Assembly (NCBI GenBank): GCA_025362975.1
Contig: JANYES010000005.1
Span: forward strand, 62,001 to 126,000
Direction of reading: 5' to 3'
From: Alphaproteobacteria bacterium
Lineage (GTDB): Bacteria; Pseudomonadota; Alphaproteobacteria; Rickettsiales; SXRF01
DNA: 64,000 nucleotides
Shown here: piece by piece, positions 1 to 64,000 of the stretch
How the letters are laid out: each line of letters begins with the position of its first letter
How positions within the stretch are numbered: position 1 is the stretch's first letter
The notes under the pieces: model-generated
What the model was told of the DNA's origin: nothing
Database searches by the model: none
The model's input: the letters and a program-made list of their open reading frames with translations, nothing else
Made by a program: the position numbers and the translations under genes

Positions 1-378
1 CCGTCGCCGCCAGTAGGTCCCGCTCTCGGTCAGCGCGGCCTGAACATCATGGAATTCTGCAAAGCGTTCAACGCTGCAACCCAGAAAATGGAACCGGGCG
101 CTCCGATTCCGGTGGTTATCACCGCTTATCAGGACCGTACGTTTACCTTCATTACCCGCCTGTCGCCCGTTTCTTATTACATTAAGAAAGCGACCAAGAT
201 TGCCAAGGGTTCACAGACCCCGGGTAAAGGCGCTACCGCCGGTAAAATCACGATGACGCAGATCCGCGACATCGCGAAAGAGAAAATGAAAGACTTAAAC
301 GCTCATGACGTTGAAGCAGCTGCCCGCATGATTCGCGGCTCTGCCCAGTCCATGGGCCTTGAAATTGTGGAGGCTTAA
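1..378 (+). CDS. rplK: 50S ribosomal protein L11 (5'-truncated by window edge)
   Basis: The frame is open from base 1 and gives 125 of the usual ~142 residues; the N-terminal ~17 lie outside the window. The first visible residues are the L11 N-terminal signature [11 protein letters not shown], and the C-terminal RNA-binding domain follows, ending [13 protein letters not shown]11 binds the GTPase-associated region of 23S rRNA. A Met at base 49 is internal, because clear L11 sequence precedes it. rplA starts 4 nt downstream, as expected for an rplKA pair. Confidence 0.97.
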
Positions 379-382
379 GATC

Positions 383-1081
383 ATGCCACGCGTAGCAAAA
401 AAGAGGAAAGGCCTCATCGCTAAAGTCGACATCACGAAGCGTTACAAGCTTGATGAAGCTGTAAAGCTCGTGAAATCCTCGGTCACCAGCAAATTCGATG
501 AAACCATCGACATCTGCATGAACCTCGGTATCGACCCGAAGCAGACCGAACAGACCATCCGCGGCATGGTTGCCATGCCAAACGGCACCGGCAAAAACAT
601 CATAGTTGCCGTATTCGCCCGCGGGGAAAAAGCAGCGGATGCCCTTAAAGCTGGCGCTGATTTCGCTGGCGCAGAAGACCTTTTCGAAAAGATCAACGGC
701 GGTTTCACTGATTTCGACCGCCTGATCGCCACCCCGGACATGATGGCTCTCGTCGGCCGTCTTGGTAAAGTACTGGGCCCGAAAGGCCTGATGCCGAACC
801 CGAAACTCGGCACCGTCACCCCGAACGTGGTCGACGCTGTGAAAGCAGCTAAATCCGGCCAGGTTGAATTCCGTCTCGATAAAGCTTCCATCGTCCATGC
901 GGGCGTTGGCAAAGCCAGCTTCTCCGAAGAGCATCTCATCCAGAACATTAAAGCGTTCATCGATGCTGTGACCAAAGCGAAGCCGAACGGTGTCAAAGGC
1001 AACTACATCAAGAAAATCGGCCTCTCTTCGTCGATGGGTTTGGGCATTAAGCTCGACCTTACCGACCTTGCAGCCGCTTAA
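383..1081 (+). CDS. rplA: 50S ribosomal protein L1
   Basis: 232 residues, the normal L1 length, starting [11 protein letters not shown]1 binds the 23S rRNA L1 stalk and in many bacteria represses its own mRNA. The ATG at 383 is chosen because a GGAGG lies at 369-373 with 9 nt spacing; an upstream in-frame start at 359 overlaps rplK and adds non-homologous residues. The conserved block [20 protein letters not shown] is present. rplJ follows after 12 nt, so no long L10-type leader exists between rplA and rplJ. Confidence 0.97.
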
Positions 1082-1093
1082 AGGAGCTGACTC

Positions 1094-1606
1094 ATGAATC
1101 GTGCAGAAAAAAAAGCTTCGATCGAAAGCGTCAACGCCACCTTGAAAGAGGCGCAGATCGCACTAGTTGTACATAATAACGGCCTCACGGTCGCACAGAT
1201 GTCCGACCTCCGTGCTAAAATGCGTGCCGTAGGCGCTCACTTCAAAGTCTCTAAAAACCGTCTCGCCAAAATCGCGACCGTAGGCACCCCGTACGAAAAT
1301 CTCGCCGACCTTCTCAAGGGCCCGGCGGCAATCGCTACGTCGGCTGACCCGGTTTCGGTTGCTAAAGGCCTCGTGGACTTTGCTAAAACTAACGATAAGC
1401 TCGTCATTATTGGCGGTGCTTTCGCTGGCCAGAAGCTCGACGTGAAAGCCGTCGAAGCCCTGTCGAAATTACCTTCGCTCGACGAACTTCGTGGCAGACT
1501 CGTGGGCCTGTTACAGGCTCCGGCGCAACGTATCGCAAGTGTGCTTCAGGCACCCGGCGGTGCAGTGGCGCGTGTTATCGCGGCTCATTCTACGAAAGAA
1601 GGCTAA
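1094..1606 (+). CDS. rplJ: 50S ribosomal protein L10
   Basis: 170 residues, typical L10 length. It anchors L7/L12 dimers to the stalk base. The N-terminal rRNA-binding domain carries the family pattern around GLTVAQMSDLRAKMR and KVSKNRLAKIA; the C-terminal helix that holds L12 is the Ala/Leu-rich stretch around LLQAPAQRIASVLQAP. AAGGAG at 1081-1086 overlaps the rplA stop and drives the ATG at 1094. Confidence 0.97.
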   Translation: MNRAEKKASIESVNATLKEAQIALVVHNNGLTVAQMSDLRAKMRAVGAHFKVSKNRLAKIATVGTPYENLADLLKGPAAIATSADPVSVAKGLVDFAKTNDKLVIIGGAFAGQKLDVKAVEALSKLPSLDELRGRLVGLLQAPAQRIASVLQAPGGAVARVIAAHSTKEG

Positions 1607-1687
1607 TAAAGGAATTCTGGTGGCGAGATGCACGCCGCTTGATACAATAAGATAATAATTTTACGTATTTAACTCAGGAGTATTAAA

Positions 1688-2068
1688 ATGTCTGCTAACC
1701 TCGCACAAATCGTTGATACGCTTTCTGCTCTTTCCGTTATGGAAGCAGCTGAACTGTCCAAACTGCTTGAAGAAAAGTGGGGCGTTTCCGCCGCCGCTCC
1801 GGTTGCCGCCGCTGGCCCGGCCGCAGCTGCTGCAGGTCCTGCTGCTGAAGCACAGACCGAATTCAACGTTATCCTTGCTTCGGCTCCTGCCGACAAGAAA
1901 ATCGGCGTCATCAAAGTAGTTCGCGAAATCACGGGTCTCGGCCTGAAAGAAGCGAAAGACCTCGTTGAAGCTGCACCGAAGCCTGTTAAAGAAGGCGTAA
2001 GCAAAGACGAAGCTGAAAAGGTCAGGAAAGCTCTCGCTGAAGCCGGTGCAACCGTTGAAGTTAAATAG
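1688..2068 (+). CDS. rplL: 50S ribosomal protein L7/L12
   Basis: 126 residues: an N-terminal dimerisation helix ([20 protein letters not shown]), an Ala/Pro/Gly hinge at about 36-55, and the C-terminal factor-binding domain with [20 protein letters not shown]. It recruits translation GTPases. The 81-nt gap after rplJ is AT-rich and carries a weak TTGATA-like box at 1639-1644, so an extra promoter for this high-copy protein is possible but not shown. Shine-Dalgarno CAGGAG at 1675-1680. Confidence 0.97.
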
Positions 2069-2092
2069 TTTTACTTGATACTACAGCAATAA

Positions 2093-2138
2093 GGGGTGCT
2101 GCCACCTTCTAAAGAAGGGTTGGCGGCACTCCCTTTTT
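2093..2138 (+). terminator. Intrinsic terminator/attenuator between rplL and rpoB
   Basis: Long hairpin: left arm 2093-2104 pairs with 2121-2133 (one bulge), extended inside by CCTTC (2105-2109) with GAAGG (2114-2118), followed by five T at 2134-2138. In E. coli a partial terminator at the same place lowers rpoBC expression relative to the ribosomal genes. That role here is inferred from position and structure. Confidence 0.75.
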
Positions 2139-2210
2139 GCCGTTTATACGCTTACGATTTACGATTCCTACGTACGTTTTTTATAAAAGCCAGTTTTTAA
2201 AGGGGTTCCC

Positions 2211-5200
2211 ATGGTGCAGGCTCAGCAGTCACGTCTGTCATTCACCGCTCGCAAGCGCATCCGTAAAAGCTTTGGTCGTATTGAGACCGTTGTGTCGATG
2301 CCCAACCTGATCGAAGTTCAAAAAAATTCCTACGACCACTTCCTCCAAATCAACATCGCCGCCGAAAAGCGCACCAACACCGGCCTGCACAGCGTCTTCA
2401 AATCGGTCTTCCCGATTAAAGACTTCGCAGAAACCGCGACCCTCGAATTCGTAAAATTCAATTTCGACCAGCCGAAATACGACGTGGATGAATGCCGTTC
2501 GCGTGGCATCAACTTCTCCGCTCCCCTTCGCGTGACGCTGCGCCTGATCGTGTGGATCGTCGACGAAGACACCGGCGCCCGCGAAATCAAGGACATCAAA
2601 GAGCAAGACGTCTACATGGGCGATATTCCGCTCATGACCGATAACGGCACCTTCATCATCAACGGCACCGAGCGCGTGATTGTGTCGCAGATGCACCGTT
2701 CGCCGGGCGTGTTCTTCGACCATGACCACGGTAAGACCCACTCCTCGGGCAAATTCCTTTACTCCGCTCGTATCATTCCTTATCGCGGCTCATGGCTCGA
2801 TTTCGAATTCGACGCGAAAGACTTAGTCAACGCCCGCATCGACCGTCGCCGCAAAATCCCGGTCACGTCGCTCTTACGCGCGCTCGGCATGGACAATGAA
2901 ACCATCCTGAACACGTTCTACGGCAAGACCACCTACAAAAAACAGAAAAAAGGCTGGGCTGCGAAGTTCAACCCGGAAAACTGGAAAGGCGTCAAACTCG
3001 CCAATGACCTCGTAGACGCGAAGACCGGCAAGGTCATCGCCGAAATCGGCAAGAAAATGAACGTCCGCCTGGCGAAGAAATTCGCTGAGGAAGGCCTCAA
3101 AGAATACATGGTGAGCGATGAAAACTTCGCTGGCAAATACGTCGCCAACGACATCATCAACGAAAAAACCGGCGAAATCTACATCGAAGCAGGTGAAGAA
3201 ATCAACGCGGCCTCCATCGCCCTTCTCGACGAAGCAGGCATCAAGGACATCCCGGTTCTCGACATCGACCATATTAACGTGGGTGCGTATATCCGCAACA
3301 CGTTGCTCGTGGACAAGAACACCACCAAGGAAGATGCCCTCATCGACATTTACCGCGTGATGCGCCCCGGCGAACCGACGACGGCTGAAGCTGCTGAAGC
3401 CCTCTTCCACTCGCTGTTCTTCGAATCGGAACGTTACGACCTCTCGGCCGTCGGTCGCGTGAAGATGAACGCACGTCTCGGCCTCGATTCGGCTGAAGAA
3501 GTCGGCATCCTGACCAATGACGACATCGTCGCTGTTGTCAAATTGCTTGTCGGCCTGAAAGACGGCGTCGGCGAAATCGACGATATCGATCATCTTGGCA
3601 ACCGCCGCGTTCGGTCGGTCGGTGAATTGATGGAAAACCAGTTCCGCATCGGCTTACTCCGCATGGAACGCTCGATCGTTGAGCGTATGTCGTCTGTCGA
3701 TATCGACACCGTCATGCCACACGATCTCGTCAACGCCAAGCCAGTTGCCGCAGCCATCCGCGAATTCTTCGGCTCCTCGCAGCTGTCGCAGTTCATGGAT
3801 CAAACCAACCCGCTGTCGGAAATCACCCACAAGCGCCGCCTTTCGGCCCTTGGACCCGGTGGCCTTACCCGCGAACGCGCCGGCTTCGAAGTACGCGACG
3901 TACATCCGACGCATTACGGCCGCATCTGCCCGATTGAAACACCGGAAGGTCCGAATATCGGCCTGATCAACTCGATGGCGACCTATGCCCGTGTCAACAA
4001 ATACGGCTTTATCGAATCGCCGTATCGCAAAGTCATCAGCGGCAAAGTGACCGACGAAGTGATTTACCTCTCGGCAATCGAAGAAGGCAAATACTCGATC
4101 GCACAGGCGAACTCGAACCTCGACGACAAAGGCAAATTCGCCGACGATTTGATTTCCTGCCGCCGCAACGGGGACTTCGTCCTCGTTGGCCCCGATGGCA
4201 TCGACTTCATTGACGTAGCACCTAAGCAGCTCGTGTCAGTCGCTGCCGCACTCATTCCGTTCCTTGAGAACGATGACGCGAACCGCGCGCTCATGGGCTC
4301 GAACATGCAACGTCAGGCAGTACCGCTTCTGCGCTCGGAAGCGCCGCTCGTCGGCACCGGCATGGAAGAAATCGTAGCGAAGGATTCCGGTGTAACCACC
4401 GTGGCCCGCCGCTCCGGCACCGTCGACCAGGTAGACGCAACGCGTATCGTAATCCGCTCTTCGGAATCGACCGAAGAAGGCTCGCCGGGCGTTGATATCT
4501 ACAACCTGATCAAGTTCACCCGCTCGAACCAAAACACCTGCCTAAACCAGCGTCCGCTGATCAAAGTAGGCGACATCGTAAAGGCTGGCGACATCATCGC
4601 AGACGGTCCGTCGACCGATCTCGGTGAATTGGCGCTGGGCCGCAACGTGCTCGTGGCCTTCATGCCGTGGAACGGTTACAACTTCGAAGATTCGATCCTG
4701 ATCTCCGAACGTATCGTGTCCGAAGACGTGTTCACCTCTATCCACATCGAAGAATTTGAAGTGATGGCGCGTGACACCAAACTCGGCGCGGAAGAAATCA
4801 CCCGCGACATTCCGAACGTCGGCGAAGAAGCTCTTCGCAACCTCGACGAAATCGGCGTGGTGCATATCGGTGCGGAAGTTCAGCCGGGCGACATTCTCGT
4901 AGGTAAAGTGACCCCGAAATCGGAATCCCCGATGACGCCGGAAGAAAAACTGCTTCGCGCCATCTTCGGCGAAAAAGCGTCGGACGTTCGCGATTCATCC
5001 CTCCGCCTGCCTCCGGGCGTGGCCGGTACGATCGTTGGCGTGCGCATCTTCTCCCGCCGCGGCATTGAAAAAGACGAACGTGCTCTTTCCATCGAAAAAG
5101 CCGAAATCGAACGCTTAGCTAAAGATCGTGACGACGAACGCGCGATCATCGAACGCTTCGTGTACGGCCGTATGCGCGAGTTGCTCGACGGTAAGAAAGC

Positions 5201-6335
5201 GACCTCCGGCCCGAAAGGCTTCAAAGCAGGTGCCGATATCGACGCCAAGACCTTCGAAGAATTCTCCAAAGGTCAATGGTGGCAGTTCGCGGTGAAAGAC
5301 AACGCCGTTATGGCTGAAATCGAGTCGCTCAAGAAGCAGCTCGACAACGCCGTGTCGCGCATCAACTCGAAGTTCGAAGAAAAAGTATCCAAAGTACAGG
5401 CTGGCGACGATCTGATGCCGGGCGTTCTGAAAATGGTGAAAGTCTTCGTCGCCGTAAAACGCAAACTGCAACCGGGCGACAAGATGGCAGGCCGCCACGG
5501 GAACAAAGGGGTTATCTCCAAAATCGTTCCGGTGGAAGACATGCCGTATCTCGAAGACGGCACGCAGGTGGATATCGTGCTCAACCCGCTCGGCGTACCT
5601 TCGCGCATGAACGTGGGTCAGATTCTCGAAACCCACCTTGGCTGGGCGTCTGCGGGTATCGGTAAGCAGATTCGCGGGATGCTGGAAGAAGTGCAGCAAA
5701 ATAGCAATCGTGCCGCTGCCATGAAACCGGTTCGCGAGTTCTTAGGCGACATGTACGAAGACAAGGACAACCGCAAGGAAATCATGGGCATGTCCGATGA
5801 TGAAGTCCATGAACTGGCCGTAAACCTGAAAAAAGGTGTCCCGTTCGCAACGCCGGTATTCGACGGCGCGAAAGAGGAAGACATCGTCAGCTGGCTGAAA
5901 AAAGCCGGTCAGGCGACCTCGGGTCAGGTTACTCTGTATGATGGCCGTTCGGGCGAAGCCTTCGACCGTAAAGTAACCGTCGGTTACATTTACATGTTGA
6001 AGCTTCACCATCTGGTCGACGACAAGATCCACGCGCGCTCCATTGGGCCGTACTCACTCGTCACGCAGCAGCCGCTGGGTGGTAAGTCGCAGTTCGGTGG
6101 CCAGCGCTTCGGGGAAATGGAATGCTGGGCGCTTCAGGCGTACGGCGCAGCCTATACACTGCAAGAAATGCTCACGGTAAAATCCGACGACGTGGCGGGC
6201 CGCAGCAAGATCTATGAATCGATCGTGCGTGGTGACAACAGCTTCGAGTCCGGGATCCCTGAGTCCTTCCACGTGATGGTGAAGGAATTGCGCTCACTCG
6301 GCCTCAACGTAGAGCTTGTTGAGAAAGAAGTTTAA
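2211..6335 (+). CDS. rpoB: DNA-directed RNA polymerase subunit beta
   Basis: 1374 residues, full length for alphaproteobacterial RpoB. Visible landmarks: the fork and rifampicin region around [20 protein letters not shown] and [11 protein letters not shown], the block [17 protein letters not shown], the catalytic-side block [15 protein letters not shown], and the C-terminal clamp sequence [20 protein letters not shown]. Rifampicin-pocket residues look wild type (QFMDQ, HKRR). ATG at 2211 follows AAGGGG at 2199-2204. It starts 73 nt after the attenuator and is followed by a hairpin and rpoC. Confidence 0.98.
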
Positions 6336-6340
6336 TAGCC

Positions 6341-6372
6341 TTCGCCGGGTGCCAGACACCCGGCGAAGTTTT
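6341..6372 (+). terminator. Perfect 11-bp hairpin between rpoB and rpoC
   Basis: Left arm 6341-6351 and right arm 6357-6367 pair perfectly around a 5-nt loop, followed by GTTTT. It looks like a weak intrinsic terminator, or an RNA-processing or stability element, in the 90-nt rpoB-rpoC gap. The short T tract argues against efficient termination, which fits the need to express rpoC. Confidence 0.5.
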
Positions 6373-6374
6373 AA

Positions 6375-10625
<4,251 letters not shown>

Positions 10626-10630
10626 CAAGG

Positions 10631-10663
10631 AAAAAGCCGGGGATTATTCCCCGGCTTTTTTTT
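10631..10663 (+). terminator. Strong intrinsic terminator after rpoC
   Basis: A GC-rich perfect hairpin (AAAAAGCCGGGGA at 10631-10643 with its complement at 10648-10660, TTAT loop) ends in eight T. It closes the rpoBC operon. The next start codon is only 7 nt beyond the T run, so rlmB depends on read-through or on a promoter inside rpoC. Confidence 0.9.
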
Positions 10664-10670
10664 CACGCAT

Positions 10671-11387
10671 ATGAAACACGCCCCCCACTATCTCTTCGGT
10701 AACCACGCGGTGCTCGCCGCGGTGGCAAACCCCATGCGCAAAATCAAGCGCGTCATGGTGACTAAAAGCACGCAGGCCGAGCTCGGCCATCATTTCGCGG
10801 GCTTTAAAAACCTGAGCATCATCGAAGGCCAGAAGCTCGACCACATGCTACCGCCGGGTTCGGTGCATCAAGGGGTTGCCATCGAGTGCGAGCCCCTCGC
10901 CCAGCCTTCGCTACAACACTTTCTCGCCGACCATGCCGACAAGCCTTTGCTGCTGCTCGACCAGATTTCCGACCCGCATAATATCGGCGCCATCCTGCGC
11001 TCGGCGGCCGCCTTTGACGTGGGGGCGGTGATCGCCACCGACCGCAACGCACCGGGCGAATCGGGCGTCATGGCCAAGGCCGCCTCCGGCGCGCTGGAAC
11101 TCGTGCCGCTCATCACCGTCACTAACCTCGTCCAGTCCATCGAGATCATTAAAAAATCCGGCTACTGGATTGCCGGGCTCGATGGTAGCGCCAAGCAAAC
11201 GCTGGCCGAAGCCAAGCTCGATGCTAAAACCGCCCTCGTGCTTGGCGCCGAAGGTTCGGGCCTGCGCCGCCTTACCACCGAGCATTGCGACTTCCTCGTC
11301 AAACTCCCGATGTCGGACCGGATGGAATCGCTCAACGTCTCCAACGCCGCCGCCGTGGCCCTCTACGAGCTGTTCACAAAACGATGA
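10671..11387 (+). CDS. rlmB: 23S rRNA (guanosine 2251-2'-O)-methyltransferase, TrmH/SpoU family
   Basis: 238 residues. An N-terminal RNA-binding domain (LFGNHAVLAAVANP) precedes a SPOUT methyltransferase domain with motif 1 LLLDQISDPHNIGAILRSAA, motif 2 LVLGAEGSGLRRL and motif 3 KLPMSDRMESLNVSNAAAV, whose knot binds AdoMet. Known members methylate G2251 in the peptidyl-transferase P loop. No Shine-Dalgarno is visible, since the start lies just past the rpoC terminator. It overlaps the next gene by 4 nt (ATGA). TrmH tRNA methylase is a less likely alternative. Confidence 0.9.
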   Translation: MKHAPHYLFGNHAVLAAVANPMRKIKRVMVTKSTQAELGHHFAGFKNLSIIEGQKLDHMLPPGSVHQGVAIECEPLAQPSLQHFLADHADKPLLLLDQISDPHNIGAILRSAAAFDVGAVIATDRNAPGESGVMAKAASGALELVPLITVTNLVQSIEIIKKSGYWIAGLDGSAKQTLAEAKLDAKTALVLGAEGSGLRRLTTEHCDFLVKLPMSDRMESLNVSNAAAVALYELFTKR

Positions 11388-12037
11388 TACGCAGGCTGGT
11401 CTACCGCAAAAAAGGCAAAGAGCCCGAATGCGTTAGCGACTTCCTGGCACGCACGAGCCCCACGCACCCGTCATTCGCCAAAGAAATGAGCCGCCTTCGC
11501 CGCCCCGAGATCGACGACCACGCGCTTCAGGCCTTATGCCAGCATTTCGCCGCCGGCGTGCAATACGTGTCCGACCATTACGGCGCAGCGCCGAGCACCA
11601 TCGGCTTTACCGATTGCCTCACCTCTGATGAAGCGCCGCTGGCCAATCCCCACGACCCGTTCGCCCTCGAAGAAGACGGCAACATGATCGCTGCCATCTA
11701 CGACCCCGATGACCAGTCCATCACCATCAGCCGCGCACTGCTCAACGGCATGCTGACCAATGACGACCAGGCCTATTTCGCCGACGATTTCCGGCAGGAA
11801 TACCCCGTCACCGCGCAGCAATACATGTTCCTTCTGGGCGTCGAGGAAGCCTATCACCACAAGCAGAAATTCGGCGGCTCGAAAGCGCAGCGCAAAGGCT
11901 TCTACACCATCGATTCACGCCTGAGTGAGAACGCCAGCCACAGGGACGACCCGCACGAAAGCGAAGTCCGCCGCATCGTGCTTGAAGTCGCCCGCGATGT
12001 CGGTATCATCAGGCATCAATCGCGACGCATGCTGTAA
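11384..12037 (+). CDS. Unknown 217-aa protein with an EExxH motif
   Basis: I do not recognise a named family. The ATG overlaps the rlmB stop (ATGA), so translation is probably coupled; a longer frame from 11285 lies inside rlmB and is rejected. Soluble and acidic, with no membrane segment. Residues 101-117 (MIAAIYDPDDQSITISR) followed by GVEEAYHHK at 152-160 resemble in layout the strand-then-helix of zinc metallopeptidases, but the usual HExxH reads EEAYH. A similar EExxH arrangement occurs in the gene at 22570-23490. A peptidase-like fold is inference. Confidence 0.75.
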   Translation: MIRRLVYRKKGKEPECVSDFLARTSPTHPSFAKEMSRLRRPEIDDHALQALCQHFAAGVQYVSDHYGAAPSTIGFTDCLTSDEAPLANPHDPFALEEDGNMIAAIYDPDDQSITISRALLNGMLTNDDQAYFADDFRQEYPVTAQQYMFLLGVEEAYHHKQKFGGSKAQRKGFYTIDSRLSENASHRDDPHESEVRRIVLEVARDVGIIRHQSRRML

Positions 12038-12038
12038 T

Positions 12039-12365
12039 ATGAAACGCTTCCACATCTCCATTTCCGTTGACGATTTCGCCGCCTCCATCGCCGATTACAG
12101 TGAACGTCTGGGCACGTCGCCCTCGATTGTGAAAGACAACCGCTACGCGCTATGGCGCACCGATACGCTTAATTTTTCCATCAGCCAGAAACCCGACCAG
12201 CCGGCAGGACTCGTGCGCCATATCGGCTTTGAAGACGACGATGCCACAGGTTTTAGCGAAAGCACCGACGTGAATGGTATCATCTGGGAAACATTCTCCA
12301 AAGAAACGCAGGCCGCCGAAATTCGCGACAAAATCCCCGGCGCCACCGTGCTCAAAGATGAGTGA
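12039..12365 (+). CDS. Short VOC (glyoxalase/ArsI-like) family protein
   Basis: 108 residues, starting one base after the previous stop. The opening MKRFHISISVDDFAASIADY and later ALWRTDTLNFSIS and HIGFE match the pattern of vicinal-oxygen-chelate proteins close to ArsI/CadI. The protein contains no cysteine, so the thiol pair ArsI uses to bind trivalent arsenic is absent, and it is shorter than ArsI (~150). Organoarsenical lyase activity is therefore unlikely; the substrate is unknown. It overlaps the following GNAT gene by 8 nt. Confidence 0.8.
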   Translation: MKRFHISISVDDFAASIADYSERLGTSPSIVKDNRYALWRTDTLNFSISQKPDQPAGLVRHIGFEDDDATGFSESTDVNGIIWETFSKETQAAEIRDKIPGATVLKDE

Positions 12366-12867
12366 TATCAGGTTGCTCACCATCGCCGACGTGAAAGCCA
12401 TGCGCGGCCTACGCTTGCGTGGCCTCAAAGACCATCCCGATGCTTTCTTAGACGATTTCTCCGAAGCCGCACAGTGGCCGCTTGCGCGCTATGAAACATG
12501 GTTCGGCAATGGCTGGATCGCCGGTGCGTTTATCGCCGGTGAGTTGCTCGGCATGTCGGGTCTGTACCGCGAAAAGGGTGCACGCATCCAACATAAAGGC
12601 GTCGTCTGGGGCGTGTATGTCGCCCCTGAGGCGCGCGGGCATCAATTCGCTTTCCAACTAATTTCCCTGCTTTTAGAGCACGCAAGCGCCGCCGGTCTTG
12701 AGCAAGCCATGCTCAGCACGAATTTGGCCAGCGCCAGCACCGTCGCGCTATACCAGAGCCTCGGCTTCGAACCGTGGGGCGTGGAAAAGCGCATCATGAA
12801 GCTCGCCGATGGAAGTTACATCGACGATGTGGTAATGACAAAGTACCTCAAACCCTTGGACGTATAA
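12358..12867 (+). CDS. GNAT family N-acetyltransferase
   Basis: 169 residues from ATG 12358, overlapping the VOC gene end. The GNAT core is clear: [19 protein letters not shown] contains the acetyl-CoA pyrophosphate-binding segment (R/Q-x-x-G-x-A variant ARGHQFA), and [16 protein letters not shown] is the usual motif B helix. Members acetylate amino groups of small molecules or protein N termini; the substrate cannot be told here. Its stop overlaps the ubiD start (TAATG). Confidence 0.88.
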
Positions 12868-14357
12868 TGGCCTTTTCCTCGCTTCGCGATTTCATCGCGC
12901 ATTTAGAAAAACACGGCGAGCTTATCCGCGTGAAAGAGCCGGTTTCGCCTGTGCTGGAAATGACGGAAATCGGCACGCGTTTGATCGCTGAAGGCGGCCC
13001 CGCCGTGCTGTTTGAAAACGTCGTGGGCTACGACACGCCGTGCCTGATCAACCTGTTCGGCACCATCAAGCGCGTGGCATGGGGCATGGGACGCGAGCCG
13101 CATGAGCTGCGCGAAGTCGGCAAGATGCTCGCTTTCATGAAACAGCCCGAACCGCCCGGCGGCTGGAAAGAAGCCTTCGACATGCTACCGATGCTGCGCA
13201 CCGTCATGGCGATGAAGCCCAAAACCGTGAGCCGCGCGCCGTGTCAGGAAGTCGTCCTTACCGGTGACGATATCGACCTTTCCAAGCTGCCCATCCAGAC
13301 CTGCTGGCCCGGCGAGCCTGCGCCGCTGATTACGTGGCCACTTGTCGTTACCAAAGGGCCTACCGACGACAAGGAAGACAATTTCAACCTCGGCATTTAC
13401 CGCATGCAGGTGTTGGGCAAAAACAAAACGCTGATGCGCTGGCTGAAGCATCGCGGCGGTGCGCAGCAGCACGCGCGCTGGGGCAAACAAAAGCGCGAAC
13501 CTTTCCCGGCTGCCGCCGTCATCGGGGCCGATCCGGGCACCATCCTTGCCGCGGTCACGCCGATTCCCGATACGCTGTCGGAATACCAATTTGCCGGGCT
13601 TTTGCGCGGCACTAAAGTCGAGCTGGTCGACTGCAAAACCGTTCCGCTCAAAGTCCCGGCGCAGGCAGAGATCGTGCTCGAAGGTTACGTGAGCCTCGAA
13701 GATTACGGCGACGAAGGCCCGTACGGCGACCACACCGGCTATTACAACTCCGTTGAGCCCTTCCCTGTTTTCACCATCACCGCCATCACCCGGCGCGAAA
13801 AACCGATTTACCTCACCACTTACACGGGACGCCCGCCCGACGAACCCTCGGTGCTCGGCGAAGCGCTCAACGAAGTTTTCATTCCGCTACTGCAACAACA
13901 ATTTCCCGAGATCGTCGATTTCTGGCTGCCGCCGGAAGGCTGCTCGTACCGCGTCGCCGTGGTCTCGATCAAGAAGGCCTATGCTGGCCATGCCAAGCGC
14001 ATCATGATGGGCGTGTGGTCATTTTTGCGCCAGTTCGTCTACACCAAATGGATCATCGTCGTCGACGATGACATCAACTGCCGCGACTGGAAAGACGTCA
14101 TCTGGGCCATGTCCACCCGCATGGACCCGGTGCGCGACGTTACACTTATTAGCAACACTCCTATCGACTATCTCGACTTCGCCTCCCCTGAATCCGGGCT
14201 GGGCGGCAAGATAGGGCTGGACGCAACGAATAAATTGCCGCCCGAGACCCACCGCGAATGGGGCAAGGAAATCTCTATGGAACAAGATGTTATAAATAAA
14301 GTATCTGACATTTGGGACAAATTGGGACTACCCGGCACAGGAAAACCTGTCTGGTAA
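12867..14357 (+). CDS. ubiD: 4-hydroxy-3-polyprenylbenzoate decarboxylase
   Basis: 496 residues, full length for UbiD. The enzyme removes the ring carboxylate in ubiquinone synthesis with prenylated FMN made by UbiX (not in this window). The UbiD blocks are visible: [18 protein letters not shown], the N-terminal flavin-side region, and [20 protein letters not shown] with the conserved acidic residues. ATG 12867 overlaps the GNAT stop by one base and begins [19 protein letters not shown]. It is the last gene of a five-gene coupled run that starts with rlmB. Confidence 0.95.
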
Positions 14358-14393
14358 GCGGTTCTTAACGGTTCAGCGCTATACTCACCTTAT

Positions 14394-15446
14394 ATGCAAA
14401 CGACGACCGCCCCTATGACCCGCTATAATGAACTGCAGAGCGATATGGTTTATGCAAAGCAAGCCTTCTTGCTCATGCAGAAATACACTATCTCGCCGGC
14501 GCCGGAAAACTATGCCGTGTGGTTCCACTATGCGATGGGCGATAACAAAGACCTCGTGCGCGAAGTCGACAACGTCATCAACAACAATCTCGAATTCACG
14601 CAGGTCACCTGCTCGTACTTTCATAACAAATTCATCATGGCCACCCGCAACCAGAAAATGGTCGATGAAGCGGCGATGAGCGCGCAGAAAATCATCAGCG
14701 AAGTGCTGAAAGTCATCAACGAGTTCGGCAGCGAAACGCAAAGCTATCACCAGGATGTGGACGGATACCTGACCACGATTTCCGCGCAGGCAGAAAGTTC
14801 GGGCATCGGCGCGGTGGTCAAAGACCTGATCAGCGCGACCTCGAATCTGAAAAAGAAAAGCGAGAGCATCAATAAGAAGCTCGAAGAATCCAGCCAGGAA
14901 ATTACCACGCTGAAGAAGGATTTGAAACAGGTCACCATCGAAGCGCAGCGCGACTTCCTCACCGGTGTCTACAACCGCAAAACTTTCGAAAAATACGTCG
15001 ACGACCAGATCGAAATCGCGCGTCTTAAAGGCAATCAGGATCTGTGCCTGATGATGATTGACATCGATCATTTCAAGCAGTTCAACGACCGGTTCGGCCA
15101 TCTGCTCGGCGACGAAGTGCTCAAGATCGTGGCCAAGACGCTGACGGAAATCCTCAAAGGCCGCGACATCGTGGCGCGCTTCGGGGGCGAAGAATTCGTG
15201 GTCGTCCTGCCGGAAACGCCGATTGAAGGTGCGATGAAAGTGGCTGAAATGACTCGTCTTGCCATTGCCGGCAAGGAATTGAAACGCAAAGATACCGGTG
15301 AAAACTACGGTTCGATCACGGTGTCGATGGGGGTATCGCGCTTCCGCCCGGAAACCGACACCCTGCCCCTGCTGATCAAGCGCGCCGACGACGCCTTATA
15401 CGCGTCGAAACATAATGGCCGCAATCGCGCAACGCGCGAATCCTGA
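14394..15446 (+). CDS. Cytosolic diguanylate cyclase (GGDEF domain)
   Basis: 350 residues with no membrane segment. Residues 1-150 form an N-terminal helical domain common in alphaproteobacterial cyclases; 155-182 is a probable coiled coil; 184-348 is the GGDEF domain with active GGEEF at 264-268 and metal-binding DIDHF. It should make cyclic di-GMP. The inhibitory RxxD site is changed (KGRD at 255-258), so product inhibition may be weak. A TATACT box at 14380-14385 lies just before the ATG; a second Met at 14415 could be the true start. Confidence 0.92.
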   Translation: MQTTTAPMTRYNELQSDMVYAKQAFLLMQKYTISPAPENYAVWFHYAMGDNKDLVREVDNVINNNLEFTQVTCSYFHNKFIMATRNQKMVDEAAMSAQKIISEVLKVINEFGSETQSYHQDVDGYLTTISAQAESSGIGAVVKDLISATSNLKKKSESINKKLEESSQEITTLKKDLKQVTIEAQRDFLTGVYNRKTFEKYVDDQIEIARLKGNQDLCLMMIDIDHFKQFNDRFGHLLGDEVLKIVAKTLTEILKGRDIVARFGGEEFVVVLPETPIEGAMKVAEMTRLAIAGKELKRKDTGENYGSITVSMGVSRFRPETDTLPLLIKRADDALYASKHNGRNRATRES

Positions 15447-15638
15447 CCCCCTTGCAGGGGAGCCTGGCTAATCATAGGCCGGGTGAAAATCCGTGGACCA
15501 TCCGCCAGTGCGCGCACCATCATCTGTAAACTCCACCCATACATTTATTTCGTATCCGGTATGGATTTTATACTATGATAGGGGTTCCCCCGGAAGTCTA
15601 AAAGATTTGCGACATCGAGTCCGCGAATTACAAACCCC

Positions 15639-16376
15639 TTACGCGCAGAACATGCCGCCGTTGATGTGCAGCGTCTGGCCGGTAATGTAGTTCGCCTGAT
15701 CGCTGGCGAGGAACAAGGCGCCGGAGGCGATCTCGTCGGGGGCGCCCATGCGGCCCATCGGGATGTTCTGGCTGATACGGGTTTTCTGCTCGTCGCTGAG
15801 CACATCTGTCATATTTGTCGCGATAAAGCCCGGGGCGATGCAGTTGACGGTGATGCCGCGCGAGGCGATTTCCTGCGCGAGCGACTTGGCCATGCCGGTC
15901 ACGCCTGCTTTCGAGGCGCAGTAGTTCATCTGCCCGGGATTGCCGGTCCAGCCGACCACCGAGGTGATATAAATGATGCGCCCGTAGCGGCGTTTGACCA
16001 TGCCACGAAGCGCGGCGCGGGTCATTTTGTAGCTGGCGGTGAGGTTGATATCGATCACCTGCTGCCATTCTTCGTCCTTCATGCGCAGCGCAAGGTTGTC
16101 TTTGGTCACGGCGGCGTTGCAGATGAGGATATCGAGGCCGCCGAGTTTCTCTTCGGCTTGTTTGACCAGCTCTTCGACCGTGTCGAGTTTCGACAAATCG
16201 CAGGCGATGGGGATGGCACCCGCAAGTTCGGCCGCGAGCGCGTCGAGCTTTTCCTGGCGGCTGCCGGAGATGGCAAGCTGCGCACCATTGGCGTGCAATG
16301 CTTTGGCGATGGCCCCGCCGATGCCGCCGGTGGCGCCGGTGATGAGGGCTTTTTTACCTGCGACTGAAAAACTCAT
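15639..16376 (-). CDS. fabG: 3-oxoacyl-[acyl-carrier-protein] reductase
   Basis: 245 residues, a typical FabG. It reduces 3-oxoacyl-ACP with NADPH in fatty-acid elongation. Seen: cofactor loop TGATGGIGGAIA, NAA motif, catalytic Ser in YITSVVG, and NYCASKAG (YxxxK). The C terminus ends TLHINGGMFCA. AAAGGA sits 9 nt before the ATG. It is third in a minus-strand fabD-unknown-fabG operon; acpP and fabF, often next, are absent, and the convergent cyclase gene ends 192 nt away. Confidence 0.95.
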   Translation of the reverse strand: MSFSVAGKKALITGATGGIGGAIAKALHANGAQLAISGSRQEKLDALAAELAGAIPIACDLSKLDTVEELVKQAEEKLGGLDILICNAAVTKDNLALRMKDEEWQQVIDINLTASYKMTRAALRGMVKRRYGRIIYITSVVGWTGNPGQMNYCASKAGVTGMAKSLAQEIASRGITVNCIAPGFIATNMTDVLSDEQKTRISQNIPMGRMGAPDEIASGALFLASDQANYITGQTLHINGGMFCA

Positions 16377-16415
16377 GCGATGGATTCCTTTACGTGGATT
16401 GATAGGATGGGCGGC

Positions 16416-16865
16416 TTACGCCATGCCCGAGCCCCAGCCGATTTTGTCGGAGGCGACACGCGAGACGTGCGAATGTTTCCCGCCGCGACTGCGTTCTTTG
16501 GGTTCGCCGAGGGAGGCGAGCGTGGCCGCATGGGCTTTACAGAACCAGTCGCCGATCAGCTTGCCATCGTTTTCCAGCACTTCCCAGCTTGGCTTGTTTT
16601 CGTCGAAAGGGCGCATGATGGTGATGGTGTTGCCACGCGTCACGGCGGCGTAGCCTTCCGGCAAGCCGGGCTGGCAGGCGAGCGTGTCGGCGTAGCTCGC
16701 GGCATAATCGGTGGCTTCGCTTTTGCGGTAGTCCAGCTCGGCCATTTTGGAATTATCGATGGTGATCTGCGTGCGCAGCGTGTTGTTTTCAATGGCGAGT
16801 ACCGCAACCGTGGCTTTCAGCCCGTGGGCGTTTTGCGTGCGGTTAATGAAGTAGGTGGCGGCCAT
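16416..16865 (-). CDS. Unknown 149-aa protein between fabD and fabG
   Basis: Starts (MAATYFINRTQN) one base after the fabD stop and ends 39 nt before fabG, so it is transcribed and probably coupled with fatty-acid synthesis genes. A longer frame from 16937 lies inside fabD and is rejected. Soluble, no signal peptide or membrane segment; central region YAAVTRGNTITIMRPFDENK and a Gly/Ser/His-rich C terminus. I do not recognise the family. Confidence 0.75.
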   Translation of the reverse strand: MAATYFINRTQNAHGLKATVAVLAIENNTLRTQITIDNSKMAELDYRKSEATDYAASYADTLACQPGLPEGYAAVTRGNTITIMRPFDENKPSWEVLENDGKLIGDWFCKAHAATLASLGEPKERSRGGKHSHVSRVASDKIGWGSGMA

Positions 16866-16866
16866 G

Positions 16867-17808
16867 TTATTCAACTTTCGCAAAGGCTTCCATATCGGCG
16901 GGAGTGCCGACATTGAACGCTTCCATGTCCGCTTCAATGCGTTTGACCAGACCGCAGAGCACTTTGCCCGCGCCGATTTCGACCACGCGGCTGATGTGGT
17001 TTTTCTTCAGGAACTGCATTGATTCGCGCCAGCGCACCATGCCGGTGACTTGATCGACAAGCAGGCGGCGCAGGATTTCCGGATCGGATTCGGCACTTGC
17101 GGTAACGTTGGTGACAACCGGCACGACGGGGGCCATGAATTTCGCGGCACCGAGGGCTTCGCTCATTACGCCTGAGGCGGGAGCCATCAGCGGGCAATGG
17201 AACGGTGCGCTGACTTCGAGCATGATGGCGCGCTTCACGCCTTTGGATTTGGCGATTTCAATGGCGCGCTCCACGGCGGTGCGTGCGCCGGAGATGACGA
17301 TCTGGCCGGGAGCGTTGTCGTTCGCGACGCAGCAGATTTCGTCCTGGGCTGCGTCTTTGGCGATCTGTTCGGCGAGGTCGAAATCCGCGCCAATTAATGC
17401 CGCCATCGCACCGCGCCCTACCGGCACGGCGGCTTGCATGGATTTACCGCGAATACGCAGCAGGCGCGCAGTATCGGTGAGCGACAGCGCACCGGCGGCA
17501 CATAGTGCTGAATATTCGCCGAGCGAATGGCCCGCGACATAGTTGGCGTAATCGGACACTTTGAAACCGAGTTCGGTTTCCAGCACGCGAAGCACGGCAA
17601 TCGACGTCGCCATGATGGCGGGTTGCGCGTTTTCGGTCATGGTAAGGATATTCTGGGGGCCGTGGAAAATGACAGCCGAGAGTTTTTCGTTCAGGGCGCT
17701 ATCGACTTCTTCAAACACTTCGCGCGCGGCTGCGTATTGGTTCGCCATCTCTAAGCCCATGCCGACGACCTGCGACCCCTGCCCGGGGAAAAGCAGTGCT
17801 TTTTTCAT
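16867..17808 (-). CDS. fabD: Malonyl-CoA:ACP transacylase
   Basis: 313 residues. It moves malonyl from CoA to ACP to start each elongation round. Seen: FPGQGSQ near the N terminus, nucleophile in AGHSLGEYSAL, the conserved arginine in LLRIRGKSMQ, and the catalytic His in VSAPFHCPLM. The start at 17808 (MKKALLFPGQG) is preferred to 17844 because AAAGGAC sits 7-8 nt upstream and family homology begins there. First gene of the minus-strand fab operon. Confidence 0.95.
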   Translation of the reverse strand: MKKALLFPGQGSQVVGMGLEMANQYAAAREVFEEVDSALNEKLSAVIFHGPQNILTMTENAQPAIMATSIAVLRVLETELGFKVSDYANYVAGHSLGEYSALCAAGALSLTDTARLLRIRGKSMQAAVPVGRGAMAALIGADFDLAEQIAKDAAQDEICCVANDNAPGQIVISGARTAVERAIEIAKSKGVKRAIMLEVSAPFHCPLMAPASGVMSEALGAAKFMAPVVPVVTNVTASAESDPEILRRLLVDQVTGMVRWRESMQFLKKNHISRVVEIGAGKVLCGLVKRIEADMEAFNVGTPADMEAFAKVE

Positions 17809-17920
17809 TTTCTGTCCTTTTGGTTTCTCTGGGTTTTCCATCATATAAAGGCGGAATAAATAGTGGAGTTGCTAATTATTGGCAACGGTTATTGTGCAGG
17901 CTTAATCCCCTTAGACGCAT

Positions 17921-17984
17921 TGTCACCCCGCATGACGGGGGCTGTGAAGAGCGTGGGCGGACCCTGTCATGCGACGGGGTGACA
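17921..17984. repeat. Imperfect inverted repeat (palindromic element)
   Basis: Left arm TGTCACCCCGCATGACGGGG (17921-17940) matches the reverse complement of the right arm (17962-17984) except for a 3-nt insertion and one mismatch; the loop is about 21 nt. It would fold into a stable hairpin in RNA or DNA. It resembles dispersed palindromic elements of alphaproteobacteria. I found no second copy in this window. Confidence 0.65.
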
Positions 17985-18231
17985 GTTATGGGAGAGGTGG
18001 TCAATAGCGAACCGTTCAGAGCCTGTATTAATTTATATTATACAATATTTTAGTGGTTTTCGGCGTGTTTACCTTGCTTTCTCTTGACATTTCTTGACAT
18101 TTTGTGCGCCTTGCCGATTGCTGACGTTAGAATAATTACTAATAAACCATAAACTTAGCAAACCCGGAAGGGTTTTGCGACTTGACGGAAACGCGGCATT
18201 TCCACCTTTGCACTTGCCTTTCTCCCAAATC

Positions 18232-18333
18232 CGGCTATTGGTAACGCCCCCTTTACAGGGGCCTGTAGGCCGGTTATCGCAGATCACACCGGAATACGAA
18301 GGATTTTCAGTGATTTGAATCAGGAGATCAAGT
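18232..18333 (+). promoter_or_regulatory. Candidate structured leader of rpsF-rpsR
   Basis: The 5' region contains hairpins CCCC-6-GGGG (18248-18261) and GCCT-GT-AGGC (18261-18270), an outer GGTAAC/GTTATC pairing (18240-18245 with 18273-18278) and a CCGG pair around 18271 and 18289 with ACACCGGAAT. Many bacteria carry an S6:S18-binding leader with a CCG-containing element at this place. The match is by position and loose shape, not by a model search. Confidence 0.35.
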
Positions 18334-18747
18334 ATGCCTTTCTATGAAAGCACCTTTATTACCCGCCAGGATTTATCCCGTGCGGACATCACAAAATTAG
18401 CCGATAGCTACACCGCCATCGTTGAACAGGGCGGCGGCAAAGTCGTTCGCAACGAATACTGGGGTCTTCGCAACCTCAGCTACCGCATCCGCAAAAACCG
18501 CAAAGGCCACTACAATATGCTGGCTATTGACGCGCCGATCGCCGCGGTGAAAGAAATGGAACGCAACATGGGCATCAACGAAGACATCATCCGCACGCTG
18601 ACCGTTCGCCTCGACGAACTCGAAGAAGGCCCGAGCGTCATGATGCAGCAGGCGCGCTCGCGCGATGACTACCCGGCAGAAGGCGAAACCGCACCGGAAG
18701 TCGCCGTCGCTGCCGTTGCTGCTCCCACCGAAGAAACTCAAGCATAA
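18334..18747 (+). CDS. rpsF: 30S ribosomal protein S6
   Basis: 137 residues. S6 binds the 16S central domain as a pair with S18. The family pattern is clear (YESTFITRQDLS, NEYWGLRNLSYRIRKNRKGHY, the last block being the S6 beta-strand). The C terminus is extended by an Ala/Glu/Pro-rich tail of about 35 residues, common in alphaproteobacteria. CAGGAG at 18321-18326 precedes the ATG. rpsR follows after 12 nt. Confidence 0.97.
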   Translation: MPFYESTFITRQDLSRADITKLADSYTAIVEQGGGKVVRNEYWGLRNLSYRIRKNRKGHYNMLAIDAPIAAVKEMERNMGINEDIIRTLTVRLDELEEGPSVMMQQARSRDDYPAEGETAPEVAVAAVAAPTEETQA

Positions 18748-18759
18748 TAGGAACCATAT

Positions 18760-19020
18760 ATGGAACGTGCACAGCAATCCGACAGCGCAGGCCAGGGCCG
18801 CAAAGTCTTTTTCCGCCGCAAAAAAACCTGCCCGCTCTCCGGCGCCAACGCCCCGAAGATCGACTACAAGGACGTTAAACTCCTCCAGCGCTTCGTGTCC
18901 GAACGCGGCAAAATCCTGCCGAGCCGCATCACCTCTGTTTCCCACAAGAAACAGCGCGTACTCGCTACCGCTATCAAACGCGCCCGCAACATCGCTTTGT
19001 TACCCTTCGTGACAAAGTAA
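18760..19020 (+). CDS. rpsR: 30S ribosomal protein S18
   Basis: 86 residues. The S18 core is visible: [38 protein letters not shown] and [20 protein letters not shown]. It partners S6 on the small subunit. An intrinsic terminator begins 17 nt after the stop and separates it from the downstream membrane gene. Confidence 0.97.
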
Positions 19021-19037
19021 TCGTTTCGTGCTAGGTC

Positions 19038-19072
19038 AAAGGGCAAGGTGCCGCCGCACTTTGCCCTTTTTC
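19038..19072 (+). terminator. Intrinsic terminator after rpsR
   Basis: AAAGGGCAAGGTG (19038-19050) pairs with CACTTTGCCCTTT (19057-19069) with one mismatch around a 6-nt loop, then a T-rich tail. It ends the rpsF-rpsR transcript, at least in part. Confidence 0.85.
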
Positions 19073-19092
19073 ATTTTCATAAGCATCCGACC

Positions 19093-20031
19093 ATGCCTGA
19101 TAAGGCCTTAGTTACCGCTCTCGTTGCAGGCCTGCTCAGTAGCGGTTTATTCCTCGTCGTCTTCGGCGCGGGGCTTGGCTTCCTGTTTATGTTTTTGCCG
19201 ACGCTGCCCTTGTTTTTCTTAGGCTTAAGCCGGATGGGCTATGGGTATAAGCGCTCGCTGACGGCAGCACTTGCGGGAGCCGCAGGCATCATTACGGCGG
19301 TGGCGGGTCCGGCGTCGGCGGCGTTGTACCTCGTGTTCTTAGGCCTTCCGGCAGCGTATTTCTGCCGCAAAGCGCTGCTGCATCTGCCTGCTACTGCGGG
19401 CGTCGATATGTTCTGGTATCCGCTTGGCCTGATTATTTTGAAACTCAGCCTCTGGGCCAGCATGCTGGTGGCGCTGATGACATGGTATTACGCGAGCCTG
19501 CCCGGCGGGCTGCCGCAATTGCTGACGCAGAATATCCGCGAGGCGTTTACCGATTTACAGGGGAATTACGGCGATATTATCGAGAGTATGGCCAGCGCAT
19601 GGTCGTTTTTGATGTTCCCGATCACTATCTGGCTGTGGGGAATGCTGGTGTTTGCTCATGCGTGGATCGCCAACCGGATTCTGGTAAAGCAGGACAAGCA
19701 TGTGCGCCCTGACATGGTATTTAAGCCGTTCGTGATTCCGAGCTGGGTGCTGAGCTTGCTGGCCATCTGCGCGCTAGCCTCGCTGATCGGCAGCCCGTCG
19801 ATGAGTTTCCTGGGCAAATCCACGCTGTTATCGCTGATGCTGCCGTATTTCTTCCTCGGCTGCACCATTATGCACCGCAGCGTGCGCGCATGGCCAAGCG
19901 GCCGTTTTTTCCTGCTTTTTGTCTATGTGCTGGTGTTTACCCTGTTCTGGCCGTTCCTGATCGTGGCCGGATTCGGGCTGGTGCAGCAGATTAAAAGCTT
20001 GTCAGGCCATGTTTCCTCGACTAAACGTTGA
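19093..20031 (+). CDS. DUF2232 family integral membrane protein
   Basis: 312 residues with about eight hydrophobic segments (from residue ~7 on) and short polar loops. The place between rpsR and rplI is the usual one for DUF2232 (YybS-like) proteins in alphaproteobacteria, and the C-terminal pattern of paired helices fits. Function is unknown; the fold is related to ECF-type S components by family, not tested here. ATG 19093 (MPDKALVTALV) is chosen because translation from 19048 would start inside the terminator. Confidence 0.85.
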   Translation: MPDKALVTALVAGLLSSGLFLVVFGAGLGFLFMFLPTLPLFFLGLSRMGYGYKRSLTAALAGAAGIITAVAGPASAALYLVFLGLPAAYFCRKALLHLPATAGVDMFWYPLGLIILKLSLWASMLVALMTWYYASLPGGLPQLLTQNIREAFTDLQGNYGDIIESMASAWSFLMFPITIWLWGMLVFAHAWIANRILVKQDKHVRPDMVFKPFVIPSWVLSLLAICALASLIGSPSMSFLGKSTLLSLMLPYFFLGCTIMHRSVRAWPSGRFFLLFVYVLVFTLFWPFLIVAGFGLVQQIKSLSGHVSSTKR

Positions 20032-20121
20032 GCCCCCCGCTGGATTGAAGCCTCGGGAATAGTGGCGCTAACGACTAGTATTTGGGCCGCTTATAAGACC
20101 AACCCTCAAGGAGTAATACAC

Positions 20122-20580
20122 ATGGACGTTATCTTACTGGAACGCATCGCCCGCCTCGGCAACATGGGCGAAATCGTGAAAGTCCGCAACGGCTACGCAC
20201 GCAATTTCCTCATCCCGATGAAAAAAGCCATGCGCGCCAACGAAGACAGCAAAAAAGAATTCGAAGCACGCCGCCACGAAATCGAAGCTGAAAACGCGAA
20301 GTCCCGCGCTGAAGCGCAAGTTCGCGCCGACAAGATCGCCGGTATCACGCTGGTCATCACTCGCCAGGCGAGCCAGGAAGGCAAGCTCTACGGTTCGGTC
20401 ACCATCCGCGATATCTCGGAAGCCCTCGCCGCTATCGGGCAGGACGTGCCGAAATCGCTGATCGTGCTTTCGACCATCATCAAAACCCTCGGCGAATACC
20501 CTGTGCGCCTGAACGTGCACCCGGAAGTCGTATCGACCATTACGCTCAAAGTCGCTCGCATCGAAAGCGAAGCCGCTTAA
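20122..20580 (+). CDS. rplI: 50S ribosomal protein L9
   Basis: 152 residues. The N-terminal domain MDVILLERIARLGNMGEIVKV and NGYARNFLIPMKKA is diagnostic; a charged connecting helix and the C-terminal rRNA-binding domain follow. ATG 20122 has AAGGAG at 20109-20114; an upstream in-frame start at 20062 adds unrelated residues. L9 sits at the L1-stalk side of the large subunit and affects frame maintenance. Confidence 0.97.
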   Translation: MDVILLERIARLGNMGEIVKVRNGYARNFLIPMKKAMRANEDSKKEFEARRHEIEAENAKSRAEAQVRADKIAGITLVITRQASQEGKLYGSVTIRDISEALAAIGQDVPKSLIVLSTIIKTLGEYPVRLNVHPEVVSTITLKVARIESEAA

Positions 20581-20586
20581 ACTTCA

Positions 20587-20637
20587 GTTGACAGTTGGCA
20601 GTTAGCAGATGACATTATTGTCTAGTTAACTGTCAAC
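20587..20637. repeat. Inverted repeat between rplI and dnaB
   Basis: GTTGACAGTT (20587-20596) and AACTGTCAAC (20628-20637) are perfect complements; inside them GACA-TTAT-TGTC (20611-20622) forms a second small hairpin. The pair fills the whole rplI-dnaB gap and ends 10 nt before the dnaB start. No T run follows, so it is more likely an RNA element or operator than a terminator. Confidence 0.55.
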
Positions 20638-20647
20638 GTAGCTGACA

Positions 20648-22159
20648 ATGTCCTCCCTCCTCACCAGTGCCAATCCAGAGCTGTTAAGCGCGTCCGCTGC
20701 TATCGCAACGCCGTATCGCGAGGCGCCGTGCAACGTGCAGGCAGAGCAGGCGCTGCTCGGCGCGTTGCTGGTCAATAACGACGCGCTGCAGTACATCGGC
20801 GATTTGCTTCGCGCTGAGGATTTTTATGAACCGCTGCACGCGCGCATTTTCGACGCCATCCAGAAATTCAATTTAAAAGGGCAGGTCGCCAATCCGGTGA
20901 CGCTCAAGCATTACTTCGATCAGGATTCGGCACTGACCGATATCGGCGGCGGGGCGTATCTGGCCAAGCTCGCGGCCTCGGCGGTGACGGTGATTAATAT
21001 TTCCGATTACAGCCAGATGATTTACGACCTGTCGCTCAAGCGCCAATTGATTACCATCGGTGGCGACGTGGTCAATGACGCCTACCAGCACAAGATCGAA
21101 ATCCCGGCGATGGAGCAGATCGAATCGGCGGAACAGAAGCTGTTCAACCTGTCGATGGAAGGCTCGGGCGACCGCGGCTTCAAGCCGATCAAAAGCTCCA
21201 TCCTCAACGCCATCGCGCAGGCAGAGCATGCGTTCAAGCACCAAGGCGTGGTCGGTCAAACCACGGGGTTACGCGATCTTGACGCCATGCTTGGGGGTTT
21301 GCAGAAATCAGATCTGCTGATTCTCGCGGGGCGCCCGTCGATGGGTAAAACTGCGCTTGCGGTCAACCTTGCTTATAATTCCTGCCTTGCGCTTGCTAAA
21401 CAGGCGAAAGAAAAGAACCTGCCGATTAAAGATGTCGGGAGCGTCGGGTTTTTCTCGCTCGAAATGTCGGCGGAGCAGCTGACTGTGCGTATGTTATCGT
21501 CAGCCAGCGGCATCAACTCGTCGAAAATTATCCACGGTAAAATCTCGCAGGACGATTTCGCCCAGCTCGTGCGCACCAGCAACGAAATGGCCACCCTGCC
21601 CTATTTTATCGACGACACGCCGGCGCTGTCCATTTCGGGCCTGCGCGCGCGCGCGCGGCGCTTGAAGCGCCAGCATAATTTGAAAGTACTGGTGGTGGAT
21701 TATCTGCAACTCGTGCGCGGGTCGACGGCGGCCTCGCAGGCCAACCGAGTGCAGGAAGTCTCGGAAATTACGCAAGGCCTGAAGGCCATCGCCAAAGAAC
21801 TCGAGATTCCCGTGATCGCGCTGTCGCAGCTCAGCCGCGCTGTCGAGCAGCGCGAAGACAAGCGCCCACTGCTGTCGGACCTTCGCGAATCCGGGTCGAT
21901 CGAGCAGGACGCCGATATCGTGATGTTTATTTACCGCGAGGAATATTACCTGTCGCGCTCCATGCCGTCGATGGACGACCATACGAAATTTGAAAAATGG
22001 AAATCCGATATGGACCGCGTGATGAACGTGTCGGAAGTGATCGTGGCCAAGCACCGTAACGGCGCCATCGGCACGGTGAAGCTGCGTTTCGACGGCAACC
22101 TCACCCAGTTCGTCGACCTCGCCGAAGGCAGCTACGATATTTACGCGTCTAACGAATAG
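20648..22159 (+). CDS. dnaB: Replicative DNA helicase DnaB
   Basis: 503 residues. The N-terminal collar domain (PCNVQAEQALLGALLVNNDAL) precedes a RecA-type motor with Walker A GRPSMGKTALA, Walker B LVVDYLQL, and the H3/H4 blocks SQLSRAVEQREDKRP and LRESGSIEQDADIVMFIYR. The hexamer unwinds DNA at the fork. No Shine-Dalgarno is seen before the ATG. The 3' end overlaps a convergent minus-strand gene by 11 nt. Confidence 0.97.
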   Translation: MSSLLTSANPELLSASAAIATPYREAPCNVQAEQALLGALLVNNDALQYIGDLLRAEDFYEPLHARIFDAIQKFNLKGQVANPVTLKHYFDQDSALTDIGGGAYLAKLAASAVTVINISDYSQMIYDLSLKRQLITIGGDVVNDAYQHKIEIPAMEQIESAEQKLFNLSMEGSGDRGFKPIKSSILNAIAQAEHAFKHQGVVGQTTGLRDLDAMLGGLQKSDLLILAGRPSMGKTALAVNLAYNSCLALAKQAKEKNLPIKDVGSVGFFSLEMSAEQLTVRMLSSASGINSSKIIHGKISQDDFAQLVRTSNEMATLPYFIDDTPALSISGLRARARRLKRQHNLKVLVVDYLQLVRGSTAASQANRVQEVSEITQGLKAIAKELEIPVIALSQLSRAVEQREDKRPLLSDLRESGSIEQDADIVMFIYREEYYLSRSMPSMDDHTKFEKWKSDMDRVMNVSEVIVAKHRNGAIGTVKLRFDGNLTQFVDLAEGSYDIYASNE

Positions 22160-22562
22160 GGATCGACGCGACCTTCGATTTTTCCGCTGATTTGATGGCG
22201 CCCGCCAACTCGTAATTTTCACAGGCGATGGCTTTTTGCAGGGCCGTTTTGCCGTCGACGACGGCGTCGAGTTGGGCGGTGCGTACGAGGGCTTGATCCA
22301 TCCTGCCGTCAACTCTGCCAGCGCGCTCATGCAGCTCACGCGTGTTGATGAGCATGCGTAACAGGGCTTCTTGCGTGCGAGTGGGCGTGCAGGTGTCTTT
22401 GACCAGATCGTCCAGGCAATCGCTAAGCGTTTGTGCGGTGAGCCTGCCTTCGGTCAGGATGTCATTGACTGGCGCTTCCTTACCTATGAGATAGGCGTCG
22501 CGCAGATTATACTGTTCTTCGCGCGCTTCGCGGTGAGCAATCTGCCGGATCGAGGCGTGCAC
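22149..22562 (-). CDS. C-terminal fragment of the frameshifted unknown gene
   Basis: 137 residues from a GTG, but the same frame reads as coding back to about 22612 (WEEAFPRLYPEYLKF), where it meets the frame of the upstream ORF. Removing one G from the GGG at 22613-22615 joins both parts into one protein of about 460 residues. The tail DGKTALQKAIACENYELAGA resembles an ankyrin-type helix pair, as does HGKTPAQL before the break. It overlaps the dnaB 3' end. Function unknown. Confidence 0.6.
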   Translation of the reverse strand: MHASIRQIAHREAREEQYNLRDAYLIGKEAPVNDILTEGRLTAQTLSDCLDDLVKDTCTPTRTQEALLRMLINTRELHERAGRVDGRMDQALVRTAQLDAVVDGKTALQKAIACENYELAGAIKSAEKSKVASIPIR

Positions 22563-22569
22563 CTGATCG

Positions 22570-23490
22570 TTAAATTTCAGATATTCGGGATAGAGGCGCG
22601 GGAAGGCTTCTTCCCATCAGCTGCGCGGGGGTTTTGCCGTGCTCGTTATCGAGATAGTAGTCGATCAAATCAGAAATTTTATCGAGCTGGCCGCGCTGGG
22701 TGCGGGCGGTCTGCTGGAATAACTCGTTAATTTTGGCGTCGCGGGCAATGGAGTCGTAGCCGGATTGCTTTTCGATTTTCGCCAGCGCGTCATCCAGCCC
22801 GAGCACTTGCAGCGACACGCGCGCATAAAGAAAACTTCGGATGGCCTGGTCGCGGATCGTTTCGCGATCGAAATCATTGTTCATGTCGTGGGCTTCGGCC
22901 ACGGCATCGACATAGCTGTCCATGCCGACGCGTTCCTGATGCAACACCACATGGTCCCAGATTTTGCAGTGCTTGAACATGGCGTCGGCGGCCACCAGCT
23001 CGGGCAGCATTTCGATATGGGTGATGCCGTCTTTGGAATACTCTTCGCTGGTGGGGGAGCGCTTGTTAAAATCTTCGCTGTAACGTTGCAATTGCAACAC
23101 CACTTTGGCGCGCAAACTTTGGCTATCGGCGTCGCTGGCATCGCGCCATTCGCGGCGGCTGGTGAAGTTGTTGAGACGGGAGTCGAGCGTGTGCACGACT
23201 TCTTCGCGCAGTACCTGAAACAGGCTGTTGGCATGATGGCTTTTGTCTTTGAACAAGACCGGGTTGATTTTCGGCCCCATGAATCCGCCCTGCCCTAGTG
23301 TCATCTCGTCCAGCTCCGGGGCGATGTCGACCGGCACTTTCCATGCGCGCAGCATATCGTGATAGTCTTTCGGCAGGCACCTGAGTGCGGCGCGCAGCTT
23401 CGGGATGGCTGTCGCGATGTCGGCTGGCAAGCGGTCCGGCTCGGTGATACAGCGGTTGTAAGTGATGGTAACGTCTTGCGGTGCTGCCAT
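22570..23490 (-). CDS. N-terminal fragment of a frameshifted gene; metallopeptidase-like with EEVVH
   Basis: 306 residues before the break. The start MAAPQDVTITYN has AAGGAG 7 nt upstream. Residues 68-110 (GGFMGPKINP, a spacer, then LREEVVHTLDSRLNNF and SRREWRDA) follow the layout of anthrax-lethal-factor-type zinc peptidases, where the helix carries HExxH and then a Asp/Leu/Ala stretch; here the first His is Glu (EEVVH at 96-100). No signal peptide. The peptidase link is inference from layout, and loss of one zinc ligand would argue against activity. The last ~10 residues are out of frame. Confidence 0.6.
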   Translation of the reverse strand: MAAPQDVTITYNRCITEPDRLPADIATAIPKLRAALRCLPKDYHDMLRAWKVPVDIAPELDEMTLGQGGFMGPKINPVLFKDKSHHANSLFQVLREEVVHTLDSRLNNFTSRREWRDASDADSQSLRAKVVLQLQRYSEDFNKRSPTSEEYSKDGITHIEMLPELVAADAMFKHCKIWDHVVLHQERVGMDSYVDAVAEAHDMNNDFDRETIRDQAIRSFLYARVSLQVLGLDDALAKIEKQSGYDSIARDAKINELFQQTARTQRGQLDKISDLIDYYLDNEHGKTPAQLMGRSLPAPLSRISEI

Positions 23491-23619
23491 TGTTAGCTCC
23501 TTTTTTTAAGGGGGTCATCATAATGATGCGTTAATTTTTGTCAACTATTATAGGGTTGGCCGCGCCGCCTGAGATGCTATAATAATCTGCTGTTTTTCAA
23601 TATAACCGATTGGATTCCC

Positions 23620-24687
23620 GTGCTGCCGCAGACGCCGGTTTTAACTGTTAACCTCACGAACTTACGCGCCAATTACCGGCTTTTAAAAGCGCGCCACGCG
23701 AAAGGCTCCATCGCGGCCGTGGTGAAAGCCGACGCTTACGGGCTGGGCGTGGCCAAAGTGGCGCCTGCTTTCTGGGACGAAGGCTGCCGGATTTTTTTCG
23801 TGGCGACACTAGCCGAAGGTGTCGCTTTGCGCAAATTATTGCCCGACGCGCGCATCGGCGTATTCAACGGGCTGCTGGCTAAGGAAGAAAAGAAATATTT
23901 GCGGAATCGGCTCACGCCGGTGCTGTGCGACCCGGGGCAGGCCGAGCGCTGGGCTAAGGCTGGCGGCGAAACGGCGCCTGCGATTTTACATGTCGATACC
24001 GGCATGACGCGGCTGGGCTTTACCCATACGGATTTTGAAGCATTGCTGCGCAAAAAGCCGCATTTCGCTGAGCATAACATCGCGTATCTGATGAGCCACC
24101 TCGCCTGCGCCAATGAGGCAGAGGATCCTAAAAATGCCGAGCAGTTGATGCGGTTCCGACAGGCGATGCAGCTCGTGCCGCGCGTTCGCGGCAGCCTGTG
24201 CAACTCGTCGGGGCTGTTCCTCTCCGATAAATTCCATTTCGACATGGCCCGCCCGGGCTGCGCGCTGTACGGCATCAACCCCGTGCACGGCGATAACCCG
24301 ATGCTGCCGGTGGCGAGCCTTTGTGCGCCTATTTTGCAGCTTCGCCAGCTCGACCGCGATGAAACTGTGGGCTATGGGGCCACTTATAAGGCCAAAAAAA
24401 GCAGCAGCATCGCCATCATGGCCCTGGGCTATGCCGATGGCTGGATGCGGACGCAAAATCAGCCGGTTGCGTTTGTAGATGGAGTCGCGGTGCCTTATGC
24501 CGGGCGGGTTTCAATGGATATGATCGCTTTGGACGTTACAGGCGTTAAAATCAGTCCTGCCAGCCGCGTCGAGTTCATGAACAGCCAGTACAAGGTTGAC
24601 GATGTTGCATTGCAATGGAATACTATTGGCTACGAAGTACTCACTGGAATAAGTAAGCGTGTGGAAAAGCGGTATATTACAGATTAA
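23620..24687 (+). CDS. alr: Alanine racemase
   Basis: 355 residues from a GTG. It interconverts L- and D-alanine with PLP for peptidoglycan. The PLP lysine is in AAVVKADAYGLG near residue 38; the C-terminal domain carries GYGATYKAKKSS and ALGYADGWMR, and RVSMDMIALDV. The order dnaB then alr is usual; here the frameshifted minus-strand gene has been placed between them. Confidence 0.95.
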   Translation: MLPQTPVLTVNLTNLRANYRLLKARHAKGSIAAVVKADAYGLGVAKVAPAFWDEGCRIFFVATLAEGVALRKLLPDARIGVFNGLLAKEEKKYLRNRLTPVLCDPGQAERWAKAGGETAPAILHVDTGMTRLGFTHTDFEALLRKKPHFAEHNIAYLMSHLACANEAEDPKNAEQLMRFRQAMQLVPRVRGSLCNSSGLFLSDKFHFDMARPGCALYGINPVHGDNPMLPVASLCAPILQLRQLDRDETVGYGATYKAKKSSSIAIMALGYADGWMRTQNQPVAFVDGVAVPYAGRVSMDMIALDVTGVKISPASRVEFMNSQYKVDDVALQWNTIGYEVLTGISKRVEKRYITD

Positions 24688-24796
24688 CGTCCTGCCTTTG
24701 TTTTAATCAACAGATTAATATTGTAATAAATACTTCATGTTCTTATGGGTAAAATAGTTTACTGTCAGGCGGTATTTATTAAGGGGGAAATGAACA

Positions 24797-25570
24797 ATGG
24801 TTAACAGCACCTATTCCGACGGAACTACCGACACGCATTACGATGATACCATTTTAGGGCGCGTCGATTCGTATAAACTTTCTCATTTCGAGCAATACCC
24901 GCCGGGCACCGAATACGCGTCGAGCTACATCGAATCGCGCGGCGGCGAGTTCGACAACGCCGTGTTCTTCGGCTTGCAGGATTTTACCAAAAACGTTTTG
25001 ACCAAACCCATCACTAAGGAAATGGTGGAAGAAGCCGCTGCCGACGCGCTGATACACGGCGAGCCGTTTAACAAAGCGGGATGGATGCACATCGTCGAAG
25101 CGCATGGCGGCAAGTTGCCTGTGGAAGTGCGTGCGGTGGCCGAAGGTGAAGTGGTGCCGGTGAAGAACGCGCTCGTGGAAGTCGTCAACACCGACCCGGA
25201 ATGCGCGTGGCTGACCAGCTGGGTGGAAACCGCGCTCTTACGCGCTGTGTGGTATCCTACTACGGTTGCCACCAATTCATGGGAATGCAAAGGCATCATC
25301 AAGGAAGCGCTCGATCATACGTCTGAAAATCCAGACGCGGCGATTTTATTCAAGCTGCATGATTTCGGCGCGCGCGGCGTCAACACGCATGAGGGTGCCG
25401 CCATCGGCGGTGCGGCGCATCTGGTGAATTTCCGTGGTAGCGATACGATGGAAGGCATTAAAGAACTCCAGCGCAGCTATCATGAGCGCATGGCGGCGTT
25501 TTCCATTCCGGCAGCCGGAACATTCGACCATCACCTCGTGGGGCCGCGAAAACGAAGCCAAGGCGTATGA
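24797..25570 (+). CDS. Nicotinamide phosphoribosyltransferase, N-terminal fragment (frameshifted)
   Basis: 257 residues, of which about 240 match NAMPT/NadV: YKLSHFEQYPPGTEY near the N terminus, WYPTTVATNSW, and FKLHDFGARGVNTHEGAAIG with the nicotinamide-ribose contacts. The enzyme condenses nicotinamide and PRPP to NMN. After SIPAA the frame runs out because of one extra G at 25517-25518; the next frame continues with EHSTITSWGRENE. AAGGGGG lies 5-10 nt before the ATG. Either a pseudogene, or a sequencing error in a working gene. Confidence 0.85.
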   Translation: MVNSTYSDGTTDTHYDDTILGRVDSYKLSHFEQYPPGTEYASSYIESRGGEFDNAVFFGLQDFTKNVLTKPITKEMVEEAAADALIHGEPFNKAGWMHIVEAHGGKLPVEVRAVAEGEVVPVKNALVEVVNTDPECAWLTSWVETALLRAVWYPTTVATNSWECKGIIKEALDHTSENPDAAILFKLHDFGARGVNTHEGAAIGGAAHLVNFRGSDTMEGIKELQRSYHERMAAFSIPAAGTFDHHLVGPRKRSQGV

Positions 25571-26411
25571 GAACATGATCGATAAATTCGGCGGAAAGTT
25601 CCCCGAAGGCCATCCGATGGCAGGGCAGCGCAAGCTGTTTGCAGTGGTCAGTGATTCTTACGATTTATGGAACGCCATAGATAAAATCTGGGGCGACGAG
25701 CTGCGCGATAAAGTGCGCAGCAATGGCGGCCAGTTGATCGTGCGCCCGGATAGCGGCGATCCTCTTACCGTGCCGGTGAAAGCCGTTGCCAAACTTGCCG
25801 ACCGCTTCAGCGCACCGACCAACGACAAAGGTTTCCGCGTGCTCGAAGATTGCGTACGCGTGATTCAGGGCGACGGGATTTCGCGCCCGAATATTAAAAC
25901 CATCCTGAAGAACCTGCTCTCGGCGGGCTTCTCGGCGGACAACCTCGCCTTCGGCATGGGCGGCAAATTGCTGCAAGCCGATATCAACCGCGATACCATG
26001 CAGTGGGCGATGAAAAACTCGTGGGTGAAAGGCCATGACCCGATTACCGGCGAAGTCTTCGAACGTGACGTGTTCAAAGACCCGATCGACGCACCGGGCA
26101 AAACCTCGAAAAAAGGCCAGCTCGCCCTCGTCTTCGAAAATGGCGATTACCACACGGTTCGCAAGGAAGAACTCGGCGAGCGCGAAGACATGCTCAAGCC
26201 CGTCTTCCGCAACGGCGAAATGCTGGTCGACACGACGCTTGCCGAAGTGCGCGCGCGCGCCGATAAAGGCCTCGCCCGCAAGCATGCCAAGTGGGACGGT
26301 ATATTTGCCAGCGAACTCGAAACCGGCCGCAAAGCCGCCGCTCCGGGCATGACCGCCAGCGGCGAATTGAGCGCGACGAGTGGTGAGAAACAGCAAGCGC
26401 TGGGTGCATAA
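25518..26411 (+). CDS. Nicotinamide phosphoribosyltransferase, C-terminal fragment (frameshifted)
   Basis: Continuation of the gene at 24797 in the +1 frame. It begins with EHSTITSWGRE, which holds the catalytic His of NAMPT (His247 in the human enzyme), then VVSDSYDLWNAIDKIWG, LIVRPDSGDPL (phosphate/ribose site), VIQGDGIS and LAFGMGGKLLQ. Joined, the protein is about 537 residues, slightly longer than the ~490 of characterised enzymes, with a low-complexity tail. The stop overlaps the next ATG (TAATG). There is no start codon with a ribosome site at the junction, so independent translation is unlikely. Confidence 0.85.
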   Translation, partial: EHSTITSWGRENEAKAYENMIDKFGGKFPEGHPMAGQRKLFAVVSDSYDLWNAIDKIWGDELRDKVRSNGGQLIVRPDSGDPLTVPVKAVAKLADRFSAPTNDKGFRVLEDCVRVIQGDGISRPNIKTILKNLLSAGFSADNLAFGMGGKLLQADINRDTMQWAMKNSWVKGHDPITGEVFERDVFKDPIDAPGKTSKKGQLALVFENGDYHTVRKEELGEREDMLKPVFRNGEMLVDTTLAEVRARADKGLARKHAKWDGIFASELETGRKAAAPGMTASGELSATSGEKQQALGA

Positions 26412-26671
26412 TGCTACCGGTTCGCAAACCTCTGGAAATTGCCGCCAGCGGCGAGGTATACCTCGTGCGCGGCGGCGCCGACTACACGGGACAGGCGACA
26501 TGGTATTTCGTCCGCGTTGACAGCGCCAAGGACCGCATGTTCAATAAAATGATCCAGTCCGGCAGCATCGATCTTCCGCTTTACGGCAAGGTGCTGGCCT
26601 CGGGATACGGCGTCGAGCCGCCCGAGGCGCTGATGGCACGCATGCGCAACGATCACGGGTATGCGGGCTAA
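26411..26671 (+). CDS. Small unknown protein (86 aa) in the NAD-salvage operon
   Basis: Begins MLPVRKPLEIAAS on the NAMPT stop (TAATG) and ends 3 nt before the NMNAT-NadE gene, so it is translationally linked to both. Soluble; a beta-rich middle (GEVYLVRGGADYTGQATWYF) and an alpha-helical C terminus (PPEALMARMRNDHGYAG). I do not recognise a family. Given the spacing it may assist or regulate the NAD enzymes; that is inference. Confidence 0.7.
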   Translation: MLPVRKPLEIAASGEVYLVRGGADYTGQATWYFVRVDSAKDRMFNKMIQSGSIDLPLYGKVLASGYGVEPPEALMARMRNDHGYAG

Positions 26672-26674
26672 AGT

Positions 26675-29600
26675 ATGGCACAGGCATTCCGCGGCAATGC
26701 TGAATCGATCAAAGAAATCCTCGCAGGCGACGGTATGCGCTACGGTATTTCCATCGGCCGGCGCGCGCCGATGCACCGCATGCATGTCGATTGCCTGCGC
26801 GAAATCGCCGAAGCAGGGCTGCAACCGGTGGTGTTCTTCGGTTCGACCAACGGGCCGGAAAGTAAATACTACGACCCCATTCGCAATCCGCTGACTGTCG
26901 AGCAGCAAAAAGAACAGATCAAAACTGCCGTGCCGGAGTTGTACGATCATGCGCGTATCATCACGCTGCCCGATCAGGGCAACGGCGAAAAATGGTTCGA
27001 CGCGTTTTTCAAAACCCTCGGCGAGACGGAATTCGCCGGTAAATCCGTGGTGCATTACCGTTCGAAAGCCTCAGACGCGCCGCAGGCGGGCGGGGACATT
27101 AAGCCGCTCAGCTCCTACATGGGCGGGTTTGTGCAGCGGGGCCTTTCGGCATGGGAATCCTATAACCGCGACGCCGCCGATGACCGCATCAACGCTACCG
27201 ATTTGCGCCAGTTCGATCTGGATAGGCTGACCGCGCAGCAACGCGAATTGTTTGCCGCACCCGATTACATTGTCGACATCGCGCGCAAGGCCCGCGTGGA
27301 CAATCCCGATTGCCAACTTCTCGACGACCATCATGTGCCGCTGACCATCCTCGACCTGGCACTTGACCGCATGCGCAAGGAAGCGGGCATTTCCACCGCC
27401 GATATCGCGACCCATATTTCCGGCGACATCACCGCCGACTCACTGGCACAGGCCGCATCGCAGATGCTGAGAGACCAATACGTAAGGAGCACGCCCATGA
27501 CCGACAGCAACGCATTCCAGCTCAAAATCGCCTCGGCGAGCTGCAACCAGACCGGCGGCGACTGGCCGCGCAACGTGAAGAACGTCTGCAAAGCTATCGA
27601 TAAGGCCGTGGCCGACGGCGCCGACGTGTTATGCCTTGAAGAACTCGGCCTCACCGGCTATGAGCGCGGCGACGATTTTTATTATTCCGACAACATGAAA
27701 ACCCGCGAAATGCTCCAGCTCGTCGCCGATTACGCGGCGAGCAAAGACCCCAACCTCGTGGTGTCGATGGGCCATCCGTGGTTCTTCGCCGATAAGTCGA
27801 TTCCAGACGCCGATGAGCGCCGCAAAAACCCGATCTATAACCGCATCAACAACAATTTCAACGTGCAGTCGCTGATCACCAACGGCGAAGTCTTGTCGAT
27901 GTCGGCCAAGCGTTACCTGTTCAACTACGAGCGCGGTTATGAAAAACGCCATTTCGAAGAATGGAGCGACGAACTTGCCAATAAATATGAAAATAAATTC
28001 GGCAAGGGACGCGACGGCGCGATCATGATCGAACTGCCGGAAATCAAGTACGAAGACGGCACGTCGCTGCCCGCTAAAGCCATTCCGTTCGGCAGCCCCG
28101 TGGTGCAGATCGGCGAAGGCGAGAAAAAGGCCAATTTGTATCACATGATTTGCGAGGAATACTGGATCGGCTCGCGCTTTGACGGCTCGGCGGATAACAA
28201 GGATTATGACCGCGACAGCCCGCTCGCGCAGAAGGCGCGGGATTTTGATATCACGGTGACGGTCAACCCGAACGCCAGCCCGCCGGTTGCTAATAAAATC
28301 GATAAGCATTATGAGCTGTGCAAACTGGCGTCGAAGCATTGCCAGGTGATCGCGCATACGGACGGGCTTGGCTCGTCGGGTTCGACCTTCTCGCAGTTCG
28401 GCAGCCGCCTGATGGCGCAGGACAGTAATATCATTTCCGAAGGCGTGCGCAACAGTTTCGAAGACGTGGCCTATAGCAGCCAGATCGTGACGGTTAAACC
28501 GCCTATGGATAAAGGGCACGCGCCACACGCGGTGATCGCCCACGAATTCAAAGAAAAATACACGGCACCGACGCAGGACGGGCCTGCGACTTGGGAAGCC
28601 TCGCCGCGCCGCGCGATGGAAGAAGAGCTGCGTAATGAGTTGCTCTGGCTGCATGATTACATGGGAAAGAATAAAATCGACGGGATTACGCAGGCGCTTT
28701 CAGGCGGTGCGGATTCTGCGTATAACGCCATGAAGCTGCCGCTGATGATCGAGTTGGCCTGCCACGAGGTGGGCGTGGAGCAATTACTCGAGTCGATGAA
28801 GCATTTAAAGTTCAAAACCAAGGCGCTGGAGGTGTTCCACAAGGACGGCGAACAGGCAGCGGTTAAATACATCACCGACCAGATGCTCACCAGCGTTTAC
28901 ATGGGCACCGATAACAGCTCGCTGGATACGTTGCGCGCGGCGTTTACGCTCATCAACGGCGGCACCCGCGATAAATCCTCGCAGCTTTACAAGGATATCG
29001 ACGCGCAGCTGCAAACGCTGATCGACGGCACGCAGACGGATAAAAAGGTGGCGGCGAAAGTGAAGGATTTGCTGGAGGCGAATAAGGATAGTCCTGAGGT
29101 GTTTGCTGGTATCGGCGGACAATTCTACTACCGCAACGTGCAGCGGCTTGTGGAAATCTATGCGGAGATTTTCTCCGGCGCCAATCCGGGAAAAATCAGC
29201 GAAGTGCGCGATACGCAGATTCGCAAGGAAATCGCCGGGATTTTGCAAACCCGCGAAGAAGACATTAAGCCGGACGAGCTTAAAAAGCGCGTTGAGGATT
29301 TGAAATCGCGCTTTGAGGAAGTGTCGCATGACGTGCTGTCGGTGGCTAAGGACGAGCACAAGGTGGCGTATGAAAATATTCAGGCGCGCCTGCGTCAGGT
29401 GCTGATTATGATGTTCTCCAACGTTGAAAATAAAACCGCGATCTCCAACCCTAACCTCGACGAAGGCCGCAATTCCTACGCCACATGGGGTGGCGATTTG
29501 CACGGCGGGATGATCGCGGGCAACGCGCATAAGAATAAAGCGCGCCAGCTGGAACATATGCGCCAGCTTGAAGAATTCGGGCTTGAGGGCATCCGCCCTG

Positions 29601-30319
29601 TGGCGGCGCTGCACTGGGCGAACAAGAACCGCCCGTCGGCAGAATTGCAGCCCAAAGGCAAAGACGGACAGGTCACCCAGTTCGACGAAGACCAGCTGGG
29701 CCGCAGCTTCGAGCAGATGAATCTGATTTCAAAATTCATGCTTTACGATCGTCCGCTGGAACAGGATGAGCGCAAAAACAACCCGACCGAAGTGCTGCTC
29801 AAATGCCAGAAACACCCAGCGTTCTCGGCCGATTCCGTGGAAACGTTGCATGACCGTATCCGCCTGTCATATGACAAATGGAAACATGCGCAGTTTAAAA
29901 TTCACGGCAGCCCGATTGCCGCGACCTACGGCGAAAATGTCGATCACCAGTCGAGTTTACGCACGCCGAATATCGGCTCGTTCCACGCGCCGGAGCTGGC
30001 GCAGATGGCATTATTTACGCTGGATGAAATGACTAAGCGCGATGGGATGACGTTTGAAGCGCTTACTTGCGGGCATAGCCTGAAAGAACTCACCAGCCGC
30101 GCGCTGGTGGACGAGAAGTTTGTAGCCGCGTTGAGTGCTAAAATGTACACGCCCGACGCCACCGACGGACGCAAGATGAAAGCGGCGACGCTGATGCAGC
30201 ACATCAAGGACAAAGGCTTCGACAATTTGCTGGAAAATAGCCCGATGGGCAATATTCTGGCGCAATCGAAAGGCTGGCGTAACCGCGGCAAACCCGAGGC
30301 CGGGCAGGCCGCACTTTAA
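26675..30319 (+). CDS. Fused nicotinamide-nucleotide adenylyltransferase and glutamine-dependent NAD synthetase
   Basis: 1214 residues. Residues ~20-270: nucleotidyltransferase of the NMNAT type, with ISIGRRAPMHRMH (27-37) in place of the G-x-F-x-P-x-H-x-G-H signature. Residues ~283-600: carbon-nitrogen hydrolase (glutaminase) with Glu in LEELGLTGYE (~323) and nucleophile Cys in HMICEEYW (~493). Residues ~655-1200: NAD synthetase ATP-pyrophosphatase domain with SGGADS (~676-681). Ammonia from glutamine would be channelled to amidate NaAD or NaMN, and the first domain would add AMP to NMN. Domain order NMNAT then NadE is unusual. An internal Shine-Dalgarno and ATG at the junction (27484-27499) suggest recent fusion. 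Confidence 0.88.
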   Translation: MAQAFRGNAESIKEILAGDGMRYGISIGRRAPMHRMHVDCLREIAEAGLQPVVFFGSTNGPESKYYDPIRNPLTVEQQKEQIKTAVPELYDHARIITLPDQGNGEKWFDAFFKTLGETEFAGKSVVHYRSKASDAPQAGGDIKPLSSYMGGFVQRGLSAWESYNRDAADDRINATDLRQFDLDRLTAQQRELFAAPDYIVDIARKARVDNPDCQLLDDHHVPLTILDLALDRMRKEAGISTADIATHISGDITADSLAQAASQMLRDQYVRSTPMTDSNAFQLKIASASCNQTGGDWPRNVKNVCKAIDKAVADGADVLCLEELGLTGYERGDDFYYSDNMKTREMLQLVADYAASKDPNLVVSMGHPWFFADKSIPDADERRKNPIYNRINNNFNVQSLITNGEVLSMSAKRYLFNYERGYEKRHFEEWSDELANKYENKFGKGRDGAIMIELPEIKYEDGTSLPAKAIPFGSPVVQIGEGEKKANLYHMICEEYWIGSRFDGSADNKDYDRDSPLAQKARDFDITVTVNPNASPPVANKIDKHYELCKLASKHCQVIAHTDGLGSSGSTFSQFGSRLMAQDSNIISEGVRNSFEDVAYSSQIVTVKPPMDKGHAPHAVIAHEFKEKYTAPTQDGPATWEASPRRAMEEELRNELLWLHDYMGKNKIDGITQALSGGADSAYNAMKLPLMIELACHEVGVEQLLESMKHLKFKTKALEVFHKDGEQAAVKYITDQMLTSVYMGTDNSSLDTLRAAFTLINGGTRDKSSQLYKDIDAQLQTLIDGTQTDKKVAAKVKDLLEANKDSPEVFAGIGGQFYYRNVQRLVEIYAEIFSGANPGKISEVRDTQIRKEIAGILQTREEDIKPDELKKRVEDLKSRFEEVSHDVLSVAKDEHKVAYENIQARLRQVLIMMFSNVENKTAISNPNLDEGRNSYATWGGDLHGGMIAGNAHKNKARQLEHMRQLEEFGLEGIRPVAALHWANKNRPSAELQPKGKDGQVTQFDEDQLGRSFEQMNLISKFMLYDRPLEQDERKNNPTEVLLKCQKHPAFSADSVETLHDRIRLSYDKWKHAQFKIHGSPIAATYGENVDHQSSLRTPNIGSFHAPELAQMALFTLDEMTKRDGMTFEALTCGHSLKELTSRALVDEKFVAALSAKMYTPDATDGRKMKAATLMQHIKDKGFDNLLENSPMGNILAQSKGWRNRGKPEAGQAAL
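27484..27499 (+). promoter_or_regulatory. Internal ribosome-binding site and ATG at the NMNAT/NadE junction
   Basis: AAGGAG at 27484-27489 is followed by 7 nt and an in-frame ATG at 27497 (residue Met275, MTDSNAFQLKIAS), exactly where NadE homology starts. This is the best-formed ribosome site in the NAD block. It could allow separate synthesis of a ~940-residue NadE from the same message, or be a relic of two former genes. Confidence 0.6.
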
Positions 30320-30333
30320 TAACAGGAAAATTT

Positions 30334-31077
30334 ATGGCAGACGCACCGAAAAAACTGGACCTCATGGCCGCTATCTACAAGGAATATCCTGACGCGACGC
30401 CCGCCGAGATCAAAGCCTCGCTCACGTCGGAATTCCTGTCCGCCGCCTACGGCAAGATGCCGGGCTATTCCACGCTTGCAGCCCCTGCCCTGCATGTCGT
30501 TAAAACCGCGACCGTCGGTTCGTTCGTGATCTGCCACGGCACTGATACCGCGGCGGGCGCCACGCGCGGCGAACCGCTGATCGCCATCGTCAAACGCACC
30601 GATAAGGGCCCGAACGGCGAAGACCGCTTCGGCCTGCTCGGCGGCTACACCACGCTCGGCACGGAAAAAACCGGCGGCGAACAGCCGAAGGAAGGCGCGG
30701 TGCGCGAGCTGAAAGAAGAAGCTATCGGCCCCGACAACCAGCCGATCATCTCGCCGAACCCCGACCGCCTCAAGCTGATCGATAGCGGCATTGATTATAA
30801 AAACGCGAAGCTGCCGACCAACTATAATGGCCACACGCTGGAGCTTACCGCCATCGAACTGGCGAGCCTCAAAGAACATTCCCGCAAAATGGAGCAGGAC
30901 CCAGAATACAAAGCCGCGGTGCTTACCGCCAGCGGCGGCGAAGTCGCGGATTTGAAACTGCTGCCGTTATCGGAAGTGCTGGCGATGCAGCTGGAATCCT
31001 TCACCTACTCGCATGAATTTAAGGCAGTAAAAAAACTCGCCGAACAGCTTAAGCAGCAGGTGCAGCCGGCACGCTGA
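30334..31077 (+). CDS. Nudix-domain protein in the NAD block
   Basis: 247 residues. A Nudix-like box is visible as GGEQPKEGAVRELKEEAIG: the E-x7-REL-x-EE spacing is right, but the leading Gly is one position off and the final Gly-hydrophobic pair is inverted, so the box is degenerate. Nudix enzymes cleave nucleoside diphosphates linked to another group; next to NAD genes ADP-ribose, NADH or a regulatory role would fit. No winged-helix domain like that of NrtR is seen. An AGGA lies 9 nt before the ATG. The 3' end overlaps the convergent membrane gene by 29 nt. Confidence 0.75.
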   Translation: MADAPKKLDLMAAIYKEYPDATPAEIKASLTSEFLSAAYGKMPGYSTLAAPALHVVKTATVGSFVICHGTDTAAGATRGEPLIAIVKRTDKGPNGEDRFGLLGGYTTLGTEKTGGEQPKEGAVRELKEEAIGPDNQPIISPNPDRLKLIDSGIDYKNAKLPTNYNGHTLELTAIELASLKEHSRKMEQDPEYKAAVLTASGGEVADLKLLPLSEVLAMQLESFTYSHEFKAVKKLAEQLKQQVQPAR

Positions 31078-33781
31078 ACATCTTTCGCGCACGCAGCAGC
31101 CATTCCGCCACCATAGCCGCATAGGCCAGATAGAAGGGTTCCTGGCCCCAGCGCATGCGGTCCTGCTCCGAGCCGTTAAACCCGGCGGAAATGACCAGCA
31201 GAACGACCAGAATGAATATCCCCACCCCTATGACCTGCCGCTCATCGCGCAGATAGCCTTGGCGCAACGACAGCACGAGCACTGCCATCGGAATAACCGC
31301 ATATAGCACGATGCTGCCGTAATGGAGCAGCGCCGTTACCAGCGACGGCAACTGCCCGTAGTCCATGCCGAGAAAATTCCAGCCGCAATATGTGTAGCTG
31401 ACCGTCGGCACGCCCATTACATTCACCAGCGTATTCTCGATCCAACCCAGGTAATTCATCGGGTGGTGGCGGATGATGACCAGCGAATCCTGCATATCCT
31501 GCCTGCAGGCGCTTAACATCGACAGGCGGTTATATTCATACGACACGGCCTGGTGCGCTATGGCAGGAGGGGTGTAACCTTTGTCTTCCCATGCCTGCTC
31601 GACGATCTGCGCTTTATCTATGTGGCACAGCACAGGGAAGAAATGCGATACTTCGCCACTTTGCACTAGCGCCGGTAAATCCGGCACGATCTTCGCCGCG
31701 ACCTGGGCAAGGTTACAACCGAGCCAAGAGCTTGCGCCAAAGAACCCGAATACCAGGAAATTTTTTAAATAGACCAGCAGCAGCGGCGACATGGCGGTCG
31801 CAAACCCGAGGCAATAGTGTTTGCATGGTGTGCCGCGGCGTATGATCAGGATTATCGCCAGCATCAAGACGAATACGCCTAAATGCCATTGCGGGCGAAT
31901 CAGCCCAAGCAGGCAAAACGGCATAAAAACGTTAAACGCGCTTCTGAAATCCATTGGCGTATTGCGGTATTTTACAAAATAATAAAATCCGGCGGCGCAC
32001 AGGCAGAATTCAAAATGCGCCGCCACATACGCGCATTTGGCAAAAGTCAGGAAGGTGGGGAATATGCACAACCACGCCACTGTCGCCAGCGTGAGCCATG
32101 CCCGGACTCCCAGCAGCGCCAGCGCATGCGCAAGGTAATGCACCGCCGCGAACCCAAGGCCGATATACAGCCATTCGTACATCGTGTCGTAGTGGTAAGG
32201 CAGTTTCTGCATGACGCCCAGCACGAGGTTGAGCAGAGGCGGCTGCATGTGAAGATAAAATAACGAGTTCCACAGATCGTCGCGCAGAAGCTGGCTGCTC
32301 AGTAGATGGTCCTGCCAGTAGCCGTGGAAAGTCAGGTTCAGCGCATAGCGGTAAAACAACCCGCACATGATAAAAATCAGGCTGACACGTAAGTCAAGCC
32401 TGCGGATAGGCGCGGTAAAATATGAAAGTCTGCCGCGCATGCATTGTGCCAACACTTCCATCCCCATCGCCGCGTAGGCAAGGAAAAACGGTGCAACGCC
32501 CCAGCGCATACGCTCCTGTTCCGTCCCGTTAAAAGCGCACGACACTACGAGCATCGCCAACACCAGCGTGGCACTGGACACCACGAAGGCGCGATGAGCG
32601 CGCGCGTAACCGCGCGGCAAAAGCGAAAGCGCCAGCACCGCCATCGGCACCACCGCATAAAACATGAAAGAGATCGGACGAATCAGGTTCCACCACCTTC
32701 CCAGTTCGCCATCCCAACCGAAGGTTCGCTGCGTCGCGTCGGTCAGGAACTGGTATTTATCGGCGAAAGACGGCGACCGTGCGATACCATTCATTTTGCC
32801 AATTATCGACATTGCATAACGCTGCGGGTAACGGCGGATGACCGCCAGCGCGTCGGCGCCATCTTGCCTGCATCCGCCGATGCTGGCAAGACGGTTCCAC
32901 TCAACGAACGAATCATGCCGGTAAACCGGCTCCGCTTCACCCCTGGCCGCGCGCTCGCGGGAAGCGGCTTCGACCTTATTATAGTCGGGATACACCGGGA
33001 AGAGACGCGAAAGTTCGCCGCTTTCCATCATCGCCTGCCGCTCTTGCGGGGACGTGATCTGCACAGCCACCTGCGCAATGTTGCACCCGGCCCAAGAGCT
33101 TACGCCGAAGAAGCCGTACATCACGAAATTTTTCAGGTACAGCAACACAAGCGGCGATAGGCCCAGGCAATACCCCAGCACGAACTGTAATTTCTTTTCC
33201 CGCCAGTGCATTGCGAGCAGCAGCGGCAGCAAACAAACGAACACCGAAAGGTTCCACTGCGCCCTGACCAGACCCAGCACGCATAACGCCGCCGCCAGGT
33301 TCAGCCCGCTGCGCCATGTCAGCCCATCGCGCAGACGCAGCAGGAAATACATCGTCGCGCAGCACAGACAGAATTCAACATGCGGCGTATACGACCAGTT
33401 AGAAAAGATGATGAAGGTCGGGAACAGGCAAAGCCACGCCATCACGCCGACACTGAGCTTGCGACGCACACCCAGCATGCACAGCACCTTGTGCAGCACG
33501 TGTACGGAAATAAATCCGAGCAGGATGTACAATGCGTTATGCAGCTCCGGGTAGTTGAAGGGCAGCTTTGCCATGATACCGATTATGAAATTCATCAGCG
33601 GCGGCTGCATGTGCATGTAATAAATCGACCCCGCAAGATCGCGCTTGAGCACATCTATCGGCAGGTATTGCAGCATGGGGAGGGTATAAAAATGCATCCC
33701 CAGCCCGCAGCGGTACAACAGTTGCGACAGGATAAAAAATGCGCTTACCGTCCAGTCCAGCTTCAATAACAGCTGTATCAT
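31049..33781 (-). CDS. Giant membrane protein of two tandem GT-C-like halves
   Basis: 910 residues and about 20 hydrophobic segments. The two halves are clearly duplicated: YYMHMQPPLMNFIIGIM with FYLHMQPPLLNLVLGVM, SSWAGCNIAQVA with SSWLGCNLAQVA, and NGTEQERMRWG with NGSEQDRMRWG. Each half has a first external loop with acidic residues (KRDLAGS, LRDDLWNS), as in GT-C transferases that use lipid-linked sugars. Start 33781 overlaps the upstream stop (ATGA); the longer 33853 start is inside that gene. Last gene of the minus-strand operon. Donor and acceptor unknown. Confidence 0.82.
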   Translation of the reverse strand: MIQLLLKLDWTVSAFFILSQLLYRCGLGMHFYTLPMLQYLPIDVLKRDLAGSIYYMHMQPPLMNFIIGIMAKLPFNYPELHNALYILLGFISVHVLHKVLCMLGVRRKLSVGVMAWLCLFPTFIIFSNWSYTPHVEFCLCCATMYFLLRLRDGLTWRSGLNLAAALCVLGLVRAQWNLSVFVCLLPLLLAMHWREKKLQFVLGYCLGLSPLVLLYLKNFVMYGFFGVSSWAGCNIAQVAVQITSPQERQAMMESGELSRLFPVYPDYNKVEAASRERAARGEAEPVYRHDSFVEWNRLASIGGCRQDGADALAVIRRYPQRYAMSIIGKMNGIARSPSFADKYQFLTDATQRTFGWDGELGRWWNLIRPISFMFYAVVPMAVLALSLLPRGYARAHRAFVVSSATLVLAMLVVSCAFNGTEQERMRWGVAPFFLAYAAMGMEVLAQCMRGRLSYFTAPIRRLDLRVSLIFIMCGLFYRYALNLTFHGYWQDHLLSSQLLRDDLWNSLFYLHMQPPLLNLVLGVMQKLPYHYDTMYEWLYIGLGFAAVHYLAHALALLGVRAWLTLATVAWLCIFPTFLTFAKCAYVAAHFEFCLCAAGFYYFVKYRNTPMDFRSAFNVFMPFCLLGLIRPQWHLGVFVLMLAIILIIRRGTPCKHYCLGFATAMSPLLLVYLKNFLVFGFFGASSWLGCNLAQVAAKIVPDLPALVQSGEVSHFFPVLCHIDKAQIVEQAWEDKGYTPPAIAHQAVSYEYNRLSMLSACRQDMQDSLVIIRHHPMNYLGWIENTLVNVMGVPTVSYTYCGWNFLGMDYGQLPSLVTALLHYGSIVLYAVIPMAVLVLSLRQGYLRDERQVIGVGIFILVVLLVISAGFNGSEQDRMRWGQEPFYLAYAAMVAEWLLRARKMFSVPAAPAA

Positions 33782-36700
33782 CTTTTCCTCCGCAATAGCC
33801 TGCACACCAGCGCCAGCGCCCAGCATAGCGCCAGCACGTTCAGCGCGCGCCACATCGCAGGCGGGGTAAATGCATAATTGATTTCGTGCTCACCGGGCGT
33901 CACGTAGACAAACAACCTGTCGCCGGCCACGCGCGGTACGGCTTTTTTGCCGTCGACGCTCAGCGTATTCCACATGAAAGGCGTGGCGTTGGTCATGAGC
34001 CAGGCGCTCACGCCGCTGCGCAGGCGCACCGGCGGCACATCGCCAAAATCATTCGCATCCGGAGCGAAGATGATTTCCTGTCGGGAGTTGTGCAACGTTG
34101 CTATGGGCTGGGGTTCATATAAATCAGCGACACCGTAGGTGAAGGGGAAGTGATTGCGGCACAAGACATTGACGTTTAGACCGTAAAGATTCACCGCGTG
34201 GTTCAGCGGATAAGTACCCAGAATTAACAGCTTCGAACCCAGCTCCACCTGCGTAAGCGTTGTTTCTTCAAAGCTTTCAAAGAACTGCGGCGTGTTGTAA
34301 TTCCAGATCGACCAGAACGTGCCGGGCACCCTCAAAAGCTGCCGTCGTTTTTCGTCCGTGGAGAGCCCGGCATTCCCTGACGGCTTCATGATGGCCGCCG
34401 CATGCGAGATTTTTTGGGTAAAGGCAACCAGCGCGCATAGGCAGATAACCAGCCCGATAATGCGGGTGCGGCGCGTAAACCTCACAGGTTTGCCGCGTGT
34501 TTTTGCCGAGAATGCTGCTCCCAGGAGCAAACACAATGCGATCAGGTTGATGAGCGTCACCAGACGGTATGGGAACTGCATCACGTGCATGGCACGAGGC
34601 AGCAGGTGATCCCACGGATAAAGGCTGACTGAGCACCAGATATAAAAGCTGAACAATACGCACAGCAAGGCCACATAGGCGGTCAGCCGATGGCCGAGCT
34701 TTTGCTGGCGGGAGAGGGTTGTTATAAATAACAGCGCCATTGCGCCGATGAAAAAGTTGACCGGAGCATCGAGATACGGCGTGCTGATGCTTTCCAACGG
34801 GCCTTTAGTCAACCAGACACGCCGGTCGAAAAGCCACGGCGACAGCCGCGTTACGATCCAGTCGATATCGTCGGAATATAAATTGAAGAACCCGCGCGTA
34901 GTCACATCGAGCTTGCCCGACGCCGCAAGGTACGCATAGGCAAACGGCGCCAGCAGCGGCGCAAGCGCCAGAGGAATGCCCGCCATGGCGGGCAACATGC
35001 CTTTTCCGGGGGCCAGCCACCACCATAACGGGCACAGCACCGCCATGATGATGCAGCCGTTGAGCAAGGTCAGCGGATGCGTCACCGCCATGAGGGCAAA
35101 CAACAGCAGCGCCCCATCATACCAGCAGAGTTTCTGCCACGCGGTTGGTGCCATGAAACTATTCAGCAGTGCGATCACCCCCGCCGACAGCGCGACCACT
35201 GCAAAAAATTCCGGCAGGGCGCTGCGGTTATAGATATTGGTCAGCGGGTAGATCGCCAGCGTTACGGTGAGCCCAGCCATGCTTGCGAACCAACGCGGCA
35301 GGTCGAGGCGCAGGAGCAAACGCACGAGCGCTGCATGCTGCACCATATACAATCCGTATGCGCAGACGCAGATCGTCGTATACACGCCCGCCAGCGACGC
35401 CACCGTCCCAAGCAGCGGAAAGAAGCCATACCCATAAAAAACCGGAAAGGCAATGCCCACAAGATTGTAGGTGTTGAACACGCCGGGAAAGGTCCAGTGA
35501 CTACGCAAATAGGCCGCAGTGTAGCCGATTTCCCAGATATGATTGAACCAGTCGCCGTAAAAATCGTAGCCACCCCAGAGCAGCATGGTTGGTAGCAACG
35601 CGACCAACGCCGCTTCCAGCCACACTGAACGCGCTTTAGCCAGCATCATAGCATGGGAGCCCGCGTGAGCAAACCAGCTCTGAATGCGCGCGCGCGCGCG
35701 CATGGCGTAACCGAGGCACGGCAATGCGGCCGCTGCCGCTTTGCGCTCCAGCCAGATGGTATCCAGACGCAGGAATCCAACCGCCAGCAGCAATCCGGTG
35801 AGGCTAAGGATTTTGCCAAAGGTCCAACCATTTGTAATGACAATGTCGTTTTGCCCCGCGGCCAGTTTCACCACCGCCATTGCCTTATCTGCCGAGGCAT
35901 GCGCCACCGGCGCGCCATTTACTGTCAGGCTCAGCCCCGGGTAATAGAACACCGGCAGCTGGTATAGACCTTCTCTGCCGGGTGGAATGTTCACGGCCAA
36001 TGTCAGACCGCCACTTGCGGGCGAGCGAGTCGCGCTTCTGGGCAGGATGCGGAAATTACGATCATCGCTATCGGCGCTGGCACGCATGTAAACATCATCG
36101 ACGCGCACATCGCCGTCGGTTTTTTTTACGAAGCTTACCTCGTTCGCCGAAATGCCGATATCTGCCGAGAGGATGAAGTTTCCGTTACCGTCCGAGCCGC
36201 ATTCCTGCCGCGGCGGTGCTTTATCGACCAGAAGCTCCAGCGGGCATGCGCGCGAGCCAGCATGCAGGCGCATGCCGATGCGGTAGGACTGGTCGGGCAC
36301 GTTATCGTGGTGTAAGCGATAGGTGTGGCTGGTTATATCGGGAGGCAGATCGCCGAAATCCCGAAAATCCGTTCCAACATAGGCGTGGTGGTCGCTGTTG
36401 CCAATCAGGTAATTTTCATCGGCGATATGAGCCGCCGCTACGGTATCGTACTGTGCGCCATAACCGAAATTATGCCATGAACCCAGCGCGTAGCTGCCTG
36501 CCGACCACACCGCGCTCAACGCCAGAACGCCCAGCACCACGCGGTAGACGCGGAGGTGACGAGGGCGCAGGAACACCATAAAATCGGCAACCGCCACCGA
36601 GCCGAGCAGCGCAATCACCATCAGCAACCGGTTATCCCACTGCACGAAGCTGAACAGGCTGAACACCAACGGGTGAAGCGACGGATAATCGCGTGACTGT

Positions 36701-39666
36701 GTCACGACCCAGATAATCAGCAGCGCCATGAACGCCGCCGCCGTGCCAACCGTCAGGCGCCTGCGTATCACTATTGTTGCCACGCACAACGCAATAACTG
36801 GCCATGCGGCTTGCGGATACCACCAGTCGCGCATGATGAACAGGTTGGAAAGCGTGAGCCCCGAATCCCCCATACCCCAGCAGCAGGCCTGAATACGCAG
36901 CGCAAGAGGCGGCAGCAGCGCTATCGGCAACCAGTACCACGCCGCCATCAGCCCGCCTGCAAACGCGGCCAGGAGGATATAGCTGATCGATTTGGCTAGC
37001 CCCCTTGTATAGGCATAAATGCACGCCAGCAGTACGATCAAGTTATAGGAAAATACCGAATGAATCGGGTGGATGGGGATATAAAACGCCACCAGCACGC
37101 TGGTCAGCATGAGCCGAATTTTATACCGCAGCGACAACGTCTCCTGCCGCACAAGGCACATCAGCGCAAAAAGCACCCCCGGAAGCACGAAAATCGCCAC
37201 CCATTCCGTATAGAGCGCATCCTGGTACAGCACTGATATATTTTTTGACGAGAACACGCATAATAATCCTGCCACCACCGACAGGCTGCGCGTACCACCG
37301 AGCTTGTGCGCAATCGCATAAATCGAAAGTCCGGCTGCCAGGCAGCACAACGTGATATTGGCAATGACCGCCTGGTAGGGGCCAAGGCCAGCTGCTATCA
37401 GCAGCGCAGGGACCACATAGCCCGTCGCGCCGTAATACTGGAAAAGCGGCATGCGCGTTGCGTTATTCTGCAATGGCGACATCAACGGCAGCCACTGGCC
37501 TTCCAGCCATGCGCTGTAATATTCATAGGCGTAGCGGGTGTGGATCAGGATATCATTCGTGGGGATGCCTTTTTCCGACCAGAGCGGGAAGGTATACACA
37601 AGGCTTGCGAGTACGAACACCCACCCGATAGTCCAGTGCGCGGGCACATGTTTCAGTTTCGGCTCACATGCGCGCCACACGGCTTGCGCACGCCATGCGC
37701 AATGCTTCGCTTGCGCATGGCCCATACAGGCAAGCATGAGCGTAAGCAATAACCCGATCACACTGATGATTTTTGCCAGTGTCCAGGCATTGGTAATCTC
37801 AATGGAGCTTTTGCCTTTAGGCAACGCAAGCACCACCATCGCGAGATCAGAGGATTGCTGCGTGGCGCGTTGTCCATTGACAAGTATGGACATGCCCGGC
37901 CAGTAGGCGATGGGTAGCTGGTAGTTGCCTTCCCGGCCTTCAGGCAGGTTGGGGGATAAGCGGATGCCGCCGGAAATGTGCTCACGTACGGGTTTGGGCG
38001 GCAACTGGCGAAAATGTTTTTCTTCGGCGTCCGGCTCGGCGCGCACGTAAAAATCGACGAAGGTGAAAGGCCCAGACCCGGCGCGCGCAAAACGCAGCTG
38101 ATTCATGTTTACCGGCGTGATCACAATCAAGCCGTAATTGCCGTTACCGTAGTCCTCGCAGTGTTGCTGCGGTTCCTTATCGTCAAGCAGGATTTTCAGA
38201 GGGCAGCCTTTGCGGGGCGAACCATGTGTCTTGAATGTCAGAATGTAATGCAGGTCGAGGACGCCGTCCTGGACGATGGGAAAGCTACGGTCCTCAAAAC
38301 CGGGCTGGCTGAAATCCAACGACTGGAAATCTGTGCCGTGAAGGCGGTAATGCCATGTATTGCCATGAAAATACTCTTCATTACCGATGGTGCGAACAGC
38401 CTCTTCGTTATAGGCGTGGGCGGCGATGAGCTTGCCGCGTAGCGCCACCGGATATTGCAACGCGCCTGCAAAGGCGCACACCGACAGCAAGGCAAGTGCC
38501 GCACGGTAGCGGAACCGGTCCACACGGTCCAGATAGGTGAGGAAATCCGCCGCCGCTATGGCGCCCAATATGCCAAGCGGCAGCAAAAGCGGATGGTCCC
38601 AGGCAGTGAAGAAACTCACGATCTGTATATACCATGCGACGTCGCGGCACTGTGTCACCAGCAGCAGGATCGACACGAACAGGAAGGACGCCGCTGTTCC
38701 CACCGTCACCCGACGCTGGCAGGCCATGTTCAGCAACGCCGCAACGAAGAAATACCAGCCCACCTGCGGCGCATGCATACCGGCGTCCCAGCCTCCTACA
38801 GGGCGGAAGACGGGCCAGAGTGTATCGGTCAGAGTGGCGCCCGTAGAATATAAAACACCCAGCGCCGTGTGAATGCTGACGATCAGGCGGTCATGCGCGA
38901 TAGGTAGCCAGTACCATGCGGCGATCAACCCGCCCGCCAACTCGCAGAGCAGGATGGAAACGATACTGCGATAGGCCCTTTTTTGCCAGGCGTGTATGCA
39001 AGCGAGCAGCATAACCAGGTGAAAGGTGAAGAAGGAATGGGTCGGGTGGATGGGGATATACCAGCCGATTAACAGGCACGTGAGGCCAATATGAAGCCGG
39101 TAATATTTACCACCGCCATCGCTAAGGCGCAGCAGCGCCAAGAAAACCAGCGGCAGGGCGAAAATCGAAACCCATTCGGAATATAGCCCGATCGGGTAAA
39201 GCACCATCATCGAAACTGGGAAAAACAGGAATAACAACGAGCAGACCGTCGCGGACGCAAGCTTGGCGCCAAGGCGCATAAGTGCCGCCACCAGCGCGGC
39301 GCTACCTGCGAAACACCATAGCAAGGTATTGGCAATCATGGCATGGTAAGGATTCGCGCCCAGCGCGATCAGCAGCGCCGGGAACATATAGCCGTTGGCA
39401 CTATAATACTGAAATACCGGGATGCGTGCCGCGCCGTTTTCCAATGGGACCACCAGCGGCGGGAACTGGCCTTCCCGCCATGCGCGGTAATATTCGTAGG
39501 CAAAACGCGTATGCCACCAGATATCGTCGTGGACGGCGATAATCCCCGCATGCGACCACATCGGGAACGTATAGGCAAGGCTTGCAGCCAGCAGCAGAGC
39601 CGCAACACAGGCTCTGGCGGCCATGCTCGTTTTTTTTGTTTCGACTACCGATTCGCTAATGGCCAC
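33778..39666 (-). CDS. Giant membrane protein of three tandem GT-C/YfhO-like modules
   Basis: 1962 residues. Module 1 is about 20-650, module 2 about 678-1310, module 3 about 1346-1962. Modules 1 and 2 are close copies: TRFAYEYYRAWREGQ with TRYAYEYYSAWLEGQ, GREGNYQLPIAYWPGMSILV with GREGLYQLPVFYYPGLSLTV; module 3 keeps the layout with more change (YGDWFNHIWEIGYTAAYLRS). Each has an acidic first outer loop (VHDD, TND, YGDW), a bundle of ~10 helices, and a C-terminal outer beta domain. Likely transfer of lipid-linked sugars outside the cytoplasmic membrane, inferred from GT-C/YfhO resemblance. Third-last in a coupled operon, 20 nt after the carrier protein gene. Confidence 0.82.
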   Translation of the reverse strand: MAISESVVETKKTSMAARACVAALLLAASLAYTFPMWSHAGIIAVHDDIWWHTRFAYEYYRAWREGQFPPLVVPLENGAARIPVFQYYSANGYMFPALLIALGANPYHAMIANTLLWCFAGSAALVAALMRLGAKLASATVCSLLFLFFPVSMMVLYPIGLYSEWVSIFALPLVFLALLRLSDGGGKYYRLHIGLTCLLIGWYIPIHPTHSFFTFHLVMLLACIHAWQKRAYRSIVSILLCELAGGLIAAWYWLPIAHDRLIVSIHTALGVLYSTGATLTDTLWPVFRPVGGWDAGMHAPQVGWYFFVAALLNMACQRRVTVGTAASFLFVSILLLVTQCRDVAWYIQIVSFFTAWDHPLLLPLGILGAIAAADFLTYLDRVDRFRYRAALALLSVCAFAGALQYPVALRGKLIAAHAYNEEAVRTIGNEEYFHGNTWHYRLHGTDFQSLDFSQPGFEDRSFPIVQDGVLDLHYILTFKTHGSPRKGCPLKILLDDKEPQQHCEDYGNGNYGLIVITPVNMNQLRFARAGSGPFTFVDFYVRAEPDAEEKHFRQLPPKPVREHISGGIRLSPNLPEGREGNYQLPIAYWPGMSILVNGQRATQQSSDLAMVVLALPKGKSSIEITNAWTLAKIISVIGLLLTLMLACMGHAQAKHCAWRAQAVWRACEPKLKHVPAHWTIGWVFVLASLVYTFPLWSEKGIPTNDILIHTRYAYEYYSAWLEGQWLPLMSPLQNNATRMPLFQYYGATGYVVPALLIAAGLGPYQAVIANITLCCLAAGLSIYAIAHKLGGTRSLSVVAGLLCVFSSKNISVLYQDALYTEWVAIFVLPGVLFALMCLVRQETLSLRYKIRLMLTSVLVAFYIPIHPIHSVFSYNLIVLLACIYAYTRGLAKSISYILLAAFAGGLMAAWYWLPIALLPPLALRIQACCWGMGDSGLTLSNLFIMRDWWYPQAAWPVIALCVATIVIRRRLTVGTAAAFMALLIIWVVTQSRDYPSLHPLVFSLFSFVQWDNRLLMVIALLGSVAVADFMVFLRPRHLRVYRVVLGVLALSAVWSAGSYALGSWHNFGYGAQYDTVAAAHIADENYLIGNSDHHAYVGTDFRDFGDLPPDITSHTYRLHHDNVPDQSYRIGMRLHAGSRACPLELLVDKAPPRQECGSDGNGNFILSADIGISANEVSFVKKTDGDVRVDDVYMRASADSDDRNFRILPRSATRSPASGGLTLAVNIPPGREGLYQLPVFYYPGLSLTVNGAPVAHASADKAMAVVKLAAGQNDIVITNGWTFGKILSLTGLLLAVGFLRLDTIWLERKAAAAALPCLGYAMRARARIQSWFAHAGSHAMMLAKARSVWLEAALVALLPTMLLWGGYDFYGDWFNHIWEIGYTAAYLRSHWTFPGVFNTYNLVGIAFPVFYGYGFFPLLGTVASLAGVYTTICVCAYGLYMVQHAALVRLLLRLDLPRWFASMAGLTVTLAIYPLTNIYNRSALPEFFAVVALSAGVIALLNSFMAPTAWQKLCWYDGALLLFALMAVTHPLTLLNGCIIMAVLCPLWWWLAPGKGMLPAMAGIPLALAPLLAPFAYAYLAASGKLDVTTRGFFNLYSDDIDWIVTRLSPWLFDRRVWLTKGPLESISTPYLDAPVNFFIGAMALLFITTLSRQQKLGHRLTAYVALLCVLFSFYIWCSVSLYPWDHLLPRAMHVMQFPYRLVTLINLIALCLLLGAAFSAKTRGKPVRFTRRTRIIGLVICLCALVAFTQKISHAAAIMKPSGNAGLSTDEKRRQLLRVPGTFWSIWNYNTPQFFESFEETTLTQVELGSKLLILGTYPLNHAVNLYGLNVNVLCRNHFPFTYGVADLYEPQPIATLHNSRQEIIFAPDANDFGDVPPVRLRSGVSAWLMTNATPFMWNTLSVDGKKAVPRVAGDRLFVYVTPGEHEINYAFTPPAMWRALNVLALCWALALVCRLLRRKR

Positions 39667-39686
39667 AACTATCCCTTAAGGAACCA

Positions 39687-39944
39687 CTATCCCTTGGCCG
39701 CGAGTTTTTTCTGCACCAGATCAATCGCATCACCTATATCTTTAAGCCCCTCGATCTCGGCGATCTGGAACTTCACGCCATAACGGCTTTCGATGGCGAT
39801 GATGATGTTGATATGGTTAAATGAATCCCATTCTTCGATATCGTGTGCGGTGGTGGCGCGCGTCAGCACCATCGTTTCATCGTCGAAAATCTCGCGGAAA
39901 ATGGCTGTAAGCCCTTGCAGCAGCGTCTCCTCATCCATCGCCAT
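39687..39944 (-). CDS. Acyl carrier protein of the glycan operon
   Basis: 85 residues, the size of a free-standing ACP. The phosphopantetheine serine is Ser41 in EEWDSFNHINI, where helix II begins. It is not the housekeeping AcpP: the sequence differs and the neighbours are FkbH and surface-glycan genes. FkbH-type enzymes load glyceryl groups onto such carriers. The start overlaps the FkbH stop by 14 nt; a second Met at 39938 is equally possible. Confidence 0.92.
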   Translation of the reverse strand: MAMDEETLLQGLTAIFREIFDDETMVLTRATTAHDIEEWDSFNHINIIIAIESRYGVKFQIAEIEGLKDIGDAIDLVQKKLAAKG

Positions 39945-41754
39945 TTTCCTTTTTCACTGTAATAAACGTGGGACGCTGCGCAAACCCGGTCAGCGGAAGT
40001 ATCCATCGGGCATCATTAGCATCTTTGCCCTCACAAGGCAAGAATCCGAGCTTTGCGTAATGGTCGCGCACCATGCCATTTTTAGCCGTGGCGCGGTATT
40101 GCCCGATAAGGTTCACCGCCCCCAGACGCTGCGCCTCGCTGACGGCGAGGTTGAGTGTGGCTTCCTCAACATGGCGGCCGAGCACACGGCAACTCATCAG
40201 CCAAGTGTCCAGCAGCGCGTCGCCATTGGCATCGAGCTTGCCTATCACGATGCCGATTATGCCATTATCGCCGAACTGGTCGGTCAGGCGCAGCTGCAAC
40301 GTAAAGGCGCGCGGATCGAGCATGAGCGCCTGAACATCGCTGTCGGTGTAGCGCTGCGTGGTCAGGTTGAACTGGTTGGTCTTATTGATAAGCTGCACCA
40401 CCCGCTGCTGCCCGACGGGCGAAAATGCCCGCCAAAGCAACTCCATATTCAGCCCGCGCAGGTACTCTTCCATGTTAGTCGTCGACGATTTCAGCGCCTC
40501 GCGCTGGACATTGGCCTGATATTGCTGCGTGCGGTCGAAATCTTCCGAGGTGACGTTGAGCGCTTCAAAATAGCCATGCGCGGCGATTGTCTGCGGGTAG
40601 AGTGACGGGTCGTCGGGCAATTCAGGCACCGCCACCATCGGTAATTCCTTACGCATAAGGCTGCGCTCGAAAGGGTTGTCGTCGACAAAAACCAGCGAGT
40701 CGATGCCGATATTCAGCCTTGCCGCAATCTCGCGCAGATTGCTCGGCTTATCTTGCCAGTTGGCAACGAAACAGGCGATGTCGGAACGTTTTAGTAGCAT
40801 GTCGGGATGTTTTTCAAACGGCATCAGCGCGTTCGCCTCGTCGTTTTTTGAACAGACTGCAAGGATCACCCCGCGCGATGCCAGGTCCTTAGCATAGCGC
40901 TGCAACGCGAGATGCGCCTCGCCCGTCGCATTACCCTGCCCGAGCTTGATACCTTCCAGCCCGTCGTCGCCGATTACCCCGCCCCAAAGGGTATTATCGA
41001 GATCGAGCACGAGGCATTTGGAGGAACGCCCGCGCTTCGCCGCGATCAGCCGCGCGGCTAGCTCGCCGTAGAGAAGCGCGGCGGCGGGCGAGATTTCCTG
41101 CTTGGCCATGTGCCACAGTTTCGGGTCGTGCCAGGCATGCATACCATCCATCATTATCCGGTCGTCAAGCGCCAGAAGATCGACGCCTTCTTCCGCCGCC
41201 AGCGGGCGTAAACGCTCATTGAGGGCGAAAGTCAGGCGGCGTAGCGAACCAGGCAGGTGATGTTCATTCCCGCCAAGCAGCGCATGCGCCGTCGGCATAA
41301 ACGTTTGCTGGATTATCTGCGCGCCGAAGCTATCGCGCGCAAGTTTCCATAGCTGCGCAAGGCGCGCGCAAGCGGCGTCGAGCGTCGCCTGCGCTGTGGT
41401 CGCGTCCGCCGAGGCGGGCGGGTTGCCGAGGATGTGGTTCGCTTCAAACGCGAACAGCACCGTATTGGGTTTAAACTGATGCAGCGGCGAATCCGTATCG
41501 TGCAATTCCTTCCTGTACTGGCCATAGCCGCAGGTGTAAGCAGTCATCCATAAATGGCGGGCAAGCGCCGCCACGCGCAGTCCCGGCAGCAAATGGCCGG
41601 TGTTCGCCGAGCCAAGGACGGCGAGGCGCACGGGCTTGGTCTCAAGCCCTTCGGGCGGGGCGGCGAATTCGCGTTTAAGGATGCGATCCAGTTTAAGGGT
41701 TTCGGTCAATCCCTTCGCATCCCGCGCTGCGGCAACGAGCGTGTCCCACGGCAT
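39931..41754 (-). CDS. FkbH-family HAD protein (putative glyceryl-ACP synthase)
   Basis: 607 residues. Residues ~40-235 are the SGNH-like N-terminal part common in FkbH proteins (VLGSANTGHLLPGL); 246-400 is the HAD domain with DLDNTLWGG at 251-259 and the later conserved VFVDDNPFERS; 430-600 is a GNAT-like C-terminal part. Characterised FkbH proteins take 1,3-bisphosphoglycerate, dephosphorylate it and load D-glyceryl onto an ACP as a thioester. The ACP gene directly downstream and the methyltransferase upstream match the known FkbH-ACP-methyltransferase sets, but no FkbI/FkbD-type oxidases are present. Start TAATG overlaps the methyltransferase stop. Confidence 0.9.
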   Translation of the reverse strand: MPWDTLVAAARDAKGLTETLKLDRILKREFAAPPEGLETKPVRLAVLGSANTGHLLPGLRVAALARHLWMTAYTCGYGQYRKELHDTDSPLHQFKPNTVLFAFEANHILGNPPASADATTAQATLDAACARLAQLWKLARDSFGAQIIQQTFMPTAHALLGGNEHHLPGSLRRLTFALNERLRPLAAEEGVDLLALDDRIMMDGMHAWHDPKLWHMAKQEISPAAALLYGELAARLIAAKRGRSSKCLVLDLDNTLWGGVIGDDGLEGIKLGQGNATGEAHLALQRYAKDLASRGVILAVCSKNDEANALMPFEKHPDMLLKRSDIACFVANWQDKPSNLREIAARLNIGIDSLVFVDDNPFERSLMRKELPMVAVPELPDDPSLYPQTIAAHGYFEALNVTSEDFDRTQQYQANVQREALKSSTTNMEEYLRGLNMELLWRAFSPVGQQRVVQLINKTNQFNLTTQRYTDSDVQALMLDPRAFTLQLRLTDQFGDNGIIGIVIGKLDANGDALLDTWLMSCRVLGRHVEEATLNLAVSEAQRLGAVNLIGQYRATAKNGMVRDHYAKLGFLPCEGKDANDARWILPLTGFAQRPTFITVKKENGDG

Positions 41755-42665
41755 TACGGCTTCCTCAGCAAAACACCATAGGAAATATCGAGCTTATGCC
41801 TGATATGGTATTCCATTGATTTTGCTTCCAGGGACGGAATGACGGTTTCGCGATCGATCGCAAAGCCTGAATTGAGGATAAGGTCACGTATTTCATCGAC
41901 CGTATTGAACAGGTACACGTGGTCCGGCGCGGGGCAGTTGGCGCAGGTCGTCAGATAAAGCGCGCCGCCTGGCGCAAGATGGTTTTTCAGCACTTTAAGC
42001 ACCGAGGCCGGGTCATCGATATGTTCGAGCACCTCGCCCATGATGATAAAATCATACGGCGTACCAGGTGCGTAATCGGCGATATCGCTTTGGATGAAGC
42101 GCACCTGGCGCATGCGCCGGGGATTGCTGACGGCCAGCAGTTTCTGCGAAAGCTCAATCGACGCGCTGCTGATATCGACCACATCAATGGTGGCGCCGTC
42201 GCTGACACTTTGTAAAAGGTGGTTCAAAAACAATCCCGCCCCGGAGCCGATTTCCAGAAACCGGCCGGACGCAGGCTGCGCATCGGCACAGCTTTTAAAA
42301 AACTGCAGCAGCCGATAATGCGAAAACCACAAAAAGTCCGAAACGGCTAGCCCAAGCATGTAAGACAGCATCTTGTCGGGCTGGCTGTAAATCTCGTTCA
42401 GGGCTGCATGTTGCGAGTCCATCGAATACGTGCCAGAGCGGATAAAATCCATCCGGCACATCATATACTGCCGGATCATGCCGGTATAGCTGGCGGCGAG
42501 CCCTTCGAGGCCGCCGATATCAGGCTGGTTCCACAACGTTTCGTACTGGTGCAGGAACCGGGCAAAATCCTCACGCGCCTGCGGCGTATGCGCAAAAAAA
42601 AGCGTCAGGCTTTTTTCCTGCAAGGGGGCTTGCCTGTAAACATGCGACAGAAATTCATCGATCAT
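41754..42665 (-). CDS. Class I SAM-dependent methyltransferase
   Basis: 303 residues. A helical N-terminal region of ~130 residues precedes a Rossmann methyltransferase: motif I FLEIGSGAGLFLNHLL (136-151), acidic DVVDISSASIELS, and YDFIIMGEVLEHIDDP (motif IV). The tail has LAPGGALYLTTCANC. In operon context it could methylate the glyceryl group made by FkbH or the glycan end. Substrate is not fixed by sequence. AGGAGA lies 7 nt before the ATG. Confidence 0.88.
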   Translation of the reverse strand: MIDEFLSHVYRQAPLQEKSLTLFFAHTPQAREDFARFLHQYETLWNQPDIGGLEGLAASYTGMIRQYMMCRMDFIRSGTYSMDSQHAALNEIYSQPDKMLSYMLGLAVSDFLWFSHYRLLQFFKSCADAQPASGRFLEIGSGAGLFLNHLLQSVSDGATIDVVDISSASIELSQKLLAVSNPRRMRQVRFIQSDIADYAPGTPYDFIIMGEVLEHIDDPASVLKVLKNHLAPGGALYLTTCANCPAPDHVYLFNTVDEIRDLILNSGFAIDRETVIPSLEAKSMEYHIRHKLDISYGVLLRKP

Positions 42666-42691
42666 GGCGTTTTCTCCTGTTGTTTCAGTTT

Positions 42692-43723
42692 TTACTGCAC
42701 CGGATTTCTTGTTTCGCCAGCCCGCGCCGGGGAAGACCAGCCGCGCACATTCTGCTCCTGCAACCGCTTAACGATCATTTCGGAAAAATATCGCCCGCCC
42801 CTTGCTTTAAGATGCCGGCTGTCGCCGAAATACCGCCACGATAAAGCGGTCATTTGAGGCGTCAGCAAATGAACGTTAGGGTATTGTTGCACAAGCTCCT
42901 GCAGGTAGGCCTGATAGGCTTTTATCACATCGGGTTTGACCTTGTCGATTGTGATATCGCTAAAGGGGGTAATTACCAGGTAAATATCGATCTTTTTTTC
43001 GGCAAATAGACCAATCATCTTGCGTAAATAGTAGTCGTTGAGTGTTTGCGGCACGAATTGATCATAGGTCACCAGCTGGTCCAATTCCTGCGACCCGCCG
43101 CTGGGGATGTATTCCATTTCGCCGCGTTTAACATAAGCTTTCTTTAAAGCGGGGCGGCTGTTGTGACCATTGATAAAAACGTCTTTTGTCTCTTTCAAAT
43201 AATAAGGCGGGAATTTGTTTGCGTACGCCCATTCGAGCAGCATAATATCCACATCGTAAGGGTAGGTTTTCGGATAGTATTCAAGTCGGGCGTCGCGCAT
43301 ATAAGCGCGGAACTCGTCAAAATCGCTCCAGCTGTAATTGCCGTAATGCTGGATGTACATTTCTAAAAAAGGCCGCGCCATCATCATCGTGCGCGGGTTG
43401 TATGACAAAATAACGGATTGCGGCAGGTTCGGGCAGGCCATCGCTTTTTTTGCCAGGAAATATGAAGTCACTGGCGTTCCGCTTCCCTGAGCCAGATTCA
43501 CCACCGAGCTGCCAAGTATGGATGGACGCAGGGCATACGCAGCCGACGAGTCGCCGAAGATGCTGAGTGTTCCAAGATTGCACTGGCGCACTAGTTCGGA
43601 TTTTGATAGCGTCATTGCCTCGTAATCTTCCAGCCAGATCGGATCGGTCTGCAGCAACCAGCACCACATCGCGCTGAACAGCAGGATAAAGGAGCCAAAA
43701 AATCCCTTGGCAAAACGCCCCAT
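42692..43723 (-). CDS. SGNH/DltD-like membrane-anchored protein (second copy)
   Basis: 343 residues; one N-terminal membrane segment (residues ~7-24) then a periplasmic SGNH-type domain. GDSS at 57-60 gives the nucleophile Ser59, and GDSRHL near 310 gives the Asp-x-x-His pair. Two cysteines at equal places in the paralogue (QCNLG and ACPNLP) may form a disulfide. Such proteins act with MBOAT proteins in moving acyl groups to surface polymers (DltD, AlgJ/X). The start is MGRFAKGFFG at 43723, 4 nt after the previous stop; the C-terminal tail SSPARAGETRNPVQ looks like added repeat-type sequence. Confidence 0.82.
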   Translation of the reverse strand: MGRFAKGFFGSFILLFSAMWCWLLQTDPIWLEDYEAMTLSKSELVRQCNLGTLSIFGDSSAAYALRPSILGSSVVNLAQGSGTPVTSYFLAKKAMACPNLPQSVILSYNPRTMMMARPFLEMYIQHYGNYSWSDFDEFRAYMRDARLEYYPKTYPYDVDIMLLEWAYANKFPPYYLKETKDVFINGHNSRPALKKAYVKRGEMEYIPSGGSQELDQLVTYDQFVPQTLNDYYLRKMIGLFAEKKIDIYLVITPFSDITIDKVKPDVIKAYQAYLQELVQQYPNVHLLTPQMTALSWRYFGDSRHLKARGGRYFSEMIVKRLQEQNVRGWSSPARAGETRNPVQ

Positions 43724-43727
43724 ATGA

Positions 43728-44117
43728 CTAGCGCTGCTCAAATAAACGCTCCGCCTGCCAGTCGGAAATATACGGATAACCCTCGACCTTCGCATCGTTG
43801 ATGCATAACGCGGAAACGCCTGGACCTGTCAATCGCCCGATAAAATTCTGGTGGTCGGAATCGTGCATCTGGTTTTCAGGTGTGGTCGGTAAATCGGTAA
43901 GCAATAGATGGAAATTAGGATATTTATCTGCATAGCGCTGCAAATGTGCCTTGTACTCCATTACGAATTGCGGGTCCAGCATCGCTTTCGATTCCTTGCT
44001 AATCGGCATCAGAACAAAATAAGCCAGCGGATGTTGCAGTAAATACACCCACAACGCGCTGTACGCCCCGGCGAACGCCAGTAACAAGCCATAACAGAAG
44101 CGGCGCGCGGATGTCAT
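43728..44117 (-). CDS. Internally deleted SGNH paralogue (129 aa)
   Basis: Residues 1-30 form a membrane anchor like those of the flanking SGNH proteins; from residue ~33 the sequence jumps to the C-terminal third: LMPISKESKAMLDPQF, RYADKYPNFHLLL, DSDHQNF, DAKVEGYPY. The neighbour at 44114 has LMPLNQASKDALSPTL, DRYPGFHLLL, DPDHQNF, EAKVEGYPY. About 230-250 residues, including the nucleophile GDS, are missing while the Asp-x-x-His part stays. The frame is intact and coupled to both neighbours (ATGA overlap, then 4 nt), so it may be a shortened but expressed protein, or a decaying duplicate. Confidence 0.8.
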   Translation of the reverse strand: MTSARRFCYGLLLAFAGAYSALWVYLLQHPLAYFVLMPISKESKAMLDPQFVMEYKAHLQRYADKYPNFHLLLTDLPTTPENQMHDSDHQNFIGRLTGPGVSALCINDAKVEGYPYISDWQAERLFEQR

Positions 44118-45184
44118 TTCTTTATGTTTACCGTGTCTTTTCTGCCTGCCTGCGGGTCGGCGGCATAAGGGTATCCTTCGACTTTAGCCTCGTTGAGAAT
44201 GGTGCGGAATTGTTTGGACCAGACAACGGCCCCCTGGAAATTCTGGTGGTCGGGGTCAAGGAAATACTGGTCCGGCTGCACAGGGTAATCAGGCAGCAGT
44301 AAATGAAACCCCGGATAGCGGTCGGTATATTGTTTCAGGTAAGCTTTGTAATCGGCCACCAGTGTCGGCGACAGCGCATCTTTGGAGGCCTGGTTCAGGG
44401 GCATCATAGCGAAGTATACCGAGATATGATGCGACGTCAGAAGCGCAAGCGTACGGTCGAAATAATCGTCGAAATAAGGCTCTTGTTTTGAATGCGTGAA
44501 GGCTGTCACCGGCGCGAGGCCCTGGATATTAGCGGTGGCGTATCCATTAAGAAACAGCGGGAACGCGCCATTCGTCGTGTACATCTCATCGTAAAGCGGC
44601 TGGTTTATTGCTTCTAGCCCGAAGCGTTTGCCTTCATACAGATTGTGGAAATAATAAGCCGGGAAGCGCGTGGCATAGCCGAATTCCCTCAGCCTCAGCT
44701 CAAGGTCGCCGGGCGTTTCCTGCCCGAGGAAATTATAGCCGAACCGTCGCACGTTATAGCGGATTTCTTCCATATCGGAGAAATCGTAACGCCCGTAACG
44801 CATTATGCTTTCCAGCATTGGGTAGCGGTAATCCCAATGACCGAAAAACGCGTTGTTGCCATAGGAAATGATAATCGCTTTTGGCGGGTGGGGGCAATTT
44901 ACCAGCTGGCGGGCAAAATGGTAGCTTTGCACCTGCCCGCCCGACGGCAGCGCGAGGTTGGTGACGCCGGGATCAATATAAGTGGGGTCGAAACCAAGCG
45001 CAGCGCGCGAATCCCCAAGGATAACAAGCCTGCCAGTATGGCATTCATGTGCCATCGAGGCCTTGGCGTAGAACACAACGTCCTCGCCGTGGAACAGGCT
45101 TAGCGGATGAGCATTGATATATACCCAGCATCCTCCTATCATGGCGACTATCGTTCCTAAGAACGTTGCGTTGAAACGTTTCAT
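44114..45184 (-). CDS. SGNH/DltD-like membrane-anchored protein (first copy)
   Basis: 356 residues: N-terminal membrane segment (~8-24), then a periplasmic SGNH domain with LGDSR (nucleophile Ser59), the block II-like LALPSGG and the C-terminal DPDHQNF (Asp-x-x-His). Cysteines in HECHTG and VNCPHP align with those of the copy at 42692. It starts 5 nt after the MBOAT stop, the order seen for many MBOAT-SGNH pairs that acylate cell-surface polymers. The acyl group is not told by sequence; the carrier protein and FkbH in the operon suggest glyceryl. Confidence 0.82.
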   Translation of the reverse strand: MKRFNATFLGTIVAMIGGCWVYINAHPLSLFHGEDVVFYAKASMAHECHTGRLVILGDSRAALGFDPTYIDPGVTNLALPSGGQVQSYHFARQLVNCPHPPKAIIISYGNNAFFGHWDYRYPMLESIMRYGRYDFSDMEEIRYNVRRFGYNFLGQETPGDLELRLREFGYATRFPAYYFHNLYEGKRFGLEAINQPLYDEMYTTNGAFPLFLNGYATANIQGLAPVTAFTHSKQEPYFDDYFDRTLALLTSHHISVYFAMMPLNQASKDALSPTLVADYKAYLKQYTDRYPGFHLLLPDYPVQPDQYFLDPDHQNFQGAVVWSKQFRTILNEAKVEGYPYAADPQAGRKDTVNIKK

Positions 45185-45189
45185 ACTGG

Positions 45190-46815
45190 TCAGAATTTAA
45201 AATAAACAAACGGCTGAGGCTCGTAAAAGACCTGCAGATATGCGTAGACCGCGACCAGGCCGAACACGATCCCAAGCAGCATCCCCGGCTTGCGCCTGCA
45301 CCATGCTGGCGCCGGATTGCGCGGCAGCGTCAGTGACGGCTCGCAGGTCTCAAAGACCTGCAGCACGTTGGGCAGCGTCAGCACCAGCGCCCAGGTGACG
45401 ATGAGTGTCAGCATATTCGGAATACCAAGCTTCCAGAAATGGAGCACTTCGTCCAGGTTATAAAACCAAAAGCCCATGTAGCGTTCCACTACGCCCCACT
45501 GCGAATTAAAATTCATATCGGAGGGGCTGGCAGCGGTAAGCCCCGACATGCTGCCCAGCATTGCCAGCGCGTTTTGCGTGTTAGAGCTACGGAAGAATAC
45601 ATAGCTTATCAGCACGCAGCCGATCGTCAGCACGGATTTAACCACTGCAATTGACGCGTGACCATACCACTCACGGGTGCGGCCCTTAACCTTGGGGAAG
45701 AAATTGCGCCACAGGTGGTTCACGGTCAGGAACACGCCATGCAGCAGGCCGAACCACAGGAAGTTAATACCCGCCCCATGCCAGATACCGGCGAGCGTCA
45801 TTGTGGTGATGGTTGGGAACGCAATCATCCTGGTAAATCCGCCCGGCGTCAACGACGCTTGGCGCGGCGTTATGCCGCGTTTTGCCAAATAGCGCGCTAC
45901 ATGAAGCGCAATCGGCGCATAAATATATAGCGCCAGATATCGTGTCAGCGTCATATGCCAGCGCTGCCAGAATTCAATCATGCTCGTGGCTTTGTACGGC
46001 GAGTCGAAATTCGCTGGGAAGCGCATGTTGAACATCAGCGCCAGCCCGATAGCCATGTCTGTATAACCTGAAAAATCGAAATAAATCTGCAGCGCGAAAC
46101 TGAGTATCGCCGTCCAGGCCTGCCCGACTGATAGTTGCGGCACATGGCTGAACAACACATTCGTGGTAATCATGAATTCATCGGCGAGCACGACTTTTTT
46201 AAACAAGCCGATAAAGAAAATCGCCAGTCCCACCACGACATTATCACCGTTGAAACGGTACGTGGCGGGATTCAGGAACTGCGGCAGCATCTCGCGGTGA
46301 TGCAGGATCGGCCCGGCGATCAAATGCGGAAAGAAGGTGACGAAGAGCGCATAATCGAGGAAGCTGTCTTTTTTTGCCAGCCCCGCTTTCGCATCGATCA
46401 AATAGCCGATTTGAGTGAAGGTAAAAAACGAAATGCCCAGAGGCAGCGCAATGCTTTGCGGATCAAGCGACAGATGCACGCCTATGCTGTCCAGGGTCGG
46501 CAGCAGCGCACCCAGATATTTATAGTAACAAAGCACTAGCAAATTAGCGCTGATTCCGCCCGCCAGCAGCCAATTCTGGAGTTTTCCCCGCCCGGTTAAC
46601 AGCGACAACGCCCTGCCCATCACGTGATTGCAGACGATCGAAATGATCAGCAACGACACGTAGGTCGAATCCCACCAGCCGTAAAACAGCAGCGACACCA
46701 CCACCAGCCACGCCACCGCCAGCCTTCTTCCGATCATCGAAAAAATGCGGAATCCCAGCCAGGACATGGGCAGGAACGCCATGATAAAGACCAGCGAATT
46801 AAACAGCATAAGCAA
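45190..46815 (-). CDS. MBOAT family O-acyltransferase
   Basis: 541 residues with about 11-12 membrane segments; AlgI/DltB/PatA-like. Seen: YFDFSGYTDMAIGLALMF (247-262), FWQRWHMTLTRYL (282-294) and the catalytic-His block LAGIWHGAGINFLWFGLLHG (341-360, His346). These enzymes pass an acyl group from a cytosolic thioester across the membrane to a surface acceptor. It is the first gene of a minus-strand operon of nine genes ending at 31049. Promoter expected in the 114-bp gap to the divergent gene at 46930. Confidence 0.93.
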   Translation of the reverse strand: MLMLFNSLVFIMAFLPMSWLGFRIFSMIGRRLAVAWLVVVSLLFYGWWDSTYVSLLIISIVCNHVMGRALSLLTGRGKLQNWLLAGGISANLLVLCYYKYLGALLPTLDSIGVHLSLDPQSIALPLGISFFTFTQIGYLIDAKAGLAKKDSFLDYALFVTFFPHLIAGPILHHREMLPQFLNPATYRFNGDNVVVGLAIFFIGLFKKVVLADEFMITTNVLFSHVPQLSVGQAWTAILSFALQIYFDFSGYTDMAIGLALMFNMRFPANFDSPYKATSMIEFWQRWHMTLTRYLALYIYAPIALHVARYLAKRGITPRQASLTPGGFTRMIAFPTITTMTLAGIWHGAGINFLWFGLLHGVFLTVNHLWRNFFPKVKGRTREWYGHASIAVVKSVLTIGCVLISYVFFRSSNTQNALAMLGSMSGLTAASPSDMNFNSQWGVVERYMGFWFYNLDEVLHFWKLGIPNMLTLIVTWALVLTLPNVLQVFETCEPSLTLPRNPAPAWCRRKPGMLLGIVFGLVAVYAYLQVFYEPQPFVYFKF

Positions 46816-46929
46816 CGTCTAAAGGTGTCATCCTTTTGATTTATCCCAAGCCCCCCGAAAAAACAATTGTATTTTTGCCGCTTACCTCTAAATTCTGCAA
46901 GTGACTCAACGCCCTAAGCTGAAAGCTCA

Positions 46930-49272
46930 ATGCTGCGAAAATATCCCGGACGTCTTTTCCTACTTTGCTTACTGCTGGCGGCGCTGGCGTGGTGGGGAAC
47001 GATTCCTTATTTGTGCTGCACACAGATCAGCTACCCGCGCGACGGCGACACATCGTCTTACGTCAAGCTGCCTTTCTTCGAAACCAGTTCGGACAACACA
47101 GCGCAGTTCAACGTCAGCGCATCTTTGTACTACTGGCCGTTCCAGTCTGGCGAGCTGTGGATAAGGCCTGACGACTGCGTCGATCAAATCCGCATCAACG
47201 GCCATCTTGTCGACGACAAGCTTATCAAATCCCAGTCTTACTGTTCCGACGCCAACCTCAACACCCGCGTTCATCTCGACATCACGCCCTACCTTCGCCC
47301 CGGGCAGAACGATCTTGGAATACAGTTCAGCGATAAGGGCGGCGGATACGGGCTTGACGCGGGCATCAGCCGTAGCGCCGGGGTCATCACCGTTACTACC
47401 GCTTTGTTAGCGTTCGCCTTGTTTCTCCTCTACCGCCTGAGCACAGTCAGCGGCCTATTGCTTAAAACCGCCGCCCTGCTGGGCAAGCGCAAACCCGCCG
47501 CCGCCTGCGTCGGGTTTGCGATCATTTCGTTGACCAGCTTGTATCTCTGGCCGATTCTTTCGACTGGCCTATGGTATTTTTCACATGCGCAGGATAGCTA
47601 CCTCTATGAAATGGAACAGTTCAAGGACAGCATTTCGCATGGCATCCTCTATCCACGCTGGCTGCCGCGCCTCGAAGGCGGCTACGGCTACACCACGTTT
47701 CTGTTCGTAGCACCCGGCCTTTTTTATCTGACCTTGCCATTTTCTTACCTGTTCTCCGATGTGACGCACGCTTTCTATGTCTCCATATTCCTGATTACTG
47801 CGCTGGGCCTTACCGGCGCCTATGTGCTATCGCGCCTGTGGTGCGGAAGGCTTGCCAGCGTGCTTTGCCTGACACTGTTTTTGATGACGCATTACGTCTC
47901 CATCAATCTTTTTCCGCGCGGCGACGTGACCGAATTCGCTGGCATGATGCTTGGGCCGTGGCTGCTGTTCTTCTTCATCCGCCTGACCACTGGCATCGAA
48001 ACCCGAGCCGTTAAAACTGTCGATATCATTGGCCTTACGGCGACAATTTTTGCGCTTATCGTCATGCATCCGCTGGTTTTCCTTTACAGCGCCATCCCCG
48101 GTGCGTTCCTACTCGTGGGCAAGTTTATCGAAAGCCGCCATGAGCGCAGCATTCTTATCCTGCCAGTGCTTTGTTTGGCCGTCGCTTTCATCCTCGGCAG
48201 CCCCTATTGGTATACCGCCATGCAAATGAAAGCTTATATCAATCAGGGCGGCGTGTTCATTTCCGATACCGCTAAAGACCTGCCGGATTTATTCAACGGT
48301 TACTTTGATCCCGGCGCGCTGCAACTTGTACTCGCCATGCTTGGCTGGCTGACCGTTCGCCGCAGCCCGTTCATGCTCTCGGCCTGTCTTGCGCATTTCG
48401 CGTTGCTGTTCATGCTCACCAGCTATTCCGATGATATCTGGCACCTTGAAACGCCACTGAAATATTCGCAGTTTCCATGGCGCATCAACTCGGTACTGGC
48501 GGTCGTGCAACTGCTGGGCATGATTCAGTTCATGCGTTTCGCCTGCGCCCGCATGGACATCCACATCCATAACGCTTCCAGACGTTTAGTATTGTTGGCT
48601 GTAGCTCCGTCGCTGGTTGTTTTTTTTACGCTCTACAGCGTCGATATCAAGCACATGCTCGTCGAGCGCAAAGAACCTTACCAGATCTGGGGCACAATGG
48701 ATTACCCTAAGCACAAGGACGAATGGGAGCACCACGAATTCATCTATGCGGGCGTTTACAAAGAATTCTTCCCGCTCACCGCTAACTATGAAGGCCTGCC
48801 AAACCGCCTGCTCGCGCCCGTGCCAATGGTGCAGGACGCCAGCCAGGCTGGCATCCTCGTCATGAATGGTGACTCCACCAACCACCGGATCCATTTTACC
48901 GCCAATGTGCCAGCAGGCCCGCACATGCCGTCAGTGGTCATCAACCAGATGGATTTTCCCGGTTGGAAAGTCACTGTCAACGCCCGCACTGCATTGTATA
49001 CGGCCGATGCCAATTTCCACCTTGACCAGCCCAGCTGGTATCATGACGAGCATGGCCGCATTACCGTAACCTTTCCCGAACCCGGCATCTACGAAGTCAA
49101 TGCATGGTATGACGGCCCGCCGAAGTGGCAGTGGCGCAACATTGCTATGATCGGCTGCTTAGCGCTGCTCGTACGCGCACTGCGCCGCCAGACCGCAATC
49201 GCCAATGAACCCGCCGCGCCGCTGCGTCGTCCTAACATCAAGACGGGCAGGAGCGAAATTGCTAATAAGTAG
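46930..49272 (+). CDS. GT-C/YfhO-like membrane protein with an N-terminal jelly-roll domain
   Basis: 780 residues. A membrane anchor at 9-26 is followed by a periplasmic beta domain at ~35-150, with DQIRINGHLVDDK and LDITPYLRPGQNDLGIQ, a pattern of the sugar-binding jelly roll of GH2-type proteins. From ~155 to ~590 lies a GT-C-like membrane bundle with the acidic outer loop AQDSYLYEMEQFKDS, and from ~600 a C-terminal outer beta domain (MDFPGWKVTVNARTA, PEPGIYEVNAWY). It resembles single modules of the giant proteins at 31-40 kb. Divergently placed from the MBOAT operon. Confidence 0.8.
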   Translation: MLRKYPGRLFLLCLLLAALAWWGTIPYLCCTQISYPRDGDTSSYVKLPFFETSSDNTAQFNVSASLYYWPFQSGELWIRPDDCVDQIRINGHLVDDKLIKSQSYCSDANLNTRVHLDITPYLRPGQNDLGIQFSDKGGGYGLDAGISRSAGVITVTTALLAFALFLLYRLSTVSGLLLKTAALLGKRKPAAACVGFAIISLTSLYLWPILSTGLWYFSHAQDSYLYEMEQFKDSISHGILYPRWLPRLEGGYGYTTFLFVAPGLFYLTLPFSYLFSDVTHAFYVSIFLITALGLTGAYVLSRLWCGRLASVLCLTLFLMTHYVSINLFPRGDVTEFAGMMLGPWLLFFFIRLTTGIETRAVKTVDIIGLTATIFALIVMHPLVFLYSAIPGAFLLVGKFIESRHERSILILPVLCLAVAFILGSPYWYTAMQMKAYINQGGVFISDTAKDLPDLFNGYFDPGALQLVLAMLGWLTVRRSPFMLSACLAHFALLFMLTSYSDDIWHLETPLKYSQFPWRINSVLAVVQLLGMIQFMRFACARMDIHIHNASRRLVLLAVAPSLVVFFTLYSVDIKHMLVERKEPYQIWGTMDYPKHKDEWEHHEFIYAGVYKEFFPLTANYEGLPNRLLAPVPMVQDASQAGILVMNGDSTNHRIHFTANVPAGPHMPSVVINQMDFPGWKVTVNARTALYTADANFHLDQPSWYHDEHGRITVTFPEPGIYEVNAWYDGPPKWQWRNIAMIGCLALLVRALRRQTAIANEPAAPLRRPNIKTGRSEIANK

Positions 49273-49330
49273 ACAAAAAAACAATAGTGCCATATGAATG
49301 AATCCTAACTATTTCAGGGGCGCATTTCAC

Positions 49331-50041
49331 ATGAACCATTTACGCATTAAACTTTTCATGGATGGTGCCGAGCTGAAAGACATGCAGTCTTTCGCCAAAC
49401 TGCCCCACATCAAAGGTTTTACCACCAACCCAAGCCTGCTGAAAAAATCCGGCATCACCGATTATCCGGGCTTCGCTAAGGAAGCGCTGGGCTATGCCAA
49501 CGGCTTGCCGGTGTCGTTCGAAGTGCTCGCCGACGACTTTGCCGTGATGGAAAAAGAAGCGCGCCTGATCGCCTCGTGGGGCGCCAACGCCTACATCAAA
49601 ATCCCGATCACCAACAGCGTCGGCGAATCCTCCATCCCGCTCATTAAAAAGCTTTCCAAGGAAGGCGCCAGCCTTAACATCACGGCGCTCATGACCGTCG
49701 AGCAGGTGAAGGACGTGGCGGCCGCCATCGACCCTAACGCCAACACCGTAGTTTCCGTCTTTGCCGGGCGCATCGCCGACACCGGGCGCGACCCCGTGCC
49801 CGTCATGGCGCAATGCGTTGAAATTTTGAAACCCAACAAAAAAGCCGAGCTGCTCTGGGCCTCACCGCGCGAATTGCTTAACGTCTACCATGCAGAATCC
49901 TGCGGCTGCCAAATCATCACCGCCACGCCCGACATCCTTAACAAGCTGTCGCTGGCGAATAAAGACCTCAACGAATTCTCACTCGAAACCGTGCAGATGT
50001 TCCGTCGCGACACGCTGGCGGCCGGCCTGACATTGGTTTAG
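49331..50041 (+). CDS. Transaldolase/fructose-6-phosphate aldolase-like protein
   Basis: 236 residues, the size of short transaldolases. The Schiff-base lysine is in AYIKIPI; FMDGAELKDM and GFTTNPSLLKKSG are the family N-terminal signature (TTNP), and ASPRELLNVYHAESCGCQIIT replaces the usual C-terminal W/S-x-R-N block. Such enzymes move a dihydroxyacetone unit and can form sedoheptulose 7-phosphate, the precursor for the heptose genes downstream. The start at 49331 (MNHLRIKLFMDG) is favoured by an AGGGGCG upstream; ATG 49298 is an alternative. Confidence 0.85.
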   Translation: MNHLRIKLFMDGAELKDMQSFAKLPHIKGFTTNPSLLKKSGITDYPGFAKEALGYANGLPVSFEVLADDFAVMEKEARLIASWGANAYIKIPITNSVGESSIPLIKKLSKEGASLNITALMTVEQVKDVAAAIDPNANTVVSVFAGRIADTGRDPVPVMAQCVEILKPNKKAELLWASPRELLNVYHAESCGCQIITATPDILNKLSLANKDLNEFSLETVQMFRRDTLAAGLTLV

Positions 50042-50043
50042 CC

Positions 50044-50985
50044 ATGCGCCCGCTGATTTCCGTCGTCGTCCCGGTTTACAAGGAAGAAACGAGCATCGTG
50101 CCGTTCCTGTCGCGCATCGTGCCTGTGCTGAAAAAAATCGGCGCTTACGAAATCCTCTTCTGCCTCGACCCTTCGCCGGACCGCACGCAGGAAGTCATCG
50201 AAGCGGAAGCAGCGAAAAACCCATCCATCGGCCTGATCGTCTTTTCCCGCCGCTTCGGCCAAACGGCCTGTACGATGGCTGGCATCAAACATTCCACCGG
50301 CGACACGTGCGTCACCATCGACGTCGATTTGCAGGACCCGCCCGAGCTTATCGCCGCCATGTACGCCAAATGCAAGCAGGGTTTCGACGTCGTGCTCACC
50401 CGCCGCGCTAGCCGCAAGCGCGAATCGCCGTTCCGCAAGGTGATCGCTTACACTGGCTACCGCCTCATCCGCAAGATCGCCAATGTCGATATCCCGCAAG
50501 ACACCGGCGATTTCCGCATGGTCAGCCGTCGAGTCGTCGACGAGCTGTCGCTTTTACGCGAAGGCCACAGTTTCCTGCGCGGGCTGGTCAACTATGTCGG
50601 TTTCCCGCACGCCATCATCGACTACGACCGCGAAGAACGTTTCGAAGGCGTAACGAAATACAACCGCTTCGTCGGCTCGATCAAAATCGGCATCGACGGC
50701 GTCGTCGGTTTTTCTTCCGTGCCGCTCACCTTCGTGCTCTGGCTGGGGCTGTTCGTCTGCTGCATCTGCATGGCGCTCATCGTCTATACCATCATTAACA
50801 AGCTGCTCTTCGGCGCTGCCTACCCCATCGGCATCCCGACCATGACAATCGGGCTGCTTTTCGTTGGCGGTGTGCAGCTGATTTCCACCGGCATCATCGG
50901 CGAATATATCGGCCGCATTTACGACGAAGTGCGTTCGCGTCCGAATTTTATCGTCGATAAAACCGTCAACGTCAAAAAACTATGA
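50044..50985 (+). CDS. Family 2 glycosyltransferase, polyprenyl-phosphate sugar synthase type
   Basis: 313 residues. GT2 core: SVVVPVYKEETSIVPFL, acceptor/donor DVDLQDPPE, and DTGDFRMVSRRV, as in dolichol-phosphate mannose or GtrB/ArnC-like enzymes. Two C-terminal membrane segments (~233-258 and ~265-290) precede the GEYIGRIYDEVRSRP tail typical of this group. It would load a sugar onto undecaprenyl phosphate, the donor form GT-C proteins use. It overlaps the next gene by 4 nt. Confidence 0.92.
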   Translation: MRPLISVVVPVYKEETSIVPFLSRIVPVLKKIGAYEILFCLDPSPDRTQEVIEAEAAKNPSIGLIVFSRRFGQTACTMAGIKHSTGDTCVTIDVDLQDPPELIAAMYAKCKQGFDVVLTRRASRKRESPFRKVIAYTGYRLIRKIANVDIPQDTGDFRMVSRRVVDELSLLREGHSFLRGLVNYVGFPHAIIDYDREERFEGVTKYNRFVGSIKIGIDGVVGFSSVPLTFVLWLGLFVCCICMALIVYTIINKLLFGAAYPIGIPTMTIGLLFVGGVQLISTGIIGEYIGRIYDEVRSRPNFIVDKTVNVKKL

Positions 50986-51941
50986 CGCAGTGCTTCATCA
51001 CCGGCGGCGCCGGTTTCATCGGCAGCAACCTCGCCGATCGCTTACTCGCCGACGGCCATCACGTCACCGTGTACGATAATTTCTCCACGGGCCTGCCAGC
51101 GTTTCTCACGCACGCTACGAAAAACCCGCGTTTCACTCTCGTCGAAGGCGATTTGCTCGACACCGCCAAGCTCACGAGCGCCCTCAAAGGCGCGCAGATG
51201 GTGTACCATCTTGCCGCCAACGCCGACGTGCGTTTCGGCACGCACCACCCGGAAAAAGATTTGCAGCAAAACACCATCGCCACCTTCAACGTGCTCGAAG
51301 CCATGCGCGCCAATGGCTGCATGAAAATCGCTTTTTCCTCCACCGGTTCGGTCTACGGCGAGCCGGTGGTGTTCCCAACGCCCGAAACCGCTCCCTTCCC
51401 AGTGCAAACTTCGCTCTATGGCGCATCGAAAATCGCCTGCGAAGGGCTGATCAGCGCGTACTGCGAGGGCTTTGGTTTTCAGGCATGGGTGTTCAGGTTC
51501 GTTTCCATCCTGGGCGAACGCTACACGCACGGCCATATTTTCGATTTCCTCAAAAAACTGAAAAAAGACCCCACGCAACTGGCCATTCTCGGCGACGGTA
51601 AGCAGCGCAAATCTTACCTTTATATCGGCGATTGCTTAGATGCCATCCACACCGCCGTCACGAAGGCAAGCGCACCGTATACCCTCTTCAACCTTGGCAC
51701 CGAAGAGTACATGGAAGTCAACGATTCCGTCGGCTGGATTTGCGAGAAACTAGGCGTCAAACCGGCACTTTCCTACAGTGGCGGCACGCGCGGCTGGATC
51801 GGCGACAGCCCGTTCATCTTCCTCGACACCAAGAATATACAGGCGCTTGGCTGGAAGCCCAAAGTGTCGATTCGAGACGCTGTGCTGCGCACCGTCGACT
51901 GGCTGCAATCCAACGGCGATATTCTGGAGCAACGCGCATGA
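50982..51941 (+). CDS. NAD-dependent epimerase/dehydratase (extended SDR)
   Basis: 319 residues. N-terminal TGGAGFIGSNLADRLL, YDNFSTGL and the YxxxK catalytic pair in SLYGASKIACEG; FSSTGSVYGEP carries the active serine/threonine region. These enzymes change the stereochemistry or dehydrate a nucleotide sugar; close types include GDP-heptose and UDP-glucose 4-epimerases. Start and stop overlap neighbours (ATGA at each end), so genes 50044-53730 form one coupled set. Confidence 0.9.
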   Translation: MTQCFITGGAGFIGSNLADRLLADGHHVTVYDNFSTGLPAFLTHATKNPRFTLVEGDLLDTAKLTSALKGAQMVYHLAANADVRFGTHHPEKDLQQNTIATFNVLEAMRANGCMKIAFSSTGSVYGEPVVFPTPETAPFPVQTSLYGASKIACEGLISAYCEGFGFQAWVFRFVSILGERYTHGHIFDFLKKLKKDPTQLAILGDGKQRKSYLYIGDCLDAIHTAVTKASAPYTLFNLGTEEYMEVNDSVGWICEKLGVKPALSYSGGTRGWIGDSPFIFLDTKNIQALGWKPKVSIRDAVLRTVDWLQSNGDILEQRA

Positions 51942-52714
51942 TCTTCAAAGGCAAAACTGTACTCATCACGGGTGCTGCCGGCGGTTATGGCACGCGCCTG
52001 ACGCAAGCCTTCCACGAAGAAGGCGCGCATCTCATCCTGCATGGCCGCAACATCGCCCCGCTGGAAGCGCTTAAAGCCACACTCCCCGCCGTCGCCAGCC
52101 AGAAAATCGCGCTGTTCGACCGTGATTTGAAAGACCAAACATTTTCTTCCGCCCTCAAACAGGCGATTGAACACGCTGGCGGCGTCGACGTCGTGGTCAA
52201 CAACGCCGCCGAGCAAGGCCCCATCGGGCGCACATGGGAAGTTGACCCCGCCGCATGGGCGCAGACCATCGAAATCGACCTCATCCTGCCCGCCAGCATC
52301 TGCCAGATCGCCATTCCTTTCATGATTAAAAAAGGCGGCGGTAAAATCGTAAATATTTCCGGTGGCGGCGCCACTGGCACGCGCCCGAACTTCTCCGCCT
52401 ATGCGGCCGCTAAAACCGCCATCGCCCGCTTTTCTGAATGCTTGGCCGACGAAGCCCGCGAATTCAAGATCGACGTCAACGCCATCGCCCCCGGCGTCAT
52501 GCCCACGCGCATGTATTCCGGCCCAATCACCGAAGCCGACCCGTTCGCAGAACCTGTGGCGCTGTGTCTATACCTCGCTTCACCCCAGAGCAATGGCGTG
52601 TCCGGCAAGCTCATCAGCGCCATATGGGACAAATGGCGCACGCTGCATGAAGCCCCTATACCAGCCGATACCTATACGCTTAAGCGCATCATCCCACCGA
52701 CAGTACCGGCATGA
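51938..52714 (+). CDS. Short-chain dehydrogenase/reductase
   Basis: 258 residues from ATG 51938 (MIFKGKTVLITGAA); a long frame from 51632 lies inside the epimerase gene. Classical SDR: TGAAGGYGTRLTQ cofactor loop, NNAAEQ, Ser in VNISGGGA, and catalytic SAYAAAKTA (YxxxK). The tail (TYTLKRIIPP) is atypical. Probably reduces a keto-sugar intermediate in the heptose pathway; substrate inferred from context only. Confidence 0.9.
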   Translation: MIFKGKTVLITGAAGGYGTRLTQAFHEEGAHLILHGRNIAPLEALKATLPAVASQKIALFDRDLKDQTFSSALKQAIEHAGGVDVVVNNAAEQGPIGRTWEVDPAAWAQTIEIDLILPASICQIAIPFMIKKGGGKIVNISGGGATGTRPNFSAYAAAKTAIARFSECLADEAREFKIDVNAIAPGVMPTRMYSGPITEADPFAEPVALCLYLASPQSNGVSGKLISAIWDKWRTLHEAPIPADTYTLKRIIPPTVPA

Positions 52715-53730
52715 AACTCGGCATTATCGGCTGCGGGCTCATCGGTTTAAAACGCGCCCGCGCTGCTGTTAAACTCGGCATCACGATTGCCGGGGTGTAC
52801 GATAAGGATGAAGGCAAAGCGCTTTCCCTTTCCAAGGAGATGAACAGCACCGTTTTTGAAAATGTCGACGCATTGCTGGCCAACGCCGACGCGGTTGTCG
52901 TCGCCACCACGCATGACGCACTCGCGCCTCTTGCCATCCGGTGCCTTAAAGCCAATAAGCAACTGCTCGTCGAAAAACCCGCCGGGCTCTCGCTTCAGGA
53001 AGTGCAGGCCATTGAGTTGGCGGCGCGCCACCACGGCATTTCCGTCAAAGTCGGCTACAACCACCGCTTCCACCCCGCCATGCTCAAGGCGCACGAACTC
53101 CTGCTTTCCGGCGTGCTCGGCCCGCTGATGTATGTGCGCGGCAATTACGGCCACGGCGGGCGCATCGGCTACGAAAAAGAATGGCGCTGCGATCCCGCGA
53201 TGGCTGGCGGCGGCGAGCTGATCGACCAAGGTTCGCACCTCATCGATTTATCACGCTGGTTTTTGGGTGATTTGAAACTTGCGAGCGCCTATTTGCCAAC
53301 GTATTTCTGGAAAATGCCCGTCGAGGACAACGCATTCCTCGCGCTCATGTCGCCGGGCGGTTCGATGGCGTGGCTGCACACCAGCTGGACCGAATGGAAA
53401 AACTCCTTCTCCTTCGAAATTTACGGTCGCGACGGCAAGCTCACCATCAACGGGCTTGGCGGCAGCTACGGCAAGGAACAGCTCACCTATTACAAAATGC
53501 TGCCACAGATGGGCCCGCCTGAAATCGAACACTGGGAATTCCCGGCCGAAGATTTATCGTGGGAAATGGAGATGAAACACTGGTTTGAAGCACTTGAAAA
53601 TCAGCAGCCGCCGCTGGGCAATATCTCCGACGCGATGGCCGCCATGCGCATTATCGACGCTGCGTACAAAACCAGTCAGGCTAGAAGTGCCGCGGTTTCG
53701 GCAAGCCCTTGGTGCGAGCCGATTTCGTAG
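52711..53730 (+). CDS. Gfo/Idh/MocA family oxidoreductase
   Basis: 339 residues. Rossmann start MKLGIIGCGLIGLKRARAA, the diagnostic EKPAGLSLQEV, and AGGGELIDQGSHLIDLSRW in the substrate domain. Members oxidise or reduce sugars with NAD(P). The last ~13 residues (AAVSASPWCEPIS) lie in the 55-bp overlap with the convergent nucleotidyltransferase gene and look like overprinted sequence rather than family sequence. Confidence 0.9.
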   Translation: MKLGIIGCGLIGLKRARAAVKLGITIAGVYDKDEGKALSLSKEMNSTVFENVDALLANADAVVVATTHDALAPLAIRCLKANKQLLVEKPAGLSLQEVQAIELAARHHGISVKVGYNHRFHPAMLKAHELLLSGVLGPLMYVRGNYGHGGRIGYEKEWRCDPAMAGGGELIDQGSHLIDLSRWFLGDLKLASAYLPTYFWKMPVEDNAFLALMSPGGSMAWLHTSWTEWKNSFSFEIYGRDGKLTINGLGGSYGKEQLTYYKMLPQMGPPEIEHWEFPAEDLSWEMEMKHWFEALENQQPPLGNISDAMAAMRIIDAAYKTSQARSAAVSASPWCEPIS

Positions 53731-54359
53731 AAGCGTTCTTTGACTTCGTAACCCGATAATTGCTTCTTTTTCAGTAAATCTTGAAATACCTCTGCCAGAT
53801 CGAAAGACGTTCCGGGTGCGAAACCATCAAACGCGGCCTTGGTAAACACTCCGAGTCCGTAATCAATATATTGCATTTGCTGGGTCAAGTTTTTCTTATC
53901 GTAATTGAGCAATTCCCCGCGCTCGAATTGCACGTTGCTGGTGTCCCACTGGCCTTCGTTGTGAAACACCGTCATCAACCCCTGCCCTTTGAATGCGCGC
54001 TGGACGGCAGAAAAATCGGTGGGCAGGTAGCTATCGCCGTACATCACAAAAAACGGCTCTGTGAGCAGCGGCAGCGCTTTTTGAATCGCCCCGCCGGTGC
54101 CTATCAGCACTGCGCCATCGGGGCTGTAGCGTACGTTGACGCCGAAACGTTTGCCGTCGCCGACGAAGTTTTCAATGGCATCGCTTAGATAGCCGGTGCA
54201 GATGACGATATCGGTGATGGCTTGCGTTGCAAGCAGCCGCAGCTGATGGGCGATGAAGGGCTCGCCAGCTACGTCCAGCATGGATTTCGGCGTATCATCG
54301 GTCAGCGCCCCGAGACGCGTAGCCCGCCCGCCAGCCAGCAACGCGAGCTTCGCGCTCAT
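53676..54359 (-). CDS. hddC: Sugar-1-phosphate nucleotidyltransferase, HddC-like
   Basis: 227 residues. N-terminal LLAGGRATRLGALTDDTPKSML is the nucleotidyltransferase signature; YGDSYLPTDF carries the metal-binding Asp. HddC transfers GMP to D-glycero-alpha-D-manno-heptose 1-phosphate. The assignment to heptose rests on the coupled kinase gene (ATGA overlap) and nearby gmhA/gmhB. The C-terminal block FYEIGSHQGLAETAALL matches the family to its end, so the 55-bp overlap with the convergent gene is real coding for this side. Confidence 0.85.
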   Translation of the reverse strand: MSAKLALLAGGRATRLGALTDDTPKSMLDVAGEPFIAHQLRLLATQAITDIVICTGYLSDAIENFVGDGKRFGVNVRYSPDGAVLIGTGGAIQKALPLLTEPFFVMYGDSYLPTDFSAVQRAFKGQGLMTVFHNEGQWDTSNVQFERGELLNYDKKNLTQQMQYIDYGLGVFTKAAFDGFAPGTSFDLAEVFQDLLKKKQLSGYEVKERFYEIGSHQGLAETAALLA

Positions 54360-55336
54360 GACGCGACGACTTTGGTGCCTTCGACGCCGAGATGGAAGCG
54401 TACTTCGCGCAGGTTTTTCTCGCGCATGGCGGTGCGCAGACGCATTTTATCTTCGGTGTAGAACATCAAAAACCCGCCGCCGCCCGCGCCGATCAGCTTG
54501 CCGCCGATGGCGCCGTTGTTGCGCGCATGTTCGTAGCATTCGTCGATGAAGGGGTTGGACATGCCCTGCGAGCGTTTGCGCTTGAATTCCCAGTGCTCGT
54601 GCATGAGCGCACCGAAGCCTGCGAGGTCGCCGGATTCCAGCGCTTCTTTGCTGCGGTAGCCGAGTTCCTTCACGAAATGCAGGTTTTCCAACATGGTTTT
54701 ATCCGACTGCTTGGTTTTGGTGTTCTGATCAGCGAGGATGCTGGCGGCGCTGCGCGACTGGCCGGTGAAGAACATCACGAGATTGTCTTCGAGCGTGTAG
54801 CGCGCCTCTTCGGACATTTTAAGCGGCGTGGCGGTCACCTTGCCGTCTTTAGCGAAGTGGAAGCACGTAATGCCGCCGTAAGCGGCGATATACTGGTCCT
54901 GCTTGCCGACGGGGTCGCCGAGGCGGTCGATTTCAATGTGGCAGGCTTGCTCGGCGAGTGCTTCGGGATGGATGAAATTTTCGCAGTAGGTGTGCAGCGC
55001 TTTGAGCAGCGCGGTGGTAAAGCTGCCCGACGAGCCAAGCCCCGTACCTGCGGGAATATCGGCCATCGAGGTGATTTCCATCCACGGCTGCGGCAGGGCC
55101 ACCAGTTGCAGCGCCTCGCGGATAATCGGGTGCTGCACGTCCTTATGGCTGGTCAGGCGTTCCATCTGCGAATATTTGAGGATCAGTTCTTCCTGGAACA
55201 CCGGATGCACCGTGACATAGACGTATTTATCGATCGCCGCAGCGATCAGGAATCCTTCATGTTCCTGGTAATACGACGGGAGGTCGGTGCCGCCGCCGCC
55301 AAGGGTGATGCGCAGGGGGCTGCGGGTAATGATCAT
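54356..55336 (-). CDS. hddA: GHMP-family heptose 7-phosphate kinase, HddA-like
   Basis: 326 residues. SPLRITLGGGGTDLPSYY at the N terminus and the ATP loop GTGLGSSGSFTTALLKAL are typical of HddA-type GHMP kinases, and the C-terminal GAGGGGFLMFY is conserved. It phosphorylates D-glycero-D-manno-heptose 7-phosphate to the 1,7-bisphosphate. AAGGA lies 8 nt before the ATG. Divergent from gmhA across an 88-bp gap. Confidence 0.88.
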   Translation of the reverse strand: MIITRSPLRITLGGGGTDLPSYYQEHEGFLIAAAIDKYVYVTVHPVFQEELILKYSQMERLTSHKDVQHPIIREALQLVALPQPWMEITSMADIPAGTGLGSSGSFTTALLKALHTYCENFIHPEALAEQACHIEIDRLGDPVGKQDQYIAAYGGITCFHFAKDGKVTATPLKMSEEARYTLEDNLVMFFTGQSRSAASILADQNTKTKQSDKTMLENLHFVKELGYRSKEALESGDLAGFGALMHEHWEFKRKRSQGMSNPFIDECYEHARNNGAIGGKLIGAGGGGFLMFYTEDKMRLRTAMREKNLREVRFHLGVEGTKVVAS

Positions 55337-55360
55337 GCCATGTCCTTGCTGGATATAATG

Positions 55361-55406
55361 AATTGCAATTTATCAATTGCGTCCTAAAATAAGGTTCATT
55401 AACCTT
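55361..55406. promoter_or_regulatory. Palindromes in the hddA/gmhA divergent gap
   Basis: GCAATT-TATC-AATTGC (55365-55380) is a perfect 6-bp inverted repeat, overlapping the palindrome AATTGCAATT (55361-55370); AAGGTT-CATT-AACCTT (55391-55406) follows with T residues. The first could be an operator shared by the divergent genes. No family of regulator can be named. Confidence 0.35.
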
Positions 55407-55424
55407 TTTGTCTATTGAATTGAT

Positions 55425-56024
55425 ATGGTCACCGAATACACCAGCACCTACCTCGCCGAAGCCGCCAACATTGCTAGAACCCTCGATGCCACGATGATCG
55501 ACCGCATGGTCGACATCATGATCGACGTGCGTGACAAGGGCGGGCGCTTGTTTTTCTTAGGGGTCGGCGGCGGTGCGGGCAATGCGACGCACGCGGTCAA
55601 CGATTTCCGCAAGATCGCCGGCATCGAATCCTACGCGCCGACGGATAATGTCGCCGAGCTTACCGCGCGCGTCAACGACGACGGCTGGGACACCTCGTTT
55701 TCAGAATGGCTCAAAGTCAGCAAACCCAATGAAAAAGATGCGGTATGCGTGTTTTCCGTCGGCGGCGGCAATCTGGAAAAGAACGTGAGCGTTAACATCA
55801 TCAACGCGCTCAAGCTCGCGCAGTCGAAAAAAACCCGCATCGTCGGCATCGTCGGGCGCGACGGCGGGTATACCGCAACAGTAGCCGATGCCTGCGTCAT
55901 CGTGCCCACGCAAAGCCCGCATACGGTAACGCCGCATGCCGAAGCGTTTCAGGCGGTAGTGTGGCATCTTATCGTGTCGCATCCCAAGCTGAAGCAAAAC
56001 GAAATGAAATGGGAATCGATTTGA
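55425..56024 (+). CDS. gmhA: Sedoheptulose 7-phosphate isomerase (SIS domain)
   Basis: 199 residues. SIS domain with FLGVGGGAGNATHAVNDFRKIAG (phosphate loop in the first part), FSVGGGNLEKNVS, and the C-terminal HAEAFQAVVWHL. GmhA converts sedoheptulose 7-phosphate to D-glycero-D-manno-heptose 7-phosphate. The sequence is closer to the GmhA found with HddA/HddC than to E. coli GmhA. The 3' end overlaps gmhB by 16 nt. Confidence 0.85.
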   Translation: MVTEYTSTYLAEAANIARTLDATMIDRMVDIMIDVRDKGGRLFFLGVGGGAGNATHAVNDFRKIAGIESYAPTDNVAELTARVNDDGWDTSFSEWLKVSKPNEKDAVCVFSVGGGNLEKNVSVNIINALKLAQSKKTRIVGIVGRDGGYTATVADACVIVPTQSPHTVTPHAEAFQAVVWHLIVSHPKLKQNEMKWESI

Positions 56025-56533
56025 AAAAAGCGATTTTCTTCGACCGTGACGGCACGCTCAACGAGGAGGTTTTCTACACCGATACGGCCGCGTTTGAATC
56101 GCCGCGCAACGTCGCAGACGTGGCACTCCTGCCCGGGGTGGGGCGCGCGCTTAAAAACTTCCAGGATAGCGGTTTCCTACTGTTTATCGTATCCAACCAG
56201 CCCAACGCCGCCAAAGGCAAGAACACGCGCGAAGAGCTGATTGCCGTGCACAACGCGCTGATGAACCAACTCGAAGAGGACGGCGTGGTCATTACTGAAA
56301 GCTTTTACTGCTTCCACCATCCGGATTTCACAGGCCCGTGCGACTGCCGCAAGCCCTCCCCGTTCTTCCTGCTGGAAGCGCAGAAAAAATACGACATCGA
56401 TATGGCACGCTGCTGGATGATCGGCGACCGCCAATCCGACATTGAATGTGGCCAGCGCGCCGGGGTTAAAACACTGCTCGTCGACAAGGAAAACAGCCTC
56501 GTCAAGAGCGCGCATAAAATGCTAAGCCATTGA
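56009..56533 (+). CDS. gmhB: Heptose 1,7-bisphosphate 7-phosphatase (HAD family)
   Basis: 174 residues. HAD motif FFDRDGTLNEEVF, motif II VSNQPN, the zinc loop CFHHPDFTGPCDCRKP (Cys-x-His ... Cys-x-Cys), and motif IV MIGDRQSDIECG. GmhB removes the 7-phosphate to give heptose 1-phosphate, the HddC substrate. ATG 56009 overlaps gmhA; a longer frame from 55961 is inside gmhA. The next, convergent gene ends 21 nt away. Confidence 0.9.
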   Translation: MGIDLKKAIFFDRDGTLNEEVFYTDTAAFESPRNVADVALLPGVGRALKNFQDSGFLLFIVSNQPNAAKGKNTREELIAVHNALMNQLEEDGVVITESFYCFHHPDFTGPCDCRKPSPFFLLEAQKKYDIDMARCWMIGDRQSDIECGQRAGVKTLLVDKENSLVKSAHKMLSH

Positions 56534-56554
56534 AACAGTGCAGTGGAATTGTCT

Positions 56555-57682
56555 TTAGTAGACGTCCATTTTAATTCGTTCCTTTTCGTGCCCGGCCAGT
56601 TTCGGGGCGATATGCTTTAAGGTTTCCACCACCTCTTCGCCCATTTTCTCGCCGCCGCAGATGTAGAAGATCGCGCCGTTGCGCACGAGTTCGCGCAAGT
56701 GCGCCGAGTCGCTTTCGAGCATTTTCTGCACGCGCTGTTTCTTGCCCTCGCGCGAGATGGCGTAGTGCGGTTCTTCGGTCAACACGCCTTTGCGGTGGGC
56801 TTCTTGCAATTCCTCGCGGTAGAGCGCGTCGATTTCGTACTGGCCGCCGCTGTAGAGCACGACGTCCGAATGTTTCTTGCCGCTGGCTTCGATTTCCTGC
56901 GCGAAGGCGCGGAACGGCGCGATGCCGGTGCCGGGCCCGATCATCACGATGGGCTTGTCGAGCTCGTCGGGAAGGTGGAAGCTTTTTTTGGCCTGCATGA
57001 AGAATGTCGCCTGATGGCCGTTTTCCATGCCGTCCATGTAACTGGTGGCCACGCCGCGCTTGGCGATTTTCTTGTCGCCGAGCGGCACTTCGTAATCCAC
57101 GCGCGCCACCGTCATGTGCACCTCGTCGGGATGCATCAATGGCGAGGACGAGGCGGTATAAAGACGTGGCGTCAGTTTTTTGTGGGTGGCGACGAGGTCT
57201 TCGACCGTGACACCCTCAACTCCGAAATGCTCGATCAGATCCGCCAGGGCATTGGCTTTCAGCCCTTCAAGTACGGCTTTATCGCCGAACGCCTGTTCGA
57301 TCATGTGCAAATCCTTGCTGGCCAGCCTGCCGTCGCGCCGGTGGGTGTCAAGCAGCTTCAAAAACCCGTCCGTAGCGCGCACGATTTCAATTTTATTTTT
57401 GAATAAATCACCCGCGGTGATTTCTTCCGCACCGAATTTTACTTTTTGCGACGCGTCGATGCCGAGTGCTTGCAGCAAATGATCGATCTGCTTCGGGTCA
57501 TTAACCGGCACGATGCCGCAGACGTCGCCCGCCTGAAACTGGATGCCGTCGAGGCCAAGTTCGATATGGCTGAACACTTTGCCTTCAGGCTGGCCCGGAT
57601 TCAAAATGACGTTCCGCTTAACAGTGCCTTGCGGCTTGATTTTATTGGTCGGCCAGATACCGCGTGGTTTTTCGTTTTCCAT
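56555..57682 (-). CDS. CysJ/CPR-type FAD-NADPH reductase lacking a flavodoxin domain
   Basis: 375 residues. FAD-binding PRLYTASSSP (172-181), a connecting helical domain (~60-165), GVATSYMDG (FAD/FMN side), NADPH loop GPGTGIAPFRAF (249-260), SGGQYEIDALYREEL, YICGGEKMGEEV and a C-terminal KMDVY with terminal aromatic. This is the reductase half of sulfite reductase flavoprotein or P450 reductase, without the FMN domain. Partner unknown; no sulfite reductase or flavodoxin gene is in the window. AGGGGG lies before the ATG. Confidence 0.88.
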   Translation of the reverse strand: MENEKPRGIWPTNKIKPQGTVKRNVILNPGQPEGKVFSHIELGLDGIQFQAGDVCGIVPVNDPKQIDHLLQALGIDASQKVKFGAEEITAGDLFKNKIEIVRATDGFLKLLDTHRRDGRLASKDLHMIEQAFGDKAVLEGLKANALADLIEHFGVEGVTVEDLVATHKKLTPRLYTASSSPLMHPDEVHMTVARVDYEVPLGDKKIAKRGVATSYMDGMENGHQATFFMQAKKSFHLPDELDKPIVMIGPGTGIAPFRAFAQEIEASGKKHSDVVLYSGGQYEIDALYREELQEAHRKGVLTEEPHYAISREGKKQRVQKMLESDSAHLRELVRNGAIFYICGGEKMGEEVVETLKHIAPKLAGHEKERIKMDVY

Positions 57683-57847
57683 ACATCCCCCTGATATTTT
57701 TTTTCAGTCGCGCTTGATACGCTTTTTTTATAGTGATTACTCTAGCTGACGGTTAACTAATAGCAACTAAATCGTGCAACAACGGCTCTCAGAGGCATCG
57801 GACCATAAATCCGGTGCCACTGGCGCGATTAGCTATTTGAAAACGGA

Positions 57848-60800
57848 CTATTTCCTGCCCTTAGCGGACCATTTGCCCGGCGCGGCGGTGGCCACTTCTG
57901 TTTCGATGGCTTTGAGCAGCAGGTCGGAGAAATGCGCCGCCACCTTGCCGTCCTGCCACACTTTGCCGTCATGGCTCAACTCCGGACTGAGCGTGACGAG
58001 GCTGCTGACCGGCGTGGAAACACCGTCAACATCGATGCGTTTATCTTCTTTGAGCCATGCGGCGATGATACTGTTCAGCGTGCTATGGTCGAGCTTGCGT
58101 TTGGTGCCGCCGGGCGAATCACCGAGCGCGACTTGGGCCACTGCGCCTGCGCCGTCCACCACCGTATAGTTCCTGTTTTCGTTGCGGCCCCACGGACGGG
58201 CAACTTTGTCATGCGGCGGGAACAAGCATTTGCGGTCGTTGGTGAGTTTTGTCACGGTATTCATGTCGATATTCAGCGCAAGGCAGATATACGGCACCAT
58301 CACCGGGCTGATTTTCGTCGAATCGAAATTCTCGCCGATGGTGATCAACTCGCTTATCTTCGCTTCGCGCGAGGTTTTGCCCAATTTTTTCCATGTCGGT
58401 GCGAAGCCGGTTTTGCTCATGTCGATAGGTTCTGCGACCACCAGCGTGCGGTCCGGGTCTTCGCTCAGTTTTTTGAGGAAGGCGTACAGCTCGCCGCGTT
58501 CTTCTTCACGCATCCCGCTGCGCACCCAGCTTGCCACGTCGTCAAGCTTGAGTTTACCCTGCTCATACTCGGAGATGTTATCGCGGTCTCGGAAATACAG
58601 GGCGGATTCTTCTTTCAGCACGCCGATCAGGCTTTTGCGCACGAGAGGCATCGCATGCGTGGCGTTGTGGCCACGGTTGGAAAATCCTTCCAGCAGCAAC
58701 GGTGCGTTGCCGGGCGGTTTGCTTTCAGTGCGCAGGCGCACGCGCTCGATAATTCTGGCAAAATCATCGTCGCTTCGCGGATCGTCGACTTTCATGCCGG
58801 GCATGATGGTCTTGAGCCATGAGGGTGCGAAATATTCGTCCGGGCCGCCATATCCGTGCGGAACCGGCAGGCCCAGCCCAACGGCATCGCAAATTTCCTT
58901 CACCATTGCGCCGTCATCCATGTAGTGGCCGGGGAAGTAATAGCGGATATCCACGTGCGAACGTTTTTCGATTTCGATGCGCGGGTCGGGCGGCGTTTTG
59001 CCGTCGCCTTCGAAGCGGCGTTTGAGTTCGCGGTTGATTTTGCCTTCCAACAATTTCATGCGCATGATGGCGTCATCCCGGTTCTCGCCCGAGCGCTGCC
59101 TGATGCGCATATTCAACTCGTTGACCAGCAGCGTACGTGCGGTTTCCATGCCCACGCGCGCTGGCGGGAGTTCGATTTTCTTATCGTCGGAAAGGTGAAA
59201 TTCGGATTCGCCGTCGATCTGGTCGAGTTTCATTTCCGAAAGTACCGCGTCCACGACCTCCGGCTTGCGCGATTCCAGAATGTCCGCGCCCTGTTTTTCG
59301 AAGTTTTCCGCACCTTCCGCTTCTTGAGCCGTAATCGAACGGCCGTATTCGCGCATGTGCTTGCCGACTTCCACCATGTCGATGCCGGTGATCAGCGTGC
59401 TGGCGATGGCGCGCCCGTCGGCAGGTTTCAGACGGTAGCTGACGAACGGCCCGTCGGGTCCCTGCTCAAGGAACGGCCCGCGCCACAGGCGGTCTTTGGC
59501 CGGGTATTTTGCCACGAACTCATTGACCTTTTCGAGCACTTTGCCTTCCACATCATCAATGTTATCGAGCCTGTCGGTTTGAGCCAGGATGTCGTAGGCG
59601 TTCCACCATTCGTTGGCGCCGTTGAACGGCGGCGGCGGCACGTCGAGCATGCGCGCGATGAACGGAATCACTTCACGCGAGATAATCGGAACCCGAGCGA
59701 AGCCGGTGACACCGTCCTCTTTCGGCTGAGAGGTAAGATCGAAGCTTGCCACGTCGTCGGATTTAGTAAGCGTGTTCGACCAACTGTAATTGGCTTCGCG
59801 CCCGCCGATGGAATCCTTATTGTTGCCGCGCCCGCCGACATCGATGTTGCCGCCGAGGAAGCTGGAAACGAGATCGGGAGCCTGTTTGATGCGCGTCTTG
59901 ATGGCGGGATCGAGCGTGTCCATGCTCGCGTTGCCGTCGGCGAGTGCGGTCATCATTTTTTCAATGAACGGCACCTTGTCTTCACCGACATTGAGCACTT
60001 TAGCCACTTCAGCGGCCTTAAGCATCGGCGGGAAGCCGTCATGAATCAGGAAGCTCTGGTCCGCAGGCACAGCCGCTTTGCTTTCGCGGTTCTTTGCGGC
60101 TTCGATAATAGAAAATACGGCGTTCGGGTGCACCTGACGGCAGTTATACGGCACGTCGAAGAAGCTCGACACGAGGTCGATGCCGCGAATGACTTTCGGT
60201 TTATCCTGCGGCGTGGCTTTGGCGCGGTAATAAAATTCCGGATATTTTTCCACCGTCGCGGCAACACCGTTCATCGTAGCGATCGACGGCGATGGCACGC
60301 CCATATCCTCGGCATACACCGGCAACATGGCCACCGGCACGAGATGCTGCTTTTCGAAATCCTTGCGTTTTTCAATGCGCGTCGCCGGCACTTTGGCTTC
60401 GATCATCTGGCCGAGTTTTTCGGCGATGGCGTTGAACAATTTCGGCTCGATATAATACGAGCGCATATCGTTGATGCGATGCGGGCCTGCAATGCCGTCC
60501 TGCGTGTTGACGACTATCTTCTTGCGGCTGATCGGCATGGTAAAGCTATATTCTTTTTTCTCGCTCTTGAGCGTTTCCAGCGCCATGTTGATCACTTCAA
60601 GCACCGAGCCGCGGGTCGAGGCGAAGCCAAGCATCTGTGCGATGGCAACGTCGTTCAGCCAGTGCCCCTTATCCGAAGGCAGCGGCGAGCCGAGGCGCGC
60701 CCGTTGCTCGCGTGAACGTTCCATGAGTTTTTGCGGCGGCACGTCGGTCGCCCATAAATCCATTTCGTTTTTTCCGCCGCTGGCGGTACCTATCAGGTGC

Positions 60801-61522
60801 GGTTCGGGCAGTTCGAGATTATCGATATCGACCGGCTTTTGCGCTTTGCCTTTTTCGTCGCCCTCGGCTTCCTGCGCCCCATCGCCTTCCTTCTTGTCTT
60901 TTTTGTCCTTGTCCTTGGCGCCCTTGTCTTCAAGCTCGGGATTGAGGCGGCGCGCGGCGTTTTTCGCAGGTCCCGGCATCACGAAATTGGGGTCCATCAC
61001 GTCGGCGAACGACAGCTCTTCGGTAATTTCGGTGCGCTTGGTACCTTCTTCGGTTTCCAACTTGATGTTGTCTTTAAGCTCGAACATCCGCGCGAATTTC
61101 GCGTCGCCGAGTTTATCATCCCACAAGTTCGTATACGCCACGTCCGCCGGGTCGGTGACGCTTCGGCGCAGCACGCGCCCGCCGAGCTGCTTCACGCGCC
61201 ACGGCGAGTAGAGCGGGTCGGTGCGAATCAACACTTCCGCGCGCGGATTATCAAGCCCCTGCTGGGGAATACGCACGCCGGAAATCATGAGTACCTTGCC
61301 TGCTTTGTGATCGTAAAGAATTTTTTCGCGCGCGCCCGGCGAGGTCTGCGACGTCACCGCTTTGCACACGACGATGCCTTCGTCGCGGAAACGGCGCGCC
61401 ATGTCCTTATGCGTGGCCTCAAGGGTGAGATTGCCGCGATCATGGGCGATCTGGGCTTTGTGTTCGAATTCCTGCGCGCGTTTTTCGGCAAGGCGTTCAA
61501 GGTATTCGCGATATTCAGGCAA
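57848..61522 (-). CDS. C-terminal part of the large SF2 helicase gene (downstream of in-frame TAG)
   Basis: 1224 residues from a TTG, but the frame is open from just after the TAG at 61583, in the same frame as the N-terminal part. It begins with the second RecA-like helicase domain (motif V-VI region: GKVLMISGVRIPQQGLDNPRAE, then LGGRVLRR). After an acidic/Lys linker (~205-225) follow about 1000 residues I cannot assign to a family; at least five weakly similar segments of ~80-110 residues are seen, each with an amphipathic IA-x-x-L-x-V type helix and an aromatic-x-x-P end (examples IAQMLGFAS, AEVAKVLNV, IARMLDVPP). No nuclease motif seen. Confidence 0.75.
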   Translation of the reverse strand: MPEYREYLERLAEKRAQEFEHKAQIAHDRGNLTLEATHKDMARRFRDEGIVVCKAVTSQTSPGAREKILYDHKAGKVLMISGVRIPQQGLDNPRAEVLIRTDPLYSPWRVKQLGGRVLRRSVTDPADVAYTNLWDDKLGDAKFARMFELKDNIKLETEEGTKRTEITEELSFADVMDPNFVMPGPAKNAARRLNPELEDKGAKDKDKKDKKEGDGAQEAEGDEKGKAQKPVDIDNLELPEPHLIGTASGGKNEMDLWATDVPPQKLMERSREQRARLGSPLPSDKGHWLNDVAIAQMLGFASTRGSVLEVINMALETLKSEKKEYSFTMPISRKKIVVNTQDGIAGPHRINDMRSYYIEPKLFNAIAEKLGQMIEAKVPATRIEKRKDFEKQHLVPVAMLPVYAEDMGVPSPSIATMNGVAATVEKYPEFYYRAKATPQDKPKVIRGIDLVSSFFDVPYNCRQVHPNAVFSIIEAAKNRESKAAVPADQSFLIHDGFPPMLKAAEVAKVLNVGEDKVPFIEKMMTALADGNASMDTLDPAIKTRIKQAPDLVSSFLGGNIDVGGRGNNKDSIGGREANYSWSNTLTKSDDVASFDLTSQPKEDGVTGFARVPIISREVIPFIARMLDVPPPPFNGANEWWNAYDILAQTDRLDNIDDVEGKVLEKVNEFVAKYPAKDRLWRGPFLEQGPDGPFVSYRLKPADGRAIASTLITGIDMVEVGKHMREYGRSITAQEAEGAENFEKQGADILESRKPEVVDAVLSEMKLDQIDGESEFHLSDDKKIELPPARVGMETARTLLVNELNMRIRQRSGENRDDAIMRMKLLEGKINRELKRRFEGDGKTPPDPRIEIEKRSHVDIRYYFPGHYMDDGAMVKEICDAVGLGLPVPHGYGGPDEYFAPSWLKTIMPGMKVDDPRSDDDFARIIERVRLRTESKPPGNAPLLLEGFSNRGHNATHAMPLVRKSLIGVLKEESALYFRDRDNISEYEQGKLKLDDVASWVRSGMREEERGELYAFLKKLSEDPDRTLVVAEPIDMSKTGFAPTWKKLGKTSREAKISELITIGENFDSTKISPVMVPYICLALNIDMNTVTKLTNDRKCLFPPHDKVARPWGRNENRNYTVVDGAGAVAQVALGDSPGGTKRKLDHSTLNSIIAAWLKEDKRIDVDGVSTPVSSLVTLSPELSHDGKVWQDGKVAAHFSDLLLKAIETEVATAAPGKWSAKGRK

Positions 61523-61582
61523 GCCCTGATCGCTGGCGAGCTGTGCGGGAACGCCAATTTTCAGCGCATCATCCTGCCCCTC

Positions 61583-62878
61583 CTAGGTTTTCGGCGGGCG
61601 GCCGTATTTGTCAAAGAAATGCTGGTATCCGGCGCCGTAAATCACGTCGTTGAGCGCGGTTTCGTAGCCGTTGGCGTCTTCAACGTTGAGCGCGCTGATC
61701 ACGCCGGTTTTGCCGAACAGGCGTTCGCCGGTTTCAGGGTCGTTCCAGTTGAGGTAGAGCTGCTGCACCTTGCCGCGGCGGAGCGCCTGATCGGTCGAAC
61801 CGGAAAGGCGCTGCGCGAACACGTCGGAATCGACGTGGCGGTGGTCCCCCTTGCCTTTGATGTCGGAAGCGCGCAGCGTGATTTCCATACCGGTTTTCAC
61901 TTGCCAGACATTGAAATCGCACACCGCGCCGAGGCCGTGCGCCTGATCGAGCGTCACTTCACGGATCATGTTGCCGTCAGTGAGGCTGATGGCGTCGTTT
62001 TTCGCGTCGCGTTTTGGCGTGGCGCTTAAGCCGACGCGGATGGAATGGCCTTTAAATTCCTTCACCTTCTGAGGCTTGTTGCCTTCCATGCCCATATGGG
62101 CTTCGTCAAGGATGACGATTTCGAAATTCTCTGGCTTGAAGAGTTTTTTATTGCTCTCCGCCATCAGCGAATCATAGGTGGTGATGATGATTTCACGGTC
62201 CTGCCCGATGCGGATTTGTTCCTGCTCTTCGCCCGCTTTGGACTGCTTCCAGCGCTTCGGATTGCCCCCATAGACCACGCCGATGCGGCACGGCTTGCCG
62301 CGCTCTTTCAGGCCGAGCTGGCGGTAGGCGCTTTTTTGTTCATCGAGGTCGGTGCCGGGTGTGGATTCCGGCAGGAGGTCGTCGTCTTCCTTGCCTTTGG
62401 CTTTTGCGGGCGCCGGTTTGACTTTTTTAGCTGAAGCTAAGGCTTCAGCTACCGCTGGATCGTCGTTGACGAGTTCGGGGAAGAATTTATTGAATTCCAG
62501 CGCCGACTGCATGAGCAGGTCGGTTGTCGGAACCACGACGAGCACGCGGGGCTTGCGCGTTTTACCGTCGGCGCGTTCGCGCTCTGGCATGTTGAGCGCG
62601 GCGCGCGCGATGTGGGTGTAGAGCGCGGTTTTGCCGGTGCCAGTGGGCAGTGAATACATACCCGCTTCTTTTTTGCGGTCGGTTTTGGGGTCGTCCTGAT
62701 GGAGGGTTGAGATCAGGTCCTGATAACAATCCGGCTGGTCGTCGCGCAGGCGAAAACGGTCGTCATCGATAAAGCCATCGAGCGCTTCGATGAAATCTTC
62801 GCGCAGTTGCGGGGCGACGCCCTCGCCCGAGACACTGAATGATGTGACCTGTTTGGAACCCGTTTTTGATTTGGCCAA
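61583..62878 (-). CDS. N-terminal part of the large SF2 helicase gene (ends at in-frame TAG)
   Basis: 431 residues from a TTG start with AAAGGG upstream (MAKSKTGSKQVTSF). First RecA-like domain of a DEAD/DEAH SF2 helicase: Walker A LPTGTGKTALY (77-87), VVVPTTDLLMQ (motif Ia), VILDEAHMG (motif II), LSATPKRD (motif III). The frame ends in TAG after GRPPKT; the sequence after it (EGQDDALKIGVPAQLASDQG) continues in frame into the second helicase domain. Uninterrupted, the protein would have about 1676 residues. A helicase lacking domain 2 would not be expected to work. Confidence 0.78.
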   Translation of the reverse strand: MAKSKTGSKQVTSFSVSGEGVAPQLREDFIEALDGFIDDDRFRLRDDQPDCYQDLISTLHQDDPKTDRKKEAGMYSLPTGTGKTALYTHIARAALNMPERERADGKTRKPRVLVVVPTTDLLMQSALEFNKFFPELVNDDPAVAEALASAKKVKPAPAKAKGKEDDDLLPESTPGTDLDEQKSAYRQLGLKERGKPCRIGVVYGGNPKRWKQSKAGEEQEQIRIGQDREIIITTYDSLMAESNKKLFKPENFEIVILDEAHMGMEGNKPQKVKEFKGHSIRVGLSATPKRDAKNDAISLTDGNMIREVTLDQAHGLGAVCDFNVWQVKTGMEITLRASDIKGKGDHRHVDSDVFAQRLSGSTDQALRRGKVQQLYLNWNDPETGERLFGKTGVISALNVEDANGYETALNDVIYGAGYQHFFDKYGRPPKT

Positions 62879-63027
62879 GCGACGCCCTTTCTTTTTTTAT
62901 ACCAATGAGGCTGTTTTTACGTTAGTTTATAATAATTAACTTTTGGAGTTTTGGATATTAAATAATGGAGGCAACCCAAAAAATTGTGTAGCTAGTTTAT
63001 TGTTAAATTTCAATGTATTAAGTTTAC

Positions 63028-63492
63028 TTAGGCACGTCCTGCTTCCTTGTCCTTGCCGGGAGGCAGGGTTGACGGGTTGGCCTTAGTGCTCGACTGCCCG
63101 GCGAATTTGCCAGAAGCGAATTGCTCAAGGGCCAGCCGCATGGCATCGCCAAGATTGTCCGGCTTAGTCATGCCGGTTTTTTCCGGGGATAGTTCCGGCG
63201 CTGCCGTTTCCGTCACACCGCCCGCGACCGTCGTGGCAGCCGCCGCAGGTGTTTCAACCCGTGCAGCCGCCGCAGTCGCGGCAGCGGCTTCCACCGCCGT
63301 TTGTTCTTCTTCGGCGAGCAGCCCCGCTTCGCGCATGAGTTTGAGCAATTGTTCCGTGCCGCCCGCTTTTTTCAGCAGCGCATCATAGACTTCCGTCACG
63401 CCTTTTACGTATTTAAATGCATCGCTACGATACTTCGCATCGATCAACGGGAATTCCAAACTTTCTTGCTCGCGTTTCTTTTCATCTTTCAA
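63028..63492 (-). CDS. Unknown low-complexity protein upstream of the helicase
   Basis: 154 residues from a TTG at 63492. A helical charged N-terminal part (KYRSDAFKYVKGVTEVYDALLKKAG) is followed by an Ala/Thr/Val-rich linker (~65-95) and a short amphipathic end (LGDAMRLALEQFAS). The same frame reads upstream without a stop to about 63650, as plausible coding (ESGEIYIQTGQYAQRAGK), but without ATG, GTG or TTG there; the true start is uncertain. Same strand as the helicase, 149 nt upstream. Not recognised. Confidence 0.55.
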   Translation of the reverse strand: MKDEKKREQESLEFPLIDAKYRSDAFKYVKGVTEVYDALLKKAGGTEQLLKLMREAGLLAEEEQTAVEAAAATAAAARVETPAAAATTVAGGVTETAAPELSPEKTGMTKPDNLGDAMRLALEQFASGKFAGQSSTKANPSTLPPGKDKEAGRA

Positions 63493-63597
63493 AATCTCAA
63501 GCAGGCGCGCATCTTTTTCTTTGCGTGTGGGCAGTTTTCCAGCTCTTTGCGCGTACTGTCCAGTCTGAATGTAAATTTCCCCACTCTCTAAATGGTC

Positions 63598-63619
63598 TCC
63601 CCTCGCCTGCTCGAGGGGA
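63598..63619. repeat. Short GC-rich hairpin
   Basis: TCCCCTCG (63598-63605) pairs perfectly with CGAGGGGA (63612-63619) around CCTGCT. It lies in the open frame upstream of the 63492 start. It could be a dispersed palindromic element. No T run follows on either strand. Confidence 0.4.
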
Positions 63620-63716
63620 ACCCATGTGCTTTTGTGTGCACAAAATCAAATTGTATTGAATTTCATATAGAGTACTTTGCGTTTTATTATACGCCATCAT
63701 CCCGGGAAAATTTGCT

Positions 63717-63986
63717 ATGAAAATGCAAGAAGCTGTAGCCTCTCTGGAGTTGAATAACAGGAGCATAGAAGAGTGTATGGCACTTCTCGCCCAGACGGCC
63801 GAGTATGCCAATTATAGCAACGCACTGCGCACGGCAGATAACGCGTCGCCGTATGAAATTCCTGAGGCTGACGGCAAACTGAAATTTGCACATAAACAAT
63901 TACGCCAGCTCATTGAGCAGTCCGGCATCGCTTCCGAAACTACCACTGCGCTCATGAATGCTATTAAGGCTGGATTGCGCAAATAA
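63717..63986 (+). CDS. Unknown small protein (89 aa)
   Basis: Starts MKMQEAVASLELNNRS and ends at TAA 63984-63986, just inside the window. Soluble, all-helical in appearance: EECMALLAQTAEYANYSNAL and GKLKFAHKQLRQLIEQSG. Codon use looks like the neighbours. I do not recognise it. A 104-aa frame on the other strand (63497-63811) has no sensible composition and is rejected. Confidence 0.6.
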   Translation: MKMQEAVASLELNNRSIEECMALLAQTAEYANYSNALRTADNASPYEIPEADGKLKFAHKQLRQLIEQSGIASETTTALMNAIKAGLRK

Positions 63987-64000
63987 GCACATAGCTTTGC

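Follow-up and report, generated by a model that had tools for sequence, protein, structure and literature searches.

A coupled operon of seven genes on the minus strand of the analyzed DNA (positions 39687-46815) probably encodes a surface acylation system that resembles the Dlt system and depends on an acyl carrier protein (ACP). An FkbH protein would here replace DltA as the loading enzyme, and the acyl group would be glyceryl or O-methylglyceryl. The operon lies in a window of 64,000 nucleotides, by which we mean the whole stretch of DNA that was analyzed. The evidence consists of the gene content, the conserved catalytic residues, the fold matches of two of the proteins to DltB and DltD, the recurrence of the gene set in several phyla and the clustering of the MBOAT proteins that are linked to FkbH.

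Organization of the operon

All seven genes named in a preliminary description of this DNA were found, in the following order:

45190..46815, minus strand: MBOAT acyltransferase, predicted DltB-like (Pfam MBOAT and Foldseek)
44114..45184, minus strand: SGNH1, membrane-anchored, predicted DltD-like acyl transferase/esterase (motifs and Foldseek)
43728..44117, minus strand: short SGNH paralogue of 129 amino acids (likeness to SGNH1)
42692..43723 (preferred; listed ORF start 43795), minus strand: SGNH2, second full-length SGNH protein (likeness to SGNH1 and motifs)
41754..42665, minus strand: class I SAM methyltransferase (MT) of an FkbH-associated family (Pfam Methyltransf_23)
39931..41754, minus strand: FkbH, predicted glyceryl transferase/phosphatase for ACP loading (TIGR01686)
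39687..39944, minus strand: dedicated ACP (Ser41 and PDB entry 2lml)

From MBOAT to ACP, the intergenic distances are +5, -4, +4, +26, -1 and -14 bases, where the value of +4 assumes that SGNH2 starts at the ATG at 43723. Since the genes overlap or are at most 26 bases apart, they may fairly be called one coupled operon, as in the earlier account. The listed frame of SGNH2 (42692-43795) has a 68-base overlap, which the internal ATG at 43723 removes. MBOAT is listed with a TTG start, but may instead begin at the in-frame ATG at 46809. No match to an AMP-binding family, which would indicate a DltA-type loader, was obtained for the seven operon proteins with Pfam or NCBIfam.

Recurrence of the gene set in other genomes

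The gene set was observed in several bacterial phyla. An MBOAT gene was located within 8 kb of 25 of 110 FkbH matches, as compared to 0.67 expected from random placement, with the 8 kb limit set after the loci had been inspected. FkbH was matched at E 0.001 in 109 genomes, of which the sample comprised 76 (87 with fetched loci, less 11), and the 110 matches include two fragments below the family cut-off (G170 and G056). At least three of the 11 genomes outside this count (G550, G488 and G497) also have an MBOAT near FkbH. A ketosynthase match was found in none of the 72 loci in which FkbH and MBOAT are linked, using two query proteins at E 1e-10, a search that divergent ketosynthases would escape. 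The preliminary description had suggested a search for such co-occurrence without polyketide synthases, and by these two queries it is observed. FkbH and ACP are not confined elsewhere to the company of unrelated genes, as the association recurs far beyond chance and in several phyla.

In 36 of the 72 linked loci, the MBOAT gene directly adjoins or overlaps a same-strand gene for FkbH, ACP, VOC or MT. These loci are not all independent, with L008/L228 and L201/L218 being on the same contigs and L103, L107 and L108 representing three strains of Sinorhizobium meliloti. A scan that started from the MT, based on the best 80 of 276 named-genome loci as ranked by likeness to the MT of locus L061 rather than that of the window, identified FkbH in 69, ACP in 70, VOC in 45, MBOAT in 44 and all five in 33 of the 80 loci. 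The MT family is thus mostly near FkbH in this set, whereas an MT was present in only 13 of the 31 linked loci found via FkbH. Among the 55 genomes in the search of relatives, only 4 have FkbH, one of them being the genome of the window. Of the 110 sampled FkbH matches, 85 are not near an MBOAT, and 36 of the best 80 of 276 MT loci show none either, and the same acyl-ACP therefore probably feeds other fates as well.

Named cassettes are carried by plasmids (Tistrella mobilis pTM1, a plasmid of Rhodobacteraceae SC52 and a plasmid of Sinorhizobium meliloti), and by Flavobacterium sedimenticola, Mucilaginibacter sp. OK098, Marmoricola, Nocardioides and Terrabacter. The S. meliloti protein SMb20651 was considered as the cassette ACP and rejected; the available text of PMC7232532 describes its co-transcription with the gene of a predicted acyl-CoA ligase.

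A VOC metalloprotein with an H-E-H-E metal site, whose nearest match is methylmalonyl-CoA epimerase, recurs with the gene set. It is absent from the window operon, which is why the preliminary description had missed it, and the rest of the genome gives only a 31% match. A Glyoxalase_4 protein is present in a locus from the same genus (L007).

Predicted loading enzyme, carrier and methyltransferase

The FkbH protein scored 312 bits against TIGR01686, above the curated cut-off of 146.65, and it has a relative in the PDB, 3slr (E 8e-60). The HAD motif DxDxT is present (D251, D253 and T255), as is C522. The motif residues are invariant in all 70 linked FkbH proteins with letters at these positions, of 72 aligned, and the cysteine is conserved in all 72 linked loci. 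The ACP contains the phosphopantetheine serine (Ser41), which all 69 linked ACPs examined share, and its closest PDB entry is 2lml, "Putative acyl carrier protein" (E 1e-24). The MT matched Pfam Methyltransf_23 with 74 bits.

MBOAT and SGNH proteins

The MBOAT protein scored 71 bits against Pfam MBOAT (cut-off 27) and 152 bits against the NCBIfam DltB equivalog, which is below the cut-off of 375. The top PDB matches of its predicted model (pLDDT 79) in Foldseek were the DltB structures 6bug and 8jem (E 3e-12), and the residues W343-H344-G345 were invariant across 24 sequences. On a tree built in 'quick' mode, the MBOAT proteins linked to FkbH clustered, requiring 7 label changes as compared to 25.4 after shuffling. 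The unlinked background is not a random sample, since it consists mostly of the highest Pfam scorers, and five unlinked rows were left out, namely L231, two of L233 and L247, for which the fetched stretch was without FkbH, and L276, which had an over-long frame. The exceptions to the clustering were the linked L046, L258 and one of L204, which fall among or beside unlinked rows, and the unlinked L010 and L273, which sit among linked rows.

None of the SGNH proteins in the window matched a Pfam or NCBIfam model, Pfam DltD included, and the SGNH assignment is therefore based on motifs and fold matches. SGNH1 contains the GDS and DxxH blocks, and G57, S59, N76, P262 and H313 were invariant in 18 sequences. 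The model of SGNH1 (pLDDT 75) retrieved five DltD rows and four rows of 3bma, a D-alanyl-lipoteichoic acid synthetase, at Foldseek ranks 1-9, with low TM-scores against these DltD-type structures (0.37-0.45, rmsd 10-13 A). When ranked by Z in VIA-align, plain SGNH hydrolases were placed above DltD, though with shorter alignments. SGNH2, read from the ATG at 43723, aligns with SGNH1 from residue 1 (28% identity over 341 amino acids) and contains the motifs GDSS and GDSRH. The strict SGNH motif adjoins 44 of 77 linked MBOATs, not all.

The two SGNH proteins and the short paralogue of the preliminary description are all present, but the short one is probably not an enzyme, since the G-D-S nucleophile block is absent. 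It has kept a membrane anchor, together with the D-x-x-H block near the C-terminus, and is 47% identical to the C-terminus of SGNH1 over 97 amino acids, with the anchor matched weakly. It is probably either the remnant of a deletion or a subunit without activity.

Comparison with known systems

The cassette resembles the Dlt system in its small carrier protein and coupled operon, and in that its MBOAT is best matched by DltB and its SGNH protein by DltD-type entries in Foldseek searches against solved structures. It differs in its loader, where FkbH is a HAD-type protein with predicted 1,3-bisphosphoglycerate chemistry and no ATP adenylation, unlike DltA, and in its ACP, which is of the AcpP/2lml type. 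It also contains two SGNH proteins, and the MT and, in relatives, the VOC protein probably tailor the acyl group. The earlier reading of a dlt-like system with FkbH as the loader is supported in part, by partners whose best fold matches are DltB and DltD-type proteins, by an FkbH and an ACP where the Dlt system has DltA and DltC, by the recurrence without a ketosynthase match in the 72 linked loci, and by the MT family being mostly near FkbH.

The AlgI/AlgJ (alginate) and PatA/PatB (peptidoglycan) systems likewise pair an MBOAT with an SGNH protein outside the cytoplasmic membrane, but are not known to have FkbH or a dedicated ACP; they are thought to O-acetylate from acetyl-CoA. The Cj1295 locus of Campylobacter jejuni NCTC 11168 presumably encodes an ACP, a methyltransferase and a HAD-IIIC protein, and we know of no MBOAT/SGNH route in the flagellin modification of this species. 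The likeness is that a surface sugar of a bacterium bears methylated glycerate, described as di-O-methylglyceric acid on the flagellin sugars of C. jejuni in the available text of PMC3068675. The acyl group differs in being put on pseudaminic acid. No C. jejuni record was found among the best 80 of 276 named-genome MT loci.

FkbH proteins also load carriers in polyketide and peptide pathways, OzmB and RkD being further examples beside suomilide and varlaxin. The cassette shares with these pathways the FkbH motif DxDNT, a carrier protein and an O-methyltransferase partner, but the acyl group is predicted to reach MBOAT and SGNH, in loci with no ketosynthase match. For suomilide-type peptides, the FkbH and O-methyltransferase domains are proposed to yield a carrier-bound methylated glycerate (available text of PMC10143770 and PMC13122637).

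Alternative explanations

It is rather unlikely that the two parts of the operon have separate functions, with the acyl-ACP made by FkbH, ACP and MT passing to a cytoplasmic acyltransferase or a small molecule, and with MBOAT and SGNH O-acetylating a glycan from acetyl-CoA. Such a division would fit the MT loci, among the best 80 of 276, in which MBOAT is out of range, and locus L191, in which MT, a MaoC-SDR protein, FkbH and ACP adjoin a hexapeptide transferase. The proximity of FkbH and MBOAT far above expectation, the abutting or overlapping genes in half of the linked loci and the separation of linked from most unlinked MBOATs on the tree argue against it. FkbH is best known from polyketide and peptide clusters, in which it would give a starter or extender unit, and ketosynthases do occur at some FkbH loci (L104 and L106; 5 of 113 unlinked loci). 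However, a Pfam scan of 19 proteins of the window gave no match to a PKS or NRPS family, and the linked loci had no match to the two ketosynthase queries, which disfavors a polyketide setting and makes this origin very improbable.

The architecture could also be as proposed and the acyl group a different one, with FkbH loading D-lactyl or another phosphorylated hydroxy acid to give a lactate-like surface ester. Some FkbH domains load lactate in polyketide pathways, so the acyl group may differ from glyceryl, and we are not aware of sequence features that would reveal the specificity of an FkbH protein. The frequent presence of the MT near FkbH (69 of the best 80 of 276 loci) argues for methylated glycerate instead, as proposed for suomilide-type pathways in the available text of PMC10143770 and PMC13122637, and also fits the di-O-methylglyceric acid on C. 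jejuni flagellin sugars (available text of PMC3068675). We consider a different acyl group to be a minor possibility.

Proposed route and implications

In the preferred, Dlt-like reading, FkbH would take a three-carbon acyl group, most likely D-glyceryl from 1,3-bisphosphoglycerate, strip the phosphate and load the dedicated ACP with the acyl group at its phosphopantetheine. The MT would probably O-methylate the acyl group while it is carrier-bound and, in many relatives, the VOC protein would also act on it, possibly as a C2 epimerase. MBOAT would then move the acyl group from ACP across the membrane. Both anchored SGNH proteins would attach it to hydroxyls of a surface glycan. We infer the identity of the acyl group, the site of methylation, the direct use of acyl-ACP by MBOAT and the nature of the acceptor. 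The latter would not be teichoic acid, since the host is probably an alphaproteobacterium, and may be a glycan made by the neighboring membrane and sugar genes.

More tentatively, the cassette could represent a hitherto unrecognized multi-phylum decoration system that draws 1,3-bisphosphoglycerate from glycolysis to make glyceryl and O-methylglyceryl esters of surface glycans, with the VOC protein, where present, inverting C2. Such an inversion would account for L-glycerate esters like that of gellan, which carries L-glycerate at C-2 of glucose (available text of PMC9104527). The same available text names no gene for the gellan glyceryl transferase, and the link to gellan is a lead only.

No description of the FkbH-ACP-MBOAT-SGNH gene set was found in the open-access literature, where FkbH together with MBOAT retrieved only cyanobacterial peptide work (available text of PMC10143770 and PMC13122637), and where nothing was found for HAD-IIIC with MBOAT or for FkbH with O-antigen. 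If the proposed route is true, it would extend bacterial surface acylation by a new type of loader and a new type of acyl group, link the decoration of glycans directly to the flux through glycolysis and provide a function for HAD-IIIC/FkbH proteins outside polyketide clusters. The origin of known glycerate esters, such as those of gellan and the methylated glycerate on surface sugars, could then be tested by deleting single genes in carriers available in culture, among them Flavobacterium sedimenticola, Mucilaginibacter, Nocardioides and Sinorhizobium meliloti.

The operon in the window

The seven genes that the preliminary description had placed in one coupled operon are indeed present, tightly packed and all on the minus strand. 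Their order is MBOAT, SGNH1, a 129-aa SGNH remnant, SGNH2, a class I SAM methyltransferase (MT), FkbH and ACP, with intergenic gaps of +5, -4, +4, +26, -1 and -14 bases, where the +4 gap assumes that SGNH2 starts at the ATG at 43723.

Features of the window
39687-46815, minus strand: seven-gene operon
43728-44117, minus strand: SGNH remnant
33778-39666, minus strand: very large flanking frame, 1962-aa membrane protein
31049-33853, minus strand: very large flanking frame
46930-49272, plus strand: very large flanking frame
53676-55336, minus strand: nucleotidyltransferase and GHMP kinase pair

The frame of the 1962-aa protein begins 20 bases downstream of ACP, and this gene may be part of the operon's transcript. 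PTPS_related matched the protein in two stretches, and it reads like several fused membrane units. No Pfam family matched the other two flanking frames. The SGNH remnant is in frame and consists of the anchor fused to the C-terminal DxxH block, the nucleophile-bearing middle being gone; it could have decayed following a duplication, serve as an inactive subunit or be an artefact of assembly.

FkbH scored 312 bits against TIGR01686 (cut-off 146.65), with one PDB match, 3slr (protein BF1531), and the nearest solved relative of ACP was 2lml. No Pfam or NCBIfam model matched the SGNH proteins of the window. The model of SGNH1 (17 relatives, mean pLDDT 75) retrieved five DltD rows and four rows of 3bma at Foldseek ranks 1-9 (best E 1.4e-4), with low TM-scores of 0.37-0.45 and rmsd of 10-13 A. 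The title of 3bma is D-alanyl-lipoteichoic acid synthetase, which we take to be DltD. In VIA-align, TesA-type SGNH hydrolases reached Z 14.7 (163 residues aligned) and DltD 6pfx reached Z 12.6 (263 residues aligned). Thus the modeled fold of SGNH1 is of the SGNH type, and among the proteins listed DltD spans the largest part of the model. For MBOAT, DltB was nearest to the model (pLDDT 79, E 3e-12), and the best solved relatives of the alignment profile were likewise DltB.

Co-location of FkbH and MBOAT

FkbH was found in 4 of the 55 relatives-search genomes, one of them the window's own, in 52 of 397 genomes of the phylum sample (48 above cut-off) and in 57 of 249 genomes of one family in the window's class (56 above cut-off). 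The three other FkbH genomes of the relatives search, represented by loci L007 (same genus), L008 and L009 (same order), all had MBOAT near FkbH. A subset of 76 of these FkbH-bearing genomes contained 110 FkbH and 101 MBOAT matches; 25 of the 110 FkbH matches were within 8 kb of an MBOAT, as compared to 0.67 expected by random placement, and 85 had no nearby MBOAT. Ketosynthase queries matched none of 72 linked loci (FkbH with nearby MBOAT) and 5 of 113 unlinked loci. The preliminary description had proposed, as a check, a search for FkbH, ACP, MBOAT and SGNH genes occurring together without polyketide synthases; as far as ketosynthase matches go, the linked loci agree with it. MBOAT adjoins or overlaps FkbH, ACP, VOC (an epimerase-like metalloprotein) or MT in 36 of the 72 linked loci. 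Among loci reached via FkbH, MT was present in 13/31 linked versus 14/85 unlinked loci, VOC in 8/31 versus 12/85 and ACP in 29/31 versus 52/85.

MT belongs to a family that can be delimited (alignment A1), and a scan of named genomes yielded 276 relatives. The best 80 of these, nearest to the MT of locus L061 and not a random sample, included the already examined contigs of L061 and L008. The stretches fetched for these best 80 of 276 contained FkbH in 69, ACP in 70, VOC in 45, MBOAT in 44 and all five in 33; 36 had no MBOAT, and MT was alone in 7, several of which lie on short contigs or at the end of a contig. The 80 loci came from Pseudomonadota, Bacteroidota, Actinomycetota, Cyanobacteria, Planctomycetota, Omnitrophota and Nitrospirota. 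Those with MBOAT were from Pseudomonadota, Bacteroidota, Actinomycetota and Planctomycetota, with a single Nitrospirota locus and two whose titles name no phylum, and no MBOAT was seen in the cyanobacterial and Omnitrophota loci of this set.

Cassettes in named genomes
Tistrella mobilis pTM1: MBOAT, 340-aa neighbour, ACP, MT, FkbH
Rhodobacteraceae SC52: ACP, FkbH, MBOAT, 358-aa SGNH-type protein, VOC
Sinorhizobium meliloti plasmids, three strains: MBOAT, 409-aa neighbour, ACP, FkbH
Flavobacterium sedimenticola, in gene order: FkbH, MT, ACP, VOC, MBOAT, SGNH
Two Nocardioides, Marmoricola, Terrabacter and an Intrasporangiaceae genome: MBOAT frame overlaps FkbH

In S. meliloti, a VOC frame was found in RCAM1750 (L103) and 1021 pSymB (L107), and not in AK76 (L108). 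The cassette FkbH is split into two frames in 1021 (L107 11206-13268) and is one frame in the other two strains.

Catalytic residues

In linked loci, the ACP serine was conserved in 69/69, FkbH D251, D253 and T255 in 70/70, and D358, D359 and C522 in 72/72. VOC, whose gene is absent from its place in the window operon, retained H9 in 41/41 and E56, H82 and E133 in 42/42 each (numbering of the L007 VOC). Together, these residues resemble the complete metal-binding site of methylmalonyl-CoA epimerase. The nearest NCBIfam models of the L207 VOC were methylmalonyl-CoA epimerase and glyoxalase I, both below cut-off, and the nearest solved relatives of the L228 VOC were glyoxalase-type proteins.

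MBOAT phylogeny

A tree was built from 75 linked and 29 unlinked MBOATs (104 in all); the linkage label requires 7 changes on it versus 25.4 in shuffles, and 0 of 500 shuffles were as low. This clustering is partly due to related rows; unlinked MBOATs from some of the same families were placed elsewhere. The window MBOAT falls inside a 17-row all-linked group with S. meliloti, SC52 and others (support 90, not starred).

The window's own genome (C1) has a second MBOAT with an SGNH-profile partner (L010 8699-11105), and no FkbH or ACP was found within that 19-kb stretch. This MBOAT groups with the FkbH-linked MBOATs of L053, L096 and L244, and may draw on the same acyl-ACP.

Predicted pathway and relation to Dlt

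The loader, carrier, tailoring methyltransferase and DltB-like and DltD-like proteins stay together in many genomes. As expected from its family, FkbH would form a glyceryl-carrier using 1,3-bisphosphoglycerate. ACP-borne glyceryl or O-methylglyceryl would then pass via MBOAT and the SGNH protein to a glycan. FkbH glyceryl loading and O-methylation are proposed for suomilide-type peptides (PMC10143770 and PMC13122637).

Several neighbours are candidates for making the acceptor, namely a GT2, an epimerase-type gene, a nucleotidyltransferase, a GHMP kinase and large membrane proteins. The nucleotidyltransferase and GHMP kinase pair, perhaps serving an NDP-heptose, is a candidate contributor to the acceptor glycan. 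Published work describes methylated glycerate on a surface sugar of Campylobacter jejuni flagellin (PMC3068675) and L-glycerate in gellan (PMC9104527); both parallel the glycerate decoration of the predicted product.

Another set, MT, a 394-aa MaoC-SDR fusion, FkbH and ACP, occurs in a Helicobacteraceae, a Geobacteraceae and a Nitrospirae MAG (L191, L188 and L187; the fusion was called by Pfam for L191 and L188 and by likeness for L187). The L191 set adjoins a hexapeptide transferase, which suggests that the same acyl-ACP has a second use, in the cytoplasm.

The window MBOAT is below DltB's own cut-off. The window system differs from Dlt in its loader, and Dlt membership fails there. The cassette is real and recurrent, it is undescribed in the open-access literature searched, and its chemistry is predicted; the reading that it works like Dlt stands.
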